A DNA stretch of 64,000 nucleotides from a virus: positions 1 through 64,000 of the IMG/VR virus record IMGVR_UViG_3300047471_000466, one strand, 5' to 3'. How positions within the stretch are numbered: position 1 is the stretch's first letter; every line of letters starts with the position of its first letter. This document shows positions 1 to 64,000 of the stretch, piece after piece. The notes under the pieces are model-generated. The model did not search any database and was not told the origin of the DNA. It saw nothing but the letters and a program-made list of their open reading frames with translations. Both the position numbers and the translations under genes were made by a program.

Positions 1-298
1 CTCCTGTGGCTCCTGTGGCTCCTGTGGCTCCTGTGGCTCCTGTGGCTCCTGTGGCTCCTGTGGCTCCTGTGGCTCCTGTCGCGCCAGCAGAACCCGCATC
101 ACCTGTGGCTCCTGTGGCTCCTGTGGCTCCTGTGGCTCCTGTGGCTCCTGTGGCTCCTGTGGCTCCTGTCGGACCAATCAATAGCATACTGGAGAGAGTA
201 GCTTTTCTGCTGTTACCAGATTGATTAACCTCGTATTCCTCCGTGCCGGAAAGCGGAAGAGTGGCGGGGGTTAACTGAGATATTTTCTTATTGGCCAT
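1..298 (-). CDS. Collagen-like tail fibre protein (C-terminus outside window)
   Basis: Minus-strand reading frame open to the window edge, so only the N-terminus is visible. It starts [20 protein letters not shown], a lead-in often seen on phage tail-fibre proteins. After about 40 residues it becomes an uninterrupted Gly-Ala-Thr collagen repeat of about 19 triplets, broken once by GDAGSAGAT, which keeps glycine at every third position. Collagen-like stretches in phage fibres form trimeric triple helices. The start overlaps the stop of the upstream gene as TAATG. The same DNA read on the plus strand gives an Ala-Pro-Val repeat, which is a shadow. The DNA is a 9-bp tandem repeat, so copy number may vary. 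The receptor-binding end is not visible. Confidence 0.85.
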
Positions 299-522
299 TA
301 AGCAGTTTCCAAAATTCTAAAAAACCCATCTTCTGTTATGCGAAAATCACCGTCTTCTGTTATGCGAAAATTAGGCGCAACTGCGATATGGTGAGGGACA
401 GAAATGAACGATCCGAATCTTTGCACATCCGGATCTCCGTGATTAGCGCCTGACTGAAGGCGTCCACCTTTTTTCAATGGATCAATGTCGGCCTGAGGTC
501 TGGGTAGACTAACATTAGACAC
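298..522 (-). CDS. Small tail-associated protein with RITEDG repeats
   Basis: Protein of 74 residues. Its C-terminus carries tandem units of the form FRITEDG-D/F ([16 protein letters not shown], then a degenerate copy), a motif I associate with small structural proteins beside phage tail genes. It overlaps the stop of the gene before it by 8 bp and the start of the collagen-like gene by one base (TAATG), so it belongs to the tail operon. No enzyme motif is visible; the function is unknown. Confidence 0.7.
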
Positions 523-874
523 TCTGGGTTACCTCCAGAGATGCGTAAATTTGTCCAAGAGACGGAGTAGAAATTTTATTCGCCGCATCGATCAGTTGAA
601 CGTCCCAGTAGTAGGGAAGACCTTGTCGCATTAAAACCGTGTTATCGTGCGGGATTAAAACATTTATCAATCCATCAGTTCCGTCAGTTACAAAAGTAAT
701 GTCGCTATTCAACAAAGTACCTTGAAACAAGGCATCGGCGTCTGTATCTGTCTTGCTGCGCTTTATGGTAAACGTGATTCCATAATTCGTGAGATCTATC
801 GGAGTGCAGTCGGGATTCGTTAAAGCAATCTGCACTATAGCATCGTCGCCTTGAACTATGAAGAGCTTCACCAT
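515..874 (-). CDS. Tail/baseplate-type beta-sandwich protein
   Basis: Protein of 119 residues starting MVKLFIVQGDDAIVQI. The pattern 'GDDA.. I.L.. DCTPIDLTNYGITFTIKR' followed by alternating strands resembles the small Ig-like or BppU N-terminal-like domains found near phage tail-fibre genes. Its place between lysis genes and a collagen-like fibre fits a minor tail or baseplate role. The assignment rests on sequence pattern only. Confidence 0.6.
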   Translation of the reverse strand: MVKLFIVQGDDAIVQIALTNPDCTPIDLTNYGITFTIKRSKTDTDADALFQGTLLNSDITFVTDGTDGLINVLIPHDNTVLMRQGLPYYWDVQLIDAANKISTPSLGQIYASLEVTQSV

Positions 875-898
875 GAATCTAGTGTAGCCTATTTTTGT

Positions 899-1162
899 CT
901 AGGGTAAAGGATGCCACCAAACTTTAGGGGTGGGCTTAGGCGTGGGAGTCACGGGAACTGGATACGGAACATAGACGACAGTAGGCGCAGGAGATGGTTG
1001 AGGTGGTGCGGGGGTCGGGGCGACCTTGGGATGAATATATGTTTTATGATAGTGGTGATGATGAACAACTTTAACATAGCGATGTTGAGCGCAACCCGAA
1101 AAAATAAACAGAGCTAACAATAAATTTACTATGATAATAACTATCAAGATTGTTCGCTTCAT
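899..1162 (-). CDS. Candidate outer-membrane spanin lipoprotein
   Basis: Protein of 87 residues with Lys-Arg, a hydrophobic stretch (about residues 4-21) and a lipobox-like FSGC, then a His-rich patch and a long Pro-rich tail. A short lipoprotein with a Pro-rich periplasmic part is typical of o-spanins, which fuse inner and outer membranes in the last step of Gram-negative lysis. The gene directly upstream encodes a one-TM coiled-coil protein and overlaps it by 4 bp, the usual i-spanin/o-spanin order. The assignment comes from architecture and position. Confidence 0.6.
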   Translation of the reverse strand: MKRTILIVIIIVNLLLALFIFSGCAQHRYVKVVHHHHYHKTYIHPKVAPTPAPPQPSPAPTVVYVPYPVPVTPTPKPTPKVWWHPLP

Positions 1163-1413
1163 GAGCCGTTCCCCATTCTGGCGATCTTACGCAAGAGTTC
1201 AATATTTTCTTTCATCAATACTCCGTTATGTTTTTCTAATTCGTTGATGTGTTCCTTCGCCTCTTTTAATTCTCTTTCCAAAGCTTCTACTCTTGTTTCA
1301 AGTGCGGATATAAAATCAGTCTTTGTGGTATGTTGGTGACCAAAAAGAACCATGATTGCCGTTATCACGGAAACTAACAGAGAACCTAAAGAAATTATTG
1401 TGTAAGGATTCAT
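1159..1413 (-). CDS. Candidate inner-membrane spanin (TM plus coiled coil)
   Basis: Protein of 84 residues. One N-terminal membrane segment (about residues 5-25) is followed by a heptad-rich coiled coil rich in Glu, Leu and Lys. This topology fits an i-spanin that would pair with the lipoprotein encoded next. It overlaps both neighbours by about 4 bp, so the three genes are probably co-translated. A generic coiled-coil membrane protein is the alternative. Confidence 0.55.
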   Translation of the reverse strand: MNPYTIISLGSLLVSVITAIMVLFGHQHTTKTDFISALETRVEALERELKEAKEHINELEKHNGVLMKENIELLRKIARMGNGS

Positions 1414-1880
1414 TCTAGGTCGGGCGGATGAGCAGCTTCTATTACGGCGACGGTGTACAACAACGCCGTTAAAACCATGGAAGTTTGATCGGCGGCGATA
1501 TGCGCCCAGGAACGAATAACACCGTCAGCATATCGTTGAATAATTGTTGCATAAATTCCCGCCCCCGCGGAACACCAAAGAATTACCTGCTGCGGAATTA
1601 GCAGTAAAGTCATCCACGGATTGCTTACTTTTATTCGCACTCGTTTATCTAAAAATAATAAAGCGAGAATAGCCACACTAAAAAGAACCACTATAACTGC
1701 TGGGCGGGAGTTATCGCAGAGGGCGAATAATACTGAGAGGGCTGTAGCGTTGCCAGCGTGAACGTCTACGAGAAGCAATGTTGCCCAGAAAAAGTGCAAC
1801 AAGGTTGCGAAAAGAATTATGTATTTACCAAGCGCATGCCTGGCTATTTTTAGAGTAAGGAGTTCTTTTAGATATCCCAT
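1410..1880 (-). CDS. Four-TM membrane protein, candidate holin
   Basis: Protein of 156 residues with about four hydrophobic segments (near residues 20-38, 45-70, 85-110 and 130-150). Its position directly upstream of the two spanin candidates suggests a holin or other lysis-timing protein, but the length and TM count do not match a holin class I can name. The ATG lies in the 3' arm of a perfect 8-bp hairpin at 1878-1900, which could limit initiation. No endolysin is visible nearby. Confidence 0.45.
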   Translation of the reverse strand: MGYLKELLTLKIARHALGKYIILFATLLHFFWATLLLVDVHAGNATALSVLFALCDNSRPAVIVVLFSVAILALLFLDKRVRIKVSNPWMTLLLIPQQVILWCSAGAGIYATIIQRYADGVIRSWAHIAADQTSMVLTALLYTVAVIEAAHPPDLE

Positions 1881-1900
1881 TCGGTAAGTTTAACCGAATG
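1878..1900 (-). promoter_or_regulatory. Hairpin covering the start codon of the 4-TM gene
   Basis: Perfect inverted repeat CATTCGGT / ACCGAATG with a 7-nt loop. Read on the minus strand, the 3' arm contains the ATG of the 1410-1880 gene. No Shine-Dalgarno sequence is obvious upstream. Folding would hide the start codon. Confidence 0.5.
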
Positions 1901-1918
1901 AAGGGGAAGAGCAACTTT

Positions 1919-2350
1919 TTACGCGGGCATTCCCATGTCGCCCATTACATTACGAGCAGAGGCAACAGCAGAGCCACCGCCTGATGGAATAGCCCCCGCA
2001 GCGCCAGTAACGCCGGGTGGGTTTTGTTCACCAGCTTCCTCTTCTTTATCCTCATCTTCGTCTTCTGCTTTCCCATTCACAGGGATACCATCGATTTTTG
2101 ACAGTTGAAGATTCCCATCCTCACCCATTTTGAGTGAGGCGAGAGCAGTGAATTCTTCGCCATTCTTTATACCAGCGGGAGGTTTGAAACCTTCAGGCAG
2201 AGGGAAATCAACTGTGCTGTCTTCCACATCGCCAGTATCCGGCTTCTCGGGCTCCGGAGTTTCACCGGCATCCTGATTAGGAGTACCAAGCCTACCATCG
2301 CCGGGCGAACCGGAGATGGCGGCTATGGTATCTTCGACTTTCTTAGCCAT
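1919..2350 (-). CDS. Acidic low-complexity virion-module protein
   Basis: Protein of 143 residues, rich in Asp, Glu, Gly and Pro, with an acidic run (EDEDEDKEEE) and a small C-terminal region GVTGAAGAIPSGGGS. No known domain recognised. It shares a TAATG overlap with the 47-residue gene upstream. Its position between capsid and lysis genes suggests a head or accessory virion protein. Confidence 0.6.
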   Translation of the reverse strand: MAKKVEDTIAAISGSPGDGRLGTPNQDAGETPEPEKPDTGDVEDSTVDFPLPEGFKPPAGIKNGEEFTALASLKMGEDGNLQLSKIDGIPVNGKAEDEDEDKEEEAGEQNPPGVTGAAGAIPSGGGSAVASARNVMGDMGMPA

Positions 2351-2493
2351 TAATTACCTGTGAATTCGGTAGGCTCGAAACTCGGGATCGTAATCGCGCC
2401 AGCTTCCTTCTCACTCATAGAAGGAGCCATCGGCATCCACGTATTTTTGGTACCTTTGTCCCCGATAGGACTTTTTCTTAGATCACTTGCCAT
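2350..2493 (-). CDS. Small virion-module protein (47 aa)
   Basis: Short frame starting MASDLRKSPIGDKGTKNTW, ending in TAA that overlaps the next ATG (TAATG). The tight coupling and good amino-acid composition argue that it is real. No function recognised. Confidence 0.6.
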   Translation of the reverse strand: MASDLRKSPIGDKGTKNTWMPMAPSMSEKEAGAITIPSFEPTEFTGN

Positions 2494-2498
2494 AATAA

Positions 2499-2762
2499 TT
2501 ATTTTCCTTTCGGTTGTCCCCCAATCGCCCCAAACTCTGCCAAGTTAGGCGAGCCTGTGGAATGAAAAGGGTTTTGGTTAACGGGTTCACCTGAGCCCAC
2601 ATACTCGGCTTTTGCTCCGTCTTTGGGCATCATAAATTGTTTCATAGATTCGAGAGGATCTCCTTCTCCATCGCCATTACCTCTTATCGAAAGAGGTGGG
2701 GCTTTGGTATGAGAGACCTGTTCTTGCGAACCGTCTGGAACTCCAGTGTTTACTCCAATCAT
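2499..2762 (-). CDS. Hypothetical head-module protein
   Basis: Protein of 87 residues, Gly/Pro-rich and probably disordered (MIGVNTGVPDGSQEQ...). It lies between the capsid gene and the 47-residue gene on the same strand. A head decoration or completion protein is possible, but no motif supports it. Confidence 0.55.
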   Translation of the reverse strand: MIGVNTGVPDGSQEQVSHTKAPPLSIRGNGDGEGDPLESMKQFMMPKDGAKAEYVGSGEPVNQNPFHSTGSPNLAEFGAIGGQPKGK

Positions 2763-2780
2763 ATTCTTAGCTTAGGACTA

Positions 2781-2809
2781 GGCGGTCACTCCGTCAAGGA
2801 GCAACCGCC
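2781..2809 (-). terminator. Hairpin after the capsid gene
   Basis: Inverted repeat GGCGGT/ACCGCC with an inner CTCC/GGAG stem, 17 bp beyond the capsid stop. There is no T-run, so it may be an attenuator or processing site rather than a strong terminator. Confidence 0.45.
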
Positions 2810-2825
2810 ATCATCCGGTTAATTG

Positions 2826-4269
2826 TTAAGAATCTACTGGGCAACCTGCTTCCAAACCAAGCTGCGGATCGCAACGTAGCGAGCGGATAACATAACCCAA
2901 GTCGGGTCGTTCCTGCTTAATACCGTATGCAAAGAGCGCACGGAAGAAGCCGATGTTACCGTCGATGTTACAATCGCGGCTCGGGATATTGCGCCACACG
3001 AACTCTCCAGCCCAGCTATACTGTGCCAGATAAGTCATGCCGCCAATATTACCCTGCGGTTTAGGAATCAGGACTCGCATCACTTCCTCGTGATAGATCG
3101 CTGTATCTTCATACAGTGCCTTCTTGTAGACGTCGGCGACAATCCACTTCTGACCACGCGTAGCGTTGGTCGAACTGTAGGGATACCGGCGAGTATAGAC
3201 ATTGGTGACAATGTCGTAACGAGGCGGGAACTGAACGGCTTGGAATTTAAAACCATGATAGATTTTTCCACCCAAACCAGGAGCGCCAACCAGTACATCA
3301 GGTTCAGTGAACGAGAAGTAGCGGAAGTCATTCCGATTGTTGTCAGTTGATTTCTTGAGCAAGTTAAAGGTATAGTTATTACCAACCGCCGTGTAGACGG
3401 GAGTACCGTCTTCGACACGAGCCGTAGGTTTCAAACTACCACCATTATACCCGAGTTCCTGGTGAACTTCCTCAAGCAAGCCAAACGTCAAAGGCGACGT
3501 AGGCGGGGTCGTTGGGTCAAACGTTGCAGCGATGTTAGGCGTAGCAAGAGCAGTGACACAGTTCGAAACATTATTCAGATACTCGATCTGATAATTTTGC
3601 GACCATACCCACTTACTATTCTCAGCCAAGACACGCGTGACGTTCTTGATCTGATCGAGCACTTGCCACTGGAACTTGAAGTCATCGAGACAAATGTCGG
3701 GAGAATTCACTGCTGCCTTTTTCAAGGAAACAGTTTTCACATCGACAGCGAATGAATCGATATTGTAGCCAGTAACTGCGCAAGCGCCGGTACCGATTAG
3801 GTTGTTACCTGTAGCACCAGTGGCACTCAGGGTTGCGAATGAACTAAAGAAGTCCGAATCAGTTACCGCCTTGGTAACGATGGATCTCTGGTAAATGGGA
3901 TAGCTGTATTGATACCCTTGACCGTCAAGCCATGGCTCTTTCGGCAGGGTTTTAATATAAAAATCCGAATCTTGGATGCTGACCGCTACGTCATTTCTAA
4001 TCAACCAATTTGTTACTGCCTATTTCTAGGCGGTCGTACAATTTCTTTACGACTCTCTGGTTTCAAATATAGCCAGAGTTCGGACTGTATCTTCCCTTTC
4101 GGGGCTGCGTGCAGTCTCTACGGGGTCAACTACGACTTCCCTCGGTATTGTCAGTTTCCTGAGTTTCACCGATATAGCAGCATTTTTCATCTTAGCTATT
4201 TCTAACCAAGAGGCCACACTGATTTATGGCGTGATCCAAGAATAAATTTTCTAAGGCCGTACAGGACAT
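2826..4269 (-). CDS. Major capsid protein, split by a group I intron (join 4269-4204, 4001-2826)
   Basis: Exon 2 encodes 391 residues and is the best capsid candidate: it follows the scaffold candidate, and its size and mixed alpha/beta composition fit a HK97-fold subunit. Exon 2 has no proper start; upstream of its first codons the frame meets a stop inside an intron core. Exon 1 (4204-4269) encodes 22 residues (MSCTALENLFLDHAINQCGL then LV), preceded by AAAGGA about 10 nt before ATG. Joining gives ...GLLVIRNDVAVSIQ... and a protein of about 413 residues. The spliced amino acids are the same whether the cut falls after GT or GTT. Family identity is inferred from position and size. Confidence 0.8.
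4002..4203 (-). ncRNA. Group I self-splicing intron in the capsid gene
   Basis: About 202 nt, transcribed from the minus strand, with no ORF. P1: exon UCUUGGUU pairs with AGCUAAGA across a 6-nt loop, with a U-G wobble at the splice site. P7: GACUG pairs with CAGUC in the hallmark AAGAUACAGUCC. P8 is CCC-CGAAA-GGG. A GAAA-capped UCAG/CUGA stem lies inside UCGGU/ACCGA. Peripheral 3' hairpins are CUCUGG/CCAGAG, GUCGUA/UACGAC and GCCUA-GAAA-UAGGC. A P10-like AUU/AAU pairing supports the 3' splice site. Exact ends may differ by 1-2 nt. Confidence 0.88.
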
Positions 4270-4455
4270 AGTTATTAATTCCTTTACTAAAAAATTGGGA
4301 TCGGGAAAATTCTCGTAACCTTTTGCTACAAGGCCCGACTTTCTTTTTCCCTGGCGGTGAATCCGAGAACGGGAATGTCTCGACCGCAAATAGCTGATTG
4401 AGGTCCAGCAACCTACGCCTTATTCCATTCGTGCGTAATTACTGAATAACTATCT
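4270..4455 (-). promoter_or_regulatory. Structured leader between HNH gene and capsid exon 1
   Basis: This 186-bp gap has no convincing ORF. On the minus strand it can form a nested hairpin, GCGGU...ACCGC enclosing CGAGA/UCUCG, and ends with the ribosome-binding site AAAGGA of the capsid gene. It may be the 5' UTR of the capsid message or the remains of the HNH insertion. Confidence 0.4.
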
Positions 4456-4863
4456 TTACGAGTTTGTCAAGCCCTTACACTCTTTTAAGCGATCCCAAGA
4501 AACGTGACAAGAGGGGCACAGCAATCGAACACGTTTCGTGTCTGGATTACGTTTAACCCATAACGACATGGCATAACCAGAATTTCCTATTTCTAATCGA
4601 TGTTGTTTACCATCGCCGTTCGTATGGGCGATTTCTAAAATATCCGACCTACGATCTTGACACCCACAAGGACAATCACAGCGGTCTCCTAAAATGCGAA
4701 CGGCGTCGAGACGGGCGCGTTGTTGGTAAGCCAAAGCAACGGCAGCGCGTTTCTCGGAATGTACATAGCGAGAAGTGGTCGCCTTGCCTTTTCTGGTTTT
4801 GCGATAGCGAGCCTGTGCTTCGGCTTTTTGTTTTCTTCGTTCTTCAGGAGTAACCACAGTCAT
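4456..4863 (-). CDS. Free-standing HNH homing endonuclease
   Basis: Protein of 135 residues with a basic N-terminus (about residues 1-60) and a C-terminal HNH fold. Cys pairs CDCPCGC and CPSCH probably bind zinc, and 'LEIAHTNGDGKQH' supplies the catalytic His region. It resembles the HNH gene at 23826-24194 (shared pattern HTNGDG/HIDNNG, then G-x-A, W-V, C-P/S-x-C). It lies upstream of the capsid gene, not inside the intron, which is the layout expected for collaborative homing, where a free-standing nuclease helps spread a neighbouring ORF-less intron. That role is inference. Confidence 0.8.
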   Translation of the reverse strand: MTVVTPEERRKQKAEAQARYRKTRKGKATTSRYVHSEKRAAVALAYQQRARLDAVRILGDRCDCPCGCQDRRSDILEIAHTNGDGKQHRLEIGNSGYAMSLWVKRNPDTKRVRLLCPSCHVSWDRLKECKGLTNS

Positions 4864-4894
4864 ACAATAAATATTGCATGATTATGGTCTATAA

Positions 4895-6175
4895 TCAAGG
4901 GGGTAAAATCCCTCGCAACCCTTCCCTCATAACTCCCATGAAGGAGGATCCACCGGTAGGGCCGGTAGGGCCGACAGGTGCGGCTGGTGGCGTTCCACCA
5001 CCGGCAACAGGGGTAGCGCCACGCAATTTAGTAATCATGGCGTCTTGTTCCGAGTTCTTTTTTACCAAGTCGGTAACGAGACCCAGAGTAAGGTCAAGAG
5101 CTTCGGCTTGATAAAAAGCTCGCGCCACTGCTTCGGGCGACACTTTACCAAGATCAACTGCTTGAACTTTGGCGATGCGCTCGCTCATGGCTTTGTCCCA
5201 AACTTCGTCTTCGGTCTTGGCGAAGATCGGAGATTCGGCGGTTAGCTTATTAAGACTGGCCGCAAGACTGTTCTTCCAGTTCGCCTCGATTTCTCGGGCA
5301 GATTGGATCCGTGCCGTTTCAGCATTTCGCCTTTGTTCTTCCTGACGTTGAAACGCGGTCTGCAGAACTCTCTGCTTCTCTGCGTTCAATTTGTCATAAT
5401 CTAAAATTGAAGAATCGAATCGCTGCATGTCCAGTCGATTAAAGCTCGTAGACAATTCAGAAAGGGCATCGCTTCGTTTATTGGCGTCCGGTTCTGTGAG
5501 AGCAGAGCGAAGTGCGCCAGCGTCCACACTATATTTGGCGGCCAGTGATTGAATTGTAGCATCTACCGCGGCCAAAGGCTGGGCGATATTAGTAGCGAAC
5601 TCTTCGCTGTTCTGATAATCTACGGCGGCAAGGCGTTCTTTAAATCCTGTATTTTCGTTGCGGAGTTTTTCGACTTCTTCATTAGTGACTGGAGGAGCTT
5701 TCTCAGCAGCCTCAAGTTTAGCAAGAAGACTTTTGTTTTCTTCTTCTAGCCGCGTGTTTGCATTTCGAACATGTTTAAATGCCGTGCCCGCGGCGACAGT
5801 CATTTTCTTCTGAGCCGCGTCTAACTGGTCGTCGGTTAGTTTCGGTTCAACTTCCGCAGTCGCTCCTGTAGGAGAAGGCGCTGGGGCAGCGGTAGCGCCT
5901 GTAGGAGACGGTTCAGGAGCGGCTGTTGCACCGGTAGGAGAAGGTTCGGGGGCAGCAGTTGCGCCGGTGGCAGGCTCGGGGGCCGCGGGGGGTGGTGTGG
6001 GTGGCGGAGTGGGCTCGGGAACGGGGGGGGGGGGGGGTGGAGTGGGTTCATCGGATTCGCGACCTTCTTTGGTTGGTAAAGCTTCAGGAGGAACAATGCC
6101 CTCCGGATAAGCTGCGGCCATGGCTCTAGAGAGAGCTTCGGATGCGGAAGTAGTGGATGTAGGTGCGTCAGGCAT
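4895..6175 (-). CDS. Candidate capsid scaffolding protein
   Basis: Protein of 426 residues. The N-terminal ~110 residues are Pro/Ala/Thr-rich with three PTGATAAP-type repeats; the middle is a long coiled coil (about residues 130-310); the C-terminus is Gly/Pro-rich. Position (portal, small gene, this gene, then capsid) and coiled-coil content fit a scaffold. The Pro tract near residue 45 is encoded by a run of 15 G (plus strand, 6023-6037), prone to slippage or sequencing error. It overlaps the upstream gene by 8 bp. Confidence 0.65.
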   Translation of the reverse strand: MPDAPTSTTSASEALSRAMAAAYPEGIVPPEALPTKEGRESDEPTPPPPPPVPEPTPPPTPPPAAPEPATGATAAPEPSPTGATAAPEPSPTGATAAPAPSPTGATAEVEPKLTDDQLDAAQKKMTVAAGTAFKHVRNANTRLEEENKSLLAKLEAAEKAPPVTNEEVEKLRNENTGFKERLAAVDYQNSEEFATNIAQPLAAVDATIQSLAAKYSVDAGALRSALTEPDANKRSDALSELSTSFNRLDMQRFDSSILDYDKLNAEKQRVLQTAFQRQEEQRRNAETARIQSAREIEANWKNSLAASLNKLTAESPIFAKTEDEVWDKAMSERIAKVQAVDLGKVSPEAVARAFYQAEALDLTLGLVTDLVKKNSEQDAMITKLRGATPVAGGGTPPAAPVGPTGPTGGSSFMGVMREGLRGILPP

Positions 6176-6518
6176 TTGGAGTTGGTTCTTCGGTTAAGCC
6201 CTGCTCTCGGGCCATTTGTTGAGCGAGTCTTTCTTTGTCGGGTTGGTCCCAAGGTTTTCTATCGGGCATGTGTTCTACTCTAATTTCCGCCAAACCCAAA
6301 AGAGCACGCAAGCATTTAAGATACCCGTGCTGGGTCGCGCCAAACATGGCGTAGTAGTCGATCAAAGTATATTGTCCCGCTCCTGTCGGAGGGCCTTGGA
6401 GAGTGTAAAGACCTTCTTTTATGATAGCGATAGCGTCAACCAAAGCCGGTTCTTGCAATAAGTCCGCGAGTTCTTTGCGACGGGTAGGCGAATTACGCCA
6501 AATCTCTAATAGTGTCAT
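6168..6518 (-). CDS. Hypothetical protein between portal and scaffold
   Basis: Protein of 116 residues, mostly helical (MTLLEIWRNSPTRRKELADL...). A fixed place between portal and scaffold suggests an assembly role. No known family recognised; the 8-bp overlap with the scaffold start implies translational coupling. Confidence 0.65.
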   Translation of the reverse strand: MTLLEIWRNSPTRRKELADLLQEPALVDAIAIIKEGLYTLQGPPTGAGQYTLIDYYAMFGATQHGYLKCLRALLGLAEIRVEHMPDRKPWDQPDKERLAQQMAREQGLTEEPTPNA

Positions 6519-6564
6519 GATATCTTTTATCGCCCAGATTCAGGCAAGGGTTCAACTTCATTAT

Positions 6565-6592
6565 GTCAGAAATACTATGCAGTTTTTCTGAC
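6565..6592 (-). terminator. Hairpin after the portal gene
   Basis: Perfect 8-bp inverted repeat GTCAGAAA/TTTCTGAC with a 12-nt loop, 3 bp beyond the portal stop. AT-rich stem, no strong U-tract; possible weak terminator. Confidence 0.35.
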
Positions 6593-6595
6593 GAG

Positions 6596-8986
6596 TCAAG
6601 CGGTAGGTTTCGGGGCTGCGGCAGCTTCTTTAGCTGCGGCTCTTTTGGCTCTACCGTCTTTTTCTTTTTCGGCCAAAGATTGTGTATGTAACTCCTGTAT
6701 GTGTTTCAATTTGAGTTTGTGTTCATCGTCGGCCCTCGCGAGGTTTGCCTGTTTTTCTTTCATAGCCATCGCATGGGCCTCGGCTTTCTGCTGCATTTCG
6801 GTAGTCTTGGCCTGCAGATCTAACCCATGTTTTTGGGCGGATTGGCCTACATCCTGTTGATGCTCCGCGGCATTCTGATCCATATTCTGGGCATGCTCTT
6901 CCGCTTCAGGCGGGAGACCAGTAGCGGTAGGAGTTTGCTGAGCGGCTAACTTGGCTTGTTGTTTTGCTTGTTCAATTTGATACGCCTTCGCAGCCGCCGA
7001 AGTGCGCTCAGACAGATTGTTAAATTTCCGATTCAACTCTGACACAATCTCCGCGTTCAATTTATCGGGCTTCAGATACTCGATATGTCGTGCAGAATGT
7101 TGTGTCTTAGCCTCGGCGACCTGTAGAAGTTGAGGATTGTTCCCTTGTCCCGGTCCTTCAAGTTGCTCTAGATCATTCTCCAAATTCGGGAGGTGCGCCT
7201 GTAGGTGAAGGATATGATGATCGTTAGGCATCACGGAAACAGGGACGCCAGCACTCATGGCTGCGTTCTGCAGTTCCGCGATCTCAGCATCCAGCGGCAT
7301 GCGCCCATTAAGTTTGAGACGGGGCACATAATTATCAACCTGTGAATATGTTACTTTCTGTGCGAATCGATCCCGCAACAAATTATTTTGACCGACGGCA
7401 TCGAGTGATCCCCAGTATTGCATGAACTCGTCAAAAGCCATCAATCGACTAGTGGGCGATCCGTATCCTACGGCGCGATAAGGTTCTACCCAAGACTCAG
7501 GATCGAGGAGAACTGCCATAGGAACTCCACGATTATGGCACCGTTTACGAAAATCGAACACTTCTCGTCCACCAGGATCACTCGCTTTTAAATCTTTATT
7601 TTTCGTTCTGCGCCACGCCTCATTTAAATGCCTTTTCCACGGCGGGTAAAAAAGATCAAGAGCCGCGGTAGGGATTACAGATTCTTCAGTCGCTTCTTTC
7701 TGAACCTGAAACTTTGTTTTACGCTGGTCGCCTTGGGGTTGGTTAGTAGCGGAACTCAAATTAGGCTGATCGCCCTGTAACAAATTAGACATGTCCTGAA
7801 CGACAGGAAGAATAGCGTCTTCCGGATTGGCCAACTTAATATTTTGGACAGTGACTTCTGGCGGGATATACACGACACCGCCGTAGAAAATTAAGCTCAT
7901 GTCTTCCGCTTCTATCGCGGATTTAGGCTGAAGGATTACCTTCCCAGCCAACCGAGCATTATCAACCGTGTCACATCGGAGGGTATTAAGAACTTGAGCA
8001 GGGGCGTATCGTTCCTGCGCCAGTCCGCGAACGGACATAAGAGTACCATTCGTTCCTACTTCATAAGGAAAGAAATTGAAACACTGATTTACGTTATCAA
8101 ACCTGTTTTCGCATTTGAAAAGAAAATCATCGTTGACCCCTAGTCTTAGAGTAAGATAATAAGACACCTTACCGGAATATTCTCTCACCCAACAATAGGC
8201 GAGTTTAACGTATTCGTTAGCACGGTGGGCCGCATAGATATCGTTGTCTTTTAAAATAGTCTGCCACTTCTCCCATTCACCCTGTGACCATACGGCCTGG
8301 TTGCTATAAGAATTAAGGATGGCTTTGTAGACTTCTTGTTTGTTCCAACGTTTATCGCTGTCGTCGGCTTGTTCGCACCAGTGGTACAATTGAGACGTGG
8401 TGACATCGCGAAACGCTACGGCGATATCTACTTCCTCTTCCGCTAGGGTAGTCATGCGTGGGAGTTTAAAATCTTCAAGTCCAGCTACCCGCCATTTCCA
8501 ATTAATATCGTCCTCGAAAAATAGAAACCCCAGACCGTGGGTGACAAACTTTTGGACCAGTAATTGATAATAGGGATTGAAGGAGTTCCAATCCTTTAGC
8601 ATCTTATGCCATTCTTCAGACATGATTTGGCACCAACTGGTTTTCACCGTGGCGTCCATCTCATTCATAGGCATAGTAACATTGGCTAATACCGGAACTG
8701 ATTCGGTCAGATCGTAATAGCTCATGCACTCCCGCTTTACCCGCTTTTTAAGATCTTGGAAATTAAGATTGCAGCGGCCTTCCTGGCCTGAGTCAATCAT
8801 CCATCTCTCATCAAAAGGAGGCTTGCCATCGACCGCAGCTTGCACATCTTGGCGGTTAAGGGCGGAGATCAAGTCTAACTCGACAAGTTTTTTGACGACA
8901 GCGTTAAGAGATTTACAGTCAAGTATCCTAGTTTTAGGAGCTTTACCGGTGTCGGAGATTTGCTCAAAGTCAAGATTGTCGGCCAT
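6596..8986 (-). CDS. Portal protein
   Basis: Protein of 796 residues between the terminase block and the scaffold/capsid genes. The first ~560 residues form a mixed alpha/beta body. The last ~200 residues are a Gln/Ala/Lys/Glu-rich coiled coil (TEMQQKAEAHAMAMKEKQAN), typical of large podovirus-type portals with a helical barrel. The length is closer to P22-type portals than to the 400-550 residues of many siphovirus portals. Twelve copies would form the DNA-entry ring. Identification relies on gene order, length and architecture. Confidence 0.75.
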   Translation of the reverse strand: MADNLDFEQISDTGKAPKTRILDCKSLNAVVKKLVELDLISALNRQDVQAAVDGKPPFDERWMIDSGQEGRCNLNFQDLKKRVKRECMSYYDLTESVPVLANVTMPMNEMDATVKTSWCQIMSEEWHKMLKDWNSFNPYYQLLVQKFVTHGLGFLFFEDDINWKWRVAGLEDFKLPRMTTLAEEEVDIAVAFRDVTTSQLYHWCEQADDSDKRWNKQEVYKAILNSYSNQAVWSQGEWEKWQTILKDNDIYAAHRANEYVKLAYCWVREYSGKVSYYLTLRLGVNDDFLFKCENRFDNVNQCFNFFPYEVGTNGTLMSVRGLAQERYAPAQVLNTLRCDTVDNARLAGKVILQPKSAIEAEDMSLIFYGGVVYIPPEVTVQNIKLANPEDAILPVVQDMSNLLQGDQPNLSSATNQPQGDQRKTKFQVQKEATEESVIPTAALDLFYPPWKRHLNEAWRRTKNKDLKASDPGGREVFDFRKRCHNRGVPMAVLLDPESWVEPYRAVGYGSPTSRLMAFDEFMQYWGSLDAVGQNNLLRDRFAQKVTYSQVDNYVPRLKLNGRMPLDAEIAELQNAAMSAGVPVSVMPNDHHILHLQAHLPNLENDLEQLEGPGQGNNPQLLQVAEAKTQHSARHIEYLKPDKLNAEIVSELNRKFNNLSERTSAAAKAYQIEQAKQQAKLAAQQTPTATGLPPEAEEHAQNMDQNAAEHQQDVGQSAQKHGLDLQAKTTEMQQKAEAHAMAMKEKQANLARADDEHKLKLKHIQELHTQSLAEKEKDGRAKRAAAKEAAAAPKPTA

Positions 8987-8991
8987 TTAGA

Positions 8992-9777
8992 TTAGATATT
9001 ACCCTTCCACTGAGAAAGATCAAGCTTGACGAGACTGGAATCTTTGCATCCATGTAACAACACCGCCTCGTGATTAACCGGCCTGCCACCATATTGATGT
9101 TTGTTTCCGGTCGTATTCACCAAGTCTTTACCGATTAATTCGCCTTCGACCAGATGATATTTTCCAGTGTTCCAAGCGTGAAAGATAAGATTGGTGTCGT
9201 GGCAATCTGGTACTACTTCATCTTCAATCCAAATATCCCAAGGCATCTTCTCCGGAACAAAGTGGATCCGATTGCAGCGGGTTAAAAAATCAGCAGGATA
9301 AATCCCGGCTCCAACCATGTGCCGCCCTTGTTCAAACTGGCTTCCATCCGGCTTTAGATAACGACTAGAGTTGATCACGCCCCAATACGGCTTTCCAACT
9401 TTCTCATAGTCTTGCTCTATCTGCGCAAGGAAATCTTGTTTCAATGGGAATATGTCAGCCTCAAAGAAAAAGAAAGGATCTTTGTTATCATACTCAGCTA
9501 GTCGTTCTGCCGCGGAATAGAACATATGATTTGCCGCCTCAGGCCATCTCAATCCTTCTGGAGGATCAGGTAGAATCCAACGATGCACGACACGAAAAGC
9601 TTTGGTTAACATATCGAAAGGACGCTCAGTATCCCATTGATCTCCCCAGCAATTTACCATGATTGCATCGCGGTCCTTTAGGTTCCCAAAAGACGCAAGG
9701 CGATAAGCCAGCAAAGTAAGCAGATCGGCGTCAACAAACGAAACGGGGAAGACAAGTTTAATCATGAATTTTGCCAA
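8992..9777 (-). CDS. Glycosyltransferase-like protein in the structural operon
   Basis: Protein of 261 residues. The pattern 'KDPFFFFEADIFPL' looks like the nucleotide-sugar binding strand and acidic motif of a GT-A fold, and the downstream 'GRHMVGAGIYP...' and 'EAVLLHGCKD' blocks resemble acceptor and C-terminal parts. It sits between large terminase and portal, overlapping the terminase stop by 16 bp, so it is expressed with the virion genes. Substrate unknown; modification of a virion protein is possible. Confidence 0.6.
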   Translation of the reverse strand: MAKFMIKLVFPVSFVDADLLTLLAYRLASFGNLKDRDAIMVNCWGDQWDTERPFDMLTKAFRVVHRWILPDPPEGLRWPEAANHMFYSAAERLAEYDNKDPFFFFEADIFPLKQDFLAQIEQDYEKVGKPYWGVINSSRYLKPDGSQFEQGRHMVGAGIYPADFLTRCNRIHFVPEKMPWDIWIEDEVVPDCHDTNLIFHAWNTGKYHLVEGELIGKDLVNTTGNKHQYGGRPVNHEAVLLHGCKDSSLVKLDLSQWKGNI

Positions 9778-11627
9778 AGTTTTCGCAACGCTTGTGACGT
9801 TGGGTCCCGCCTAACTGAATCCGGCGGGTTTAAAAATGTTCGTGTGTTAAGATTGTTAGGTCGAGATAACTTCGCAGATCTCATAGCTCTTAGTTGTCGC
9901 CATGAAACTGTGTTAGGGATCGGTTTGTCCACGGCGACAATCATCGTTAGTCCAAAGCGTTCTCGGCACAAGGTAACAAGGATAAAGGCTGCATCTGCAA
10001 TGTCTGGACTCTTCAAGGTACGAAGCTTCATGTCCGCTTTGCTCTCGACGTAGACGCGTTTCTTTACCCCAGTTATGCCGTATTTTCTATCGGTCATCTC
10101 CGTCATAAGATCGGGCGGAATTCCTTTAAGCTGGCCTTGTCTCAGTAACTCTTTTCCTGAGTACCAAATCTCGGATACCCGATCATGGTATTTTTCTTTT
10201 GCAGGAGTGAAGTCAGTTAAACTAACCGGGCTATCGCTGGCACTGCCGCCAAAGTTAACACGAAGAATTTCAGGTGACCAAGTAACACTAACGATATCGC
10301 AGAAGGGAGTGCCCGCACCGGTAGAATCAATGGCGACATGAGAGGGCAGTATGTTTCTCGCCTCGCACTTTTCTTTTATTTGTTTAGCCAGTTGATACGA
10401 GACTGGCTCTTTGCTGGTGGCATCGATTACTAACTTTTCGAAATGATCAAACTGCAGAACAAGCTGCCCAGTCTTATCTCTGCCTATCGTCCCAAAGTAA
10501 ATTATAGGTCGGTCGCCGCCATTCGTAAAAGACGGATCAACCGCAGCCACATAAGTTAAAACTTGATCTCCCCACACTGCGGGCTCATCGCCTTTGTATT
10601 TGATGATGTCCCCGTCTGTGTAGATCAAATCCTCTTCACCAATAGGACACATGAATCCACGCCACATGCGCCAAAACCGCAGGGCATTCGCGCCGCCTTC
10701 AGCTTCCATCGCCGCGTTGATTTGTTCGGCGGTAGGAAGAAAGGCCTTTCCTTTCGGCGTCATATATTTGACAACCGGAATGTTAGGTGATTTTAAAGCA
10801 TCGAAATGTAGCCCTATGCCGTATTGTGTTTCCCAACGAGAACTGTCCACAGTAATAGAAGTCCAGCCGTCTTTCGGTTTCCAAAGTTTAGCAAAACTGT
10901 CGTGATACGAAAAAGGATTCGATAGCCCAATAAATTGATAGTTGGGATTCGAGGTAAGATTGCCGCCCGGTAAAGCATACTCAAGAATAGACTCTGGTAA
11001 TTCCGTTAACTCGTCCGCGATGACAACCACATTCGATTGGTGCATCCCGATCAGTTTGCCGATAGCTTCCTTTTCCTGTTTGCGTTCAGACGCCACCAAC
11101 GAGAGCGAGGATCGATCTCCCGCCTTAAATGTGGGGGAATTGTACCGAATGATTCCCATTGAATCGACAATCTTTAAAGGTAGGAGTCCATCCGGAACTG
11201 CTTTAATAAAGTCAGTAAGCGATCCCCAAATTCGTTTCCGCGCTTCTTTTAAAGATGTCGAGAGAATGACTCCAAGATACTCTCGGGCGTTGGCTAAATA
11301 GTTCATCAACAACCACATTGCCGCAGTTTCGGATTTGGTAGTGCCGGTTGCGCCGCCGACGGCGACATATCTTTGCGAGCAAAACTCCTCGATCATATCT
11401 TCGCCCCAAGGATTCCGGATGAAGTATTTAGAAGTGTTCTTCACGGGATTGGCGGGGCCCCAGCAAAAATCGGTAGCTCGCCAGAAATGTTCCGGTTGGC
11501 CAAGACCCCCCTGATCCACGGTTCGGGCAACCTTGAAACAGTGAAGCTCGATATCGAAGGCCGTATAATTCAAGGGGAAAAGCAGGCCGTATTTCTGTCT
11601 TTTTTTACCGTTTATTGTGCCGTACAT
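9762..11627 (-). CDS. terL: Terminase large subunit
   Basis: Protein of 621 residues that pumps DNA into proheads and cuts the concatemer. Walker A is GGATGTTKS at about residues 91-99 and Walker B is VVVIADE near residue 200. The RNase-H-like nuclease domain shows 'AAVDPSF' (first Asp), 'AIDSTGAG' (second acidic motif) and 'KSPDIADA' (third). It is first on the minus-strand structural operon and divergent from the plus-strand operon. No small terminase lies next to it; a candidate is at 45889-46446. Confidence 0.93.
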   Translation of the reverse strand: MYGTINGKKRQKYGLLFPLNYTAFDIELHCFKVARTVDQGGLGQPEHFWRATDFCWGPANPVKNTSKYFIRNPWGEDMIEEFCSQRYVAVGGATGTTKSETAAMWLLMNYLANAREYLGVILSTSLKEARKRIWGSLTDFIKAVPDGLLPLKIVDSMGIIRYNSPTFKAGDRSSLSLVASERKQEKEAIGKLIGMHQSNVVVIADELTELPESILEYALPGGNLTSNPNYQFIGLSNPFSYHDSFAKLWKPKDGWTSITVDSSRWETQYGIGLHFDALKSPNIPVVKYMTPKGKAFLPTAEQINAAMEAEGGANALRFWRMWRGFMCPIGEEDLIYTDGDIIKYKGDEPAVWGDQVLTYVAAVDPSFTNGGDRPIIYFGTIGRDKTGQLVLQFDHFEKLVIDATSKEPVSYQLAKQIKEKCEARNILPSHVAIDSTGAGTPFCDIVSVTWSPEILRVNFGGSASDSPVSLTDFTPAKEKYHDRVSEIWYSGKELLRQGQLKGIPPDLMTEMTDRKYGITGVKKRVYVESKADMKLRTLKSPDIADAAFILVTLCRERFGLTMIVAVDKPIPNTVSWRQLRAMRSAKLSRPNNLNTRTFLNPPDSVRRDPTSQALRKLWQNS

Positions 11628-11670
11628 GTTGACAACTCAGGTTTTCAAAGCAAGTGTACTGTAACAAGAA
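11628..11670. promoter_or_regulatory. Divergent promoter region
   Basis: Forty-three bases separate the terminase ATG (minus) from the endonuclease VII ATG (plus). A perfect TTGACA at 11629-11634 faces plus; the -10 is weak. This is the switch point between the minus structural and plus early operons. Confidence 0.4.
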
Positions 11671-11991
11671 ATGACCTTTTTACAACGGCGGGATTCGTAT
11701 CTGAAACGAAAATACGGAATTTCCAACGAAGATTTTGAGAATCTCTCTAGAGCCCAAGGGGGATCGTGTTTCATATGCGGGGCTCTTCCAAAGAGTCGAA
11801 ATCTTCACGTTGATCATGTTCACGTTAAGGGTTATAAAAAACTTCCGCCAGGTGAGAAAATTCTTTATGTTCGTGGACTCTTATGTTTTCAATGCAACAA
11901 ACTATTGATGGGACGTGGAATGACTAGAGAAAAAGCGAAACGAATTGTAGAATATTTGTCTAGATTTATACAAGGACAAGTCTGGACATGA
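11671..11991 (+). CDS. Recombination endonuclease VII-like
   Basis: Protein of 106 residues with the endonuclease VII zinc/HNH core: 'CFICGALP' (first Cys pair), 'LHVDHVHVKG' (catalytic DH), 'VRGLLCFQCNKLLMG' (second Cys pair, Asn). The T4 gp49 family resolves branched DNA before packaging, which suits its place beside the terminase. First gene of the plus-strand operon; its TGA overlaps the next ATG. Confidence 0.88.
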   Translation: MTFLQRRDSYLKRKYGISNEDFENLSRAQGGSCFICGALPKSRNLHVDHVHVKGYKKLPPGEKILYVRGLLCFQCNKLLMGRGMTREKAKRIVEYLSRFIQGQVWT

Positions 11992-12161
11992 GTGAATTAA
12001 CCGACGGTGAGTATAGAAAATACCGTAAGCAAGTAGGGCCAGGTAAAGGTGACAAGAGTAGAATCAGCGATATTCAACGCTTTCGTAAAAACTACGCAGA
12101 TATAAATTGGAAACATGATAAATTTAGAAAAAGCAAAAGTCGTAAGAGGCTGGATGAATGA
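11988..12161 (+). CDS. Small conserved-type phage protein (57 aa)
   Basis: Starts MSELTDGEYRKYRKQVGPGK, a pattern I recognise from short unnamed proteins of many tailed phages. ATGA overlap with endonuclease VII; its 3' part overlaps the methyltransferase start by 47 bp in another frame. Basic, helical, function unknown. Confidence 0.7.
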   Translation: MSELTDGEYRKYRKQVGPGKGDKSRISDIQRFRKNYADINWKHDKFRKSKSRKRLDE

Positions 12162-12681
12162 CCACGAACTAGAGTGGTTGGCGAACGCAGTTAAGAGAGC
12201 TACAGTTATAATTGAAGTAGGCTGCGCTTATGGACGTACTACTAGAGCTATTGTGGACAACTCTTACTGCTCTACGCTTTATGCGGTGGATACTTGGCGA
12301 GGGAGTCCTGCTGAACTGAACTCTAACCACGAAGACTTCAAAAACGAAAAAGGAGATTTCGCCTACCTCGAATTCTGTAAAGAAATGTTCTACTCCATTA
12401 GATCGAGTAAAGTCGTTCCTTTGCGAATGGATAGCGCCAACGCAGCCCAACTTCTTAGTTCCCAAGGTGTGAAGGCGGATTTCATTTTCATAGACGCGGA
12501 TCATTCCTATGAATCAGTGAAGGCGGATGTCGCAAACTACGGTCCTTTGGTAGCTATGGGGGGCATCCTAGCCGGTCACGACTATAAAAGCTCAAGTTGG
12601 CCTGACGTTACAAAAGCCGTAGCAGAAATTTTTCCTGACGTAGAGAATCCAGCGGGGCATATTTGGATGAAGCGCAACTAA
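12115..12681 (+). CDS. Class I SAM-dependent methyltransferase
   Basis: Protein of 188 residues. Motif I 'IIEVGCAYGRTTRAI' and the later 'DFIFIDADHSYESVKAD...GGILAGHDY' match the small Methyltransf_24-type enzymes, with Asp-His near the active site. I keep the ATG at 12115 because 'VRGWM..HELEWLA' looks like the normal start of this family; an internal ATG at 12154 is the alternative. It opens a block of methyltransferases and glycosyltransferases, suggesting sugar or surface-polymer modification. Confidence 0.82.
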   Translation: MINLEKAKVVRGWMNDHELEWLANAVKRATVIIEVGCAYGRTTRAIVDNSYCSTLYAVDTWRGSPAELNSNHEDFKNEKGDFAYLEFCKEMFYSIRSSKVVPLRMDSANAAQLLSSQGVKADFIFIDADHSYESVKADVANYGPLVAMGGILAGHDYKSSSWPDVTKAVAEIFPDVENPAGHIWMKRN

Positions 12682-13260
12682 ATGAACGAAACAAGTAAAG
12701 CTCAAAAAAGACGCGAGAAGGAAGCCGACTTTCCTTGGAGTGATATCTTTAAAGGCCGCGGCTTGGATGTGGGTAGCGGCAATGATCCTCTTCAGATTCC
12801 AGATTGCGAACACTTAGACCTGCCAGATGGAGGTGGAGACGACGTAACTCAATTTGTAAAAGGACCGTTCGATTATATCCACGGCTCTCAGGTTTTGGAA
12901 CACGCACTTCATCCATTGGTAATGATACAAACTTGGATGGAAGTTCTAAAACCCGGCGGCTATATTGTGGCCACAGTTCCAGATTGGGTATTGTACGAAG
13001 GCAGAGTTTGGCCGAGTCAATGGAATCAAGGTCACACTAACGCCTGGACTACAATAATGTACGAGCTAGGAGATGAACGTGCTGAAAAAGTCCCCCTGAT
13101 TTACGTTCCTCAATTTTTGGACAATCTCAAAGCCGAAGTAATTGTTCTCCGACGTATTGATACTAACTACGACTACACAATTGGAGCGAGCGTAGATCAA
13201 ACTCTCGATCCAAATAAAGGTGTGGAGGCCTTCATAGAGTTCGTAATCAAAAAATTGTGA
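12682..13260 (+). CDS. SAM-dependent methyltransferase (type 11 fold)
   Basis: Protein of 192 residues. 'GRGLDVGSGNDPLQIP' is the SAM-binding loop, 'FDYIHGSQVLEHALHP' the motif with the EH pair, and 'LKPGGYIVATVPD' the fifth strand. This class often methylates small molecules or sugars. It follows the preceding methyltransferase without a gap; its end overlaps the next gene as GTGA. Confidence 0.85.
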   Translation: MNETSKAQKRREKEADFPWSDIFKGRGLDVGSGNDPLQIPDCEHLDLPDGGGDDVTQFVKGPFDYIHGSQVLEHALHPLVMIQTWMEVLKPGGYIVATVPDWVLYEGRVWPSQWNQGHTNAWTTIMYELGDERAEKVPLIYVPQFLDNLKAEVIVLRRIDTNYDYTIGASVDQTLDPNKGVEAFIEFVIKKL

Positions 13261-14225
13261 AGGTCTGTATCCAATCGCCGGATGCCCGCGACCAAATCGA
13301 TGGGACGGTAAACAACAACCTGTTGGCGCATTTTCGAGAACGAGCCTCTCTCGATTCCGCCGACGTTGTAATCGTGCCGATCTCCATGTATCACGACTAC
13401 CAATTTAATCCTGCGCTTCGCCGGATTTCCAAACCTGTCGTCATCGTTGATTTCATGGAATACGAGTGGCAGTGGGACGAACCAGACACCCATCTATTCG
13501 GAAAGAACACAAGAGAATGTCGTTGGCTACGCGAGAACTGGTACCCGTTTGATGACTGGGTTCGGGAGCGTAATCCGATAATGTATTTCAAACGAGAGCT
13601 ACTTCGCAAGGATGTATCCGACAGAGTGAAGCCAGTAGAATGGGGTTGTTATTTAGACAGCGGGCCAATCCAATCCGAGGAAGAATTTAACAACAGACGA
13701 TTGGAAGTTTTCTTTACTTGGGGCTACTCGCATATCTCTAGGCCGGTGTTACATGGTAGAATTTTCGAAGGTATCAACTCTCATGGGTTAGGAGTTATTT
13801 CTAACTACGATCAATTTGACGCACACTTTAGCCACGAGAAGACCCGCCGAAATTGGATGACAGTCCACACTCCACACTTCGCCAGACGCTCAATAGAAGA
13901 AATAATGAGATTTCAACGTCAGGCTAAGATTACAGTCAGTCTGCCCGGCTGTGGCAGGAAATGTTTCCGTAGCACGGAAGCGCCGGTGTCTAGTATCATG
14001 GCTCTGCATGAAGACGAACTCGCATGGTCGCATGATTGGATCCACGGCGAAAACTGTATCCGCCTTCGTAAAGGACATGAGTATGAGGATCTGGAAGCCG
14101 CTACTCGTCGTGATGATCTGTATAAAATTTACCTTGGAAGCCAAGCCACTATAGATAAATATCGCGGGGGACCAATGGTTCACCAATACATGAATCCATT
14201 AATCGAATGCGCATTGAAATCGTAA
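13257..14225 (+). CDS. Putative GT-B-like glycosyltransferase
   Basis: Protein of 322 residues, GTG start overlapping the previous TGA. The N-terminal half has Rossmann-like strands ('ADVVIVPISM', 'KPVVIVDFMEYEW'); the second half has 'VFFTWGYSHISRP' and 'ITVSLPGCGRKCFRSTEAP', resembling the nucleotide-sugar-binding half of exostosin-like or GT4-like enzymes. Within a glycosyltransferase/methyltransferase block. Specificity unknown. Confidence 0.55.
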   Translation: MKVCIQSPDARDQIDGTVNNNLLAHFRERASLDSADVVIVPISMYHDYQFNPALRRISKPVVIVDFMEYEWQWDEPDTHLFGKNTRECRWLRENWYPFDDWVRERNPIMYFKRELLRKDVSDRVKPVEWGCYLDSGPIQSEEEFNNRRLEVFFTWGYSHISRPVLHGRIFEGINSHGLGVISNYDQFDAHFSHEKTRRNWMTVHTPHFARRSIEEIMRFQRQAKITVSLPGCGRKCFRSTEAPVSSIMALHEDELAWSHDWIHGENCIRLRKGHEYEDLEAATRRDDLYKIYLGSQATIDKYRGGPMVHQYMNPLIECALKS

Positions 14226-14854
14226 GTACTTGTTCTCCTTCATGGATGAATCTGGCTGAACTTGTAGTTCCGGTCATGGCCGCTTATCGGGATAAACACA
14301 ATTATTATGCGTTGCGCGTTCAAACAATACCTTCTACTTGGGAATTTCACAAAATTAAGACCATCGTTGCGGTGCTGGAAGCGGGGGCGGACTTAGTATT
14401 CTGTCTTGATCTGGACACTCTAATCACTAACCACAACGTAAAAGTAGAAGACTTCATCGACGACAAACACGACTTCTACATTACCCAAGATATTAATGAG
14501 GTAAACGCGGGCTCAATAATCGTAAAGAATAGCGATTGGTCCCGCACATTACTAAAAGTTATTCTAGAAGAAGCAGGTCGCTTTGAGAACGAACAGAACG
14601 CAATCAAGCCTTTTGCGAATTATGACAAGGTTAAAATTCTCGATCACCCCTCGATCAACTCGTATCCGTATGATGAATATGCCCCTTCGTATGGATTGAT
14701 CCCTGGGCGAATCCCCCTACTAGGAATCAAAGGCAAGCCCACACACGAACAAGGTAACTGGGAACCAGGAGACTTCGTCGCGCACTTGCCGGGATTACCG
14801 ATGTCTCGTAGAATAGAAATCTTCAACAGAATGAAAGATCAAATAGTTTTATGA
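14207..14854 (+). CDS. GT-A glycosyltransferase (GT34-like)
   Basis: Protein of 215 residues. 'DLVFCLDLDTLI' gives the DxD metal/nucleotide-sugar motif; 'EVNAGSIIVKNSDWS' and 'ENEQNAI' fit the acceptor region of the GMA12/MNN10-type family. Overlaps both neighbours. Probably transfers a hexose, but donor and acceptor are not visible. Confidence 0.7.
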   Translation: MRIEIVSTCSPSWMNLAELVVPVMAAYRDKHNYYALRVQTIPSTWEFHKIKTIVAVLEAGADLVFCLDLDTLITNHNVKVEDFIDDKHDFYITQDINEVNAGSIIVKNSDWSRTLLKVILEEAGRFENEQNAIKPFANYDKVKILDHPSINSYPYDEYAPSYGLIPGRIPLLGIKGKPTHEQGNWEPGDFVAHLPGLPMSRRIEIFNRMKDQIVL

Positions 14855-15375
14855 ACGTGACCGCCCACAATAACATGAATCTGCAGGACATAACTGCGAT
14901 CATGGAGTTGTTAGAACAGATACAACCTACTTCAATGTTAGAGATAGGCATCAATACTGGGAATACGGCTAAACAAATCCTAGATAACTTTTACTCTATC
15001 AGACGTTATGTAGGAATAGATTTAAGTGAGAACGGAAAACATAGCGAATACCGAAATGAAAACGCACATATAATTCCAAGCATACCGGCGGCACAGGTTC
15101 TCGGACGCCCCTGCTTCGAACTTATTCTTCGCCCCCATGGATCGTTCGATGTTACCGCGAAAGAACTAGGAGAGTTTGATGTGGTATTGGTTGATGGCGA
15201 CCATATGTTGTGGGGAATCATGCACGACACAGGATTGGCAAAACGATGCGCCAAGAAACTAATTATCTGGCACGACTATACCGACCTTGAAGCAAAGCCG
15301 TTTGTTGACTTTCTACGTGGGCACCTGTCAATTGTTCATCGAGTAGGCACCAGTGTCGCCTTTGCTAAAATATGA
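14851..15375 (+). CDS. SAM-dependent methyltransferase-like protein
   Basis: Protein of 174 residues with 'SMLEIGINTGNTAKQIL' (motif I), 'YVGIDLS' and 'FDVVLVDGDHMLWGIMHD', ending with 'LIIWHDY'. Same family type as the gene at 12115. Start overlaps the previous stop. Confidence 0.78.
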   Translation: MNVTAHNNMNLQDITAIMELLEQIQPTSMLEIGINTGNTAKQILDNFYSIRRYVGIDLSENGKHSEYRNENAHIIPSIPAAQVLGRPCFELILRPHGSFDVTAKELGEFDVVLVDGDHMLWGIMHDTGLAKRCAKKLIIWHDYTDLEAKPFVDFLRGHLSIVHRVGTSVAFAKI

Positions 15376-16082
15376 AAATCCTTACCGTCTCGAATAAAAT
15401 TCCAACCGCGCCCTATTACTGTTGGAAGGCGTTTCACGAAAGCCTGAAACGATTTGGGTTTGAAGCCATAGTCTTAGGGATGGGCGAACACTACGGCGGG
15501 CTTATGACAAGACCGCGGAAGGCCCGAGAGTGGTTACGAGCAAACCCAAGTCATGAAGTTATCATCATCTGTGATTCGTGGGATATTGTGTTCTCTCGGA
15601 GCCCAGAAGAAATTTGGGGGGCTTATCAAGATATCTGGGGGGATGGACAGCTTGTGTGGAACGCGGAAAAGACTTTCTTTCCGTATGACCCCACACTAGA
15701 TTTTCCCGATCCGGGAACTCCCTATCGTTATTTGAATTCCGGTTTCGCAGTCGGACCGGCCAGCGCCCACTTGCAACTACTGGAAGCTCTTAATCTCGAT
15801 TCGATTCCTGACGATCATAAAAACGAGAAAGGCGAACAAATCAATCCCTTCGAACAACCTCTGGTCCAGAAAGCGTATGTGGATAATGTGATCCCCATGG
15901 CTCTCGATTCACATGTTGAGATTTGCCAATGTTTACACGCGGTTACTCCGGCAGAGTTGGATTTCTCTGGTGAACAAATACGGAACACTATTACAAACAC
16001 GTACCCGATGGTATGGCATATGAACGGCCAGAAAGAACTATGGAGAGAACAAATACTAACCAAACTCAATTTACCTAAATGA
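15372..16082 (+). CDS. PLOD-like (lysyl hydroxylase-type) glycosyltransferase
   Basis: Protein of 236 residues resembling the glycosyltransferase domain of animal lysyl hydroxylases, which glucosylates collagen. Visible: 'IIICDSWDIVF' (acidic DxxD donor motif), 'VWNAEKTFFPYD' and 'YRYLNSGFAVGPA', a characteristic block. The C-terminal dioxygenase domain is absent. The genome also encodes collagen-like Gly-X-Y tail protein at 1-298, so a virion fibre is a tempting acceptor; that link is inference. Confidence 0.72.
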   Translation: MKILTVSNKIPTAPYYCWKAFHESLKRFGFEAIVLGMGEHYGGLMTRPRKAREWLRANPSHEVIIICDSWDIVFSRSPEEIWGAYQDIWGDGQLVWNAEKTFFPYDPTLDFPDPGTPYRYLNSGFAVGPASAHLQLLEALNLDSIPDDHKNEKGEQINPFEQPLVQKAYVDNVIPMALDSHVEICQCLHAVTPAELDFSGEQIRNTITNTYPMVWHMNGQKELWREQILTKLNLPK

Positions 16083-16261
16083 AAAACTCACCTTTGATCA
16101 TACTCTACGTCTGGATAAGCGTATTATTTATTTGGATAGGCGCGCTATTTCTCAATCGCTGCGCTCCTGAGTGTTGCCCCGGCGCTATCGCCTCAGGAAT
16201 TTCGGCGTTCATAATGTGGATCACTGCGGGTAGTATAAAATCTATAAGACAAGGTAAGTGA
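16079..16261 (+). CDS. Small two-TM membrane protein
   Basis: Sixty residues with hydrophobic segments at about 7-25 and 37-52 and a cysteine patch between (CAPECC). ATG overlaps the previous stop; its stop overlaps the next GTG. Probably a real small membrane protein; role unknown. Confidence 0.55.
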   Translation: MKNSPLIILYVWISVLFIWIGALFLNRCAPECCPGAIASGISAFIMWITAGSIKSIRQGK

Positions 16262-17163
16262 ACCTTTATCATCATACCGGCGATCTCGGTGACGTAATAG
16301 CCTCGTTCCCAGTTTTAAGAGAACTTGGGAAAGGAAAGTATGTTATCAGTGATGCCAAATTTCCGCTAGGACACGGACCAAGAGAGACGCTGAGAGGAGC
16401 TAGATTCGAGGCGCTGCAACCAATGTTCGAAGCTACAGATTACATAACGGATATCGAGTGGCAGAACGCTCCTGAGGGCATAACTCACGATGTTGCTTCG
16501 TTTCGAGGAAAGCCGTGGAAACTATTTGAAACACTAACACAGTGGCAGGGCAGACATTTCAAATTAGATCTACCCGCTGCTCCCGATCCTTGGTTAAAAG
16601 TTGACGCAGAGAAACATGGTAAAATCGTAGTCAGCCGAACTCAACGATACCACACTAACTTTTTTCCTTGGCGATCAATCGTCGATGCTTACGGAGACGA
16701 CATTGTATTCGTGGGAACGCATCCGGAATACATGGATTTTGCGGGTCGAGCCAAAAGAAAAATCGAATACGCGCCTACAGAAAATTTACTCCAAGCTACT
16801 AAGATCATCGCAGGTTCCCGACTATTCATCGGCAATCAATCCGTTCTATTCTGGATAGCTGCAGGACTAGGACACAAACTTATACAAGAAACTCATGCTC
16901 AACTCTACACTCGAAACTCCATTGTTCCTCGTGATAACGCTTTCTATTCTGATAACACTGACAATATGGCCAAAATTTATTCCGAACTGGAACTGGACCC
17001 CGAAGAACTCCAAGAATACCCCGTCCCACTACCAAAGGTAAATCTAAGCACTAGCGCGGGAGACTTTAGAAAAAACATGTCCACCTCGGCGGAAATATTC
17101 CAAGAGGTAGAGCAACTAGGAATTCATGGCACAGACGAAGTTCGCGCACCGAGCAGATGGTGA
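16258..17163 (+). CDS. GT9-like (heptosyltransferase-type) glycosyltransferase
   Basis: Protein of 301 residues, GTG start. 'HHTGDLGDVIASFPVLREL' matches the N-terminal glycine-rich loop of ADP-heptose:LPS heptosyltransferase-like enzymes; 'RLFIGNQSVLFWIAAGLGHKLIQE' matches their C-terminal nucleotide-sugar site. Last of the first sugar-modification block. Substrate unknown. Confidence 0.7.
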   Translation: MNLYHHTGDLGDVIASFPVLRELGKGKYVISDAKFPLGHGPRETLRGARFEALQPMFEATDYITDIEWQNAPEGITHDVASFRGKPWKLFETLTQWQGRHFKLDLPAAPDPWLKVDAEKHGKIVVSRTQRYHTNFFPWRSIVDAYGDDIVFVGTHPEYMDFAGRAKRKIEYAPTENLLQATKIIAGSRLFIGNQSVLFWIAAGLGHKLIQETHAQLYTRNSIVPRDNAFYSDNTDNMAKIYSELELDPEELQEYPVPLPKVNLSTSAGDFRKNMSTSAEIFQEVEQLGIHGTDEVRAPSRW

Positions 17164-17401
17164 ATGGTTCCCGATTCCGTGGGAACATTGGACATTCAAC
17201 TGTTGCACTTGTGGACTTGCGCATATCGCAAGCTTCAATGTAATCGGGGGACAATTATTCATTAGAACATGGCGAGATGAAGACACGACAAGAAAAGCGG
17301 AAAAAGCTATACAAAATTCAAGAAGGCCACGCCGAGGTTCTTGCGACTGCTCTGGAAAACTTCCGGTCAGCCCTGGACGGAAGCGCGACCGGAACAGGTA
17401 A
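17126..17401 (+). CDS. Small phage protein with FAHRADGEW motif
   Basis: The first ~50 residues (MAQTKFAHRADGEWFPIPWE, then CCTCGLAH) follow a pattern I know from unnamed small phage proteins; the CCxC may bind zinc. The frame overlaps the helicase start by about 125 bp, so its last third may be unconstrained. Overlaps the GT9-like gene by 38 bp. Confidence 0.6.
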   Translation: MAQTKFAHRADGEWFPIPWEHWTFNCCTCGLAHIASFNVIGGQLFIRTWRDEDTTRKAEKAIQNSRRPRRGSCDCSGKLPVSPGRKRDRNR

Positions 17402-18605
17402 GACGATAGTAGCGGCGACGTTGGCGGCGGACAATAATTTACCTGTATTAGTGGTTTGTCCCAAGTCTGGGATTACCATGTGGGAAAGGGCTTTAAGGGC
17501 GCAAGGCTGTAAAAGTCCGAGCGTCGTTAACTACGAGAAACTCCGCACAGGTAAAACAATATTCGGACATTGGGCAGACGGGTTTAACAAAACATGGTTA
17601 TGGAATTTGCCTACTGAAACGCTGATCATTTGGGACGAGGTTCAGAAATGCAAAGGCATGAATACTCAAAATGCTCGCATGCTTTGGTCCGCAAAGCCTT
17701 ATTATAATCTTTGTCTAAGCGCCACAGCCGCCGAGAATCCCACGGACATGAAAGCTCTGGGCTCTATTCTTGGAATCTTCAACATGCGAAACTTTTGGTT
17801 CTGGGCGAAGCAACACGGATGTCGGAACGGGTATTTTGGTGGGCTGGAGTTCTCAGGGGAAGACACCGACCTCGATAAAATTCACAAAGCCATTTATCCG
17901 ATGCACGGTTCCCGCTTGTCTCTGGCAGACATGGCCGATCACTTTACCGAAACTCAGATCATTACCACGCCCATCGATTTTGGCGAGAAGGTGAAAGAAC
18001 TTTACGCGGAAATGGAATACGAGTTAGGAGAACTGGCAGAGAAGAAAACGTATGATTCTACCGACAATGCCCTAACAATTCGTCTTAGAGCTAGACAGAA
18101 GGTTGAGTTACTAAAGGTACCGACCATGTTAGAGATGACTTTGGATCTTTTGGCGGAAGGGAGATCAGTAGTGCTGTTTGTAAATTTTACTCAAACTCTC
18201 GAAGCACTGAAGGAACGTCTTACAGAATACCCCACAGGAATTATCGCGGGCGGCTATGTAAAGGATCGCCAGAAATACGTGGACGAATTCGCGGCAGATA
18301 AACTTCGCGTGATGATCGCCAACATAGAAGCTGGGGGTACGTTGTTGAATCTGCAAGATCAAAGAGGCGAGTTTCCCAGAACCGCGCTGATTAGTCCGTC
18401 CGACAAGGCGATGGACGTTCTACAATGCATTGGGCGCATTCATCGAGCCGAAGGAAAAACCCCAACTCAGCAACACATTCTATTCGCCGCGGATACAATT
18501 GAGGAAGAAGTGAAAGAAAACTGTGATGAGAAAATTAAGAACATCGGGATCATGAACGCAGGGTTGACAGATCCGAAAATCGAAGCAAGTGTATCTATAC
18601 AGTGA
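17277..18605 (+). CDS. SNF2-type DEAD/H helicase
   Basis: Protein of 442 residues. Q-like region 'YKIQEGHAE', Walker A GTGKT (residues 39-43), Walker B box 'IIWDEVQKC' and C-terminal motifs 'ALISPSDKAMDVLQCIGRIHRAEGKT' (QxxGRxxR) define a superfamily 2 helicase of the phage SNF2 group. It heads the replication cassette with a Cas4/RecB-like nuclease and a polymerase. Start overlaps the small upstream gene. Confidence 0.88.
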   Translation: MKTRQEKRKKLYKIQEGHAEVLATALENFRSALDGSATGTGKTIVAATLAADNNLPVLVVCPKSGITMWERALRAQGCKSPSVVNYEKLRTGKTIFGHWADGFNKTWLWNLPTETLIIWDEVQKCKGMNTQNARMLWSAKPYYNLCLSATAAENPTDMKALGSILGIFNMRNFWFWAKQHGCRNGYFGGLEFSGEDTDLDKIHKAIYPMHGSRLSLADMADHFTETQIITTPIDFGEKVKELYAEMEYELGELAEKKTYDSTDNALTIRLRARQKVELLKVPTMLEMTLDLLAEGRSVVLFVNFTQTLEALKERLTEYPTGIIAGGYVKDRQKYVDEFAADKLRVMIANIEAGGTLLNLQDQRGEFPRTALISPSDKAMDVLQCIGRIHRAEGKTPTQQHILFAADTIEEEVKENCDEKIKNIGIMNAGLTDPKIEASVSIQ

Positions 18606-19744
18606 AAGAGAGAATTGACGATTCGGGCCAAGCTCACGCTACATTTGCTCCGTCGTCGCTGTCCAATTTTGAAAAGTGCCCAGGATTTCGCAACCGTTCC
18701 GAAGGCGGAGTTGGCGCAGAATCAGCGGAACGTGGAACCAGAATCCATAAAGCTTTAGAGAAAGATTCAATAGACGATCTTACTGATGAAAAAGAAAAAG
18801 GACTCGCCCAAATTTTTAAAGATTACATTGACTCCGTCATACAAGAAAACCTCCCCACTCTCCCTGCGATTGATAGACGAGAAGTCCGGCTTACAATGGA
18901 CTTGGGAGGGGGCCTTAAAACCTTCGGAACTTGTGATCGTCTTCTCATCTACGGATCTCTCGGAAGAATGTTTGACTACAAAACAGGATTCAGAGAAGTG
19001 GCCGATGCTGAAACAAATGCACAAGCTTGGTGCTATGTTCTGGGGGCGTTTGAAAAGTATCCGGAACTTGAAACGATTGAGTTCACGTTCTTAGTTCCTA
19101 ACAGAGATGAAGTTCTTTTTCATACTTTTAAACGCGGCGATCTTCCTGATATTCGGCTACGACTTAATACTATCATTCGTAGGGCTATGGCTATTGATTG
19201 GTCTAAACCCGTCGATCCCGATAAACTTTCTCCACAGCCATCTCTTTGCGAATATTGCCAATATCAAGCATCCTGCCCAGCACTCGCTGCCAAAGCACTG
19301 AAAGTCGGCGCGGCGCTCTCGCCCGGATTACCCGTGCCAGACTCAGTGCTTATAGACCCGAAGCGTCCGGAAGACATTCCGCACCTGTTACGTTTGGCCC
19401 CGCTTCTCGAAGCATGGGCGAAAGGTGTCCGTGAGGAGGCGCTTCGGTTAAATTTAGAAGAAGGTTTGGACGTTCCCGGATTCAAGAGAATCGAACGTAA
19501 AACGCCTAGGGGCGTCACCTCAGTTGCGGGCGCGTATAAGGCAGTCAAGGACATTATTCCTTTGGATGATTTCCTTATCGCCTGTGCCAAGGTATCCATC
19601 GTAGACTTGGAAGACTACTTCGCGGGATTAGCGACGCGAGGCGGCAAGGGAAAAGCGCGACAAGAACTTGAAAACAGACTCCGTTCAGCGGATGTTTGGA
19701 AAGACGAAGGTAAGATCTACTACCTCAAAGAACTAAAATCGTAG
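18602..19744 (+). CDS. PD-(D/E)XK nuclease (RecB/Cas4-like, DUF2800 type)
   Basis: Protein of 380 residues, GTG start overlapping the previous TGA. Core: 'GTRIHKALE' (motif I), 'GTCDRLLIYG' (Asp), 'MFDYKTGFREVADAETNAQ' (D..K plus Q). 'CEYCQYQASCPA' near residue 215 could bind an iron-sulfur cluster as in Cas4/AddB. Helicase, this nuclease, an ssDNA-binding candidate and polymerase A in a row form a known phage replication cassette. Probably processes ends in recombination-dependent replication. Confidence 0.82.
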   Translation: MKERIDDSGQAHATFAPSSLSNFEKCPGFRNRSEGGVGAESAERGTRIHKALEKDSIDDLTDEKEKGLAQIFKDYIDSVIQENLPTLPAIDRREVRLTMDLGGGLKTFGTCDRLLIYGSLGRMFDYKTGFREVADAETNAQAWCYVLGAFEKYPELETIEFTFLVPNRDEVLFHTFKRGDLPDIRLRLNTIIRRAMAIDWSKPVDPDKLSPQPSLCEYCQYQASCPALAAKALKVGAALSPGLPVPDSVLIDPKRPEDIPHLLRLAPLLEAWAKGVREEALRLNLEEGLDVPGFKRIERKTPRGVTSVAGAYKAVKDIIPLDDFLIACAKVSIVDLEDYFAGLATRGGKGKARQELENRLRSADVWKDEGKIYYLKELKS

Positions 19745-19766
19745 ATAACCAATAAACCAATAAACT

Positions 19767-20540
19767 ATGGCAAAAACATCATTCGTTAAAAAAGAACCAG
19801 AAGATAATATCATTGAGGGGGAAGTAGTGGCACCTACGACAGCAGTCGTTCCTAGAGCGGAACAGGCAATCGTTAAATCCAACGGAAACACGGCATTTCA
19901 GGGAGATTGGAAAGTCTCCGATATGCGGTTCCCGAGATTGAACCTCGTTCAGAAAGTCAGCGACGGGGAACTAATCCAGAACTTTGGGATCGGTTCGTTC
20001 ACGTTGTCTAAGGAAGTCAAAGTAAGCAACGGCGATCCCGTTCCAGTTGTATTCCTAATGGCGATGAAAGACTACATTCAGAAGGTGCCTTTCGGTTCCG
20101 GAGAATCGCCAGCAGTGTTCCGCACCGAGCAGGAAGTTCTTGACTCAGGCGGCTCTTTGAATTGGAAAGACAAGGACACAGATCACTTCTTCCAGCGCCG
20201 AGCGCATATTGAGTTTGCAGTCGAAGCGCCGGAAGGTCTCGATGAGAAAGATCTCGCGCTGTTCCCTTACGAATTCGACGGTAAATCCTACGCCTTGGCG
20301 GTCTACACGGTAGCCTCGTCAGCGTATACCAGCGTAGCAGTGGAGCTTATGACCCTGTGTGAACGGAATAAAGTCATGCGTAAAGGCCAGCAATATGGTC
20401 GCCTTTTGCTTAGCAGCAAGGATGCGAAGTCGCAAGGGAAGAGTTGGAAAACTCCAGTAATTAAATTTGACGGTGAGAACTCTCCAGAGTTTGTAAAATT
20501 CCTGGAAGAGATTGAACCGAGAATTGTTGTAAACGCCTAG
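19767..20540 (+). CDS. Putative single-stranded DNA-binding protein
   Basis: Protein of 257 residues, no enzyme motif. It holds the position taken by DUF2815-type ssDNA-binding proteins between the DUF2800 nuclease and polymerase A. The acidic C-terminal third and basic/aromatic central strands fit, but the family match is by context. Followed by a strong GC hairpin at 20551-20576. Confidence 0.5.
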   Translation: MAKTSFVKKEPEDNIIEGEVVAPTTAVVPRAEQAIVKSNGNTAFQGDWKVSDMRFPRLNLVQKVSDGELIQNFGIGSFTLSKEVKVSNGDPVPVVFLMAMKDYIQKVPFGSGESPAVFRTEQEVLDSGGSLNWKDKDTDHFFQRRAHIEFAVEAPEGLDEKDLALFPYEFDGKSYALAVYTVASSAYTSVAVELMTLCERNKVMRKGQQYGRLLLSSKDAKSQGKSWKTPVIKFDGENSPEFVKFLEEIEPRIVVNA

Positions 20541-20550
20541 CAGCCCAACA

Positions 20551-20576
20551 GGGAGGGGCGGTTCGCCGCCCCTCCC
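20551..20576 (+). terminator. GC-rich UUCG hairpin
   Basis: Perfect 11-bp stem GGGAGGGGCGG/CCGCCCCTCCC capped by TTCG, right after the putative ssDNA-binding gene. No T-run follows, so it may act as attenuator or mRNA stabiliser. Confidence 0.65.
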
Positions 20577-20584
20577 ACTCTCTT

Positions 20585-21136
20585 ATGAAACTAATAGGAA
20601 TCTGCGGAAAGAAAGGAAGCGGCAAAGATACCGCGGGAGCGGTATTAGCGGCGGAAGGATATCATCAGGTAGCTTTCGCCGAGGCGTTGAAGCTGATGAT
20701 GGCCCGCCTGTATGAGTATCTGAAGCTCGATTCAGTTACCGCCAGCAAAATGATTTTCGGCGACCTGAAAGAAATGCCGGTTCCGGAACTGGGCGGGCAC
20801 TCCACTCGTTACGCCATGCAGACGCTAGGGACTGAATGGGGAAGGCTTTGTCTGGACAGGGATTTATGGGTGAACATCGGCATAGCGAAAGCGAAGCAAT
20901 ACGACAAAGCGGTCATCACCGATGTACGATTTCCCAATGAAGCAGAGGCGATCAAGGAACAAGGCGGCGTTATTATCCGAGTGTTACGAGAAACGTCTGA
21001 TAAGGCGAAGGACGAGCATGCTTCGGAAATGATTGACAACATTGTCCCAGATTATTTCGTGGACAATAATGCATCGCTGCAAGATCTCAAGGGAAAAATT
21101 TTAGAAATAGAAAACGAATATGCGCGAAGGAACTGA
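20585..21136 (+). CDS. Deoxynucleoside monophosphate kinase
   Basis: Protein of 183 residues. P-loop 'GICGKKGSGKDT' (residues 5-16), 'VAFAEALK' and 'VITDVRFPNEAEAIKEQGG' are the signature of phage T4 gp1-type dNMP kinases, which make dNDPs for replication. Immediately after the GC hairpin; overlaps the next gene by 17 bp. Confidence 0.88.
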   Translation: MKLIGICGKKGSGKDTAGAVLAAEGYHQVAFAEALKLMMARLYEYLKLDSVTASKMIFGDLKEMPVPELGGHSTRYAMQTLGTEWGRLCLDRDLWVNIGIAKAKQYDKAVITDVRFPNEAEAIKEQGGVIIRVLRETSDKAKDEHASEMIDNIVPDYFVDNNASLQDLKGKILEIENEYARRN

Positions 21137-21647
21137 TAAATACGACGACTCAAAAGACGGCGGGTATAGCTACGGAGAGAAACTTAAAATGGCAGCAGAG
21201 GGCATGTTAGACCCCCAAGAAATCGGGTTACCGAAAGACGATGCGGGAATCAAAGCGGCTCAGAATGAATTGAAGCCGCCAACAGTTATGAAACTCGGGG
21301 ACTTCGTTACATTCGAAGCGTCGGTAGTGCCCCCACAACTACGGGCTCATTGGGCTTGGCAAGACTTGGCGGTTAAGCCGTCCGAACATATGAAGGCTTG
21401 GGAAGCGGAATGGTGCGCCGATCATAAAAACGAACACGCGATCCAAGGCCTGTTGCATAGTGGAGCCTTGGCTGCAAAGGTCGGCCAGCTTTTCACGGAT
21501 CCAATTTTAGGGTTCGTAGACCTGATGCGGAAAGCCGCGGATATCTTGGAACAAAAATACAAGGAACTAAAAGAGAATGATCCAAACCCCATTATTACAA
21601 GGGACGAAGCTGCGCAAGAGGAAGCGAAGCGAATTACGGGAGCGTAA
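21120..21647 (+). CDS. Hypothetical protein
   Basis: Protein of 175 residues: a disordered N-terminus (about 50 residues) and a helical body with 'LGDFVTFEASVVPPQLRAHWAWQ'. No family recognised. Its start lies inside the dNMP kinase gene, so the two are translationally coupled. Confidence 0.65.
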   Translation: MREGTDKYDDSKDGGYSYGEKLKMAAEGMLDPQEIGLPKDDAGIKAAQNELKPPTVMKLGDFVTFEASVVPPQLRAHWAWQDLAVKPSEHMKAWEAEWCADHKNEHAIQGLLHSGALAAKVGQLFTDPILGFVDLMRKAADILEQKYKELKENDPNPIITRDEAAQEEAKRITGA

Positions 21648-21768
21648 TTTCTATTCCTCTGTGAAAGGGCAACGAGGCGGAGTGAAAGATTTTTATGGGA
21701 AAATTTACGCGGTTAATACGGACGGATCATTGAAACGCTTGAGTCCTAGACGACATGAAGAAAACTGA
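21577..21768 (+). CDS. Small basic protein (start uncertain)
   Basis: Frame of 63 residues overlapping the previous gene by 71 bp. The convincing part is the C-terminus (GGVKDFYGKIYAVNTDGS). A GTG at 21661 would give a 35-residue product outside the overlap. Function unknown. Confidence 0.4.
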   Translation: MIQTPLLQGTKLRKRKRSELRERNFYSSVKGQRGGVKDFYGKIYAVNTDGSLKRLSPRRHEEN

Positions 21769-21931
21769 AAATCCGCTACCTCAAATATTGCACGACTACT
21801 TTAGAACGCTGCGCTTTAACCCTAAACATCATTTAGGTCTCGGGGATATCCGCTTAACTCTCGGTCAACAAGACCAGTTGGTGGTATTGGCAGAAAAGTA
21901 TTGCCACAGACAAGGAACAAGTTTAACATGA
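21755..21931 (+). CDS. Small hypothetical protein (58 aa)
   Basis: Starts MKKTENPLPQILHDYF; 14-bp overlap with the previous frame. Reasonable composition with a helical C-terminus. It ends 6 bp before a structured RNA element. Confidence 0.55.
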   Translation: MKKTENPLPQILHDYFRTLRFNPKHHLGLGDIRLTLGQQDQLVVLAEKYCHRQGTSLT

Positions 21932-21937
21932 CAGAAT

Positions 21938-22043
21938 GGAATCCCTCATGCTGGTGTCGTAGGAAATCTACGGACGGGTTGCGACAGCAGATTCTGTCTT
22001 GCTGTATCGCCTCTTCTTGCCTTGTGAACGCTTGAGGGATTCC
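21938..22043 (+). ncRNA. Compact structured RNA before the DNA polymerase gene
   Basis: A perfect 11-bp closing stem (GGAATCCCTCA at 21938-21948 with TGAGGGATTCC at 22033-22043) encloses two further hairpins: CGTAG-GAAAT-CTACG (21958-21972) and GCGACAGCA...TGCTGTATCGC (21981-22010, one bulge). This is a three-way-junction layout in ~106 nt. AATTTTT follows and the polymerase ATG is 14 nt downstream with no clear Shine-Dalgarno. It could be a terminator/attenuator, a riboswitch-like leader or a small RNA. I do not recognise the class. Confidence 0.7.
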
Positions 22044-22056
22044 TAATTTTTACTAA

Positions 22057-23829
22057 ATGAGCAATCACGTTTATGCTATCGACTATGAGACCTTCTATAC
22101 CAAGGAGTATTCAATTAAACATCTTGGAAACTGGGCCTACACCCACCATGAAGAATTCGACGCCTATCTCCTCGCCGTCACAGGAACTGACGGATACCGA
22201 TGGGTTGGAAATCCAAGCGACTTTGAATGGGATATACTACGAGGACAGGAACTTGTTGCTCATAACGCAGGTTTCGAACTTGCGGTTACCGAAAGACTTA
22301 AAGAGCTTGGGATCGCGCCCAAAGATTTCACGCACGGGCGGCTATACGACACTGCGGACCTTACCGCATACCTTGGTTATCCCAGGAGTTTAGAAAACGC
22401 AGTCCAATATTTGTTAGGCGAGAAGATCAACAAAGATGTTCGCGCTAACATGCAGGGCAAACGATTCGAAGAACTTCCCGCAGAAGAGCAGGAAAAAGTT
22501 AGGCTCTACGCTCAAAGTGATGCTGATCTGGAACTCAGATTGTGGGTAGACCACAACCACAAATGGCCAGAACATGAACGACTACTCTCAGAAGAAACAA
22601 GAGAGATGTGTTGGCGTGGGCTACCGACTGATGTTGATAAAGTCAACAAGGCGATCAAAGTCCTCGAACACAAACTTCTTAAAGCCAGAACCATTATACC
22701 GTGGGCTCGCGAGCCGGATGCACCAATACTTTCGTTACCCAGAGCAGCACAGGAAGCAAGAAAACATGGAATCGCACCACCGAAAAGTTTTGCTAAAGAC
22801 AGTGAAGAATTTGAACAATGGCTCAAAGAACATGGAGAGAAATTTCCATGGGCCAAAGCTTTAGGAGAATACAGAAGTGCAAACAGACTATCAAAAACAT
22901 TTCAGACACTTAAAGAAAGAACTGACGAAGGAGGGGTGTTCCGCTATGGTCTTAAATATGGCGGGGCTCACACATTACGAGATAGCGGGGATGCAGGATT
23001 TAATGTCCAGAACCCCCCGAAGGAGTCTCTATTTGGTTGCGATCTTCGAGGAGGAATGCTCACCGCCCCAGAAGGATATATCCTTTGTATCGCGGATGAG
23101 AGCGCTATTGAACCAAGAGTCTTATCGTGTCTCTCCGGAGACGAAAAATTAAGAGAGATGTTGGCCGCGGGCACAGACCCTTATGAGGCTCAAGCCAGAA
23201 TTGCGCACGGGTACACTGACACTCGGCCACTAAAACTTGTGGATCCGTTACGCCGCCAATACATGAAGGTTGAAGTTCTGGCTTGTGGTTATGGAGCAGG
23301 AGAAGAGAAGATCCAACTAATCGCTAAGCGGCAGGTAGGATTGGAGCTTTCGTTAAACGAAGCAAAGAAAATTAAAGAAGGTTTCCGGAAGCGGCGCTTC
23401 ATTCCCGAATTTTGGGAACGTCTTGAACGAGATTGTCGCAAGTCTGCGCCGGGAAATTATGAGATCGACCTTCCCAGTGGAAGGACAATGCTTTATCGAG
23501 ACGTTAAAAGCTTCGGTTCGATTAGTGCGGTTATCCCGCGGCTAAACCAAATGATGCGGGTCAAGCTTTGGGGCGGAACTTTGACTGAGAATGTTTGTCA
23601 AAGTTTGGCGAGGGATATCTTCATGTATCATATCATGGAAATCAAAAAACAGTTGTCGTTAAACGCTTTACTGCGAAGCCATGATGAGGGTGTTTGGTTA
23701 CTGAAAGAAGATACCGCGGAACAGGATTTCAAAAATATTCTTTCAATCATGCAGACCGCGCCCGAGTGGATGCCAGACTTCCCTGCTGCCGCGGAAGGCA
23801 AACTCAAGAAAGCCTACTGCAAAATATGA
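22057..23829 (+). CDS. polA: DNA polymerase, family A (with 3'-5' exonuclease)
   Basis: Protein of 590 residues. N-terminal exonuclease: 'YAIDYETFYTKEY' (DxE), 'LVAHNAGFE' and 'YAQSDADLELRLW'. Polymerase domain: motif A 'CIADESAIEPRVLS', motif B region 'RRQYMKVEVLACGYGAGEEKI', motif C 'LRSHDEGVW'. No 5'-3' exonuclease domain, so it is a compact replicative phage enzyme. Its TGA overlaps the ATG of an HNH gene. Translation may depend on the RNA structure at 21938-22043. Confidence 0.93.
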   Translation: MSNHVYAIDYETFYTKEYSIKHLGNWAYTHHEEFDAYLLAVTGTDGYRWVGNPSDFEWDILRGQELVAHNAGFELAVTERLKELGIAPKDFTHGRLYDTADLTAYLGYPRSLENAVQYLLGEKINKDVRANMQGKRFEELPAEEQEKVRLYAQSDADLELRLWVDHNHKWPEHERLLSEETREMCWRGLPTDVDKVNKAIKVLEHKLLKARTIIPWAREPDAPILSLPRAAQEARKHGIAPPKSFAKDSEEFEQWLKEHGEKFPWAKALGEYRSANRLSKTFQTLKERTDEGGVFRYGLKYGGAHTLRDSGDAGFNVQNPPKESLFGCDLRGGMLTAPEGYILCIADESAIEPRVLSCLSGDEKLREMLAAGTDPYEAQARIAHGYTDTRPLKLVDPLRRQYMKVEVLACGYGAGEEKIQLIAKRQVGLELSLNEAKKIKEGFRKRRFIPEFWERLERDCRKSAPGNYEIDLPSGRTMLYRDVKSFGSISAVIPRLNQMMRVKLWGGTLTENVCQSLARDIFMYHIMEIKKQLSLNALLRSHDEGVWLLKEDTAEQDFKNILSIMQTAPEWMPDFPAAAEGKLKKAYCKI

Positions 23830-24194
23830 AGCGAGCCCGTGACCAGAAATATGTGGACCTTGTATTCGATCATTATGGGCGCAAGTGTATATGTTGTGGG
23901 GAAGAAGAACTTTTGTTTCTAACCTTGGACCACATAGATAACAATGGAGCAGCGCACCGAAAAGAAATTGGAACAAAGAACTCGAAACATGGATGCAACG
24001 GAACGGCTTTCTACAGATGGGTTGTGCAGAACAATTACCCAGATTTTTTACAGACCCTTTGTTCTAATTGCAACCACGGGAAACACAGAAACGGCGGAGA
24101 GTGCCCCCACAAAAAGCAGACGCCGACCGCCGAGGGAGAAGAGGGTCCGTCAGACCTACAAGTTCCTCCACTAGCTAATCAACGTCTGCAATAA
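23826..24194 (+). CDS. HNH endonuclease
   Basis: About 122 residues from the ATG that overlaps the polymerase stop (ATGA). 'CICCGEEELLFLTLDHIDNNGAAHRKEIG' and 'LCSNCNHGK' give the zinc Cys pairs and HNH core; Pro/Glu-rich C-terminus. Related in pattern to the HNH gene at 4456-4863. Position right behind polA, a common homing target, suggests a mobile gene. Confidence 0.82.
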   Translation: MKRARDQKYVDLVFDHYGRKCICCGEEELLFLTLDHIDNNGAAHRKEIGTKNSKHGCNGTAFYRWVVQNNYPDFLQTLCSNCNHGKHRNGGECPHKKQTPTAEGEEGPSDLQVPPLANQRLQ

Positions 24195-24204
24195 AATCTA
24201 AGAT

Positions 24205-24594
24205 ATGAAAATCTACATAGCAAGTCGGTTTGCCGACAGAGAACGACTAAGAAAACACGCCCATAAAATCTGGGACTTGGGGCACGAAGTAACGTCCTCA
24301 TGGCTGGACGAAGTGAAGAAAGCTTCGGGCATGAGCCACGACGAGTTCTGGACAAAGCTGGGGCGCAAGGATTTACAGGAAATTTGCGCTAGTGATTTGC
24401 TAATCCGTGACGTTCATGATATAAGCTCGACCGGCGGCGCTGATACAGAATACGGTTTCGCTTTGGCTCGCCATCAGCATTGCCTGATTTGGTTGATTGG
24501 GCCAAAGCGGAACGTGTTCCACATGCTGGCGGACAAACACTTTAAGAACTGGAACGAAGCACTGAAAGAACTGGAGAAATATGCCATACATTAG
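24205..24594 (+). CDS. Nucleoside 2-deoxyribosyltransferase-like protein
   Basis: Protein of 129 residues. 'MKIYIASRFADRERLRKHA', then 'LLIRDVHDISSTGGADTEYGFALARH' matches this fold (conserved Asp and the GG..TE.GFA block). May remodel nucleotides or bind nucleotide derivatives. Overlaps the next gene by 14 bp. Confidence 0.75.
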   Translation: MKIYIASRFADRERLRKHAHKIWDLGHEVTSSWLDEVKKASGMSHDEFWTKLGRKDLQEICASDLLIRDVHDISSTGGADTEYGFALARHQHCLIWLIGPKRNVFHMLADKHFKNWNEALKELEKYAIH

Positions 24595-24844
24595 TCAATC
24601 AAATCGAACTAAAATAGAAGATGTTATTCGGGGGACTATTGATTACGACGAAATCCTTAGCCCTGGGCACCTTAATTTTGCGATTTCAAAAATGTTAGAA
24701 GTATACTGGGCGAACGTAGGACATCGATATCAAACAATCAACGATATCCTTGGAGCATTGGAAGGGGCAAAATTGGAATTTTATAGACGCGTAGCGGTTC
24801 CTTATGAGGAACAAAAGATCAAAGAGAACGGGGATATTTATTGA
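24581..24844 (+). CDS. DUF6899-like phage protein
   Basis: Protein of 87 residues: 'MPYISQSNRTKIEDVI', 'LNFAISKMLEVYW', 'ILGALEGAKLEFYRRVAVPYEE', ending 'KENGDIY'. This pattern is common in phage proteins near nucleotide-metabolism genes. Function unknown. Its TGA overlaps the next ATG. Confidence 0.75.
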   Translation: MPYISQSNRTKIEDVIRGTIDYDEILSPGHLNFAISKMLEVYWANVGHRYQTINDILGALEGAKLEFYRRVAVPYEEQKIKENGDIY

Positions 24845-24975
24845 TGAAATATTGGATGCCTTGGGATAGAGAAATTTTTGATTGGAAAAAAGACATACCT
24901 TGGAACGAGCCGATGTTCTGGTTTCCATTTATGCTAATCGGTTTCGGGATAACTGCTTTTTTCATTTTTAGATGA
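24844..24975 (+). CDS. Small membrane protein (43 aa)
   Basis: Trp-rich N-terminus (MKYWMPWDREIFDWKKDIPW) and one C-terminal membrane segment. Overlaps both neighbours by 1-4 bp, which supports reality. Confidence 0.55.
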   Translation: MKYWMPWDREIFDWKKDIPWNEPMFWFPFMLIGFGITAFFIFR

Positions 24976-27089
24976 GATTCTTCTGCCTACCAAACCTGAC
25001 CTCTCAGGACTTAACTGAAGGCGATCCTCGAACAGCCGCACCGCGGCCAGAGTTCGAAGATAAGAAAGCCTTTCGGGAATGGTGCGCACAGAACAATACC
25101 CAGCACATTTTCTTCAATCACGTAGAACCGTTGACGCCAAGTCTGCGCACCACTAAATCCAATCCTCCCTTCTATTTATTTGGCTTCACTGCAGATTATG
25201 ACGCCGAGATTTCCCAAGACGAGGTCCTCTCCCTCGTCGCCGCCAACGCCCCCGCCGGATTACTGCCCCTATTCATCTCCTCAACGTTTTCCGGCGGGGT
25301 GCGTCTTACGTGGGAATTCTCAGAACCAGTTATAGTGGATCAACCAGAGCTTGCGGCCAAGTTCATGCACCTGTTGGTGAAAGAACTGGGAGTAGGCGAC
25401 CTTAGTGTAGGATATGACCGAAACAGTGAAAACTTGCAGCAATACTTCGAGGCGGGAACAGATTGGAAAGCTGTGCCGAATGGGAAACCGGTGTCCAGCA
25501 AAATACTGGGAAATCTTTTCTATCGTGCAGCTAATGACTCTAAAATCAAATCAGAGGGTCCCATTATTCCTATCGGCAAAGTTGCCGAAGAAGTCAAGGC
25601 GAGATGGCCTGGACGAGTCACAGATTTCTCAGTGGGAAACCGAGTCTCCCTCTTTTGGGTCGAACCATACGAAGACAGAGTAGGCGCTCAGATTGGCGAT
25701 GCGGGAATGATATGCTATTCTTCCCGCGCTGGAAAGAGTTTTGTGCCGTGGAGTGAAATCCTCGGGACAGAATTTATGCGCGGCTATCAGGCAGAGCGGA
25801 TAGGCGCGGCGGTGGAAAACATTTATTATGACGGACAACACTATTGGATCAAAGGCGAAGGCAAGCGGTTTATGCGCAGGACGACAGAGGACACGTTCCG
25901 GTATCTCAAGGGTCAGGGGATCTGTCCCAAACCCGACGGAAAGTCCTACGCTTCTGAAGCCGACCGAGTATTGCTCGCAGTCCAGGAACACCACGAAGTC
26001 AAAGCCGCTGCTCCAGTACCCCACGACAAAAGATTACTGGTCAAGATTAATGGGGAAACCTACTTAAACACCTCGACGCTAGAAATAATGAAACCCGCGG
26101 AGAGCGGGAACCCGGAAAAGTTTCCATGGATACAGGAGTTCATCAACAACGTTTGGGACAAGCCGAAAGAAACACAAAGAGACCATTGGCTCGCGTGGCT
26201 ACAGTACGCCTACGTGACATGTCTAGATGGAAAGCCAACTCAGGGACAGGCGATCTTTATCGCTGGCCCCTCCTCTTCGGGAAAGACTTTTACAAGCCAC
26301 CATATCTTGGGAACTATATTCGGCGGCTGGTCAGACGCCAGCGAGTATCTTCTCGGCAAGACGAACTTTAACAAACAGGATTCTGAAGTATTTTTGTGGG
26401 CAATCGACGATACCCGAGGAAGCGCTACGTGGGAAAATAAAGCCCAGTTCTCCCACAAGCTGAAAGCCCACGTAGCCAATCCTCAAATTAGATGTGAAAG
26501 AAAAGGCAAAGATGCAGTCACGCTCCCCAGAAAAGGACGAACAGTTATTACGTGTAACGACGATGATGCCTCATACTCCATTATCCCCCACATGGACATC
26601 AATATTAAAGACAAGATATCCCTGTTTAAGTGGAACTCATGGAGGGCAGACTTCCTTCCCGGTGGAGGTTCAGAAGTAGTTGTATACAAAGAACTTCCAT
26701 ACTTTCTAGCTTATTTAAAGGCTTGGAAACCCCCTGCTTACGTCATGGATGCCAACCCAAGGTTCGTGGTAAACGCGTATCACCATCCGGATATGTTACA
26801 AGCGGCTTATGAACAAAGCAGTGAAGCAAGGCTGCAAGAGTACATTGATGAATATACCAGTGGTGACAAGGATGCAGACCTCAAACACAAGATATGGGCT
26901 TCCCCTACTCGGCTACGGAAACTGTTAGCCAATGAGAAAGGACTCAGTGTGGACCTGAGGGAGTTCGGTAGGGAGCGTATGGCACAGGCTCTTAAGGCTC
27001 TAAAACTAAGAACTAGGAAACACGGCGGATCGACCGAGTATTTGATTTATGATCCCGACGTACACTTTGAAGGTGCAAAAGGTGTATAA
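24972..27089 (+). CDS. Primase-helicase (AEP-like N-terminus, SF3-type helicase)
   Basis: Protein of 705 residues. The N-terminal half has 'YLFGFTADYDAE' and 'LFISSTFSGGVRLTWEF', consistent with an archaeo-eukaryotic primase-like domain. The C-terminal half has Walker A 'IAGPSSSGKT' (near residue 435), 'VFLWAIDDTRGS' (Walker B) and 'RTVITCNDDD' (sensor), as in DUF5906/D5-type helicases. Probably primes and unwinds at the phage origin. Its 3' end carries iteron-like repeats that continue into the intergenic space. Confidence 0.82.
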   Translation: MRFFCLPNLTSQDLTEGDPRTAAPRPEFEDKKAFREWCAQNNTQHIFFNHVEPLTPSLRTTKSNPPFYLFGFTADYDAEISQDEVLSLVAANAPAGLLPLFISSTFSGGVRLTWEFSEPVIVDQPELAAKFMHLLVKELGVGDLSVGYDRNSENLQQYFEAGTDWKAVPNGKPVSSKILGNLFYRAANDSKIKSEGPIIPIGKVAEEVKARWPGRVTDFSVGNRVSLFWVEPYEDRVGAQIGDAGMICYSSRAGKSFVPWSEILGTEFMRGYQAERIGAAVENIYYDGQHYWIKGEGKRFMRRTTEDTFRYLKGQGICPKPDGKSYASEADRVLLAVQEHHEVKAAAPVPHDKRLLVKINGETYLNTSTLEIMKPAESGNPEKFPWIQEFINNVWDKPKETQRDHWLAWLQYAYVTCLDGKPTQGQAIFIAGPSSSGKTFTSHHILGTIFGGWSDASEYLLGKTNFNKQDSEVFLWAIDDTRGSATWENKAQFSHKLKAHVANPQIRCERKGKDAVTLPRKGRTVITCNDDDASYSIIPHMDINIKDKISLFKWNSWRADFLPGGGSEVVVYKELPYFLAYLKAWKPPAYVMDANPRFVVNAYHHPDMLQAAYEQSSEARLQEYIDEYTSGDKDADLKHKIWASPTRLRKLLANEKGLSVDLREFGRERMAQALKALKLRTRKHGGSTEYLIYDPDVHFEGAKGV

Positions 27090-27145
27090 AGTGTACGCGA
27101 GTGCATCGGACAGACGTACACTTTTGGGTGAAAAGGTGTACGCGG
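27059..27145. repeat. Iteron-like GTACACTT repeats, candidate origin or operator
   Basis: GTACACTT occurs at 27060-27067, inverted (AAGTGTAC) at 27089-27096, and direct again at 27116-27123. Two larger direct units share 'CGTACACTTT...GGTG.AAAAGGTGTA' at 27059 and 27115. The array straddles the primase-helicase stop. The rest of the gap to 27235 has no gene. Confidence 0.5.
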
Positions 27146-27235
27146 CTAAGGCGAACGCGGGCAGGCACTTAGGCGGGATTTGCCCCCTTTTATGAATATT
27201 AAAACACTATCGCCCAGTAAACACTAAAATAATAT

Positions 27236-27475
27236 ATGGAATACAGCCAGAAACAGACCGAAAACACGGCCAACCAGCAACCCTCTGAAAAAGTGCATGA
27301 GTCACCCAAAGATCGGAGTATGTGGATTAACCTTCGTAATATCAAGTACATACAGATCCCGCCCATGGGGGTAGGGTTTGTTGTCGCCTATCTCGATGGA
27401 ACCCACACGACTCTTTCTTTTAATCCGTTGGGGGCGAATCGATGCTTCGGACGGGAAGATTGGGTGACCTACTAA
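27236..27475 (+). CDS. Hypothetical protein (79 aa)
   Basis: Hydrophilic N-terminus and a C-terminal beta region ('MWINLRNIKYIQIPPMGVGF'). First gene after the repeat region. No family recognised. Confidence 0.6.
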   Translation: MEYSQKQTENTANQQPSEKVHESPKDRSMWINLRNIKYIQIPPMGVGFVVAYLDGTHTTLSFNPLGANRCFGREDWVTY

Positions 27476-27477
27476 TT

Positions 27478-27663
27478 ATGAAAGACGATAAATACGAAAT
27501 TGAGGGCCTCGCCCCAGACCGGTTCAACATTTATGTGGTGCGCAAAGGCAAGCCGAGAGTCCTCGCCTGTACCGCCCCTTCGGAGCAGATAGTAAAAGTA
27601 ATAGCTATCGCCTTGATGGAACTCGATAAGAATTCCCGAGGTATTGATTGGGGAAACCCCTGA
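27478..27663 (+). CDS. Hypothetical protein (61 aa)
   Basis: ATG at 27478, two bases after the previous stop; an earlier in-frame start would overlap that gene. Small alpha/beta protein (MKDDKYEIEGLAPDRFNIYV). Function unknown. Confidence 0.6.
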   Translation: MKDDKYEIEGLAPDRFNIYVVRKGKPRVLACTAPSEQIVKVIAIALMELDKNSRGIDWGNP

Positions 27664-27664
27664 T

Positions 27665-27850
27665 ATGAAAATAACTGTAGGAGTCAAAAATATGGCCTTG
27701 TACCCAGAAAACGATGCAGAAGTGCATCAACTGGAGTGGGTTGCGCAGGAATTACAAGATTGGATAAAGGACTATGAGGAAACCCGTCATTGGAATATTA
27801 CTTGTTTGAAGATCCCTCTATCGCCTAAGGAGATACATGCTGAAAGATAA
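27665..27850 (+). CDS. Hypothetical protein (61 aa)
   Basis: ATG at 27665, directly after the previous stop. Acidic helical protein (MKITVGVKNMALYPENDAEV). Function unknown. Confidence 0.6.
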   Translation: MKITVGVKNMALYPENDAEVHQLEWVAQELQDWIKDYEETRHWNITCLKIPLSPKEIHAER

Positions 27851-27926
27851 ATCTGCTGCCTTGCTGCCTTGCAGCCCCGCCAGTGGCCCACAGTACCCAT
27901 TAGATTCTCAGGAGAATCGTCGATGA
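27837..27926 (+). CDS. Possible 29-residue micropeptide
   Basis: Well-placed AAGGAGATAC before ATG and an ATGA overlap with the next gene. Sequence MLKDKSAALLPCSPASGPQY and on. The ribosome-binding site and coupling support translation; it may be only a leader peptide. Confidence 0.4.
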   Translation: MLKDKSAALLPCSPASGPQYPLDSQENRR

Positions 27927-28222
27927 GTGCAGCCCGCTCCCTTGACCTTCTCCCACCAGAATTTGAGCGTTTCGGGTTTTCCTTTCGCCAAGTGCATCGT
28001 ACCCCTGTCGCCGCGGTTTATGAAGCCATGCTACTGGGAGGAGGTTCGCCTATGTACGAGGTTATCAGACCCAATATATCCAAGCAGAGGAACGTAGATG
28101 GAACCTGGATACCTTGTTCGCCTTACGAAGCCTACCCTTCTTCAGAGCAGTGGGGAAGCCGTGGGTGGACGTTTTTAAGTAAAGATGAAGCAATGGAGAA
28201 ATGTGAAACAATAAAGAAATGA
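27923..28222 (+). CDS. Hypothetical protein (99 aa)
   Basis: ATG at 27923 preceded by AGGAGAAT; chosen over an upstream in-frame start because of the ATGA junction. 'GFSFRQVHRTPVAAVYEAM' and 'WGSRGWTFLSKDEAME' suggest a small alpha/beta fold. No family recognised. Confidence 0.6.
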   Translation: MSAARSLDLLPPEFERFGFSFRQVHRTPVAAVYEAMLLGGGSPMYEVIRPNISKQRNVDGTWIPCSPYEAYPSSEQWGSRGWTFLSKDEAMEKCETIKK

Positions 28223-28512
28223 ACTACGAAATAACTGAAGAAGATATCAAATACGCAGAGTTAGCAGCCCATAAGGTTGCACCCTTGTTTCAATGCTTCC
28301 AGTGGCAATGGCACGATGTTGCGATGTTCGCCGAAGAAGGGGGATATAGTGAAATCAAAGAGCAGGGGTACACGCCCACCGTTCAGCAGATCGCCGATGA
28401 GTTTATTCGCCTGATCGAGGATTTTGAGAACAACGGTCGGCTCGGTTTGGAAACTGGAAGACTTGGAATTAAGAAAGATGAAGAAGGATATCAACTGTAT
28501 TTAACGTTATGA
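28219..28512 (+). CDS. Hypothetical acidic protein (97 aa)
   Basis: Helical and acidic (MNYEITEEDIKYAELAAHKV). Overlaps both neighbours by 4 bp (ATGA). Function unknown. Confidence 0.65.
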   Translation: MNYEITEEDIKYAELAAHKVAPLFQCFQWQWHDVAMFAEEGGYSEIKEQGYTPTVQQIADEFIRLIEDFENNGRLGLETGRLGIKKDEEGYQLYLTL

Positions 28513-28694
28513 TAACCCGAATGTTTACCGACCCTGAAAGAGAGAAGCTAGTTGAAGCGGTGGGGATCCACGCCGCCAACAGAATAGAAACCTTGGAAGA
28601 CGATATTAAAGCTATCACGGAATATCTAGAAGTTATAAAAGTGTATGGAACCCAAGGTTGGAAATACGTCCACAACTCGGAGAAGTCGCGATGA
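28509..28694 (+). CDS. Hypothetical helical protein (61 aa)
   Basis: MITRMFTDPEREKLVEAVGI followed by a probable coiled coil. ATGA overlaps at both ends place it in the operon. Confidence 0.6.
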   Translation: MITRMFTDPEREKLVEAVGIHAANRIETLEDDIKAITEYLEVIKVYGTQGWKYVHNSEKSR

Positions 28695-29110
28695 ATAGAA
28701 GAAAAGCAATCACATTACTGTCGGCAGTGCTGCCCTGCGCCTTTGTAGCCAGGATGTTGGGAGAGAAAGATTTACATGGAACGCCTTCGCCTTATCCGGT
28801 CCAACCTTACACGAGTGGGTTTCATGTAGAGGTATATGAACTGGCGGAACGCTATGATATGGAGGGTAATAAACTGCCGCCTTGTTTCCGTGCGATCATA
28901 AGAGACTGCAAGACAAACTACGTTGCGGCTCTGAACTCTGCCGAGTGGGTGGACGGGGTAAAAGATAAGCGAATCGCTCTACAGGGTTTGTATAGAAGTG
29001 TCGCCTATGTTTTACAGCGGAGACAATTTCCCGCGGACACAAAGATTTATGATGTGGAGAAAACTGAGCATGGATTGAAGTGGGTAAACCCGAGGTATCA
29101 CAATGAGTGA
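28691..29110 (+). CDS. Exported protein with RRK-type leader
   Basis: About 139 residues from the ATG at 28691. N-terminus MNRRKAITLLSAVLPCAFVA is a signal-like sequence with paired arginines, perhaps Tat-like, or a signal anchor. The rest has 'VYELAERYDMEGNKLPPCFRAI'. Function unknown. Confidence 0.6.
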   Translation: MNRRKAITLLSAVLPCAFVARMLGEKDLHGTPSPYPVQPYTSGFHVEVYELAERYDMEGNKLPPCFRAIIRDCKTNYVAALNSAEWVDGVKDKRIALQGLYRSVAYVLQRRQFPADTKIYDVEKTEHGLKWVNPRYHNE

Positions 29111-29201
29111 TGTCGAAACTGCCGCTTTGGTTTTCTTCGTCTTCTTCGGTCTTGTAGCCTTGTTTTATGGAATCAGTAAATTCATGGAGAAGAGACAATG
29201 A
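29103..29201 (+). CDS. Single-TM micropeptide (32 aa)
   Basis: MSDVETAALVFFVFFGLVAL and a short basic tail. Overlaps the previous gene by 8 bp and the next by 4 bp. Small membrane protein of unknown role. Confidence 0.5.
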   Translation: MSDVETAALVFFVFFGLVALFYGISKFMEKRQ

Positions 29202-29353
29202 CTGTAAAAGAGTTGATCATTGAATTGTTGAAGTGGCCCATGGACGCCAAAGTGTTTACCGACACAGATTATGAAGGCGGGAATGAATTTATTGCTGATA
29301 CAGTTGAAGAATTCCAAGAATATTGCGGAGAGAAAGGAATAAAAATATCGTGA
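29198..29353 (+). CDS. Small hypothetical protein (51 aa)
   Basis: MTVKELIIELLKWPMDAKVF followed by an acidic helix. This opening is frequent in small phage proteins. Its TGA overlaps the GTG of the next gene. Confidence 0.55.
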   Translation: MTVKELIIELLKWPMDAKVFTDTDYEGGNEFIADTVEEFQEYCGEKGIKIS

Positions 29354-30240
29354 CAATCGCGTTGCACACGATGGTTAAAAATGGTAGAGAGAAACTTCCT
29401 GCTCTATTAAAATCCGTTACAGGTTTCTGCGATAAGGCGATCATCCTCGACACGGGCTCCACGGACGGGACGCAGAAGTGGTTGATAGAGCAGGATATTC
29501 TTCCTGCTGAATACGCTTCTTGGCCTTTTGATGACTTCGGCACTTCCCGAACTAAAGGAATGGAATACGCCAAAGGAAAGGCCGATTGGTTGTTACTCCT
29601 CGATGACGATATGCGACTCGTCTTTAACAAACCAAAGGAAGAGATAAAGTCGTCCCTCGATCCCGCGGCTGGCTGCTACATGATTAAACATGAGGCCCCG
29701 GTGTCGTATTGGATTACTCGCCTTGTCCGCGGCGACCAGGATTGGGAATACAAAGGCGTTACGCACGAATATCTCGACCGTTCCTATACCGCCCTGCGCC
29801 TAGACGGCCTTGTAATAGATCACCAGTATAACCACGGACCGGAGAAGTTTGAGCGGGATCTTCGCCTTCTTTCCGCCGATATCGCCCGTGATCCTTATGA
29901 CGCTCGGACGATCTTTTATTTGGCCCAGACGCTGCGCGATATGCGGCACACGTTACCGGCGATCCGGTATTATGAGCTACGAGCAAGAATGGGTGGTTGG
30001 GAAGAAGAAGTGTATTATAGTATGTATGAAGCCGCCCGTCTCGCCGAGGATCCCGCCGCTATGACTCTCGCCTATAATTATCGTCCCTCTCGTGCAGAAG
30101 CGCCACAATGGTTAGCGTGGTATTATGGAAAAAAAGAGGGGGCCAATTGGAAGATAACCGCAGATTATTGGGAGGGTATTCGTAAGAGTACCCCCATGAC
30201 AAAGGACATTTTATTTGTGAATCAAGCAGCGTATGGATAA
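29350..30240 (+). CDS. Family 2 glycosyltransferase
   Basis: About 296 residues from the GTG at 29350 (GTGA junction). 'TIALHTMVKNGREKLPALLKS', 'AIILDTGSTDGT' and 'DWLLLLDDDMRL' are the nucleotide-binding start and DxD of GT2 enzymes that act on glycans with long C-terminal helical/TPR-like parts ('DARTIFYLAQTLRDM', 'RYYELRARM'). Acts on an unknown acceptor. Confidence 0.82.
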   Translation: MTIALHTMVKNGREKLPALLKSVTGFCDKAIILDTGSTDGTQKWLIEQDILPAEYASWPFDDFGTSRTKGMEYAKGKADWLLLLDDDMRLVFNKPKEEIKSSLDPAAGCYMIKHEAPVSYWITRLVRGDQDWEYKGVTHEYLDRSYTALRLDGLVIDHQYNHGPEKFERDLRLLSADIARDPYDARTIFYLAQTLRDMRHTLPAIRYYELRARMGGWEEEVYYSMYEAARLAEDPAAMTLAYNYRPSRAEAPQWLAWYYGKKEGANWKITADYWEGIRKSTPMTKDILFVNQAAYG

Positions 30241-30433
30241 ACATTACGACGTATATCGAATTAGTACTAATCAAGTAATTACAGATTTTGAATTATTGAA
30301 AGACGCGGAGTTGTGGGTTGCGGAACAGCGCACTCCAAGTGATTATGATATCATACCTGTCGAGGTTCAGGAATGCTCTTCGCCTATGAATTTATTTTTG
30401 AGCCATGGAACTTTAACAAGAAACAAAAAATGA
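30233..30433 (+). CDS. Hypothetical protein (66 aa)
   Basis: MDKHYDVYRISTNQVITDFE, overlapping the GT2 stop by 8 bp and the next ATG. Unknown function. Confidence 0.5.
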   Translation: MDKHYDVYRISTNQVITDFELLKDAELWVAEQRTPSDYDIIPVEVQECSSPMNLFLSHGTLTRNKK

Positions 30434-30630
30434 GGTACAAATTAGAAAAATACAAAGCAACTTTGTGGGAGCGTATTTGGAAGACTCTCGAAACTTGGGA
30501 TTGGGCGGATTCAGAATATCAATATCAAATGAAGGAGGTTTCACCTTTGGATCCAGAATACGAGTTCGCTCCTTTTGAATTAGGGAACACATTTTACGAA
30601 GAAAGATTTTCATTAATAATACCAAAATGA
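30430..30630 (+). CDS. Hypothetical protein (66 aa)
   Basis: ATG at 30430 (ATGA with the previous stop). Trp-rich helical start 'LWERIWKTLETWDWAD', acidic end. Unknown. Confidence 0.55.
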   Translation: MRYKLEKYKATLWERIWKTLETWDWADSEYQYQMKEVSPLDPEYEFAPFELGNTFYEERFSLIIPK

Positions 30631-30941
30631 AAACATTAAGAGAATATCAAACAGCCGCGTGGCTGACCGCCCTTCCTTCTACGAAGAATGTTAACTATAT
30701 GGCAATGGGGTTGGGTAACGAAGCAGGAGAAGTGTTAGGTAAGGTTAAAAAAATTATTAGAGGCGATTCGAGTTGGAGTACTCAGGACATATCAAAAGAA
30801 ATCGGCGATGTATTGTGGTATTGTGCGGGATTAGCTAGTGTGTTGAATCTTACATTAGAAGGAATCGCCCGAGAAAATATTAACAAATTAAGCGACAGAA
30901 AAGAAAGAGGAGTGATACAAGGTAATGGCGATACTCGATGA
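30627..30941 (+). CDS. MazG-like nucleotide pyrophosphohydrolase
   Basis: Protein of 104 residues. 'GLGNEAGEVLGKVKK' and 'EIGDVLWYCAGLASVLN' are the ExxE and ExxD metal-binding motifs of the MazG/NTP-PPase fold. It can hydrolyse (d)NTPs or lower host ppGpp. Overlaps the ribonucleotide reductase start by 17 bp. Confidence 0.88.
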   Translation: MKTLREYQTAAWLTALPSTKNVNYMAMGLGNEAGEVLGKVKKIIRGDSSWSTQDISKEIGDVLWYCAGLASVLNLTLEGIARENINKLSDRKERGVIQGNGDTR

Positions 30942-32829
30942 AGATTTTCTCAAACCCTACAAAAAGAAAAAAGTTGACTGGGGGTTCAATGGTCTCGGCT
31001 ATGTGGTCTATAAACGAACCTATTCCCGCCTCAAATCCGACGGATCCTCCGAGGAATGGGCTGACACTTTACGACGTTGTGTTGAGGGAGCGCAAGAGAT
31101 CGGTGCTGGATATACTAAGAAGGAAGCCCAAACGTTATACGATCACTTGTTTAACTTGCGGTGCAGTTTTGCTGGACGAATGCTTTGGCAGCTTGGAACG
31201 GATACAATTCATAAGATTGGAGCCTCATCGTTGCTTAACTGCTGGTTTGTCGCCATTAGAGAGCCTAAAGATTTCTGCTTCTTGTTCGACCAACTCATGC
31301 TCGGAGGCGGAGTCGGATTCTCTGTAAGACGGGAAGATATTTATGATTTGCCTAGAGTTAAAACCGGAGTTTGCATCAAGCATGAAAGAACAGCAGATGC
31401 TGACTTCATCGTCCCGGACAGTCGGGAAGGATGGGTCAGTTTGTTGCGAACGATATTGGATTCGTTTTTCGTCACTGGAAAGTCCTTTACGTTTTCGACA
31501 TTGCTTATTAGATCCAAAGGCACCCCTATTAAAGGTTTTGGAGGATTTGCTTCAGGACCCGCGGTGCTGATTGAAGGACTGGAAAAAATATGCAAGGTTC
31601 TTAAAGAGCGTGAAAACAAAAAAATTAGATCAGTGGATGCTCTGGACATTGCTAACATCATCGGCTCCGTGGTGGTTGCAGGGAACGTACGGAGGTCCGC
31701 CGAAATCGCCTTGGGGGATCCTGATGATGTTCTTTTTCTTCGCGCTAAACGTTGGGATCTTGGTAATATCCCTACGTGGCGGGCGATGAGTAACAATTCA
31801 ATTTATGCAGACAACTATAACCACATCATGGAACACGTATGGGACGGGTACTCTGGTAACGGGGAGCCCTACGGATTCTTTAACCTTCCTCTCGCACGGC
31901 GCGTGGGAAGGCTTGGAGAAGATGTTCGGGACAACTGTGAAGGACTCAATCCCTGTGGAGAACAAGCACTGGCGAGTTATGAGTGCTGTAATCTCTCCGA
32001 ATTGTATCTTAACCGAATTGAAACCGAGGAACAATTAATTGAGTGCGCTTCGCTCTTATACAAAACACAGAAAGCGGTCGCAGCGGCATCCTATCACTAT
32101 CCGGAAACTAACAGTGTCGTCCACAAAAACATGCGAATCGGATTGGGAATCACGGGGATTTGTCAAAGCAACAATAAGCTTGACTGGTTATCCAAGTGCT
32201 ATAAAGCCTTACGAAAGTTGGATAAGGAATGGAGCAAAGAGCGAGAATGGAATACGTCGATTAAGCTCACAACGGTTAAACCCTCGGGCACACTATCTCT
32301 GCTTGCCGGTTCAACGCCGGGCGTTCACCCTGCTTATGCTCCTTATTATACTCGTCGTATCCGCCTTTCGACGGACGATAAACTTTGTAATGAGCTTCGT
32401 TCGTTAGGCTACGAACTTGAATACCAAAAGAACCAAGACGGATCTGTGGATCACGCTACTACTGTTGTTGAGTTTCCTTGCACTGCTGGCGATAGCCTCG
32501 TGGCTAAGGATATGACCGCGGTGAAGCAACTAGAGTTAGTAAAGAAAATCCAGACGTTATGGTCAGACTCCGCCGTAAGCGCCACCGTGTATTACAAGAA
32601 AGAAGAACTAACCCCAATACGAGAGTGGCTTAAAGAGAACTACACCAATGGCGTTAAGTCCATTAGTTTCCTGCTTCATGAAGGTCATAACTTTGTTCAA
32701 GCGCCGTATGAAGAAATAACAAAAGAACAATACGAAGAACGAATTAAAAAATTGAAACCAATACAAAACATAACAACCGGTGATGCAATCGTTGCCGAGT
32801 GCGATCAAGGTGTATGCCCGGTACGTTAA
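30925..32829 (+). CDS. Class II (cobalamin-dependent) ribonucleotide reductase
   Basis: Protein of 634 residues, shorter than the ~740 usual for Lactobacillus-type monomeric RTPR. Visible: first redox Cys in 'LLNCWFVA' (C106), 'LMLGGGVGFSV', the active site 'NPCGEQ' (thiyl C344, E346), 'VKPSGTLSLLAGSTPGVHP' and C-terminal shuttle cysteines 'VAECDQGVCPVR'. No second subunit is present. It converts ribonucleotides to deoxyribonucleotides and needs host adenosylcobalamin, so it works with or without oxygen. The shortening probably removes an allosteric part. Confidence 0.9.
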   Translation: MAILDEDFLKPYKKKKVDWGFNGLGYVVYKRTYSRLKSDGSSEEWADTLRRCVEGAQEIGAGYTKKEAQTLYDHLFNLRCSFAGRMLWQLGTDTIHKIGASSLLNCWFVAIREPKDFCFLFDQLMLGGGVGFSVRREDIYDLPRVKTGVCIKHERTADADFIVPDSREGWVSLLRTILDSFFVTGKSFTFSTLLIRSKGTPIKGFGGFASGPAVLIEGLEKICKVLKERENKKIRSVDALDIANIIGSVVVAGNVRRSAEIALGDPDDVLFLRAKRWDLGNIPTWRAMSNNSIYADNYNHIMEHVWDGYSGNGEPYGFFNLPLARRVGRLGEDVRDNCEGLNPCGEQALASYECCNLSELYLNRIETEEQLIECASLLYKTQKAVAAASYHYPETNSVVHKNMRIGLGITGICQSNNKLDWLSKCYKALRKLDKEWSKEREWNTSIKLTTVKPSGTLSLLAGSTPGVHPAYAPYYTRRIRLSTDDKLCNELRSLGYELEYQKNQDGSVDHATTVVEFPCTAGDSLVAKDMTAVKQLELVKKIQTLWSDSAVSATVYYKKEELTPIREWLKENYTNGVKSISFLLHEGHNFVQAPYEEITKEQYEERIKKLKPIQNITTGDAIVAECDQGVCPVR

Positions 32830-32981
32830 CCTCTGCTGTGTTAGATGAAGTTCATGAAGAGCTTAAAAAACATTCGATTCCGCTATCCTACGATGAAGAA
32901 GGCCGACCGTGCTATACTATTCAGTTTGAAGGAACTGAAGAAGAATACAAAATCTTGAAGCAGAAACTTTCTGAACTATGA
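32814..32981 (+). CDS. Small hypothetical protein (55 aa)
   Basis: ATG at 32814, overlapping the reductase C-terminus by 16 bp; an alternative start lies at 32799. Acidic with a short beta segment (CYTIQFEGTEEEYKIL). Next to RNR, but no redoxin motif is visible. Confidence 0.5.
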   Translation: MPGTLTSAVLDEVHEELKKHSIPLSYDEEGRPCYTIQFEGTEEEYKILKQKLSEL

Positions 32982-33637
32982 GATCCTATTTACTTTGGGT
33001 ATCCGCCAATCAAGGCAGGATGACCCCGCTGTTACATTCCGCTGATCGCCTTTATGATATCGCCATTCATGATTATGGTGACTGGACGGAAGAAGACGTT
33101 AGAAAGAATTGCGAAGCTGAGTACTGGCTTCCTTTTCCACGAAGAGAGAAGTTTGAAGTCGCCGCAACGATGGTGAACGTTCTTCCTTCCTATCGATACT
33201 ACGCATTTCTTGACGACGATCTCACTGTTGACGCGGTCATTCTTAACCGGCTTTTTCTTGTCGGCGATTCTCTAAATTTGGATCTTTATCAACCGGCGCT
33301 GACGAAAGAAAGTTTTTCCAGCCACCAACATCTGTATCAAAATAATTACGGCGGACCCATTCGTCGTGCCCCATTTGTTGAGATTATGTGCCCGTTCATG
33401 AGCCGGAAGATGGTTGAGCAAGCTGCTCCTACCTTCGATCTTAACCAATCGGCGTGGGGGCTGGACATACATATTTGGCCGAAGTTGGCTGTGGATTGCT
33501 ATGTTGTAGACGCCCTCCCAGTCGCCCACATGCGACCTCCAGCAAGGCGGGACAGGGTACAACGAAACGGATTAACCCCTCATCAGGAATATGAGATAAT
33601 CAGAAAGATGAATTATGATGGAAACAGACCTTGGTAA
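32978..33637 (+). CDS. DUF707-like glycosyltransferase
   Basis: Protein of 219 residues. 'YYAFLDDDLTVDAVILNRLF', 'LDLYQPALTKESFSSHQHLYQ', 'RRAPFVEIMCPFMSRKM' and 'SAWGLDIHIWPKL' match the blocks of the DUF707 family, best known in plants. DDD is the likely metal/nucleotide-sugar site. Next to a GT75-like gene. Confidence 0.75.
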   Translation: MRSYLLWVSANQGRMTPLLHSADRLYDIAIHDYGDWTEEDVRKNCEAEYWLPFPRREKFEVAATMVNVLPSYRYYAFLDDDLTVDAVILNRLFLVGDSLNLDLYQPALTKESFSSHQHLYQNNYGGPIRRAPFVEIMCPFMSRKMVEQAAPTFDLNQSAWGLDIHIWPKLAVDCYVVDALPVAHMRPPARRDRVQRNGLTPHQEYEIIRKMNYDGNRPW

Positions 33638-34448
33638 AGCAGTCGTTGTTGTCGCCTGGCATAACGAAGAACAACTAGCAGCGTTTAAACGAGAGTGGTA
33701 TATCAAGCAGGACGACCCTGTGATATTCCAGCAGGACAAACATAAGGAAGGCTGCGCCGTCACTAAGAACAAAGGAATAAAGAAAGCCTTTGATTCCGGA
33801 GCCGAAGTCATTTGTGTTTTGGATGACGACTGCTTTCCTGATTCTAGCAATCTTCTTTGGCCGGGCAACATTCGCTATTTCATCCAGCAACACGTTGAAG
33901 CCTTGCGGCCTCAAGCCGTGCAGCGGGTAATCTCTACGACCATACCCAATTCCCGTGGGACTCCTTATCGCCATACAAGCATGAAGATGCCGGTCGCTGC
34001 CTCCATGGGGTTCTGGTCGGGCTATCCGGACTTCGACGCTATCGCAGCCTTGCAGCTAGGAGAAACTGCGAAAGTGAAATTCAACCAACAAGCGATCTTT
34101 GGATCCTTCTTTCCATTGTGCGGAATGAACTTCGCCTTTAGGCGGGGTTGGGTGGATTGCGCTTTGCAGGTTGAGGGATGCAACCGGTGGGAGGATATTT
34201 TCGGAGGTTGGGTTTTTCAGAAGATCGCGTATGAACAGGGTTGTTGTTTTAACTTGAACGGTCCCGTAGTTCGCCATTCCCGGCAATCCAACGTCTGGCA
34301 TAACCTGAGAGAGGAAGCTAAGTATATCGAACAGAACGAAACGCTTTGGGAAATTATCGCTAAAGCTCCTTATGGGTTGTCTGCTAATTCGTTGCGAAAA
34401 CTTTATATTGAACCTATGTTGAAAAAAGGAGGTGATAAGAATGGCTGA
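33615..34448 (+). CDS. GT75-like reversibly glycosylated polypeptide / UDP-arabinose mutase-like
   Basis: Protein of 277 residues. 'VICVLDDDCFPDS' is the DDD motif; 'VAASMGFWSGYPDFDAIAAL', 'FPLCGMNFAFRR' and 'EDIFGGWVFQKIA' fit the conserved blocks of plant RGP/UAM proteins, which interconvert UDP-arabinopyranose and UDP-arabinofuranose. The arginine autoglycosylated in plant RGPs cannot be confirmed here. It overlaps the DUF707-like gene by 23 bp; the two probably work together. Confidence 0.72.
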   Translation: MMETDLGKAVVVVAWHNEEQLAAFKREWYIKQDDPVIFQQDKHKEGCAVTKNKGIKKAFDSGAEVICVLDDDCFPDSSNLLWPGNIRYFIQQHVEALRPQAVQRVISTTIPNSRGTPYRHTSMKMPVAASMGFWSGYPDFDAIAALQLGETAKVKFNQQAIFGSFFPLCGMNFAFRRGWVDCALQVEGCNRWEDIFGGWVFQKIAYEQGCCFNLNGPVVRHSRQSNVWHNLREEAKYIEQNETLWEIIAKAPYGLSANSLRKLYIEPMLKKGGDKNG

Positions 34449-34587
34449 GAAAAAAGATAAGAAATGGATCCAGAAAGCGGTGAATCCTGATCATAAAGGA
34501 TACTGCACCCCTATGAGTAAAGCTACTTGTACGCCGCGGCGAAAAGCTCTGGCGAGGACGTTTAAGAAGATGGCGAAGGACCGTTAG
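34441..34587 (+). CDS. Small basic phage protein (48 aa)
   Basis: Preceded by AAGGAGGTGATAAG, one of the best ribosome-binding sites in the window. Lys/Arg-rich with 'WIQKAVNPDHKGYCTPMSK' and 'CTPRRKALARTFKKMA'. Possibly DNA-binding or structural. Last gene of the plus operon, 3 bp before the end of a minus-strand gene. Confidence 0.65.
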   Translation: MAEKKDKKWIQKAVNPDHKGYCTPMSKATCTPRRKALARTFKKMAKDR

Positions 34588-34590
34588 AGT

Positions 34591-35154
34591 TTAGATATCT
34601 TCCAACGTGTAGATAGTTTTAACTTTAAGTGTGTTCGCGGGGTTGCCCCCAGTCCAAGAAGTCGGATTGGAAGAAAAGGTTAGTAACTGTAGCGGTTGGT
34701 TGTTGTATATTGAAGCCACCCCTGGCTGTTCCGTTACCCCATAGCCGTGGGTAGAGAAAGCTTGTATCCACGGCCTGAGAACAAGAAGATTAGAAGTGCC
34801 GAACGTGTTACCAAAAAAATCAGTTAGATTTGTTACGCTTTCGGCGGCGAGATCGTAGCAAGCGGTGGAGGTAGTGGTATAAATATCGTCGCCATCAACC
34901 CATCCACTATACGCTCCTCCTTCAAAATGACTGGTCAGTATTACTTGAAGAATAGAAATCCATTTGTTTAGCCCGGGAGCCGCGATAAGATTTACGGGAG
35001 TACTCGGTAGCGTTTTGATTTGTGCGTCTGTTAGTATCGTGGTGGAGGTCAGTATACCAGAACTATCGTTTCCGCCGTCTTCTACTACTTCTAAAACCGG
35101 AAGCGTTTCTCCATTAACAACAACAAAAGCGGTACCAGGTAAATGAGCAGCCAT
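34591..35154 (-). CDS. Tail/adhesin protein with shared N-terminal anchor
   Basis: About 187 residues from the ATG at 35154. The first ~35 residues (MAAHLPGTAFVVVNGETLPV...) are nearly the same as in the protein at 35987-36925, while the C-terminal part differs. This is how phages attach different tips to one docking site. The start was chosen because conservation begins at MAA and a matching promoter lies directly upstream. Confidence 0.65.
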   Translation of the reverse strand: MAAHLPGTAFVVVNGETLPVLEVVEDGGNDSSGILTSTTILTDAQIKTLPSTPVNLIAAPGLNKWISILQVILTSHFEGGAYSGWVDGDDIYTTTSTACYDLAAESVTNLTDFFGNTFGTSNLLVLRPWIQAFSTHGYGVTEQPGVASIYNNQPLQLLTFSSNPTSWTGGNPANTLKVKTIYTLEDI

Positions 35155-35159
35155 ACGAA

Positions 35160-35187
35160 AGAATACTAGATCTTTATGATTTGACAA
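35160..35187 (-). promoter_or_regulatory. Sigma70-like promoter, leaderless
   Basis: Minus strand: TTGTCA (35182-35187), 16-bp spacer, TATTCT (35160-35165); ATG begins 5 nt after the -10, so the transcript would start at or next to the start codon. Near-identical to 36931-36958. Confidence 0.65.
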
Positions 35188-35220
35188 GGCGCGGACTTTT
35201 AAAAAATTGGCGAAGAGTCG

Positions 35221-35985
35221 CTAGGAAAAACAACGTCCTAAAAACGAAATGAAATCGTCTCCCAGCGCCGCTGTGAAATTCGATGGGTCGCCATGATCTC
35301 CTGTCGTTAATATGCAGGTTGCTTCAGTCGCATGTCCCGTTGCCAGAGTTACTAAAGCTTGTCCGTGCTGATTCACTGGAACTGTTGCGTCGGCTAATGA
35401 ACCCATGCAGCGTAATCTGAGACCATTAAATGCGGAAGCTGCGAACTGCATCGGATCGCGGCCTGTTGTGCCTGTGGGGTAACTTGGAAACGCGATGTTT
35501 ATTGAAGCAGTCAGATTGGCGTTCCCGTGCGCCACAGAAAGATCACATACCGGAAAGATACCGTGCCAGCCCTTAACAGTTACGCCTGGAAATCCTTGGG
35601 TCGCCTTCATTAGGCCCAGCGGTCCACCTGCACTTCCGCCCGTCAGTACAACTTCAGTAACCCCGTAATTCGCCACGAGATACGCCACAAGATTTTCACA
35701 AGCGGTCTGCGCGGTCGGGTTATCCCATTGATTGGGTCCCCCCATCATACAGGCCGCATTCAAGTATCTATTCTCTATAGCTTTCGACCAGTAGTAGTGA
35801 TTGAGAGTGGGAATTGTAAGACTGAATTCATTCATGTTACTGACGAACTGCCCCAAACCGTGGCACCATACCAGAGCCGTACCAGCGATGCGGTTTGTAG
35901 GAACCATGATCCTGGCCAAGTCTCCTGAAATTGTGGTATCAACTATTGAGTAGCTACCAGTTATAGAGCCGCCCGACGATTTCAT
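35221..35985 (-). CDS. Alpha/beta hydrolase (virion-associated esterase?)
   Basis: Protein of 254 residues with the hydrolase pattern: oxyanion region 'LVWCHGLGQF', nucleophile elbow 'LTGGSAGGPLG' (Ser), acid near 'MGSLADATVPV' and His in 'TGDHGDPSNF'. Flanked by two adhesin genes on the same strand, so it may deacylate host surface glycans during adsorption. No signal peptide. The function is inferred from fold and context. Confidence 0.75.
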   Translation of the reverse strand: MKSSGGSITGSYSIVDTTISGDLARIMVPTNRIAGTALVWCHGLGQFVSNMNEFSLTIPTLNHYYWSKAIENRYLNAACMMGGPNQWDNPTAQTACENLVAYLVANYGVTEVVLTGGSAGGPLGLMKATQGFPGVTVKGWHGIFPVCDLSVAHGNANLTASINIAFPSYPTGTTGRDPMQFAASAFNGLRLRCMGSLADATVPVNQHGQALVTLATGHATEATCILTTGDHGDPSNFTAALGDDFISFLGRCFS

Positions 35986-35986
35986 T

Positions 35987-36925
35987 TTAGTTGTTTATGA
36001 ACGCGAACAATCCTGAATTTCCAGAGCCACCCAAAAAGGATCCGCCCAAAAAGTTTACTCCGGAATCGCCCCATTCATTCCAACTTATGTAATGATACCC
36101 CAATCCGGGGGTTCCTTTATAATTGGCGGTTAATGGTATAATTGAAGTAGCTGCTGCGCTCATAATAGCCATGATTCCTGAAAAAGAGGTAGTTGTGTCT
36201 ATTCCTATACCTGACCCAACTGAGCCTGCAGATACCACGCTAGTCATTAGTGTGGCTTCGACCATGTCGGTAGCATATCCTGTTACATATTCAACCTTGT
36301 TACCAGAAATTCCGTGAGCCTGTCGAATCGCACTTAGTTCATAGGCCCAACTTGCGGCGGTATCAATGACTCCTAAAGCACGAGTTACTTGGTTATAGGC
36401 GTTCCCAACAAATCGTTTCCCTCCCACATTAGTAACTGTTCCTCCTTCGCTATCTTCTGTGACATTAGTCCCACTCGCACGAACCCACCCAATCCATAAT
36501 TTTGTATGGTCGCTGGCAAGAACAGTAACACCATCCTGTGTTCCTAAAGCATCTGCGCGGGTTGTGTCGTTCGTCCACGCCGATGATAGGCTTAACGCTG
36601 TTGCGGCGGAGTTAACAAAAACGTCATAGTTTTTTCCACTTGTGATCGTAAGCGAAAGCGAGATTTCCGAAAATGTCTTAGCCTGCCAAGCCGTTCCATT
36701 CCAAGTGTTAACATTGTTGTGGATGAAGGGCGTGTAATAAAGAGTTCCTTGATTCGTTCGATCAACTGTTGAGATAGCAACACCTGATTCCGTTGTTAAC
36801 CTACCTCCCGGAATATTGAAAACAACGTTAGCGGTTCCGCTTCCGCCGTCTTCTACTACTTCTAAAAATGGGAGGGTTTGCCCGTTTACAACAACAAATG
36901 CAGTTCCCGGTAAGTTAGCGGCCAT
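35987..36925 (-). CDS. Tail fibre/adhesin protein
   Basis: About 312 residues from ATG 36925. N-terminal anchor 'MAANLPGTAFVVVNGQTLPF' is shared with 34591-35154. The body 'GGRLTTESGVAISTVDRTNQ', 'LYYTPFIHNNVNTWNGT', 'YDVFVNSAATALSLS', 'KRFVGNAYNQVTR' is a pattern I know from phage tail-fibre middle domains. Gly/Ser-rich C-terminus. Upstream in-frame codons lie in the promoter and are unlikely to be translated. Confidence 0.78.
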   Translation of the reverse strand: MAANLPGTAFVVVNGQTLPFLEVVEDGGSGTANVVFNIPGGRLTTESGVAISTVDRTNQGTLYYTPFIHNNVNTWNGTAWQAKTFSEISLSLTITSGKNYDVFVNSAATALSLSSAWTNDTTRADALGTQDGVTVLASDHTKLWIGWVRASGTNVTEDSEGGTVTNVGGKRFVGNAYNQVTRALGVIDTAASWAYELSAIRQAHGISGNKVEYVTGYATDMVEATLMTSVVSAGSVGSGIGIDTTTSFSGIMAIMSAAATSIIPLTANYKGTPGLGYHYISWNEWGDSGVNFLGGSFLGGSGNSGLFAFINN

Positions 36926-36930
36926 GAGAC

Positions 36931-36958
36931 ATAATACTAAGTCTTTATGATTTGACAA
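36931..36958 (-). promoter_or_regulatory. Sigma70-like promoter, leaderless
   Basis: Minus strand: TTGTCA (36953-36958), 16-bp spacer, TATTAT (36931-36936); ATG 5 nt downstream. Same spacing as the copy at 35160-35187, with the conserved block extending upstream (TTTGACAAGGCGCG on plus). Confidence 0.7.
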
Positions 36959-36986
36959 GGCGCGAACTTTTGTTTTAGATTTTGGT

Positions 36987-37289
36987 ATGAAGAAAATCAT
37001 ACTAGCGGTATTTGCCGCACTGTTAATGGGAAGTGCCATCGCCAAGTCTGATGTTGTTATCGGATACGATGGTGACTGTCAGGTGTACTTCAGACCCGAC
37101 TACGGATACTTCGAGGTCTGTGAACAACAGGCTCCCGTCTTTTTAGGCGCGGAGTTCGACGTTCATACGTTTCGCCGAGGATTCCGGGAAGGACCTAACT
37201 TCCACGAACACTTCGGTCGGCACTGGTCTGGGCCCCAGACTAGATATGAAACCAGGGAAACCATTACCGAACATCGCAGGGGCCGGTAA
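36987..37289 (+). CDS. Secreted protein with Sec signal peptide
   Basis: Protein of 100 residues. MKKIILAVFAALLMGSAIAK is a textbook signal peptide (cleavage after AIA). The mature part has two cysteines and many aromatics, and a His/Arg-rich end. Divergent from the adhesin gene and closed by a terminator. Function unknown; export suggests the periplasm or infected-cell surface. Confidence 0.7.
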   Translation: MKKIILAVFAALLMGSAIAKSDVVIGYDGDCQVYFRPDYGYFEVCEQQAPVFLGAEFDVHTFRRGFREGPNFHEHFGRHWSGPQTRYETRETITEHRRGR

Positions 37290-37296
37290 ATAACCT

Positions 37297-37334
37297 AATG
37301 CGCGTAGTTGACATATTTGTCGATTACGCGCATT
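37297..37334 (+). terminator. Intrinsic terminator-like hairpin
   Basis: Perfect 10-bp stem AATGCGCGTA/TACGCGCATT with an 18-nt loop, then TTCTC. It follows the secreted-protein gene. Confidence 0.6.
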
Positions 37335-37341
37335 TTCTCAT

Positions 37342-37509
37342 ATGAATCTAATACCACTAATTCTACAAATCATCGCGCTGATCCTGTTGTTCATGGCTTC
37401 GATAGGAAAGAGTAATATCTTTTCTGGTAAGATGCAGACATTCCCGTTAGGGATGTTCTTCTGGTTGGCGAGTCTGATGGTTACCCTTGGAATCCACGAA
37501 GCGCACTAA
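37342..37509 (+). CDS. Two-TM membrane protein (55 aa)
   Basis: MNLIPLILQIIALILLFMAS then a polar turn and a second hydrophobic helix. TAATG overlap with the next gene. Small membrane protein of unknown role. Confidence 0.6.
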   Translation: MNLIPLILQIIALILLFMASIGKSNIFSGKMQTFPLGMFFWLASLMVTLGIHEAH

Positions 37510-37700
37510 TGCCCGCTAAATCTGTAGCCCAGCGTCGTCTCATGGCCGCTGCTGAACATGGGGCCAGCTTTCCCATGGCCAAGCAGATTAGGAAATCCAT
37601 GACTCATAAGCAGATGCACGATTTCGCCTCAACCCCAGAACAAGGGTTACCTAGAAAAAAGAAGAAACGCGGCCCGCTCTCGGATTACGAAATGCCGTGA
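37509..37700 (+). CDS. DUF3008-like small protein
   Basis: Protein of 63 residues. 'MPAKSVAQRRLMAAAEHGAS' and 'MTHKQMHDFASTPEQGLPRK' follow the pattern of short DUF3008-type proteins in many phages. Basic; function unknown. Converges on the GT4-like gene with a 16-bp overlap. Confidence 0.7.
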   Translation: MPAKSVAQRRLMAAAEHGASFPMAKQIRKSMTHKQMHDFASTPEQGLPRKKKKRGPLSDYEMP

Positions 37701-38701
37701 GCTAGGAAGTGTTTCCAAAAAGGAAATCCTCGCTCGTTGTGTTTGTTTAAAGCCCTCTCGCCTCTGTGGCCTTGATTCTCCAGCAATAGTCTAATTCCTA
37801 CTTCTGCCACTTCGACCACATTGTCGGGTTCTGCCTTCCATTGCTCGGGGGCCCATCGTATAACCGGAGATACGACAGAAGGAACGCCTACTGAAATCCC
37901 GTCTGCAGTAATCATATTAAAAGATTCAGTGTAGGAGAGTTGGAGTAAGAGATCCATTTTGCCAATAAGTTTTATGAATCGATCCCAGCTATCCCAATCA
38001 TGTTTGATTAGTTCAACTGAGGGCAATCCTTCCACCATTTCTTCTATGGCGGGCAGAGTTGTAGATTTACAGCCGTCGCCTCCGGTAGACATATGGAGTC
38101 TTAGCGGAACGTTTAACTGATTCTGTATCACCAGTGCTGCCGCAGCCGCGGTCATAAAATTTTTCTCAGGCCTGATCGCGCCGAAAGCCCCGATATTCAG
38201 AACGTCCGAATTCCATCGTTTTCCGTGGATGTGGCCGATAGGATACAGGTTTGGCAGTAAAACACAGTTCTCGTTGTAGACAGCCCGGAACCAATGAACA
38301 AACGAGTAGTTGTTTCCACCTACCATAAAGTTATCCACGGTCTCAGAGAATTCTGCATATAGGCGAAATAGCTTAATCGCGTTTGGATCCGCCTGTAGGA
38401 AGCCGATGTTCGAATGGGACAGAACCGCGAACTTAGTATGATGAAAGTGCCTGATAAGGCTTTTAAGATCGTGGAGAGTTAACCAGGGAGCGGAGATTAC
38501 TACGTGGGTAAAAGGACGTAGTTGATGTCTCGCCTTATCCAGGATTTTTACCACATCCACATTATGTCTTACGGCAAAAGCTTCCGCGTCTATTCCTTTC
38601 CCCCGCAGGTATTTCGCCGTGGTGTACCCGGCTACGTTTAATCCTACACAACTAGATCGAACCCAGTGAGCGAAGTCTTTGAAGAATATGGCAAGTCTCA
38701 T
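37685..38701 (-). CDS. GT4-like glycosyltransferase
   Basis: Protein of 338 residues. 'VAGYTTAKYLRGKGIDAEAF' is the acceptor-side start, 'NIGAFGAIRPEKNFMTAAAAAL' the interdomain strand, and 'LLLQLSYTESFNMITADGISVGVPSVVSPVI' the conserved E-rich donor-binding motif of GT-B family 4. Alone on the minus strand. Adds to the many sugar-transfer genes here. Confidence 0.8.
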   Translation of the reverse strand: MRLAIFFKDFAHWVRSSCVGLNVAGYTTAKYLRGKGIDAEAFAVRHNVDVVKILDKARHQLRPFTHVVISAPWLTLHDLKSLIRHFHHTKFAVLSHSNIGFLQADPNAIKLFRLYAEFSETVDNFMVGGNNYSFVHWFRAVYNENCVLLPNLYPIGHIHGKRWNSDVLNIGAFGAIRPEKNFMTAAAAALVIQNQLNVPLRLHMSTGGDGCKSTTLPAIEEMVEGLPSVELIKHDWDSWDRFIKLIGKMDLLLQLSYTESFNMITADGISVGVPSVVSPVIRWAPEQWKAEPDNVVEVAEVGIRLLLENQGHRGERALNKHNERGFPFWKHFLAHGIS

Positions 38702-39108
38702 GTGGTTTTAGTATAGCATGAAATTTCTAGAAAAAAATTTTTCTCTGTCGGTGATATACGCTCACACGCGGGACAGTATGGGGACGTGACGCGATAGGGG
38801 CGGGGCGGTCTGATGCAGCCCTAGTAGTGCAGACACGATCTGCACCCAGTAAAGGGTAAACGGATGAAGTCAGTAGGTAGTAGTAGGTAGTGAGATTTCT
38901 CTGGGGAATGTCAGACGCCTTGACAGTGTTGCGAGTAGCCTTGGCACAGTGTAGTAGATGCAATCACTACATTCGGAAGGACGCAATAGCGAGTAGCTCA
39001 ACAAGCGTAAGCAAACCTGCACAGCCCTCACTGAACGACGAATAGACCAAACTTCAAGCCAGAAAAAGCCAGTGAACCTGTATCACTGAAGCACTGCTGC
39101 ACTGACCT
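38702..39108. other. Non-coding stretch at the start of the hairpin-rich island
   Basis: About 400 bp without a convincing ORF. It contains an AT palindrome (AGAAAAAAATTTTTCT near 38729), a perfect GTGCAGA-cacga-TCTGCAC hairpin (38827-38845) and a GTAGT/ACTAC hairpin near 38951, plus repeated CACTGA words. The mixture suggests promoters and RNA structure, but none can be fixed. Confidence 0.5.
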
Positions 39109-39195
39109 ATGCATAACATACATAGGTTAGACAACATAGCGGAAGTTAGACATGTAGTTGAAGCTGTGCTGCTCCCCAAGCGGGGACAGTCAGCC

Positions 39196-39459
39196 ATGAC
39201 TGCAATCTATCGAAACGGGAGAACATTCGGAAAAGTGCCGATGCGCGCCTTCACAGGTAGCAAAGGTCGTTGCCGTGAGGCTTCACGTTGGGAATTCAAT
39301 CCCCAAACGTTGAAGGAAGCGGAAGTTTTCCGGGGCAAGCGCGAAGATCGTAGTAAGCACATTACTGCATGGTCACCTTGCCCAACTGCGCCAATCGAAA
39401 CTCCAATGAGTTTTTACCAGCGCAATATGTTCAAACGTTTCCACCGTGTAGCCTCGTAA
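39196..39459 (+). CDS. Hypothetical basic protein in the island
   Basis: About 87 residues from the ATG at 39196 (MTAIYRNGRTFGKVPMRAFT). An upstream start at 39109 is possible, but that stretch holds hairpins (CCTATG/CATAGG, TCCCC/GGGGA). The chosen ATG itself lies in a perfect CAGTCA-GCCA-TGACTG hairpin (39187-39202). Basic, no known domain. Confidence 0.45.
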   Translation: MTAIYRNGRTFGKVPMRAFTGSKGRCREASRWEFNPQTLKEAEVFRGKREDRSKHITAWSPCPTAPIETPMSFYQRNMFKRFHRVAS

Positions 39460-39795
39460 GAGGCTGCATAGGTCAGTGTAGTAATGCTTATTACAACTTT
39501 GCGATATTGCTTCAATGTCGCATTGCACCAGTGATTCAAGGTCGCATCCCTGAATTATTATGCGTTGGCTATAACAACGCTTTAAGGGTGAATGAGCATC
39601 ACAACACTATGGGCACGCTAGGTGTTTAGTGTGACAGGCACGTTATGTGTCTGTCTGTGATTCTGCTAGGTCATATTGTTGCATTGGTGCAATGTCGCAA
39701 GGCTACATAGGTGAATAGTTTAATTCAACTAATGTTTTGTGGCGTTTGCGTGGTGCAACGGACTTGGCAGATAACAGACAGCGAAAGGAACAACT
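39450..39795 (+). ncRNA. Hairpin-rich leader before the 156-aa gene
   Basis: About 340 bp without a gene. Perfect hairpins: an 8-bp stem (one wobble) around 39450-39469 with a GTAA tetraloop, GTAAT-GCTT-ATTAC (39480-39493), GCGTTG/CAACGC near 39562-39580 and TTGCA-TTGG-TGCAA near 39679-39692. The strand is taken from flanking plus-strand genes. Confidence 0.5.
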
Positions 39796-40266
39796 ATGGA
39801 CAACCAAATTGTTCCCGCAAACTCTGTTACGTTGGCAGAGATTGATGAGTCGGAAGACTTGGGTCAATACAACAAGCCAACTGTGTCTGCGTTCATCGCA
39901 GCACAGCACGGCATCGTATTGTCCAAGGGCAATCGCAATCTCAAGTTTATTGTGGCTTCACTTGTGAAGTCCGGTAAAACTGAGGCGGCTGCAAAAGACC
40001 TCGTTAAACTCGGTCGCAAAGCGCATGATAAGCATGTTGCCGGATATTACAAAAATATCCGTGCGGTCAATGCTGTCATTGCGGCAGACCCCGATTATCG
40101 CCAGTCCATGAAAGTCTGGCGCAATAAAAAGGGTGATCTTTGTGCCAACACGATGTACCGCAAAGCGGGTGTCGTGTCCTCTGCAACGTATGAGGCAATG
40201 CGGGACGAATTGGCTGCGCTCAAGGCAATTGTGAAAACATTGCCTGCTGCGCCAGTCAAGGCGTAA
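39796..40266 (+). CDS. Hypothetical protein (156 aa) flanked by structured RNAs
   Basis: Clear coding sequence, MDNQIVPANSVTLAEIDESE..., with a basic, helical middle ('NRNLKFIVASLVKSGKTEAA', 'LVKLGRKAHDKHVAGYYKNI') that could bind nucleic acid. No family recognised. It lies between two hairpin-rich non-coding stretches and ends just before a strong hairpin. An RNA partner role is possible but only suggested by position. Confidence 0.75.
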   Translation: MDNQIVPANSVTLAEIDESEDLGQYNKPTVSAFIAAQHGIVLSKGNRNLKFIVASLVKSGKTEAAAKDLVKLGRKAHDKHVAGYYKNIRAVNAVIAADPDYRQSMKVWRNKKGDLCANTMYRKAGVVSSATYEAMRDELAALKAIVKTLPAAPVKA

Positions 40267-40275
40267 ATCGGTGTC

Positions 40276-40306
40276 TGCTGCAATGCTCAATGGTAGCATT
40301 GCAGCA
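40276..40306 (+). terminator. 12-bp hairpin with CAATGGT loop
   Basis: Perfect stem TGCTGCAATGCT/AGCATTGCAGCA, loop CAATGGT, 9 bp after the 156-aa gene. The same loop and stem length recur at 43824-43854 with a different stem sequence. No T-run. Confidence 0.6.
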
Positions 40307-40312
40307 GCAATC

Positions 40313-41545
40313 GCTTTATGCGAATGAAAAGTCTGAGGCTTTGGCCTTTGCCGCCAATATAAGACTCAGCATAGCGTTCGCATAAAGCACAACTGTGGAA
40401 AAGCTAATCGTCCAAATAATCCGACGACTTGACGCTCCATGCTATGGCGATTTGCCGCTAACTGCGGCTACTCTCGCCAATATCTTGGAGCAGGAGTTGC
40501 TGGATTATACTGTCGCCCAAGAGGCGAAACAATAGTTGCGGTGTCGGCTGCTCCTTAGGGAGCAGCTTGACCGCTATTACGCGGAATAGTTAGGCGACTT
40601 ATCGCCTTGTGCGGCGCATGGAACGCCTGTGGGAAAGGGAGACTTGTCTCCATGAAACACATCCATGCCACAAGCCACAGTGTAACTCAGGCAGGTTCTT
40701 CAGCACCGTAAACCTTGAAAGTGAAAAACGGGCTTATTGTCGTAATGCGACACTGCTGCCTTGCAACAGGGTTCCGTGAAAAATTGGCACGGCGGAAAGC
40801 CAATACCGATGTTGCAAGGTAGCCAGTCGCATTGTGAAATGCCAGCGGCGGGCTAATAGCCGTGTGTCGAAAGATACCAAACAGAAGCAATGCGGCCTTC
40901 CGTCTCCTAAGGTGAGAGTGAGACACATATAGAACTGGGCGCACGTTGCGTCCACAAGCAGGTTCGTATGGTAAGAGTAACGGGCGGCGGCCATAGCTGC
41001 GTAAGGTTTCCCGACGCCTAGACGAATAGATGAAGACCTGACAACAGCGTGTAGGAGCGATTGAGGTTGATAGTTCCAATCAGCATTGCTCTGAATCTAA
41101 AACGAACGTGCTATCTCTGCGGCAGTCTCTTTTTGGTGATGGAGCCGTGGGTATGAAACCAACGCAGGTTGGGAAGCTGCGATATCAAGGTTCCGCAAAT
41201 AGAACGATGCAATAATAGCATTGCGACGTGCTGCGGCGTGGATGGTTGCTATTCTATTCCACGCCGTAGTGGTCGCGGTGTAAAGAAGTTAACGGGTAAA
41301 GTCCACCCTTTTGTGGTTCCGTGCTTGCTCCTCTGCGACGTGAATGTTGCTACGATAATGCGCATCGTGTTGCGACACTGCAGCATTGTTTCAAGGTGCC
41401 ATAATAAATTCAGGCAAGGCAGTCTGATACCTGTGAGCAATGCTGCATAGCCGCAATACTCCCGATTGCAGCACAATCGGTGTCGGTATTGCAAGGCTGA
41501 CCTAACAGCTACAATCAAATGGGCATAGCGGAAGTGTAGTTCCGC
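40313..41545 (+). ncRNA. Candidate giant structured non-coding RNA (~1.2 kb)
   Basis: No convincing ORF in any frame over about 1.2 kb, but many perfect compact hairpins: GCTTTATGCGAA/TTCGCATAAAGC (40313/40377); GGCGA/TCGCC around GCCGC/GCGGC (40446-40478); TCGCC-CAAGA-GGCGA (40513); GCTGCTCC-TTAG-GGAGCAGC (40547); CCGC/GCGG (40571); AGGCGA-CTTA-TCGCCT (40592); GGAGA-CTTG-TCTCC (40638) inside GCATGGA/TCCATGC; CGGCGTGGA/TCCACGCCG (41234/41258); GCAATAC/GTATTGC around CCGATT/AATCGG (41453-41492); GCGGAA/TTCCGC (41528). Such density over ~1 kb in a phage recalls the ornate large RNA classes (GOLLD, ROOL). Class not confirmed; ends approximate; strand taken from flanking genes. Confidence 0.7.
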
Positions 41546-41615
41546 CTTGGTGTTTGCGACACACGCGGCATTACGACGGTAGTGCTGCGGAGCCGCAATT
41601 CTGCGGAAAAAGGGG

Positions 41616-41801
41616 GTGAGTTATATAAAAGCTGAAGTAAAAAACAATACTTTGTTTATTGAGATTCCACTCCAAACACCCACGGCCAGCGGTTCGGGCA
41701 AGAATCTTGTGATTGCCTCGACTCACGGAATCACGGTGTCTGGAGCATCTTTCAATGGCAATCCCGTCAAAATCGGGCTAAATGCCTTTGTGAAGGCGTA
41801 A
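41616..41801 (+). CDS. Small beta-strand phage protein (61 aa)
   Basis: GTG start (or near). MSYIKAEVKNNTLFIEIPLQ, then 'SGKNLVIASTHGITVSGASF'. The pattern 'KAEVK.N.L.IEI..SGK.LV.ASTHG' recalls unnamed small proteins in many phages. Directly downstream of the giant RNA candidate and closed by a hairpin at 41812. Confidence 0.65.
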   Translation: MSYIKAEVKNNTLFIEIPLQTPTASGSGKNLVIASTHGITVSGASFNGNPVKIGLNAFVKA

Positions 41802-41811
41802 TTCTCGAAGT

Positions 41812-41835
41812 CGTGGCTCTGGCAACAGAGCCACG
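41812..41835 (+). terminator. Hairpin after the 61-aa gene
   Basis: Perfect 9-bp stem CGTGGCTCT/AGAGCCACG with loop GGCAAC, 10 bp past the stop. No T-run. Confidence 0.55.
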
Positions 41836-41939
41836 CATTCGGTAATTGTAGTGAGTTCGATTGTGGACTTAAAATTACCAAGCCACGCATGGTAAACAAA
41901 CCGTGCTGTTTGCAATCCTGTAAGCCGTGGCTAAATACT

Positions 41940-42058
41940 TTGTGTGAGTGAGATAATCAGGTGAGGTATGCGCTACCAAAATACTGACGATGGAAAAGCT
42001 GGTAAAGGATGAGGAGCGCAGGTTAATCCTTGGCTTGAATCCCTACCCACTCACACAA
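41940..42058 (+). ncRNA. Structured RNA closed by an 11-bp stem
   Basis: TTGTGTGAGTG (41940-41950) pairs perfectly with CACTCACACAA (42048-42058). Inside are GGTA-TGCGC-TACC and AGGAT/ATCCT hairpins, and two GCGC loops that could kiss. No ORF. It resembles a small ncRNA or a 5' leader of the 42100 gene; I do not recognise a riboswitch class. Confidence 0.55.
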
Positions 42059-42099
42059 TTCAATTTGCCGCGTGGCGGCTAACATGTAGGATAAATATT

Positions 42100-42273
42100 A
42101 TGAGTCCAATCATTCTTTTCCTTCGTGTTTTCGGGAAGAAAGACCCAACTCAGACGACGGGTGATTTCAAGAATGAGTGCGGAAACCTCACTCAGGACAG
42201 GACATTCGTTGCTGAAGTGGAAGCTTTCGCCAAGAAAACTGGCATTATTCCGGAAACCGAAGTCATCAGCTAA
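42100..42273 (+). CDS. Small hypothetical protein (57 aa)
   Basis: MSPIILFLRVFGKKDPTQTT... with an acidic helical end. Follows the structured RNA at 41940-42058 and is closed by a hairpin at 42281. Function unknown. Confidence 0.6.
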   Translation: MSPIILFLRVFGKKDPTQTTGDFKNECGNLTQDRTFVAEVEAFAKKTGIIPETEVIS

Positions 42274-42280
42274 TCGCTGT

Positions 42281-42304
42281 CGCAGCCTTGGAAACAGGGC
42301 TGCG
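42281..42304 (+). terminator. Hairpin CGCAGCC/GGCTGCG
   Basis: Perfect 7-bp stem with a 10-nt loop, 7 bp after the 57-aa gene. No T-run. Confidence 0.45.
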
Positions 42305-42319
42305 CAAGCGGTGAGTTTT

Positions 42320-42502
42320 ATGAACGCGTATTACTACACGAACGTCAAAAACGTTCCCTTTTTAATGATGATAGTCTACGCCAAGGATATTGAAGAGGCC
42401 GATTGGTTTTTTCAAAAACAAACAGGCGTCAATCCGAATAAGAATTCATTTATCACTTGTCGAATTGAGTTTAATTCGACTCCAATTGTATGGAAAAAAT
42501 AA
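42320..42502 (+). CDS. Small hypothetical protein (60 aa)
   Basis: ATG at 42320 after GGTGA. MNAYYYTNVKNVPFLMMIVY followed by an alpha/beta pattern. A longer upstream frame would cross the 42281 hairpin and is unlikely. Unknown function. Confidence 0.55.
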   Translation: MNAYYYTNVKNVPFLMMIVYAKDIEEADWFFQKQTGVNPNKNSFITCRIEFNSTPIVWKK

Positions 42503-42669
42503 CCCTGAATAACAGGCTCGTATTACGCGGCCCTTTGGGCTGGCTCTACGAGCCTCAATGGGAAGGCCAAGACGGGCTTTGCGCAAGCTGCGGTAAGCCG
42601 CTGTCAGAGCATCCTGATTGGATTTTGCCTGATCGTGTGGTTAAATACTGCAATGTTTCCAAATCTTGA
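42490..42669 (+). CDS. Small protein with CASCGK motif (59 aa)
   Basis: MEKITLNNRLVLRGPLGWLY, then 'GLCASCGKPLSEHPDWIL', a possible half zinc site. Overlaps the previous gene by 13 bp. Unknown function. Confidence 0.55.
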   Translation: MEKITLNNRLVLRGPLGWLYEPQWEGQDGLCASCGKPLSEHPDWILPDRVVKYCNVSKS

Positions 42670-42745
42670 TGCTTTAGTTATTCCAGTCGGCCTGGTTATT
42701 GTCGTAATTCTTTTTGTGCATGCCATTCTGGCATCGCTTCCGTGA
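42653..42745 (+). CDS. Single-TM micropeptide (30 aa)
   Basis: MFPNLDALVIPVGLVIVVIL and a short end. Overlaps the previous gene by 17 bp. Translation not certain. Confidence 0.35.
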   Translation: MFPNLDALVIPVGLVIVVILFVHAILASLP

Positions 42746-42748
42746 AAT

Positions 42749-42922
42749 ATGGTTAACGAACATCCAACTATGGAAGAAGACATTCAAAGCCGTGTAGCGG
42801 CTGATGAAGAAATCACCAAGTTGCAGCGAGTCAAGGAGAATATTCTGAAAACTGCGCTTGATGATGATACCAAATGGCGATGGATTCGTCGAATAGACGC
42901 TGAAATCGCCAAACGATTATGA
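42749..42922 (+). CDS. Small helical protein (57 aa)
   Basis: MVNEHPTMEEDIQSRVAADE and a Lys/Arg-rich amphipathic end. ATGA overlap with the next gene. Unknown function. Confidence 0.5.
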   Translation: MVNEHPTMEEDIQSRVAADEEITKLQRVKENILKTALDDDTKWRWIRRIDAEIAKRL

Positions 42923-43113
42923 TAGAAATAATCCGAAAAGACGGCTCGTGGATAAAGTTCTCATGTCCTGAGTGGAACTATCTGTCCCCTGCTGCTCAGA
43001 AAGACATTATCAGGAAGTTACAAGAAAATCCGGTTAACATTATCTGGCCTCGGCCTGAGACTTGGCATAAACGAGAAATTGTTCGATCACACGGCGAACT
43101 GAAAACTCCGTGA
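42919..43113 (+). CDS. Small hypothetical protein (64 aa)
   Basis: MIEIIRKDGSWIKFSCPEWN... Overlaps the previous stop. No family recognised. Confidence 0.55.
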   Translation: MIEIIRKDGSWIKFSCPEWNYLSPAAQKDIIRKLQENPVNIIWPRPETWHKREIVRSHGELKTP

Positions 43114-43178
43114 TGGCGGTAGGCTTGCCATTTGTTTCTAGCAAGCTGCGCTAGCTTACCGAGATTCGTGTGAGCCCC

Positions 43179-43243
43179 GCTCCCCTGCGGCCATGTCCCG
43201 ATAGGGTTTGTTACATGGCCGCAGCGAGCAGGGTTTTCCTGCT
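43179..43243 (+). promoter_or_regulatory. Mutually exclusive hairpins upstream of a ribosome-binding site
   Basis: CTGCGGCCATG (43185-43195) pairs with CATGGCCGCAG (43214-43224), extended by GCTC/GAGC. A second hairpin AGCAGG/CCTGCT (43227-43243) uses the same GAGC bases, so both cannot be complete together. The ribosome-binding site AAAGGGGGTGA of the 43262 gene follows at once. The layout is like a riboswitch or attenuator. The rest of 43114-43261 has smaller hairpins and no gene. Confidence 0.5.
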
Positions 43244-43261
43244 GAAAGGGGGTGAAAATAA

Positions 43262-43639
43262 ATGGTTACAGTTAGAATACGCCGATCTAAATGGTCGCGT
43301 GGTAACTGCGATTCCAGCAATATGTTGTTGGTTAAAGACGGAAATCCCAGACTAAACAAGTCCTTTAGATCAGGAAATATGTGTTGTTTGGGTTTCGCTT
43401 GTCTGGCTTTAGGGGCCAAGAAAAAAGACATTCTTGACCAAGCTATGCCGGACATGGTCGCCGACGACGAGGCAAGAGAAAAGTTAAAGGGATTGGTGAA
43501 TAGTCACGGCGACAGCAGCCAGTTTGCGTTGGATGCTGCAGAAATAAACGATAATGATGAGATTTCAGATCGTGAAAGAGAGCGCGAGTTGCGGCAGTTA
43601 GCCAAAGAAAATGGGTTTAGGTTCGTGTTTGTTCCGTAA
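43262..43639 (+). CDS. Hypothetical protein (125 aa)
   Basis: Strong AAGGGGGTGA before ATG. Basic start (MVTVRIRRSKWSRGNCDSSN), a Cys/hydrophobic stretch 'MCCLGFACLALGAKKK' and an acidic helical end. No family recognised. Closed by a hairpin at 43651. Confidence 0.65.
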   Translation: MVTVRIRRSKWSRGNCDSSNMLLVKDGNPRLNKSFRSGNMCCLGFACLALGAKKKDILDQAMPDMVADDEAREKLKGLVNSHGDSSQFALDAAEINDNDEISDRERERELRQLAKENGFRFVFVP

Positions 43640-43650
43640 GTCTTGCTTCC

Positions 43651-43677
43651 CTGCTACCGTGGTTTTCACGGTAGCAG
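43651..43677 (+). terminator. Perfect 11-bp hairpin
   Basis: CTGCTACCGTG/CACGGTAGCAG with loop GTTTT, 12 bp after the 125-aa gene. Strong stem, no T-run. Confidence 0.6.
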
Positions 43678-43702
43678 TCAGCAACGTTTACCGTTGCGAA
43701 CT

Positions 43703-43813
43703 ATGAAACAACACATAAAGACAGTAATCGCTGAACTGCGAAATCCAAACAGATCGTTGCGGCACAATCTCGCAATTATCCGTTGGAGAATGCAGTATAA
43801 CTACTGGCAATAA
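43703..43813 (+). CDS. Micropeptide (36 aa)
   Basis: MKQHIKTVIAELRNPNRSLR and an aromatic end. Lies between two strong hairpins, so it may be its own small unit. Unknown. Confidence 0.35.
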   Translation: MKQHIKTVIAELRNPNRSLRHNLAIIRWRMQYNYWQ

Positions 43814-43816
43814 GTG

Positions 43817-43868
43817 AATAAGTGGGGCTGAGAATCAATGGTATTCTCAGCCCCATCCTTCACTTATT
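43817..43868 (+). terminator. Long two-tier hairpin with CAATGGT loop
   Basis: Inner stem GGGGCTGAGAAT/ATTCTCAGCCCC (12 bp, loop CAATGGT) and outer AATAAGT/ACTTATT (7 bp). Shares loop and stem length with 40276-40306. Confidence 0.65.
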
Positions 43869-43882
43869 TTCGTGGGTGAACG

Positions 43883-44137
43883 GTGAAAAACCTAGTAGCT
43901 AATGCGGAACGGAAGCTTGGTGAGCAACCCGTTAGTTCTAAAACACCAAAGCCCATGCACGGTTCTACGCTGTGCATGGGCAACCAATTTATGAAGGTAA
44001 AACTAACAGACAGAGTCGTAGACGTTGAAGTCGTTAGGATGAACACTCGCACAATGTGGGTTCGTCTTCCCGATGGAAACGTTATTAAACGTCATAAGCG
44101 CAAACATGTGGTGACAGAAAATGAAGGACAATCGTGA
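43883..44137 (+). CDS. Hypothetical protein (start uncertain)
   Basis: GTG at 43883 with GGGTGA 5 nt upstream gives 84 residues. A perfect 10-bp hairpin, GCCCATGCAC/GTGCATGGGC (43951-43981), lies in this frame, and a later ATG at 43991 gives a more protein-like MKVKLTDRVVDVEVVRMNTR product. The conserved part is probably the last ~48 residues. Function unknown. Confidence 0.5.
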   Translation: MKNLVANAERKLGEQPVSSKTPKPMHGSTLCMGNQFMKVKLTDRVVDVEVVRMNTRTMWVRLPDGNVIKRHKRKHVVTENEGQS

Positions 44138-44567
44138 ACCAGAGTCGAATCCTTTAACAAAAAAAGAATTCGATGAAATTCTCAGGAGAACGGATGGCTT
44201 CGAGTCTTTCGTTCCTACTTGTGAAGATATCGTAAGATATCGTTCTCAAGCTACTCGGCTACTATTAAAGTTGCCTTGTTGGGGTTGTCCGGTGGAAGCC
44301 CAAATCACAAAAGTTGTGAATGGAGGAGAATACTTCGTGTATTCAATCCTTGGTATGACAAACCACTGGGCTTGTATCCGCGAGGTAGAAATTTTATACA
44401 TGTTTCCGCCTCAAGAGTTAACGGAACGAATTCGTGATTTAGAAACACCCGTAGTAACTGTGGGAGAAGTGAAGAAAGTCCTAAAGAAAGCGGATAAAAC
44501 TAACAAGCAAATAGGTAAAACATTAAAAGAGTTATTTGATGAACAAACCAAGAAACAGAAACGTTAA
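44121..44567 (+). CDS. Hypothetical protein (148 aa)
   Basis: Central Cys pair 'LPCWGCPVEAQ', then beta strands and a Lys-rich C-terminal helix. Overlaps the previous gene by 17 bp and the next by 29 bp. No family recognised. Confidence 0.65.
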   Translation: MKDNREPESNPLTKKEFDEILRRTDGFESFVPTCEDIVRYRSQATRLLLKLPCWGCPVEAQITKVVNGGEYFVYSILGMTNHWACIREVEILYMFPPQELTERIRDLETPVVTVGEVKKVLKKADKTNKQIGKTLKELFDEQTKKQKR

Positions 44568-44706
44568 GAATCGTGCAGCAGCACGGTCTCCAGGTAAACG
44601 GGCACGATTACCAGTTAATGGAGCGCCGCAACAATTAACAAACCCTAAATTCATGAGTTCGCCTCAGAAAAAGGCGTTTGCTGAAGGTGTGGAGATTTGG
44701 GTATGA
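44539..44706 (+). CDS. Small basic protein (55 aa)
   Basis: MNKPRNRNVKNRAAARSPGK..., Arg/Lys/Asn-rich, probably nucleic-acid binding or disordered. Overlaps its neighbours (ATGA at the end). Confidence 0.55.
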   Translation: MNKPRNRNVKNRAAARSPGKRARLPVNGAPQQLTNPKFMSSPQKKAFAEGVEIWV

Positions 44707-44840
44707 TTTCTGAAGAAATTGAGCGGGCAATGGAAGACCTACAGGAACAAATTAGCACTTTACGATCAAAAGTTCATTATCAAGATGATCGAATACGCGA
44801 ATTAGATAACAGAATCTATGATTTAGAGGCAAAAACATGA
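44703..44840 (+). CDS. Coiled-coil protein (45 aa)
   Basis: MISEEIERAMEDLQEQISTL and further heptads. ATGA overlaps at both ends. Confidence 0.55.
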   Translation: MISEEIERAMEDLQEQISTLRSKVHYQDDRIRELDNRIYDLEAKT

Positions 44841-44944
44841 CACACATACAAGAATACCTGACAGGACAGATTAGTTACACCGAAATGTGGCGGGAACTCG
44901 CCGATTCCGGTGAGTTGGATTTATTGCCTTTGGCGGTAGAGTAA
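44837..44944 (+). CDS. Micropeptide (35 aa)
   Basis: MTHIQEYLTGQISYTEMWRE and an acidic end. ATGA overlap with the previous gene; followed by a strong hairpin. Opening pattern is seen in short phage proteins. Confidence 0.45.
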   Translation: MTHIQEYLTGQISYTEMWRELADSGELDLLPLAVE

Positions 44945-44945
44945 T

Positions 44946-44984
44946 CCGGTGGCCGCTGCATTCGAAAGAATGCAGCGTGACCGG
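44946..44984 (+). terminator. GAAA-capped two-tier hairpin
   Basis: GCTGCATTC-GAAA-GAATGCAGC inside CCGGT/ACCGG, immediately after a stop codon; TTT follows. Possible terminator or processing signal. Confidence 0.6.
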
Positions 44985-45040
44985 TTTATGAAATTTCGTA
45001 TGAGATTAATACTCGACTGTCTGCATCGCAGATATTATTT

Positions 45041-45175
45041 ATGGACAAGAAAGCATTGGAAACATTGGCGTTGGATTTGGCCCTTCTGATTCTTCAAACA
45101 GATTTATACACAGAGAGGCCGGATATCAAGGAGAAAGTCGATCAATTGATCACTATAACATTGGTGAAATTATGA
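45041..45175 (+). CDS. Small helical protein (44 aa)
   Basis: MDKKALETLALDLALLILQT and a charged end. ATGA overlap with the next gene. An overlapping 33-codon frame from 44989 is less convincing. Confidence 0.5.
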   Translation: MDKKALETLALDLALLILQTDLYTERPDIKEKVDQLITITLVKL

Positions 45176-45327
45176 ATGAAAATGAGTTGTGGAGCGAGCA
45201 TATTCGACGAAATCCCTTAAGAATGAATCAACTTCGTCAAGATAACGATGAAGGACAGAATAACGAACCTCCAGAGGAACTAAGCGAAAGCTTTGTCCAC
45301 ATGGTGGAAACATCAACGCCTATATGA
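45172..45327 (+). CDS. Small acidic protein (51 aa)
   Basis: MNENELWSEHIRRNPLRMNQ and a Glu/Asn-rich end. ATGA overlaps at both ends. Unknown. Confidence 0.5.
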   Translation: MNENELWSEHIRRNPLRMNQLRQDNDEGQNNEPPEELSESFVHMVETSTPI

Positions 45328-45518
45328 CAGATAAGCGATACCAAGAGTTGATGGGAGAAGGCGGCGAAGGAGATGCTGCTGAAACTCCAATGTTGTCCGA
45401 AGCAGAACAAGACGAAGGATGGCATTTCTGTAACGAGTTCGATGGACTTTTGGTGCAAGGCGACCCGAAGGAAAAGTATTGCGGGAAGGCTTGCATCGAG
45501 TGGTGTAGAGGAAAATAA
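45324..45518 (+). CDS. Small acidic Cys-containing protein (64 aa)
   Basis: MTDKRYQELMGEGGEGDAAE and 'WHFCNEFDG...KYCGKACIEWC' with four Cys, a possible zinc site. Unknown. Confidence 0.55.
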   Translation: MTDKRYQELMGEGGEGDAAETPMLSEAEQDEGWHFCNEFDGLLVQGDPKEKYCGKACIEWCRGK

Positions 45519-45521
45519 AAC

Positions 45522-45716
45522 ATGAATATACAGTTTGTTAGACCCGCCGCTGTTCGTGGCTGGTGTAAACCCAAAGCGTTGTTAAAGATTTTGTATCACT
45601 CTCCTTCGATTGGAATCGATCAATGTATTTGGTTGGAGTCCGGTTCGCCGGATAACAAAAGAGAGGCAGACGAAATAAACGCAGTAATGAATGAAATAGT
45701 ATGCAAACTACAATGA
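45522..45716 (+). CDS. Small hypothetical protein (64 aa)
   Basis: MNIQFVRPAAVRGWCKPKAL... Three bases after the previous stop. Unknown. Confidence 0.55.
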   Translation: MNIQFVRPAAVRGWCKPKALLKILYHSPSIGIDQCIWLESGSPDNKREADEINAVMNEIVCKLQ

Positions 45717-45892
45717 TAAACCAACAGACAGAAACAACATACATACACAATCCCTTGGAACGAGGCGTAATCCCGCCCAAGCAACGTGGCGCTTGCCGCC
45801 ATTTGCTGGGGCAATACGACCCGCTGTTACACGCTTGGTGCAATGGAGTATTGCTTCTTGTAACAGGGGAGAATTTGTATCCGAGAGTTTAG
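45701..45892 (+). CDS. Small hypothetical protein (63 aa)
   Basis: MQTTMINQQTETTYIHNPLE then a Cys/Leu-rich end. Overlaps the previous gene by 16 bp and converges on the minus gene at 45889. Confidence 0.5.
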   Translation: MQTTMINQQTETTYIHNPLERGVIPPKQRGACRHLLGQYDPLLHAWCNGVLLLVTGENLYPRV

Positions 45893-46446
45893 GACGCGTC
45901 CTCAATCTGAGGAGCTTCCGGTCGCACTTCGTAAGCTTCGATAATCTGCGCCTCGGCGTGGCCTTCAACAGCTTCGTTAATATGCACTAAAGTTTGCTGG
46001 ACTACGGAATCATTCTCTAGTCCAGCAGCCCTTCGTGCAATTCGATCCGCAATGTCGAGTTCCTTGAAATCTTTCGGGGCTCTCGCTCTGAACTTCTTTA
46101 GAGAAGTGTTCGCAATTTTGAACGCTTGTTCGCGGTGCGATTCGCCACTTTTACCCCAGTCTCTTTTGTCGCCTTTCTTTTGTTCCGCCAAGAGTTTTTG
46201 TTTGTCTCTGTGATTTATCATTCGCCAACCGTTACGCTTGGCGCGGGAGCAAATTGCTTGGGAAGTGAGTTTGAATCTTCGAGACGCTTCTGCGACGGTG
46301 AGGAAAGAAGTATCTTGTTTTCTATTCGACGGGACATTGCAAGCTTCTTCGATCATATCCCAAGCGATTACTTCGCCATCGGCGTTTTTGATGGTGGTGG
46401 TTGCGACTCCTGGTTTTGACTGATTTTCTGGTAAGCCCCAAGGCAT
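45889..46446 (-). CDS. HTH protein, candidate small terminase subunit
   Basis: Protein of 185 residues. 'FLTVAEASRRFKLTSQAICSRAKRNGW' looks like a helix-turn-helix (with residues before it), then 'HREQAFKIANTSLKKFRARAPK', 'DFKELDIADRIARRAAGLEN'. This layout recalls phage small terminases. It is the only minus-strand gene here, like the virion operon, but is 34 kb from the large subunit. A transcription regulator is the alternative. Confidence 0.5.
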   Translation of the reverse strand: MPWGLPENQSKPGVATTTIKNADGEVIAWDMIEEACNVPSNRKQDTSFLTVAEASRRFKLTSQAICSRAKRNGWRMINHRDKQKLLAEQKKGDKRDWGKSGESHREQAFKIANTSLKKFRARAPKDFKELDIADRIARRAAGLENDSVVQQTLVHINEAVEGHAEAQIIEAYEVRPEAPQIEDAS

Positions 46447-46480
46447 TAATTAATTTTACACAACAGAAAGGAAAAAGCAA

Positions 46481-46654
46481 TTGAAAGAAATACAAGAGTT
46501 TAAACATAAATTAGGTATTTTAAGGGATTCGCTCCGCGTAAAGTTAGTGGAGCTTGAGAAAATTCAGAGTGAATTTTCCAATATGTCCGAGAGTTTAGAT
46601 CGGGCTGTTGAGGGGTTGACTGATTCAGTAGACAGTTTGAGCGCAGAAGTATGA
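46481..46654 (+). CDS. Coiled-coil protein (57 aa, TTG start)
   Basis: TTG start 9 nt after AAAGGA. Frame begins (M)KEIQEFKHKLGILRDSLR and is heptad-rich. ATGA overlap with the next gene. The 34-bp gap before it is divergent from the minus-strand HTH gene and must hold promoters. Confidence 0.5.
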   Translation: MKEIQEFKHKLGILRDSLRVKLVELEKIQSEFSNMSESLDRAVEGLTDSVDSLSAEV

Positions 46655-46851
46655 TACGATACGAAATTAGAGAAAGAGCCCCGATTTTCGGGATAGGCTG
46701 GATTGTTCGCGCCGCGTTTGACAACGTTGGTGACGCCCGAGGTTATTGGTCTACAGCAGTATTTGATGGGGTGGAGGCGGAATTGGTGCAGATTAAATGC
46801 ACTGAAACCCGTCAACACTACCATTCTGCGGATGGAACGGAAGCCTATTAA
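46651..46851 (+). CDS. Small hypothetical protein (66 aa)
   Basis: MIRYEIRERAPIFGIGWIVR, alternating strands. Overlaps the previous stop. Unknown. Confidence 0.55.
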   Translation: MIRYEIRERAPIFGIGWIVRAAFDNVGDARGYWSTAVFDGVEAELVQIKCTETRQHYHSADGTEAY

Positions 46852-46855
46852 TTTT

Positions 46856-47380
46856 ATGAAACTAGGAAGCCCTGAAGCAATGAGACAAGAACCCTCGAAC
46901 CATGGTTGGGAAGAGAGGGAAGCAGAGCGGGATGAAGCGGAGCGTAAAGCAGAAGAGTTAAAAGAACTCGAAGTTCACATTAAGAAAATCTTAATCGAGA
47001 CTGAAAATTCGTGGATAATTAGGAATCTTCAGCCAGTTATTGCAAACTTATCTCCACGAGTGTATATCGAAGAGGCGATCTTGGCTAACCAGACTCCACG
47101 ATTTGATTATCTCGCCGCCAAGAGCAAGACGAGCGAAATCATAAATGAGTGGACAGAAATTCAAGAAGAAAAGTATCGTCTAGCTGATATGGCAGCAGCA
47201 AAACAAGAATACGACGCTGCAACGCCAGCGGAGAGAGCGAAAGTTCTCGGAGAAGAGGATGAAGACGAATGTCCCCATGACGAACACGATCATGGTATTT
47301 GTTTGGATTGCGGCAAGGATATATGGGACGATGTGGTAGCTGCGGCTGAATTTAGAGCAGATAGTTTGGAGGATAGATGA
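46856..47380 (+). CDS. Acidic coiled-coil protein with C-terminal Cys/His site
   Basis: About 174 residues from the ATG at 46856. Glu-rich coiled coil over the first half, then 'DEDECPHDEHDHGICLDCGKDIW', a possible zinc knuckle. An earlier in-frame start would overlap the previous gene heavily. Unknown. Confidence 0.6.
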   Translation: MKLGSPEAMRQEPSNHGWEEREAERDEAERKAEELKELEVHIKKILIETENSWIIRNLQPVIANLSPRVYIEEAILANQTPRFDYLAAKSKTSEIINEWTEIQEEKYRLADMAAAKQEYDAATPAERAKVLGEEDEDECPHDEHDHGICLDCGKDIWDDVVAAAEFRADSLEDR

Positions 47381-47538
47381 ACGCTAAAGACATTCACCAG
47401 TTGGCCGTTCAAATTTGGATTAAAGAGAGCCCTTTAGCTGGAAAAATTCCTGATCGTAAAGAAGTAGAGTTTTTACGAGCGTGGATTCGCTCAACAATAG
47501 AAGGATTAAGAATTTACAGGCTATGCAAAAAGCAATGA
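47377..47538 (+). CDS. Small hypothetical protein (53 aa)
   Basis: MNAKDIHQLAVQIWIKESPL; ATGA overlap with the previous gene; basic end. Unknown. Confidence 0.5.
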   Translation: MNAKDIHQLAVQIWIKESPLAGKIPDRKEVEFLRAWIRSTIEGLRIYRLCKKQ

Positions 47539-47565
47539 TTATGTGGCCCTATCTCTGTTCCCGTC

Positions 47566-47886
47566 TTGGCTCCTTCGCTTTACCAAGATTACGAAGCACT
47601 GTCTACGCCAGACGGAACCAATGGCGATCAATTTATGAACACTTACCTCGCAGTAAAAGATGATCGAGTTATCGCACGAGCCGATTCTCGTGGAGAACTT
47701 TGTTTGCAAATTATGTCAGTTTTGGTTGATGATGCGGGTAAAGTTTTTATAGGAACCAATCAAGATTCGATATCATACGACCCAAAACAGTGGTCAAAAG
47801 AAGAGGCTTTTAGAGATTTTGTGAGATACCGAATGAAACACAAACTACCAAGCGGGGTAGAAGTATTTTATTGTGAAAGAATATGA
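47566..47886 (+). CDS. Hypothetical protein (start uncertain)
   Basis: Frame opens at TTG 47566 (106 residues); the ATG at 47635 would give 83. 'YLAVKDDRVIARADSRGELC' and 'KVFIGTNQDSISYDPKQWSK' suggest beta strands. Overlaps the next ATG. Unknown. Confidence 0.5.
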   Translation: MAPSLYQDYEALSTPDGTNGDQFMNTYLAVKDDRVIARADSRGELCLQIMSVLVDDAGKVFIGTNQDSISYDPKQWSKEEAFRDFVRYRMKHKLPSGVEVFYCERI

Positions 47887-48089
47887 AAACGTATGTAACC
47901 GTCTGCAAGAATGTAATCTTGCGAAACCTAAAACGAGGAAGGAATGACCCGCCGATTCGCGTCAGCAGGGGTAAGTATGGTCGTGCTAGTCATCACCATA
48001 CTTACCGAAACGGACGAATAACTGTGCGATCAGAAATGCACGAACCGTTGCCTTGGGGCGCAAGAGTGTGGGTGGAGATAGAAGACTAA
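47883..48089 (+). CDS. Small basic protein (68 aa)
   Basis: MKTYVTVCKNVILRNLKRGR with His-rich middle; ATGA overlap. Unknown. Confidence 0.55.
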   Translation: MKTYVTVCKNVILRNLKRGRNDPPIRVSRGKYGRASHHHTYRNGRITVRSEMHEPLPWGARVWVEIED

Positions 48090-48093
48090 GCAA

Positions 48094-48339
48094 ATGAGTA
48101 CTGAAATAGCGGAAGTAAAAGGCAGGTATAACAAACTTGATCTCTCGCAATTTTATGGCGGGAAAAAAGAAGGACTGTGTTTGCAGTTGACTCCGTGGCC
48201 TCCTGACCCAACCGGAGCCTATGTTCAGTTTACCAAAACCCAAGTCCAACAACTCGTTCGTGAATTGCAGAACTGGTTAGGTGAAACAGAGTTGCCTTGG
48301 GAGCCTGCAGATGGGCAAGATTATCGAGATCAAGAATGA
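48094..48339 (+). CDS. Hypothetical protein (81 aa)
   Basis: 'LCLQLTPWPPDPTGAYVQFTK' then a helix. Its stop overlaps the next ATG. Unknown. Confidence 0.6.
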   Translation: MSTEIAEVKGRYNKLDLSQFYGGKKEGLCLQLTPWPPDPTGAYVQFTKTQVQQLVRELQNWLGETELPWEPADGQDYRDQE

Positions 48340-48605
48340 AAATCATAGGAGATACACAAATAGTTAGAACCGTTCCTCTGTCAGAAGACATGGGCGGGAT
48401 TGCGGAATGGGAAATCCCTGTCGCCTTCAACGTTGAAGAATTGTATAAAGGCAGCGAGGAACCAGACGACCCCTCTACTTGCACTATAAATGAGCGGGTG
48501 AAAGTGTTGGAAGACACGGGCCCGTTTAAAGTAGGCGACATGTTAGTCCTTACAGGAGAGGAACAGCGAGAAATAGAACAAGAGGAATTACAAAATCAAT
48601 TATGA
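48336..48605 (+). CDS. Hypothetical protein (89 aa)
   Basis: ATG at 48336 (ATGA). 'VFNVEELYK' -like strands and an acidic Gln/Glu-rich end. Unknown. Confidence 0.55.
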   Translation: MKIIGDTQIVRTVPLSEDMGGIAEWEIPVAFNVEELYKGSEEPDDPSTCTINERVKVLEDTGPFKVGDMLVLTGEEQREIEQEELQNQL

Positions 48606-48835
48606 AAAACATACCAGAGACTTATCGAGGGTCTTCCTCGGGGTTCATTAAAAGAACAAAAAAACCGGTGATCGACATCGTTCTCCAGAATGGTTATATC
48701 TACGACATTGTGGACATTCCAAAAGGAACCACGATAAGAGTTTTTGATTACGATACAGACGGAATTGACGCCGATCAGTTACGTAACTCGCCCTACGATG
48801 AGGGCAAACAAGCAGTATTAACATATTGGGAATAA
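48602..48835 (+). CDS. Hypothetical protein (77 aa)
   Basis: MKNIPETYRGSSSGFIKRTK, then 'IDIPK' -like beta region 'VFDYDTDGIDADQ'. Overlaps the previous stop. Unknown. Confidence 0.55.
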   Translation: MKNIPETYRGSSSGFIKRTKKPVIDIVLQNGYIYDIVDIPKGTTIRVFDYDTDGIDADQLRNSPYDEGKQAVLTYWE

Positions 48836-48836
48836 C

Positions 48837-49022
48837 ATGAGAGCAACAATAGAAGATCTAATTAAAGATTTTAATGACGTAGCGAATCGAAAGAATCCAA
48901 GACTCCCGTTTGATTTATATGAGGGCATCCGAGATATCATTGATACCTTTGGTGGCAAAGCATCAGATGCAGGGAAGTTTTTTGAGGAGTATAGACGAAC
49001 TCGACACATCGACAAAATATAA
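48837..49022 (+). CDS. Small helical protein (61 aa)
   Basis: MRATIEDLIKDFNDVANRKN, amphipathic helices. 12 bp before the rIIA-like gene. Unknown. Confidence 0.55.
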   Translation: MRATIEDLIKDFNDVANRKNPRLPFDLYEGIRDIIDTFGGKASDAGKFFEEYRRTRHIDKI

Positions 49023-49034
49023 CAGAAGGAATAA

Positions 49035-51209
49035 ATGAAAGTAGCAGATTATGGTGGTAGTCCTACTCAAGCTACGCCGTTTGAAACTGCGAAGATAGGT
49101 CTGGCGAAGTCGCGGGAAGGTCAGTTGATGATCTTGAACGTGCTTTCCAGCACTTTGTATTCGGATAAGATTTCGGCAGTGTGGCGGGAGTACGGATGCA
49201 ACGGCGTAGATGCGAACATAGAAGTAGGCAAAGCAGACGTTCCAATTAAGATCGTCCTGCCCACTACTGTTTCGCCTACGGCAATCATTCGTGATTATGG
49301 AACCGGCATATCGAAAGAAGATATGTTGGGGCGGTTCCTGTGGATGGGTGAATCCACTAAACGAAATAGCAATGCAGTGACGGGAATGCTTGGTATTGGC
49401 CGGATGTCAGGTTTGGCTTACGGAGATTCATTCCTAGTCGTGTCTTATACAAACGGCACGAAGATAACATACAATATCTATCGTGATCAGGGTGTCCCTG
49501 CGATGGCCGTGATGCACGAAGATAAAACCGATGAACCGGATGGACTGGAAATCAAAGTCCCAGTTCGTCGGGAAGATATCAACACTTTTGCACAACGGGC
49601 AGAGAAAACCTTTCGATATTTCAAAGTCCGTCCGGAAGTAAAAGGCGGAACGATAGATTGGAAAAGTTCGGAACCCAAGTTCAAAGGAAACGGTTGGGCC
49701 ATAACTGGAACCGGCGAATCTGTCGCAGTTATGGGTAATGTGGGTTACGCGATTGACCGATACTCTCTGAGTGTTGGGGGGAGCCTAGAGGAAATATTAG
49801 CACAGGGCGCAATCCTGTATTTTGATATTGGCGAACTTGAGATTACCGCCAACCGGGAAGGGCTGCAGTATAAAGGCAAGACTATTCCGGCGATCAAAGA
49901 GAAGTTGAAAATTCTTTCCGATGAACTGGCGGCGACAATTACCCAGACCATTGCCTCTGCGTCGTCTTATTGGGATGCGAAGAAAGCTTTTGGTGTGGCG
50001 TTTGAACACGGTGGAAGTAATCAATTCTATGGTAGTGGATTGTCGAATATTGTATCCAACAAAGTAACTTGGAACGGCATTCCCGTTAAGACGGGGCGGT
50101 TTAAGATACTGAATGATCTGGGGAAAGACGGCAATCCGGACCCAGAGATTGGTGTTACTCTCTACGACAAATCAAACTGGCGAAGAACGGTAAAACGAAA
50201 TCCGAATCCTGAAATGATTTTCGCCAATGATAAAAACTTCTTGGTGGAGAACGATCTCCCGAAGAAAGGGCCGTCGCCAGCAAGAGTAAAACAGTATTTC
50301 ACAGATCATCCGGATGTGGTAGCATTAGCGGTTTTAACCTTCGACACCGACAAAGCGAAAGATCGGTATTGGAAGGCGAGACATTTGGACGGTGCGCCGA
50401 TACTTCTGTTGTCCACGTTTCCGAAACCTGCGCCGATTCCAAATGTGGCGGGGAAAACAGGGCCGTATAATTCCAAGTATTCCGCAAGGGCGTTTGTCTT
50501 GGACGAAGGCACAACATCTTCTCGAATGTCTTATCAAAAAGATAAATGTTCGGATTGGTGGAAGCAGGAATCGGTGGATAAGAACGCTGGTGGAGTTTAT
50601 GTTGTAATTGACAAATTCGAAATTAAGAATCCAGCAGGATATACTGAGGTTCCTCGAAGTATCCTAACGCACGTCGCGTCATGGCGAACAGCGGGATTGC
50701 TGACAACGCCGCTATATGGATTCAAGGAAGACAAAGTGGCGAAGTTGGGGCCGAAGTGGGTTAAGTTGCAGGATCATTTGGCGGCTAAATTGGCCAATGT
50801 AATGATGTGGCCCACTGCAGCCAAGGACCTTGCAGAATATTTCGCTGCTGCCAAGTATGACGGCTTCATTGATGCCAAGCATAAAAAGTTACTGCCCGCT
50901 AATTGTTCGGCGGCACAGTTGATCGCGACCAGAGAAATGTGGCTGGGAGTGAAACATAACGAGATTTACAAAGTTCTGTATTCACACCAGAATTCCAGAT
51001 TTCTAAAGCTGCCCGCCATAAAGTCCTCGGGGGTATTCGATTATGAGAAATTTGAAAAGAGCGTTAAGATGCGGTATCCTTTACTGGATTTGCTGGCGCG
51101 GCATATTGTTCTTGCCTCCGACACGAAAATATTTCAACCAATTGCAGATTACATTAATTTGATAGAAAAAGATTTCGGGAGCAGAACTCCCACAAAACAG
51201 AAAGTATAA
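49035..51209 (+). CDS. rIIA: rIIA-like GHKL ATPase
   Basis: Protein of 724 residues. The N-terminal GHKL fold shows 'YGCNGVDANIEVGK' (N-box), 'AIIRDYGTGISKEDM' (G1, DxGxG) and 'GMLGIGRMSGLAYGDS' (G2). T4 rIIA and its relatives affect lysis inhibition and growth on lambda lysogens. It is directly followed, with no gap, by an rIIB-like gene, which confirms the assignment. Confidence 0.85.
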   Translation: MKVADYGGSPTQATPFETAKIGLAKSREGQLMILNVLSSTLYSDKISAVWREYGCNGVDANIEVGKADVPIKIVLPTTVSPTAIIRDYGTGISKEDMLGRFLWMGESTKRNSNAVTGMLGIGRMSGLAYGDSFLVVSYTNGTKITYNIYRDQGVPAMAVMHEDKTDEPDGLEIKVPVRREDINTFAQRAEKTFRYFKVRPEVKGGTIDWKSSEPKFKGNGWAITGTGESVAVMGNVGYAIDRYSLSVGGSLEEILAQGAILYFDIGELEITANREGLQYKGKTIPAIKEKLKILSDELAATITQTIASASSYWDAKKAFGVAFEHGGSNQFYGSGLSNIVSNKVTWNGIPVKTGRFKILNDLGKDGNPDPEIGVTLYDKSNWRRTVKRNPNPEMIFANDKNFLVENDLPKKGPSPARVKQYFTDHPDVVALAVLTFDTDKAKDRYWKARHLDGAPILLLSTFPKPAPIPNVAGKTGPYNSKYSARAFVLDEGTTSSRMSYQKDKCSDWWKQESVDKNAGGVYVVIDKFEIKNPAGYTEVPRSILTHVASWRTAGLLTTPLYGFKEDKVAKLGPKWVKLQDHLAAKLANVMMWPTAAKDLAEYFAAAKYDGFIDAKHKKLLPANCSAAQLIATREMWLGVKHNEIYKVLYSHQNSRFLKLPAIKSSGVFDYEKFEKSVKMRYPLLDLLARHIVLASDTKIFQPIADYINLIEKDFGSRTPTKQKV

Positions 51210-51974
51210 ATGGTCCCACATATAAAAACAGATGAAGCGTTGACGGCGATCATTGGTAGCAAGGCGTATACAATTACGTCTGATAATCCGTCCTATACGC
51301 AGGTATGGGATGCGATTGCTAACGACGAGCCGGATTACGAGATCGTCGAATTGTTCAATCAAGCGACGGCAGTTAAGCGGTATTTCCAAGGTGACGGCAT
51401 CGAGGTTACCGACGATAACGAACTGTTCTTCAACGGAGAACGGATTCATAACGTAGCGGTAGATCGAATCTTCGACTTTATGTCGAAAGGTCTGCCGTAT
51501 CAGCCGTTGCTGAAGTTCCTGCAACGGTTGCAGGCTAATCCGAGTCGAACCTCGGTAGAGGAATTGTATAAGTTCCTTGAGCATAAAGCGTTGCCTATCA
51601 CTGAGGACGGGTTCGTTCTCGGTTACAAAGGCGTAACCAGCGATTACAAAGATGTTCACACGAACACTTTCAACAACCGTCCAGGTGCGAAGAACTCGAT
51701 GCCTCGGAATGGTGTTGACGATAATCGCCGTAATCATTGCTCGTCTGGATTCCATATCGGTTCGCTGGAATACGCGACCCATTGGGGTAACCGAGTAGTG
51801 ATTGTGAAATTCGATCCCGCCGATGCAGTGTCGGTTCCAGAGGATTCGGATTGTCAGAAACTCCGAGTATGTAGGTATGAAGTGGTGTGTGATTACGAGG
51901 GACCATTGCCTCGTCCGTTGCACTCCTCTAACGACCCATACGAGGACGACATCGACCACTCGTTCGACTACTAA
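51210..51974 (+). CDS. rIIB: rIIB-like protein
   Basis: Protein of 254 residues. The block 'LYKFLEHKALPITEDGFVLG' and 'YKGVTSDYKDVHTNTF', then 'NHCSSGFHIGSLEYA', 'VIVKFDPADAVSVPEDSDCQ' and 'KLRVCRYEV' is a clear match to the rIIB family signature. Probably acts with rIIA. Followed by a strong terminator-like hairpin. Confidence 0.9.
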   Translation: MVPHIKTDEALTAIIGSKAYTITSDNPSYTQVWDAIANDEPDYEIVELFNQATAVKRYFQGDGIEVTDDNELFFNGERIHNVAVDRIFDFMSKGLPYQPLLKFLQRLQANPSRTSVEELYKFLEHKALPITEDGFVLGYKGVTSDYKDVHTNTFNNRPGAKNSMPRNGVDDNRRNHCSSGFHIGSLEYATHWGNRVVIVKFDPADAVSVPEDSDCQKLRVCRYEVVCDYEGPLPRPLHSSNDPYEDDIDHSFDY

Positions 51975-51991
51975 GATTAGCTAACCAAGGT

Positions 51992-52025
51992 AGGACGACG
52001 GGTCCAAATCCCGTCGTCCTCTTTT
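51992..52025 (+). terminator. Terminator with T-arm-like loop
   Basis: Perfect 11-bp stem AGGACGACGGG/CCCGTCGTCCT, 7-nt loop TCCAAAT, then CTTTT. It closes the rII unit. The inner stem-loop looks like a tRNA T-arm, but no full tRNA is present. Confidence 0.8.
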
Positions 52026-52042
52026 AACAAAAGGAGAACCAA

Positions 52043-52216
52043 ATGAACGAATGGGACGTAATCAAGGAATTACGAGAAGCTCTAACGGACGCGAGAGATC
52101 ATTTACAGTATTGCGGATACGGTGATAAATGGGAAAGAGAGTGCGCTCAATCAGCTAAACTCCCCCAACAAATTCAAAAGGCGATAGATAAAGCCGATGA
52201 ATTTTTAGCACAATGA
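52043..52216 (+). CDS. Small hypothetical protein (57 aa)
   Basis: AAGGAGAACCAA before ATG. MNEWDVIKELREALTDARDH, helical. First gene after the terminator, so a promoter probably lies nearby. ATGA overlap with the next gene. Confidence 0.6.
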   Translation: MNEWDVIKELREALTDARDHLQYCGYGDKWERECAQSAKLPQQIQKAIDKADEFLAQ

Positions 52217-52401
52217 GCGATCAATTTTCGACACCACAATGTCGTCCAACAGATTTGTTCCTTTCAGGAATGAATAAATCCGAAAGGGCAAAGTTAATCA
52301 GTAAGCCTTGGGGCATGGCAGACGTGATGCGAGAGAAAAAAGCAGCAGAGAAACGAAAGGAGATTGTAGCGAAGTGGCGAGAAAGAAACAGAAAAAAGTA
52401 G
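52213..52401 (+). CDS. Small basic helical protein (62 aa)
   Basis: MSDQFSTPQCRPTDLFLSGM then a Lys/Arg/Glu helix. Overlaps the next start. Unknown. Confidence 0.55.
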   Translation: MSDQFSTPQCRPTDLFLSGMNKSERAKLISKPWGMADVMREKKAAEKRKEIVAKWRERNRKK

Positions 52402-52550
52402 AGCCGTTGAAATATTTACGTTATCCAGATCGATTTAGAAAAGAGTACCGAGTTTGTGTTGAAGTAATAACAACTGGATGGGTGGACGCTTGGGACGAAG
52501 TTCAAGAAAAACTTCCGGAAGGAAAGGTGATATGGGTAGAAGAAACTTAA
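52374..52550 (+). CDS. Small hypothetical protein (58 aa)
   Basis: GTG at 52374 with AAGGAG 11 nt upstream. 'KEYRVCVEVITTGWVDAWDE' and 'GKVIWVEET'. Similar in layout to the 55-aa gene at 53401 (basic start, 'W..AWD...E..G.IVWVEE' end), so the two may be paralogues. Confidence 0.55.
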   Translation: MARKKQKKVEPLKYLRYPDRFRKEYRVCVEVITTGWVDAWDEVQEKLPEGKVIWVEET

Positions 52551-52735
52551 AGAAGGGGGATTCTGTTCTAGCCGCGGCAGCGGCCACATACTGGAGCGAT
52601 GAACTATTAATGCTCACCGTGCTTGAAGCATGTATAACTGAACAAGTGCTTCCCGCTAAAAATTCGCCGTGTCACAAAAGACTAAGAAAGATTATTCGTG
52701 AAGCTAAAAGAAATAAAACCCACAGAAGTCACTAA
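52532..52735 (+). CDS. Hypothetical protein (67 aa)
   Basis: ATG at 52532. MGRRNLKKGDSVLAAAAATY with one Ala/Leu helix and a basic end. Overlaps both neighbours. Unknown. Confidence 0.5.
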   Translation: MGRRNLKKGDSVLAAAAATYWSDELLMLTVLEACITEQVLPAKNSPCHKRLRKIIREAKRNKTHRSH

Positions 52736-53270
52736 CTTCAAACGCTCACAAGCGGAACTGGAGTTGTTCTGGATTTACTGTTTATGTGTAGCCGGAAAGA
52801 ACGCGGATAACACCGCGAGAGTAGTTAACAAACTATTCCACGGCAAGAAAGAAACACCGTTTCAATATCTTCGGAAGAATCTTGTAGACTTGCACAATAT
52901 TCTGGTTGCGCATCGAGTAGGCCAGTATACTCGCCTTGAACAGGCGATTACTAAAAGTCTGGACCTCAATCTTAGAACTTGCAGCGTCGAGGACATGATG
53001 AAGATTCACGGAGTGGGAAACAAAACCAGCCGGTTCTTTATCCTTCATTCCCGAGAGAATGCCGATCATTGTGTGTTGGATATTCATATTCTGAAGTGGC
53101 TGCGAGACCGTTGGAAATTGGATAACATTCCTACTAACACGCCGCAGAACGACCAAGACTACGCAAGGTTGGAAAACATAACCAAGAATTTAATGAAAGC
53201 AGATTACCCAGATTTATCGTTAGCGGAAGCTGACCTATTGATTTGGGGAGAACAGAGTAACAGATTATGA
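52698..53270 (+). CDS. Endonuclease III-like HhH DNA glycosylase
   Basis: Protein of 190 residues, GTG start. Helix-hairpin-helix 'MKIHGVGNKTSRFFILHS' carries the Lys (K109) of the GxGxKT motif, and 'CVLDIHILKW' the catalytic Asp (D128), as in Nth/Ogg-type bifunctional glycosylases. No C-terminal iron-sulfur cysteines. Would repair or process oxidised bases in phage DNA. Confidence 0.82.
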   Translation: MKLKEIKPTEVTNFKRSQAELELFWIYCLCVAGKNADNTARVVNKLFHGKKETPFQYLRKNLVDLHNILVAHRVGQYTRLEQAITKSLDLNLRTCSVEDMMKIHGVGNKTSRFFILHSRENADHCVLDIHILKWLRDRWKLDNIPTNTPQNDQDYARLENITKNLMKADYPDLSLAEADLLIWGEQSNRL

Positions 53271-53404
53271 AAGGAAAGAAAGTGAAAAAGAAAATTAAGA
53301 AAAAGAAACCAGTGAACGTAATGCGAAACAAGAACAAGAGATTCCCGTTTCAAGATACCTTTGCGTCCAAAACCAAGGGATTCGGGCATTCGAGGGGGAA
53401 ATGA
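53267..53404 (+). CDS. Small Lys-rich protein (45 aa)
   Basis: MKGKKVKKKIKKKKPVNVMR and 'FASKTKGFGHSRGK'. Strongly basic. ATGA overlaps both sides. Unknown. Confidence 0.5.
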   Translation: MKGKKVKKKIKKKKPVNVMRNKNKRFPFQDTFASKTKGFGHSRGK

Positions 53405-53568
53405 AAAAACCCAAATTAAAGCCGTTTAAAGTGAATGTTACGATAGAGGTGCATGAAAAAAATTGGATAGCGGCGTGGGATTTTGTTGAAAGAAAATTAG
53501 GAGGAGAAATTGTTTGGGTAGAGGAGAGTAATCCGGAAAAAGATGAAACTATTAAGCGTTGGAAATGA
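53401..53568 (+). CDS. Small hypothetical protein (55 aa)
   Basis: MKKPKLKPFKVNVTIEVHEK, 'WIAAWDFVERKLGGEIVWVE'. Pattern resembles the protein at 52374. Unknown. Confidence 0.55.
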   Translation: MKKPKLKPFKVNVTIEVHEKNWIAAWDFVERKLGGEIVWVEESNPEKDETIKRWK

Positions 53569-54241
53569 TGCAAAAACAATTAAAGGAGAGAAGAAAGGGT
53601 ATCTTACTGGTATTTTATATCTCGCTCCTGCTAACGTGGCAGGTAGCCGCAGCGTATGTCCGTTCTCGACTGCTGGTTGTAGGCGGGTATGTCTTTATAC
53701 TGCTGGTCGTGGCGGCTTCAACGTGGTTCAGCGAGCAAGAATCCGAAAGACGAAAGAGTGGCTCGAACACCCGAAGGAATTCCTTGCGACCCTCGAACAG
53801 GATATTAAGGCGCTGATAAAACAAGCGGAGAAGAGAAGCCTGATACCGGCGGTGCGGTTGAATGGGACTTCGGATATTCAGTGGGAGAACTACGGAATCA
53901 TGGAGAAATTTCCCGATCTGCAGTTCTATGATTATACAAAGTTTCCAAGCAATCGTCGGTGTGGCTTGCCAAAGAACTATCACCTGACTTACTCGCTCTC
54001 CGAGCGCAAGAACGCTATTGAACAGGCGATAGGCTGGAAGGTTCGCGGGGCAAACACCGCCGTTGTATTCTTTGGGGCGCTGCCCACAACCTTCACTTTA
54101 GATTTCGAGATCGATCTTCAAGTGATAAATGGAGATGAGTCAGACTTGAGATTCACAGACCCGCATCCTTGTATTGTTGGGTTGAAAGTAAAAGGAAAAG
54201 CTAGAAAGGATGATGGAGATGGATTCGTCCACAAAAATTAG
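53543..54241 (+). CDS. Gp88-like phage protein (Cys-rich core)
   Basis: Protein of 232 residues. 'NDAKTIKGEKKGYLTGILYL', 'CPFSTAGCRRVCLYTAGRGG', 'VQRARIRKTKEW', 'AVRLNGTSDIQWE' and 'FYDYTKFPSN' match the Gp88 family found in mycobacteriophages and others. The Cys cluster could hold a metal. Molecular role unknown. Confidence 0.8.
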   Translation: MKLLSVGNDAKTIKGEKKGYLTGILYLAPANVAGSRSVCPFSTAGCRRVCLYTAGRGGFNVVQRARIRKTKEWLEHPKEFLATLEQDIKALIKQAEKRSLIPAVRLNGTSDIQWENYGIMEKFPDLQFYDYTKFPSNRRCGLPKNYHLTYSLSERKNAIEQAIGWKVRGANTAVVFFGALPTTFTLDFEIDLQVINGDESDLRFTDPHPCIVGLKVKGKARKDDGDGFVHKN

Positions 54242-54515
54242 AACTTGTCCGGTAGGAATAGAGATTGCAATGCACTTGTATTATTCCCCGAATCCCAGTT
54301 CGTTCGAGGGAACACTAGCCTTCGATAGTGTAATTGAAGACTTGGGAAAAGCTGGAATCGTAGAATGGGCTACTGCGTCTGGAAGTTGGGAGTCTGCTTG
54401 GCGATTAACGGCAAAAGGGAAAGCATGGGTGGAGTTAATCTGCCATACGCCGTATCCAATTCATAGTACAATTTGGAAGGACCCAAGAACAAATGAGAGT
54501 ATTAGTAGCATGTGA
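54210..54515 (+). CDS. Hypothetical protein (101 aa)
   Basis: 'LAFDSVIEDLGKAGIVEWAT' and 'SWESAWRLTAKGKAWVELIC' resemble a winged-helix-like small domain. Overlaps both neighbours. Unknown. Confidence 0.55.
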   Translation: MMEMDSSTKIRTCPVGIEIAMHLYYSPNPSSFEGTLAFDSVIEDLGKAGIVEWATASGSWESAWRLTAKGKAWVELICHTPYPIHSTIWKDPRTNESISSM

Positions 54516-55098
54516 ATCTTCAGGAGTCGTGCGGGAAGCTTTCCGGAAGAAAGGGCACGATACTTGGAGTTGTGATATTCTCCCATCAGACGATAACTCG
54601 AAGCGTCATTATCAATGTGATGTGCTTCATGTGTTAGAAACTGAAAAATGGGACCTTATGATAGCGCATCCTCCCTGCACTTATCTGTGCAACTCCGGAG
54701 TGAGTTGGTTATGGCACGATGGAAAAATTCAAGGGTGGAATGTTGTGAGAGAAACCGCAATGATCAAAGCCTGTAATTTCTTTAAGGCGCTAATGAATGC
54801 CGCCATTCCGAAGATAGCAATCGAAAATCCTATACAACATAAGTATGCTCGATCACTTATCGGGAGAAGCTATGACCAAATCATTCAACCTTATCAGTTC
54901 GGGCATCCTGAGCGCAAGGCTACTTGTCTCTGGCTAAAGAACTTGCCCAAGTTAACGCCTACTTGTATAGTTCCTTTACCTATGGATAAGAAAAAAGCGC
55001 AACGATTGCATTGGCTTCCGCCGTCGAAAGACAGGTGGAAGATACGATCAAAAACCTTCGAGGGCATAGCAAAAGCTTTTGCAGATCAGTGGGGTTAA
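54493..55098 (+). CDS. DNA cytosine methyltransferase-like protein
   Basis: Protein of 201 residues. 'VLVACESSGVVREAFRKKGH' is the SAM-loop strand, 'DTWSCDILPSDD' the acidic second strand, and 'LMIAHPPCTYL' the catalytic PPC region of C5-cytosine methyltransferases; 'KIAIENPI' follows. It is short, and the target-recognition domain is missing, so activity is uncertain; such proteins are frequent in phages. Confidence 0.78.
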   Translation: MRVLVACESSGVVREAFRKKGHDTWSCDILPSDDNSKRHYQCDVLHVLETEKWDLMIAHPPCTYLCNSGVSWLWHDGKIQGWNVVRETAMIKACNFFKALMNAAIPKIAIENPIQHKYARSLIGRSYDQIIQPYQFGHPERKATCLWLKNLPKLTPTCIVPLPMDKKKAQRLHWLPPSKDRWKIRSKTFEGIAKAFADQWG

Positions 55099-55490
55099 GA
55101 TTAGCCTTGTTATGCTTGATGTTATCCTCCTGTGAAGCAGTGCCGAAACAAACAAGTAACAAGAAAGGGATGGCGAGAGTAACATTTTACAACAAACATG
55201 AAGATAAATACGGAAATAAAATTGCTAGTTCAAACACTCGTAGAGCTAGACGGGGCCGCACAATTGCTGCGGAAAAGTCATTCCCATTTGGCACAGTTAT
55301 ACAAATACCTTGGCTCGCAAAAATCCTGGGAAGTTCCCGATATGTTGTCGAAGATAGGGGATCTGCGATTAATTCTCGACGAGCGTCTGGAGGAAAGACT
55401 CCGGTCTTCGACATTTACACCGACTCCAAGAAAGAAACAAACCGTCTCGCGGCGATAGTGCCGCCTTACTTACCTTATGAAATACAATAA
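55089..55490 (+). CDS. 3D-domain (double-psi beta-barrel) lipoprotein
   Basis: About 133 residues from the GTG at 55089. 'GLRLALLCLMLSSCEAVP' is a lipoprotein signal with lipobox. The mature part has 'ARVTFYNKHEDKYGNKIASS', 'FPFGTVIQIP', 'VVEDRGSAINSR' and 'FDIYTD', the three Asp motifs of the 3D/RlpA-like fold. Such domains cleave or bind peptidoglycan. May aid lysis or superinfection blocking; no other endolysin is visible in the window. Confidence 0.75.
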   Translation: MGLRLALLCLMLSSCEAVPKQTSNKKGMARVTFYNKHEDKYGNKIASSNTRRARRGRTIAAEKSFPFGTVIQIPWLAKILGSSRYVVEDRGSAINSRRASGGKTPVFDIYTDSKKETNRLAAIVPPYLPYEIQ

Positions 55491-55683
55491 ATTCTGGACG
55501 ATAACTTCAGAACATACAACACATACAAACGATAGAAGCACGAGATTCGAAAATTATTCTGACGCAGCTGCCGCGGCTTCTCGAAGACTACAAGATAATC
55601 AAAACGTAACTGGTGTTATACTCTTGGAGTCCGTTGCTTTAGTTCGTCGAACTGCGCCCCCAATAGAAATCGTTGTACTGTGA
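55477..55683 (+). CDS. Small hypothetical protein (68 aa)
   Basis: MKYNKFWTITSEHTTHTNDR, Ala-rich helix, hydrophobic end. Overlaps the previous gene by 14 bp. Unknown. Confidence 0.5.
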   Translation: MKYNKFWTITSEHTTHTNDRSTRFENYSDAAAAASRRLQDNQNVTGVILLESVALVRRTAPPIEIVVL

Positions 55684-55749
55684 GCGCAGGATGGAACGCT
55701 TATACCGGACCGCACGACTCAATTTACGCACCGTCACAAGTACCAATTT

Positions 55750-55956
55750 ATGAAAAAACCAACAAAACAACTAGTAAAAGTATTCAACGTAATGACAGAC
55801 TGCAGGTGGCACACACTCGCAGCAGTAGGAAGAAGAATCGGCGCTCCGACGCAGAGCGTCTCAGCGCGACTTCGAGACCTTCGTAAGAAAGCATATGGTA
55901 GTAATAGAGTGGATAGACAGGAACGTGGCACAGTATTTGTATACCGCTTGGGTTGA
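55750..55956 (+). CDS. Winged-helix-like DNA-binding protein
   Basis: Protein of 68 residues. 'VFNVMTDCRWHTLAAVGRRI' and 'APTQSVSARLRDLRKKAYGS', then 'RGTVFVYRL', match the small wHTH found in phage regulators (helix-turn-recognition helix-wing). A frame at 55680 in the same region is a less convincing overlap. Confidence 0.7.
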   Translation: MKKPTKQLVKVFNVMTDCRWHTLAAVGRRIGAPTQSVSARLRDLRKKAYGSNRVDRQERGTVFVYRLG

Positions 55957-56098
55957 GTTTTTACTCTGGCGATGGAAGCGTCAGCACAAAAGAGCCTGTG
56001 CAATCTTGGCGCAAGAATTCAATAAAGCAATGGAACAAAAATACAAAGAGGAATACTTAAAATTAGTAAATGAAAATAAACCTATACAACGACGGTAG
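55895..56098 (+). CDS. Small hypothetical protein (67 aa)
   Basis: MVVIEWIDRNVAQYLYTAWV then a basic helical end. Overlaps the wHTH gene by 62 bp and the next by 29 bp, so the true start may be later. Unknown. Confidence 0.4.
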   Translation: MVVIEWIDRNVAQYLYTAWVEFLLWRWKRQHKRACAILAQEFNKAMEQKYKEEYLKLVNENKPIQRR

Positions 56099-56456
56099 TT
56101 ATACAGTAGATCATGGTTGGAAGGCAGCATCTTTTCCGCCAGCAGCAAAAAGCTATGCTTATTATTTCCCAGATTCAACGAACCAATATCACATCGGGTA
56201 TAATTCTGAAGATGTAGGTAGAGAGGCAGAAGACGCCCGTAGAATTCCTTTCATCTGGAAAACCGATAACGGTAGGCTATATCTAGTCGAAGATATGGCC
56301 ACGCCTCATTTGATCAACGCCATTAATATGATTTGGGGTAATGTTTTGGGAACTAGGAACGAACGTTCTTATATCAAAAATTGGGATTCTCTTTACATAG
56401 ACCGAGCGATCAAAGAGTTTAGTAAAGAACTCCTGACTCGGGTTAGGGAAGCGTGA
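56070..56456 (+). CDS. Hypothetical protein (128 aa)
   Basis: 'MKINLYNDGSYTVDHGWKAA', 'YYFPDSTNQYHIGYNSEDVG', aromatic-rich alpha/beta. Unknown. Confidence 0.6.
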   Translation: MKINLYNDGSYTVDHGWKAASFPPAAKSYAYYFPDSTNQYHIGYNSEDVGREAEDARRIPFIWKTDNGRLYLVEDMATPHLINAINMIWGNVLGTRNERSYIKNWDSLYIDRAIKEFSKELLTRVREA

Positions 56457-56674
56457 TTAAATTCCTGCTTTGGCTCTATGGATTCAGGTTCGTAGTGGTT
56501 CAAGGCAGTGCCGTATTCATGGCCCTCGATGAGAGGGCCTTGAACGGCGCTGTTCGAGATTATGTGGATTTGTTAGACAATGGAGGCGATGAGATTTCCC
56601 CGATAGGAAAAGAGTGTTATCCCGGAATTCTTCACGCCCAAACTACAAAAGGAAAGTGTTTGATTTGTAAATGA
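56453..56674 (+). CDS. Hypothetical protein with possible membrane anchor (73 aa)
   Basis: GTG start (GTGA overlap). 'FLLWLYGFRFVVVQGSAVFM' could be membrane-bound; C-terminal 'GKCLICK'. Unknown. Confidence 0.5.
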   Translation: MIKFLLWLYGFRFVVVQGSAVFMALDERALNGAVRDYVDLLDNGGDEISPIGKECYPGILHAQTTKGKCLICK

Positions 56675-56997
56675 GAACTGAAATAGGGAAAATTAATAGT
56701 ATTTCCTTCGGACACGGGGGATATCAAGACGCCATGATCGGAGTTACGTTTGATCTTGGCGGGAAAGCTTGGGGCGTTGGAGATTTCTGGGGAACTTGGT
56801 CGATGAAACGAAGTGAGAGTTGCCAGTGGACAGAAGCGGATAGGATTAAAATACTAGGCGAGACAGTTATGAAGCTCAATAAGCTTCTCGAAGAAGCAAA
56901 GGTTTCCGATTTAAAGGATTTAAAAGACGTTCCTGTGGAAGTCTCCTTTGAAAATAACACTTTGAAAAGTTGGAGAATCCTCACAGAGGTTATATGA
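56671..56997 (+). CDS. Hypothetical phage protein (108 aa)
   Basis: 'MRTEIGKINSISFGHGGYQD', 'VTFDLGGKAWGVGDFWGTWS' then a helix and 'VPVEVSFENNTLKSWRIL'. This pattern recurs in phage proteins of unknown function. ATGA overlap. Confidence 0.65.
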   Translation: MRTEIGKINSISFGHGGYQDAMIGVTFDLGGKAWGVGDFWGTWSMKRSESCQWTEADRIKILGETVMKLNKLLEEAKVSDLKDLKDVPVEVSFENNTLKSWRILTEVI

Positions 56998-57227
56998 AGA
57001 AAGAACGTAAACCATTCTGTGTCGTATGTGGAGCGAAAAATAGAAACAGATTCCAAGATACCTGTGACTCTATCTGCACTCGCGCCAGTCACGGCAGCAA
57101 AGATCGTGGAAGGCAGATTGAATTGGAGATTAAATCGGAGTGGCGAAAGCCGATTCCGATACGATCAACCCGCACTACTCGGGGGGAGATCGAGTATAAC
57201 CGGCCTTATATGGTAGATACAATATGA
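56994..57227 (+). CDS. Small zinc-ribbon-like protein (77 aa)
   Basis: ATG at 56994 (ATGA). 'FCVVCGAKNR...DTCDSICT' gives two Cys pairs; basic afterwards. Unknown. Confidence 0.55.
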   Translation: MKKERKPFCVVCGAKNRNRFQDTCDSICTRASHGSKDRGRQIELEIKSEWRKPIPIRSTRTTRGEIEYNRPYMVDTI

Positions 57228-57403
57228 TCAAGCTAGCATGTGTAATAATAATCTGCTTCACTGTGATGATGGGCTTCGGCCTGTGGCTAGTGGACAGGAA
57301 AGAAGAACGAGTACTAAAATTCAACCAATTCCTAATGGAAAATCATTTATGGCAACCACCTTCGAAGAATACTGGGATACCGTCGGTTCCCGAGAAGATA
57401 TAG
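57224..57403 (+). CDS. Small membrane protein (59 aa)
   Basis: MIKLACVIIICFTVMMGFGL is a signal anchor; a basic/acidic tail follows. ATGA overlap with the previous gene, 55-bp overlap with the next. Possibly spanin-like, but no partner is seen. Confidence 0.45.
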   Translation: MIKLACVIIICFTVMMGFGLWLVDRKEERVLKFNQFLMENHLWQPPSKNTGIPSVPEKI

Positions 57404-57528
57404 CAGATCACAAAGAACGAGCTAGACGGGCGTGGGAGGCCGGTTGGTTCGCAGGAGAATGGGCCTACTCAGGGCAACCCAAACCAGTAGTTTACGTAAC
57501 TCAAGAACGATACCCAATGATAGGATGA
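57349..57528 (+). CDS. Small hypothetical protein (59 aa)
   Basis: ATG at 57349. 'TFEEYWDTVGSREDIADHKE' and 'RRAWEAGWFAGEW', a pattern seen in small phage proteins. ATGA overlap with the next gene. Confidence 0.55.
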   Translation: MATTFEEYWDTVGSREDIADHKERARRAWEAGWFAGEWAYSGQPKPVVYVTQERYPMIG

Positions 57529-57740
57529 AAAAGCAAACCAGTAAAGAAGTAACAGGATGGAAACATCCGCCGTCAGGATGGTTTCCTCAAATCGGATTGG
57601 ACTATCAAATCCGCGGCGGGCAAACGTTGAAGGATTACGTCGCTAATGAACTGCCGCAACAGGAACTTGCTCCAATGAAACGAAAGACAGGGAAAATCAA
57701 ACGAAAGAAAGTGAAGGGCAAATGGATATCGATAGTATAA
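57525..57740 (+). CDS. Small basic protein (71 aa)
   Basis: ATG at 57525. MKKQTSKEVTGWKHPPSGWF, Lys-rich end. Unknown. Confidence 0.5.
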   Translation: MKKQTSKEVTGWKHPPSGWFPQIGLDYQIRGGQTLKDYVANELPQQELAPMKRKTGKIKRKKVKGKWISIV

Positions 57741-57895
57741 TCGAGGCAGCACAACAGGTCTCCTATGAATATGGCTGTCATGGAAACCACGATAGCGATT
57801 TAATATCAAACGCCTTTGAAAGATTTGTATTTTATCTTGAACAAACAAGGCGACAGAAAGAGAAAGAGCACTATGTGGATGGAATTCCTCTATAG
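57722..57895 (+). CDS. Small helical protein (57 aa)
   Basis: MDIDSIIEAAQQVSYEYGCH. Last gene of the plus block; converges on a minus-strand gene. Unknown. Confidence 0.5.
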   Translation: MDIDSIIEAAQQVSYEYGCHGNHDSDLISNAFERFVFYLEQTRRQKEKEHYVDGIPL

Positions 57896-57942
57896 GCAAC
57901 CACTCGTTAGGCCTAGAAAATAAAAAAATTTCCTACGGGGAT

Positions 57943-58383
57943 TTAGAGAGGGTACTGATTATTGAGATGTCTTTGTCTATCTCTGCATCCGCAGTCCTGA
58001 CCTATTGTAGCCTTGTACCAAGACTTAAATGCGTCGCCCCCCACTGGACCAATGGTTCTGGCGATAATATCGCCAAGGCCTCGGTCGCCTTCTTTGGCAA
58101 GAGCTTTAAAGGGCAACAAGTATACGGGCCATGAAATCGGACGCGTCGGGGAACATAATCTTCTTTGATCGTCTTCGGATAGATGTTGGCACAGCCAGTC
58201 CTCTACTTCGTCAGCTAGAGTTGCGAAGGGTGGGTTGATGGCGGGTAGATTCATGTTCTTACGGTGCTGCATGATCTTAGGAAGAACTTGTTCGAATGTT
58301 ATTCCTGTCATCCAGTAATTAGTGCTTGCCTCCTGAAAACGCCAACCCAGCGGCGGCGCGGTCAGTAAATCATTTAGTTTCAC
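57943..58383 (-). CDS. Hypothetical virion-module protein (146 aa)
   Basis: 'MKLNDLLTAPPLGWRFQEAS', 'EVEDWLCQHLSEDDQRRLC' and a C-terminal 'GQDCGCRDRQRHLNNQYPL' Cys cluster. The C-terminal CGCRxRQ motif recurs in small phage tail-region proteins. Same strand as the polyvalent protein. Confidence 0.65.
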   Translation of the reverse strand: MKLNDLLTAPPLGWRFQEASTNYWMTGITFEQVLPKIMQHRKNMNLPAINPPFATLADEVEDWLCQHLSEDDQRRLCSPTRPISWPVYLLPFKALAKEGDRGLGDIIARTIGPVGGDAFKSWYKATIGQDCGCRDRQRHLNNQYPL

Positions 58384-58402
58384 AATTTATGAAAGTATAT
58401 CA

Positions 58403-58570
58403 ATGAAAACAATACCATGGATCTGTCTCTTTGGAATCATATTTCCTTGGGGGTGGCTCCTATCTTATTTAGGTGTAGTCGGTGCGTTAGCCGGATTCGG
58501 TTACCAATGTTTGGCGTGGGTTGGCGTGGTCTGCATCATGGCCTTCTCTAAGGTGAACAAAACTTATTGA
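58403..58570 (+). CDS. Two-TM membrane protein (55 aa)
   Basis: MKTIPWICLFGIIFPWGWLL and a second hydrophobic helix. Located between two minus-strand genes and overlapping the polyvalent gene stop by 7 bp. Real but unclassified. Confidence 0.45.
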   Translation: MKTIPWICLFGIIFPWGWLLSYLGVVGALAGFGYQCLAWVGVVCIMAFSKVNKTY

Positions 58571-61500
58571 TTAGTGTTCTTCTCGGGCGGGGTTGGGTGT
58601 TGATGAACCGCAAACATCGATCCCACAAGAGCAAGACTTGCCCCGATAATTGTATCCCGCAATTTAGGTTCAATTCCTTGTTGATCCATAGCATTGCTCC
58701 AGCCTTCTACGGTAGCCGCTAGAGGAATTGGTCCTTTGGTAAGAGCCCAATGAGTAAGCGAAATAGGATCTTTTGGATTTCGTGGCGTCGAAAATTTTAC
58801 TCCCATATTTTCATATAAATTTTGTAAAGCTTCAATAGGCTTCCCAGTATACTGCTGCTTTGCTCGGGCGATTTCTACCAGATCCGAAATGGAGGGCGTT
58901 ACTTTACCCATCGCATAGTTGATAATTTTATCTGTGTAGGGTTGACGATTTTCGGCAGGGATTACATGAGATAGGGCGACACTTAAGGATAGCCTTAGGG
59001 GCGCAAGAAAAGAACTTGGAGCGAGCACTGTCTGACCATGCACTTTGAACGCCAACCAATCGGATCGGGTTGGGTCAAACCAATTTATTTTATCGTCTGA
59101 ATTAACTGCTTTTAATATTGCAGCATTCACGCCTAGCGCAGCTACCATAGTAGAGGCCATCTCTGCAGATCGTCGAAGCACTGCCATACGAAAATATCTT
59201 TCTGCAGGAGTGGCCGCGGTACCTTTTAAAAACAAACCGGTTGCGCGAAGGGGGTCAACGACCATTTGCTGCCATCGGGCTCCCTCTAATCTTGGGGCGA
59301 ATAAAAATGTTCTCCAGTCTCCCGTGAGGAGATTACCAATTTTTGTAAATCCAGGAGTAGTGGTTCCGGTTTCAGAGTTAATCCGCGACATCGCTTCTTT
59401 CACAACTTGATCTTTATTATCTTGATCCAGTTCTTTGAACCAATCTTTACCTTGTAGTCGTTTGTATTCTTTCTGCCCCACGTTCATCCGCAAGACTTTA
59501 AGGGTATCCATTCCGCGATTACCCGCGACTCCGATTCTTCCTAAATAATTGTTGTATTGTCCCATATCTTCCAACGTTCCCACTTTGGCAGCGAGACCTT
59601 GTTTCGTTAGATAGGCGTAATCATCCGCATTCATAACATCCTGCATCAGTTTCTCATGATACGCGGCGGCGTCCATTTTTACTCCTTTTTCATTTTTACC
59701 ACCTAGAAAGGCTGCGCGAAATGCCTGAGGAATTGCGGCAAGTTCTTCTCTTCCTGCTGATAAAGGCCTAAATAACAAAGATCCTGCATGTGTAAGAGCG
59801 GGGTTGACGTGACCAACAACTGCAATGGTACGAGGAAGCTCCCAAAGTTTGGCGAGATTGCTTAATACTTTACCCTTGTCGGCATTGTCCATAAACGTTT
59901 TAGTGGCTTGCACAATCGCTCGTTGCTGTGCCTGTGCTTTATAACGTTCTGCCTCGAAAGCTCGCACCGTCTTAGGAGCCGAGATTGCTTCTTGGACTAC
60001 GCGCCTATCGATCTTTAAATCACTGGCGACATCGTTAACCAATTCTTCTGGCCGAATATACTCTGTGCCGTCTAAATAATTTGCCTTAATGAACTTCCAA
60101 ATATTACCGACTTCACGAATGGTAAGATTCTTCTGGCCAATTCTATACGGCTTAGCTTCGAACCGTGCGTTAAGATATTGGCTAAGTTTCTTTCCAGCAT
60201 CGGCGGGATCGTAGTCGAATCCAAATTCCAGTTGTCCAGTGTCTTTTCCGGTGGGATCTTTCTTTGTCTCTACTCCTGCTGCCTTGGCGGCTTTCTTTTC
60301 GGCGCTAGTTAGTTTGGTTCCTTCCGCCGCCTTACCTAATTCATTCGTAGTTCCCTCGGCAGTCTTGACAATCTCTTGTCCCATTTTGATAGAGTTCTTT
60401 AAGGTCTCAACTCTCGCCTCGGTCGTAGCTTGAACGATTTGTTTAACCTGTTCCTCTTGCTTGGGCGTAAAGTCTTTCCCATAAACCATTTTGAAATAGG
60501 ATCGAAGATCGAAGAAGTCGCCGGTATTAATATCCAACGCCCCTTGTACCGCTTGTAAAGACTTACCGGCTTCCGCGGTCTTGTTATAAACTTTTTGCAT
60601 CCAGTTTTGTTCCTTGGCGTAAGCTGCTTGAGCAGCGGCGGTATCACCTTTTACTCGGGCCGCTACTTCTTCTCGCCTAATCTCGGAAACCTTTGCACGG
60701 AATAAATGAAAGTCTTCTGCAGATGGGACCGCCTTCCCTTTCACTAAGAAATCCAAACGTTCATCAGCAGCGTTGGGATTCTTGGCCAATATATCTTGGG
60801 CATCTTTGGCCATTTGTTCATGGGTGCCAAGGAAGTTTCCGACGTAGGGAACCCCCGCATCTCGCATGATGACAGCGTATTTGCCTTTGCTCTTGGGGAG
60901 TTCTTCTGGCGATAATCCAGCAGCGATAAGAAGTCTATCTGTTAGGGTGAATTCATCCGGAGTCTTTACCAGATCGTAGGATTTCCCGGTGATGTTGGTT
61001 TTCGGGTTGCCTTCGGCGTCTTTGAAAACTGGTGATCCGCCTTTTGGATTGTCAATACCATACGCTATAGCAGTATTGCTAGTTCTGGGTTCGGCTGATT
61101 TATGTGGACCTAAATCCACTGCTTCTCCTTTCTGCCCTGTTATCTTCTCCATTGCAGAAGGGAGAGTCTGGTCGTAGTGGAGTCGCATGCCTTTGTCCTG
61201 TAATGGTTTAGAAGCTTCCGCAAGAAGTTCAGGAGTGACCTGTACGTATTTAAAATTACGCTTACCATCATCTTTCTCCGCCTCTTCTTTTAATCCCGCC
61301 AGACCGCCACCCTCTTTAGTTACACGAATATCTGGCTCACGAACTATGGCGGCGTCAGAAATATCACCGTTACCAAGATGTCCGGCCACCCAATCGCCTA
61401 CTTGTGCTCGAACTGGATACGCCCGATCATGCCCCTCTGTCATCATCGCTGTCTCGGCATCGGAGAGAATTACTTTACTCGCACCGATTTCCTTGGCGTG

Positions 61501-64000
61501 TTGGATCGCTGCTTTCAAGGCGAGGGATTCGTAGACTTGAAGGAGTGGATGGTTTCCTTGCCGAGGATCGCGAGCTTCGTGTTCTTGTTCGATAAGTTTT
61601 TTCTCAGCCGCCTTAGCTTGTTCTTCAGTGTCATAATCCAAATGACCGTTATCCGCCGTATACAAAGACCAATAATTATCTCCTGCGATTGGTTTGGAAA
61701 TGGAAATCTTTGATAGCCTATCTTTTAATTTCTCGGCACGATTACGTTCTTGTTGTGCCCAGTCACTTTGCACCTCTATAACATGGAACGCTTTGCTTCC
61801 ATCCGGCAGGGTTTCCTCGTAGCCACGGTAGAAGGAGAGAACGTTTCTATCTTCCGCGCCGAAGTGAGGACCACGATAATTTACTTTATTAGCTTCGTCT
61901 ATCGCCTTATCATAATATCCGATATCCTTTGACGGTAGTCGCACCAATCCCTCCACGTATCCCGGCATGTGTTCTTCGGACTTCGGACCTATGAAAGAAT
62001 ATTTTGCATCTGTAGATTTGGGTGCGCGTATATTTTGTAGCTCAGCCCAACGTTGCGCTTGCTGTCGAAACCTTTGATCGTCTCCGGTATGCGCCCCTGC
62101 TTGTCCAAGATGATCTTCAGAAGCTTGATTTAACCATGATTTAGTATCGGCGGAATCTGGATCGTGTAGATATTCACGAACAAAATTTGCTATGGAGGTT
62201 TGAGTTTTATCCGTAAGATTATCAAACCATTCATGACGCATCCGACTGCCTTCATTAATTGCTCCTATTTGTGAGTTAAAATCAGTTGCGGTTCTACCCA
62301 ACTTCTTCGTCTCCACCGTCGGTCCTCTGGTCCTCAGACCCTGATCCAATGTTCGAACGTTTACTTTTCCATTCTGGAATGCTTGAGGAACTATCGTCTT
62401 ATAAAGAGCAATCTCCGCTTTGTTCAACGGCTTGTTCACGCCACCTACTTTTGCGAATGCAGTCTCGTCTATCTCTCCGGACTTAGGCAGGGTATGTTTA
62501 TCGCCTAGTCGATTTGTTTCGACATTGTAGGGAGCCATGGAATACAGGAATCGGTTACCCGCCGGTATCATTCCTTTCTTGATCCGGTCTATCTCATCAG
62601 GCGATAGTCCTGCACTCTCTGCTTGCTGAATGGCGTTTGATCGCAGACCTATCTCTGCTTTACCTACATGAGTTGGGGCTTCCTGCGTCAGCGCGGCGAC
62701 TGACTCAAAGTACTTTTGTATGTTGTCCTGCTGTTCCACAGGTCGTCCGGACACCAACTGCATAATCATATTGCGGGCTTGGTGAAGAAGATTTAATGCC
62801 CTTCCTTTTATGGAAGTATCGGCGGGAAGGCGACCTAGAAAATCTACCAACTCGGGGTTAGTTATTTCCGCCACCAGTTCCTTGGTATTGGCGAGGCCGT
62901 AGAACTTGGAATAGTTATCGTAGAGTTTGAAAAGTTGGTCGTGCGATAGATTAACCGTTGTATCATTAGGATTGTTCAGCCACTTGGTAAATTCGGCGAG
63001 TTCTTCCTTGGTTCCAGTTCGCCCGAAGGATTCTTTCCACGCAGCCTGGCGACCTCGTGTCAGTAATCTATCGAGGGATTGAATCGCTACCGCCTCGTGG
63101 GCATTGGGCACGTATCCCGGCAGCAGCTTCCACACGGTAACATGGTGCAAGGCTTCATGCAGCAAGGCGCCATAGATCGAGGATGCACTGTGGTCGGAGT
63201 TAAGATTAAGATAAATATTGAAGCCGTGTTTCCCGTCGTATTCATAAAGGGCCTTCTGCGCCATTTTGTTATCGAACGAAAGTTTTATTTTGGATGTATC
63301 GATTCCGGAGTTAAGCAAAAGCTTGGCGATAAATTTTTGAACTGCGGTTCCTTTTTCTGCCAACCCACGCAAGCCCGAGCCGACAGGATCTTTAGGATCA
63401 AGCGCGCCTATATTGTCAAGCTTCTGAGTGTTCTCTAGCACACGAATGGGATTAATAGGAACAGAAGATTCAGTCCTTACTGTCTTACCTGCTGCAATGC
63501 CTGAGTCCGTCGGGGCTTGCCTTGTCATCTTCTCCGCTTTCTGCATCGCTTCTGCTAGATCCTGCATCGTCTTTTCAGGCAATCCTTTTTTACGGGCTAT
63601 CTCGTTAGTTCGATCAAGGGCAGCTTTGGGATCCGTGATGCCATGATCCATGAGAACTTGTTCATGCGGTGTAACGGCTTCCTCTGTTGGGGCTTCTGGT
63701 TGTTGAATAAATTCGGGCGCAGTTCGTTCTGTTTCCTCTGGCGTTTCCGCCTGTGTCGGCGCTCCTTCAGTTATTTCTTTGCGAGCTTCATCCAGCGGAA
63801 CCGTATGCTTTGTCTTTCCCCCCTCACCCCACATTGCCTTATACAGTTTAGTCCCCGCATCTTTTCCGAACTTTTGTAAATCCTGAATCGTAAAATCTCT
63901 TTCCGGATCTTGTACGTGGTCTAGCCAAGCTTGTTTCGCAGCTAACTCTCTGTCCCGAGTTTTAAAAACAAGATCTTTCGGGAAAGGTTTGTCAGGTGGA
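58564..64000 (-). CDS. Large polyvalent virion protein (5' end outside window)
   Basis: Minus-strand frame open to the window edge; at least 1,810 residues are visible, so the N-terminus lies beyond base 64000. N-terminal part: Pro/Glu-rich linkers. Near 63150: 'GALLHEALHHVTVWKLL', an HExxH-like zincin in which the second His is retained. Middle: 'LSFYRGYEETLPDGSKAFHV' and 'IEVQSDWAQQERN', as in polyvalent proteins with ParB/ART-like parts. Long helical C-terminus with 'FKVHGQTVLAPSSFLAPLRL'. Such proteins are ejected into the host and carry several host-acting domains. I cannot assign each domain. Confidence 0.75.
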   Translation of the reverse strand, partial: PPDKPFPKDLVFKTRDRELAAKQAWLDHVQDPERDFTIQDLQKFGKDAGTKLYKAMWGEGGKTKHTVPLDEARKEITEGAPTQAETPEETERTAPEFIQQPEAPTEEAVTPHEQVLMDHGITDPKAALDRTNEIARKKGLPEKTMQDLAEAMQKAEKMTRQAPTDSGIAAGKTVRTESSVPINPIRVLENTQKLDNIGALDPKDPVGSGLRGLAEKGTAVQKFIAKLLLNSGIDTSKIKLSFDNKMAQKALYEYDGKHGFNIYLNLNSDHSASSIYGALLHEALHHVTVWKLLPGYVPNAHEAVAIQSLDRLLTRGRQAAWKESFGRTGTKEELAEFTKWLNNPNDTTVNLSHDQLFKLYDNYSKFYGLANTKELVAEITNPELVDFLGRLPADTSIKGRALNLLHQARNMIMQLVSGRPVEQQDNIQKYFESVAALTQEAPTHVGKAEIGLRSNAIQQAESAGLSPDEIDRIKKGMIPAGNRFLYSMAPYNVETNRLGDKHTLPKSGEIDETAFAKVGGVNKPLNKAEIALYKTIVPQAFQNGKVNVRTLDQGLRTRGPTVETKKLGRTATDFNSQIGAINEGSRMRHEWFDNLTDKTQTSIANFVREYLHDPDSADTKSWLNQASEDHLGQAGAHTGDDQRFRQQAQRWAELQNIRAPKSTDAKYSFIGPKSEEHMPGYVEGLVRLPSKDIGYYDKAIDEANKVNYRGPHFGAEDRNVLSFYRGYEETLPDGSKAFHVIEVQSDWAQQERNRAEKLKDRLSKISISKPIAGDNYWSLYTADNGHLDYDTEEQAKAAEKKLIEQEHEARDPRQGNHPLLQVYESLALKAAIQHAKEIGASKVILSDAETAMMTEGHDRAYPVRAQVGDWVAGHLGNGDISDAAIVREPDIRVTKEGGGLAGLKEEAEKDDGKRNFKYVQVTPELLAEASKPLQDKGMRLHYDQTLPSAMEKITGQKGEAVDLGPHKSAEPRTSNTAIAYGIDNPKGGSPVFKDAEGNPKTNITGKSYDLVKTPDEFTLTDRLLIAAGLSPEELPKSKGKYAVIMRDAGVPYVGNFLGTHEQMAKDAQDILAKNPNAADERLDFLVKGKAVPSAEDFHLFRAKVSEIRREEVAARVKGDTAAAQAAYAKEQNWMQKVYNKTAEAGKSLQAVQGALDINTGDFFDLRSYFKMVYGKDFTPKQEEQVKQIVQATTEARVETLKNSIKMGQEIVKTAEGTTNELGKAAEGTKLTSAEKKAAKAAGVETKKDPTGKDTGQLEFGFDYDPADAGKKLSQYLNARFEAKPYRIGQKNLTIREVGNIWKFIKANYLDGTEYIRPEELVNDVASDLKIDRRVVQEAISAPKTVRAFEAERYKAQAQQRAIVQATKTFMDNADKGKVLSNLAKLWELPRTIAVVGHVNPALTHAGSLLFRPLSAGREELAAIPQAFRAAFLGGKNEKGVKMDAAAYHEKLMQDVMNADDYAYLTKQGLAAKVGTLEDMGQYNNYLGRIGVAGNRGMDTLKVLRMNVGQKEYKRLQGKDWFKELDQDNKDQVVKEAMSRINSETGTTTPGFTKIGNLLTGDWRTFLFAPRLEGARWQQMVVDPLRATGLFLKGTAATPAERYFRMAVLRRSAEMASTMVAALGVNAAILKAVNSDDKINWFDPTRSDWLAFKVHGQTVLAPSSFLAPLRLSLSVALSHVIPAENRQPYTDKIINYAMGKVTPSISDLVEIARAKQQYTGKPIEALQNLYENMGVKFSTPRNPKDPISLTHWALTKGPIPLAATVEGWSNAMDQQGIEPKLRDTIIGASLALVGSMFAVHQHPTPPEKNTNQ

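Follow-up and report, generated by a model that had tools for sequence, protein, structure and literature searches.

The genome of a 79-kb dsDNA phage contains a tract of about 5 kb whose RNA copy is predicted to fold as densely as the genome of the RNA phage MS2, and this folding does not stop at the borders of the genes. The occurrence of MS2-grade folding through protein-coding sequence, associated with one gene family in four DNA phages, is a more interesting fact than the reading of this locus as a non-coding RNA. The window analysed here comprises 64,000 nt of a virus record of 79,247 bases, and all positions given below refer to this window unless a relative is named. In the original prediction, positions 40313-41545 were described as a giant, hairpin-rich non-coding RNA of a phage. 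Our results support the part of this claim that concerns a strongly folded RNA of the + strand, but not the existence of a discrete RNA of the GOLLD or ROOL kind, and the interval itself, although strongly folded, is an arbitrary slice of a tract (~39.0-44.5 kb) that also holds genes. The explanation that we favour, to which we would give an even chance of being correct, is that the tract corresponds to a rightward, polycistronic and hyper-structured early transcript, of which ~5 kb, genes and spacers alike, has been selected for dense folding. The folding excess, its passage through genes at synonymous sites, the preference for the + strand and the recurrence in three phages were all computed in this work.

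In sliding windows, the folding excess is ~0 across 38.1-39.0 kb, climbs sharply from ~39,000-39,100 and continues to ~44,500, and the ~5 kb thus delimited include both spacers and genes. When the whole window was scanned in 300-nt steps, 10 of the 15 most over-stable windows on the + strand fell within 39.3-45.0 kb. Perfect stems (at least 6 bp with at least 3 G-C pairs, and loops of 3-8 nt) number 9.6 per kb in 39.0-44.5 kb, whereas the remainder of that strand has 4.7 per kb. Against dinucleotide shuffles, the region 40267-41615 (MFE of -541.8 kcal/mol; -544.8 kcal/mol for 40270-41620) has a z of -13.8 on the + strand and -4.4 on the - strand, and the region 38702-39795, which lies 5' of a gene for a 156-aa protein, has values of -12.2 and -3.9, respectively. 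The same test gave z = -9.5 for this gene (39796-40266) and -6.4 for the spacer 41802-42099. The hairpins of this locus are real and far above chance expectation. The excess over composition-matched nulls is seen in coding as well as non-coding sequence, and persists when the protein and the codon counts are held constant; in these two respects the tract behaves like a globally structured (GORS-like) mRNA. For comparison with other phages a yardstick was employed, in which the folding energy of 240-nt windows beyond a regression-based expectation is averaged over 1.2 kb and given as kcal/mol per 240 nt, and for which the peaks at tRNA clusters serve as positive controls. By this measure the window peaks at -26 and MS2 at -23 (genome mean -21), followed by N4 at -18.6 (a tRNA cluster), SPO1 at ~-14 (first 30 kb), lambda at ~-12 and -15 on its two strands, Mu at -11.5, and phi29 and the T7 early region at ~-7. 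The energy of 40267-41615, -0.40 kcal/mol/nt, is the same as that of MS2.

The tract is preceded by the AT-rich, non-structured start of an intergenic space (38702..39000), which follows the divergent gene 37685-38701 on the - strand. A promoter likely lies within this segment, with AAAAAAATTTTT at ~38730 as its candidate; a sigma-70-like site was looked for on the + strand here and was not found. The divergent gene gave weak glycosyltransferase matches when it was searched, and genes that resemble glycosyltransferases or methyltransferases are, from by-eye reading of the translations, more numerous in 12115-16082 and 29323-38701 than is usual for a single phage. From 39001 to 39795 the + strand forms a structured 5' untranslated segment, where codon scores mark the frames 39109-39459 and 39369-39629 as non-coding and the module fold contains a long nested hairpin (module m3, 39498-39705). 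The gene for the 156-aa protein (39796..40266, +), with the RBS AAAGGAAC, is recognized by its homologues and by its codon score of 0.134, which exceeds the median of the large genes. It is followed by a structured, mostly non-coding spacer (40267..41615, +), which encloses the interval of the original prediction. Directly 3' of the gene there is a perfect 13-bp hairpin with the loop CAATGGT (40275..40307, +), and the same loop is present on a different stem, of 14 bp, at 43822-43856 (+). In the MFE structure, the predicted interval starts with a long + strand stem, GCTTTATGCGAATG / GCGTTCGCATAAAGC, around an insert of ~50 nt (40313..40388), and then a multi-branched domain (40389..40682, +) is closed by the stem ACTGTGG/CCACAGT.

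The stems quoted in the original prediction are all present, among them the GGAGA/TCTCC hairpin, the hairpin GGCTGCTCC-TTAG-GGAGCAGCT at 40546-40567, and both of its nested examples, viz. GGCGA..TCGCC at 40450 with GCCGC/GCGGC inside, and GCAATAC..GTATTGC enclosing CCGATTG/CAATCGG at 41453-41492. Its further statement, that no believable protein is encoded over 40313-41545, holds for most of the interval based on codon statistics, Pfam and PHROGs, which reveal no gene in 40536-41615. However, the frame 40395-40535 (46 aa), within the multi-branched domain, is borderline in that it passes a weak codon-usage test and is accepted by a simple gene caller; it is possibly a real small gene and, due to this, strictly non-coding sequence may start only at 40536. 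Farther along the spacer, a nested hairpin of ~26 bp (module m1, 40740..40842, +) and two long hairpins (41378..41505, +) are found, the latter consisting of module m2 and of 41446-41505, where the second nested example is located. The left arm of m1 is 74% identical to 41365-41410 (direct repeat D2), and although the partner arm there differs, it is again complementary. This diverged m1/m2 repeat and the shared CAATGGT loop are compatible with recognition by a protein or an RNA, which each of them weakly suggests. Beyond the spacer lies a gene for a 61-aa protein (41616..41801, +) with the strong RBS GGGGGTGAG, which is supported by codon statistics and by homologues; its relatives (52-56% identity) are found, next to unrelated neighbours, in phages that have otherwise no relationship to this one (L003, L004), and no Pfam or PHROG family was matched. 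The structured spacer after it (41802..42099, +) contains a hairpin with a GCAA tetraloop (41812-41835) and a unit whose closing stem is TTGTGTGAGTG/CACTCACACAA. Based on the sliding folding excess, the tract then continues on the + strand through small genes and spacers (42100..44567), and the synonymous-shuffle z values of these genes are -4.2 (42100-42273), -3.5 (42749-42922), -1.5 (43883-44137) and -5.0 (44121-44567).

The folding peak of the tract, and of the genome, sits on the mRNA of the 156-aa gene. When codons were moved among synonymous positions, leaving the protein and the codon counts unchanged, the natural mRNA was 48 kcal/mol below the mean of the permutations (z = -9.9), and none of the 60 permutations matched it. 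The homologues of this gene in three related phages, designated G010, G006 and G007, gave synonymous z values of -5.5, -5.3 and -2.4, respectively, whereas 14 other genes of the window located outside the tract have a mean of ~-1 (range +1.2 to -4.4, mostly +1 to -2.5). The most extreme of these 14 is the gene at the RIIB position (51210-51974; z = -4.4), which is also a second folding peak (-16 on the + strand versus -6 on the - strand); its orthologous place in G007 (~54.5-55.2 kb) is again a peak, making it another candidate for a structured mRNA. The 156-aa protein is modelled as mostly helical with low confidence (pLDDT 66), and neither a protein-family match nor, in a fold search of the model, a usable structural match was obtained for it.

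The related phages are uncultured and were identified by terminase and capsid alignments. Of these, G005 shows 87% terminase identity but its record does not reach the locus, and the capsid identities of the other three to the window phage are ~62% (G006), ~68% (G007) and ~83% (G010). Around the locus, G010 and the window are colinear, and all three encode homologues of the 156-aa protein with 23-36% identity. Among all 1.2-kb stretches of the genome, the one with the strongest folding falls on this homologue in G010 and in G006, and in G007 it is ~0.5 kb downstream, on the same flank. The flanking spacers of the four phages, in contrast, are not alignable and share no sequence above chance, and their lengths in the window, G010, G007 and G006 are 1349, ~290, 511 and ~80 nt downstream of the gene, and 1094, ~740, 536 and 1295 nt upstream of it. 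In blastn searches, the region matched nothing among 50,697 phage records and only short chance matches were obtained in the record of each relative. One such match is a 13-mer, TGTGCGGCGCATG, common to the window and G007, whose local alignment score was equalled in 11 of 100 shuffles; a 21-mer match in G005 falls in a coding region and was treated as chance, and G010 shows only weak, scattered 64-nt similarity to the locus. Neither its terminase nor its capsid protein revealed a relative of the window phage among the 50,697 records. With the 156-aa gene, the RIIA-like gene and the gene at 53543 as queries, no close relatives or only a widespread family were obtained, relatives found by RNR lack both the 156-aa gene and the tract, and a genome-collection search revealed no host or prophage copies. 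As the spacers are unalignable and differ in length (~80-1349 nt), the selected property appears to be folding rather than one fold; however, a very fast-evolving specific fold would also look unalignable, and hence selection for one fold may instead be operating. The property of folding is retained while the sequence turns over, and the detailed fold is probably not retained either. Two other observations were made in relatives. Apparent tRNA genes, seen by eye, are present in G007 (L137) at ~3500-3780, shortly downstream of the homologous locus, whereas the window lacks them. In the more distant relative G017 (L221), a palindrome, GAATCAGAACNTTCTGATTC, is repeated with small variations between small genes at 2100-6300, and it is probably an operator or terminator element.

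If discrete ornate non-coding RNAs of a new family, one or several, were processed from the spacers, chiefly 40267-41615, and acted as RNA assemblies in the manner of GOLLD and ROOL, then the genes would be passengers. The 1.35 kb without convincing genes, its z of -13.8 and MS2-like energy per nt, the closed multi-branched domains, and the m1/m2 direct repeat, which keeps its pairing despite different partner sequences, are all in accordance with this, and with GOLLD and ROOL the locus shares its phage origin, its length and an elaborate predicted fold. However, the whole 64 kb contains no match at the gathering score of any Rfam family, and when the threshold was relaxed to E <= 5, 40200-41700 gave chance matches only, and none to GOLLD (RF02032; the model covers the conserved 3' half), ROOL or OLE. 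The original prediction, too, could match no class. The locus also differs from these RNAs in showing no visible conserved 3' domain, and no tRNA genes are found in the 64-kb window, although GOLLD and ROOL frequently, but not obligatorily, occur near tRNA islands (PMC12286853). Additionally, instead of forming a discrete non-coding unit, the tract spans genes and peaks in one of them, a conserved protein gene, and the loci of the relatives keep the folding but not the length, the sequence or a recognizable common fold. We therefore consider such an RNA unlikely. A type III toxin-antitoxin, a retron, a TnpB/IscB-associated RNA and a self-splicing intron were also considered and dropped, as no protein or Rfam support was found for them.

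The same stability could also originate at the DNA level, from a palindrome-rich replication origin, a recombination or protein-binding region, or an ssDNA intermediate. Both strands are indeed stable (~-19 versus -26 at the peak), and the O gene of lambda, in which the replication origin of that phage is located, has a similar but much shorter signature with a synonymous z of -6.5 and no strand preference, so that a part of the signal can also be produced by DNA palindromes. However, across the four tracts the coding strand is more stable by a mean of 3.6 kcal/mol (Wilcoxon p = 1e-4 when pooled; 0.2-0.9 outside), a modest difference that in G006 alone is almost nil (-0.4); such a preference favours RNA, with its G-U pairs, and is not expected of pure DNA palindromes. 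The ~5 kb length, with several genes, is also at odds with this explanation, and only short imperfect repeats, without iterons or repeated palindromes, were found at the locus; a DNA-level origin is thus quite unlikely. Coat proteins are known to package the genomes of RNA phages, and a protein, with the 156-aa product as the most obvious candidate, may similarly bind or package the RNA to form an RNA-protein particle. The MS2-like folding density, the constant position of the 156-aa family in or beside the peak of the tract, and the CAATGGT loop on unrelated stems, a candidate binding site, could be explained in this manner. However, two equal loops are weak evidence, and the missing fold and family matches of the 156-aa protein (pLDDT 66) mean that it bears no sign of an RNA-binding or capsid fold, and we regard this proposal as very doubtful. 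An artefact of composition, or chance, is scarcely credible: while the first-stage hairpins were chosen by eye, this interpretation is rejected by the dinucleotide and synonymous-codon nulls, by the genome-wide ranking and by the recurrence in relatives.

In RNA viruses, global folding of RNA with selection at synonymous sites is a known phenomenon and has been linked to packaging, replication and evasion. MS2 and other ssRNA phages, as well as positive-strand RNA viruses, resemble the tract in that the excess covers coding and non-coding sequence, is comparable per nt and is seen at synonymous sites, and in that both polarities are stable with the sense strand preferred. The tract differs from MS2 in being a limited part of a 79-kb dsDNA genome, and replicase, coat and maturation genes were not found at the locus. 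In T7, the RNase III sites are structured intercistronic hairpins of the early operon, and the hairpins between small early genes of a polycistronic transcript are thus a point of similarity; however, the first 8 kb of T7, inclusive of the early genes, average only -1 per 240 nt, with no synonymous-site excess in the T7 genes. In N4, synonymous-site folding excess was seen in all five genes sampled (z of -3.2 to -5.7), but there it is genome-wide and at a lower level, whereas in the window phage it is concentrated in one tract. The genome-wide excess of N4 (NC_008720, 1-50000) is present on both strands with a mean of -7, unlike lambda, T7 and phi29. Since folding pervades the genes of N4, phage mRNAs of the hyper-folded kind may occur more often than has been supposed.

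According to the explanation that we favour, viz. a hyper-structured early transcript, transcription would start in the AT-rich gap at ~38.7-39.0 kb and proceed rightward, probably early in infection, to yield what may be a single RNA. Selection would favour dense hairpins and multi-branched domains across the ~5 kb, in the long folded untranslated spacers as well as in the genes, and the outcome would be a compact, nuclease-resistant and long-lived RNA rather than one specific three-dimensional machine. Such an RNA could be shielded from RNases of the host or from RNA-directed defences, and the access of ribosomes to it could be restricted; the folding would probably serve to protect or compact the RNA. 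It is also conceivable, but improbable, that this is a dsDNA phage lineage with a self-folding coding RNA resembling that of RNA phages, in which an early transcript compacted from end to end and a co-evolving small protein form a protected RNA or an RNA-protein particle. For other candidates of giant non-coding RNAs in phages, it should be checked whether the folding continues through the neighbouring genes. If a DNA phage indeed combines MS2-strength folding in one delimited tract with a link to a single gene family and with turnover of the sequence, it would provide a test system for the selection that acts on folding when the RNA is a messenger only.
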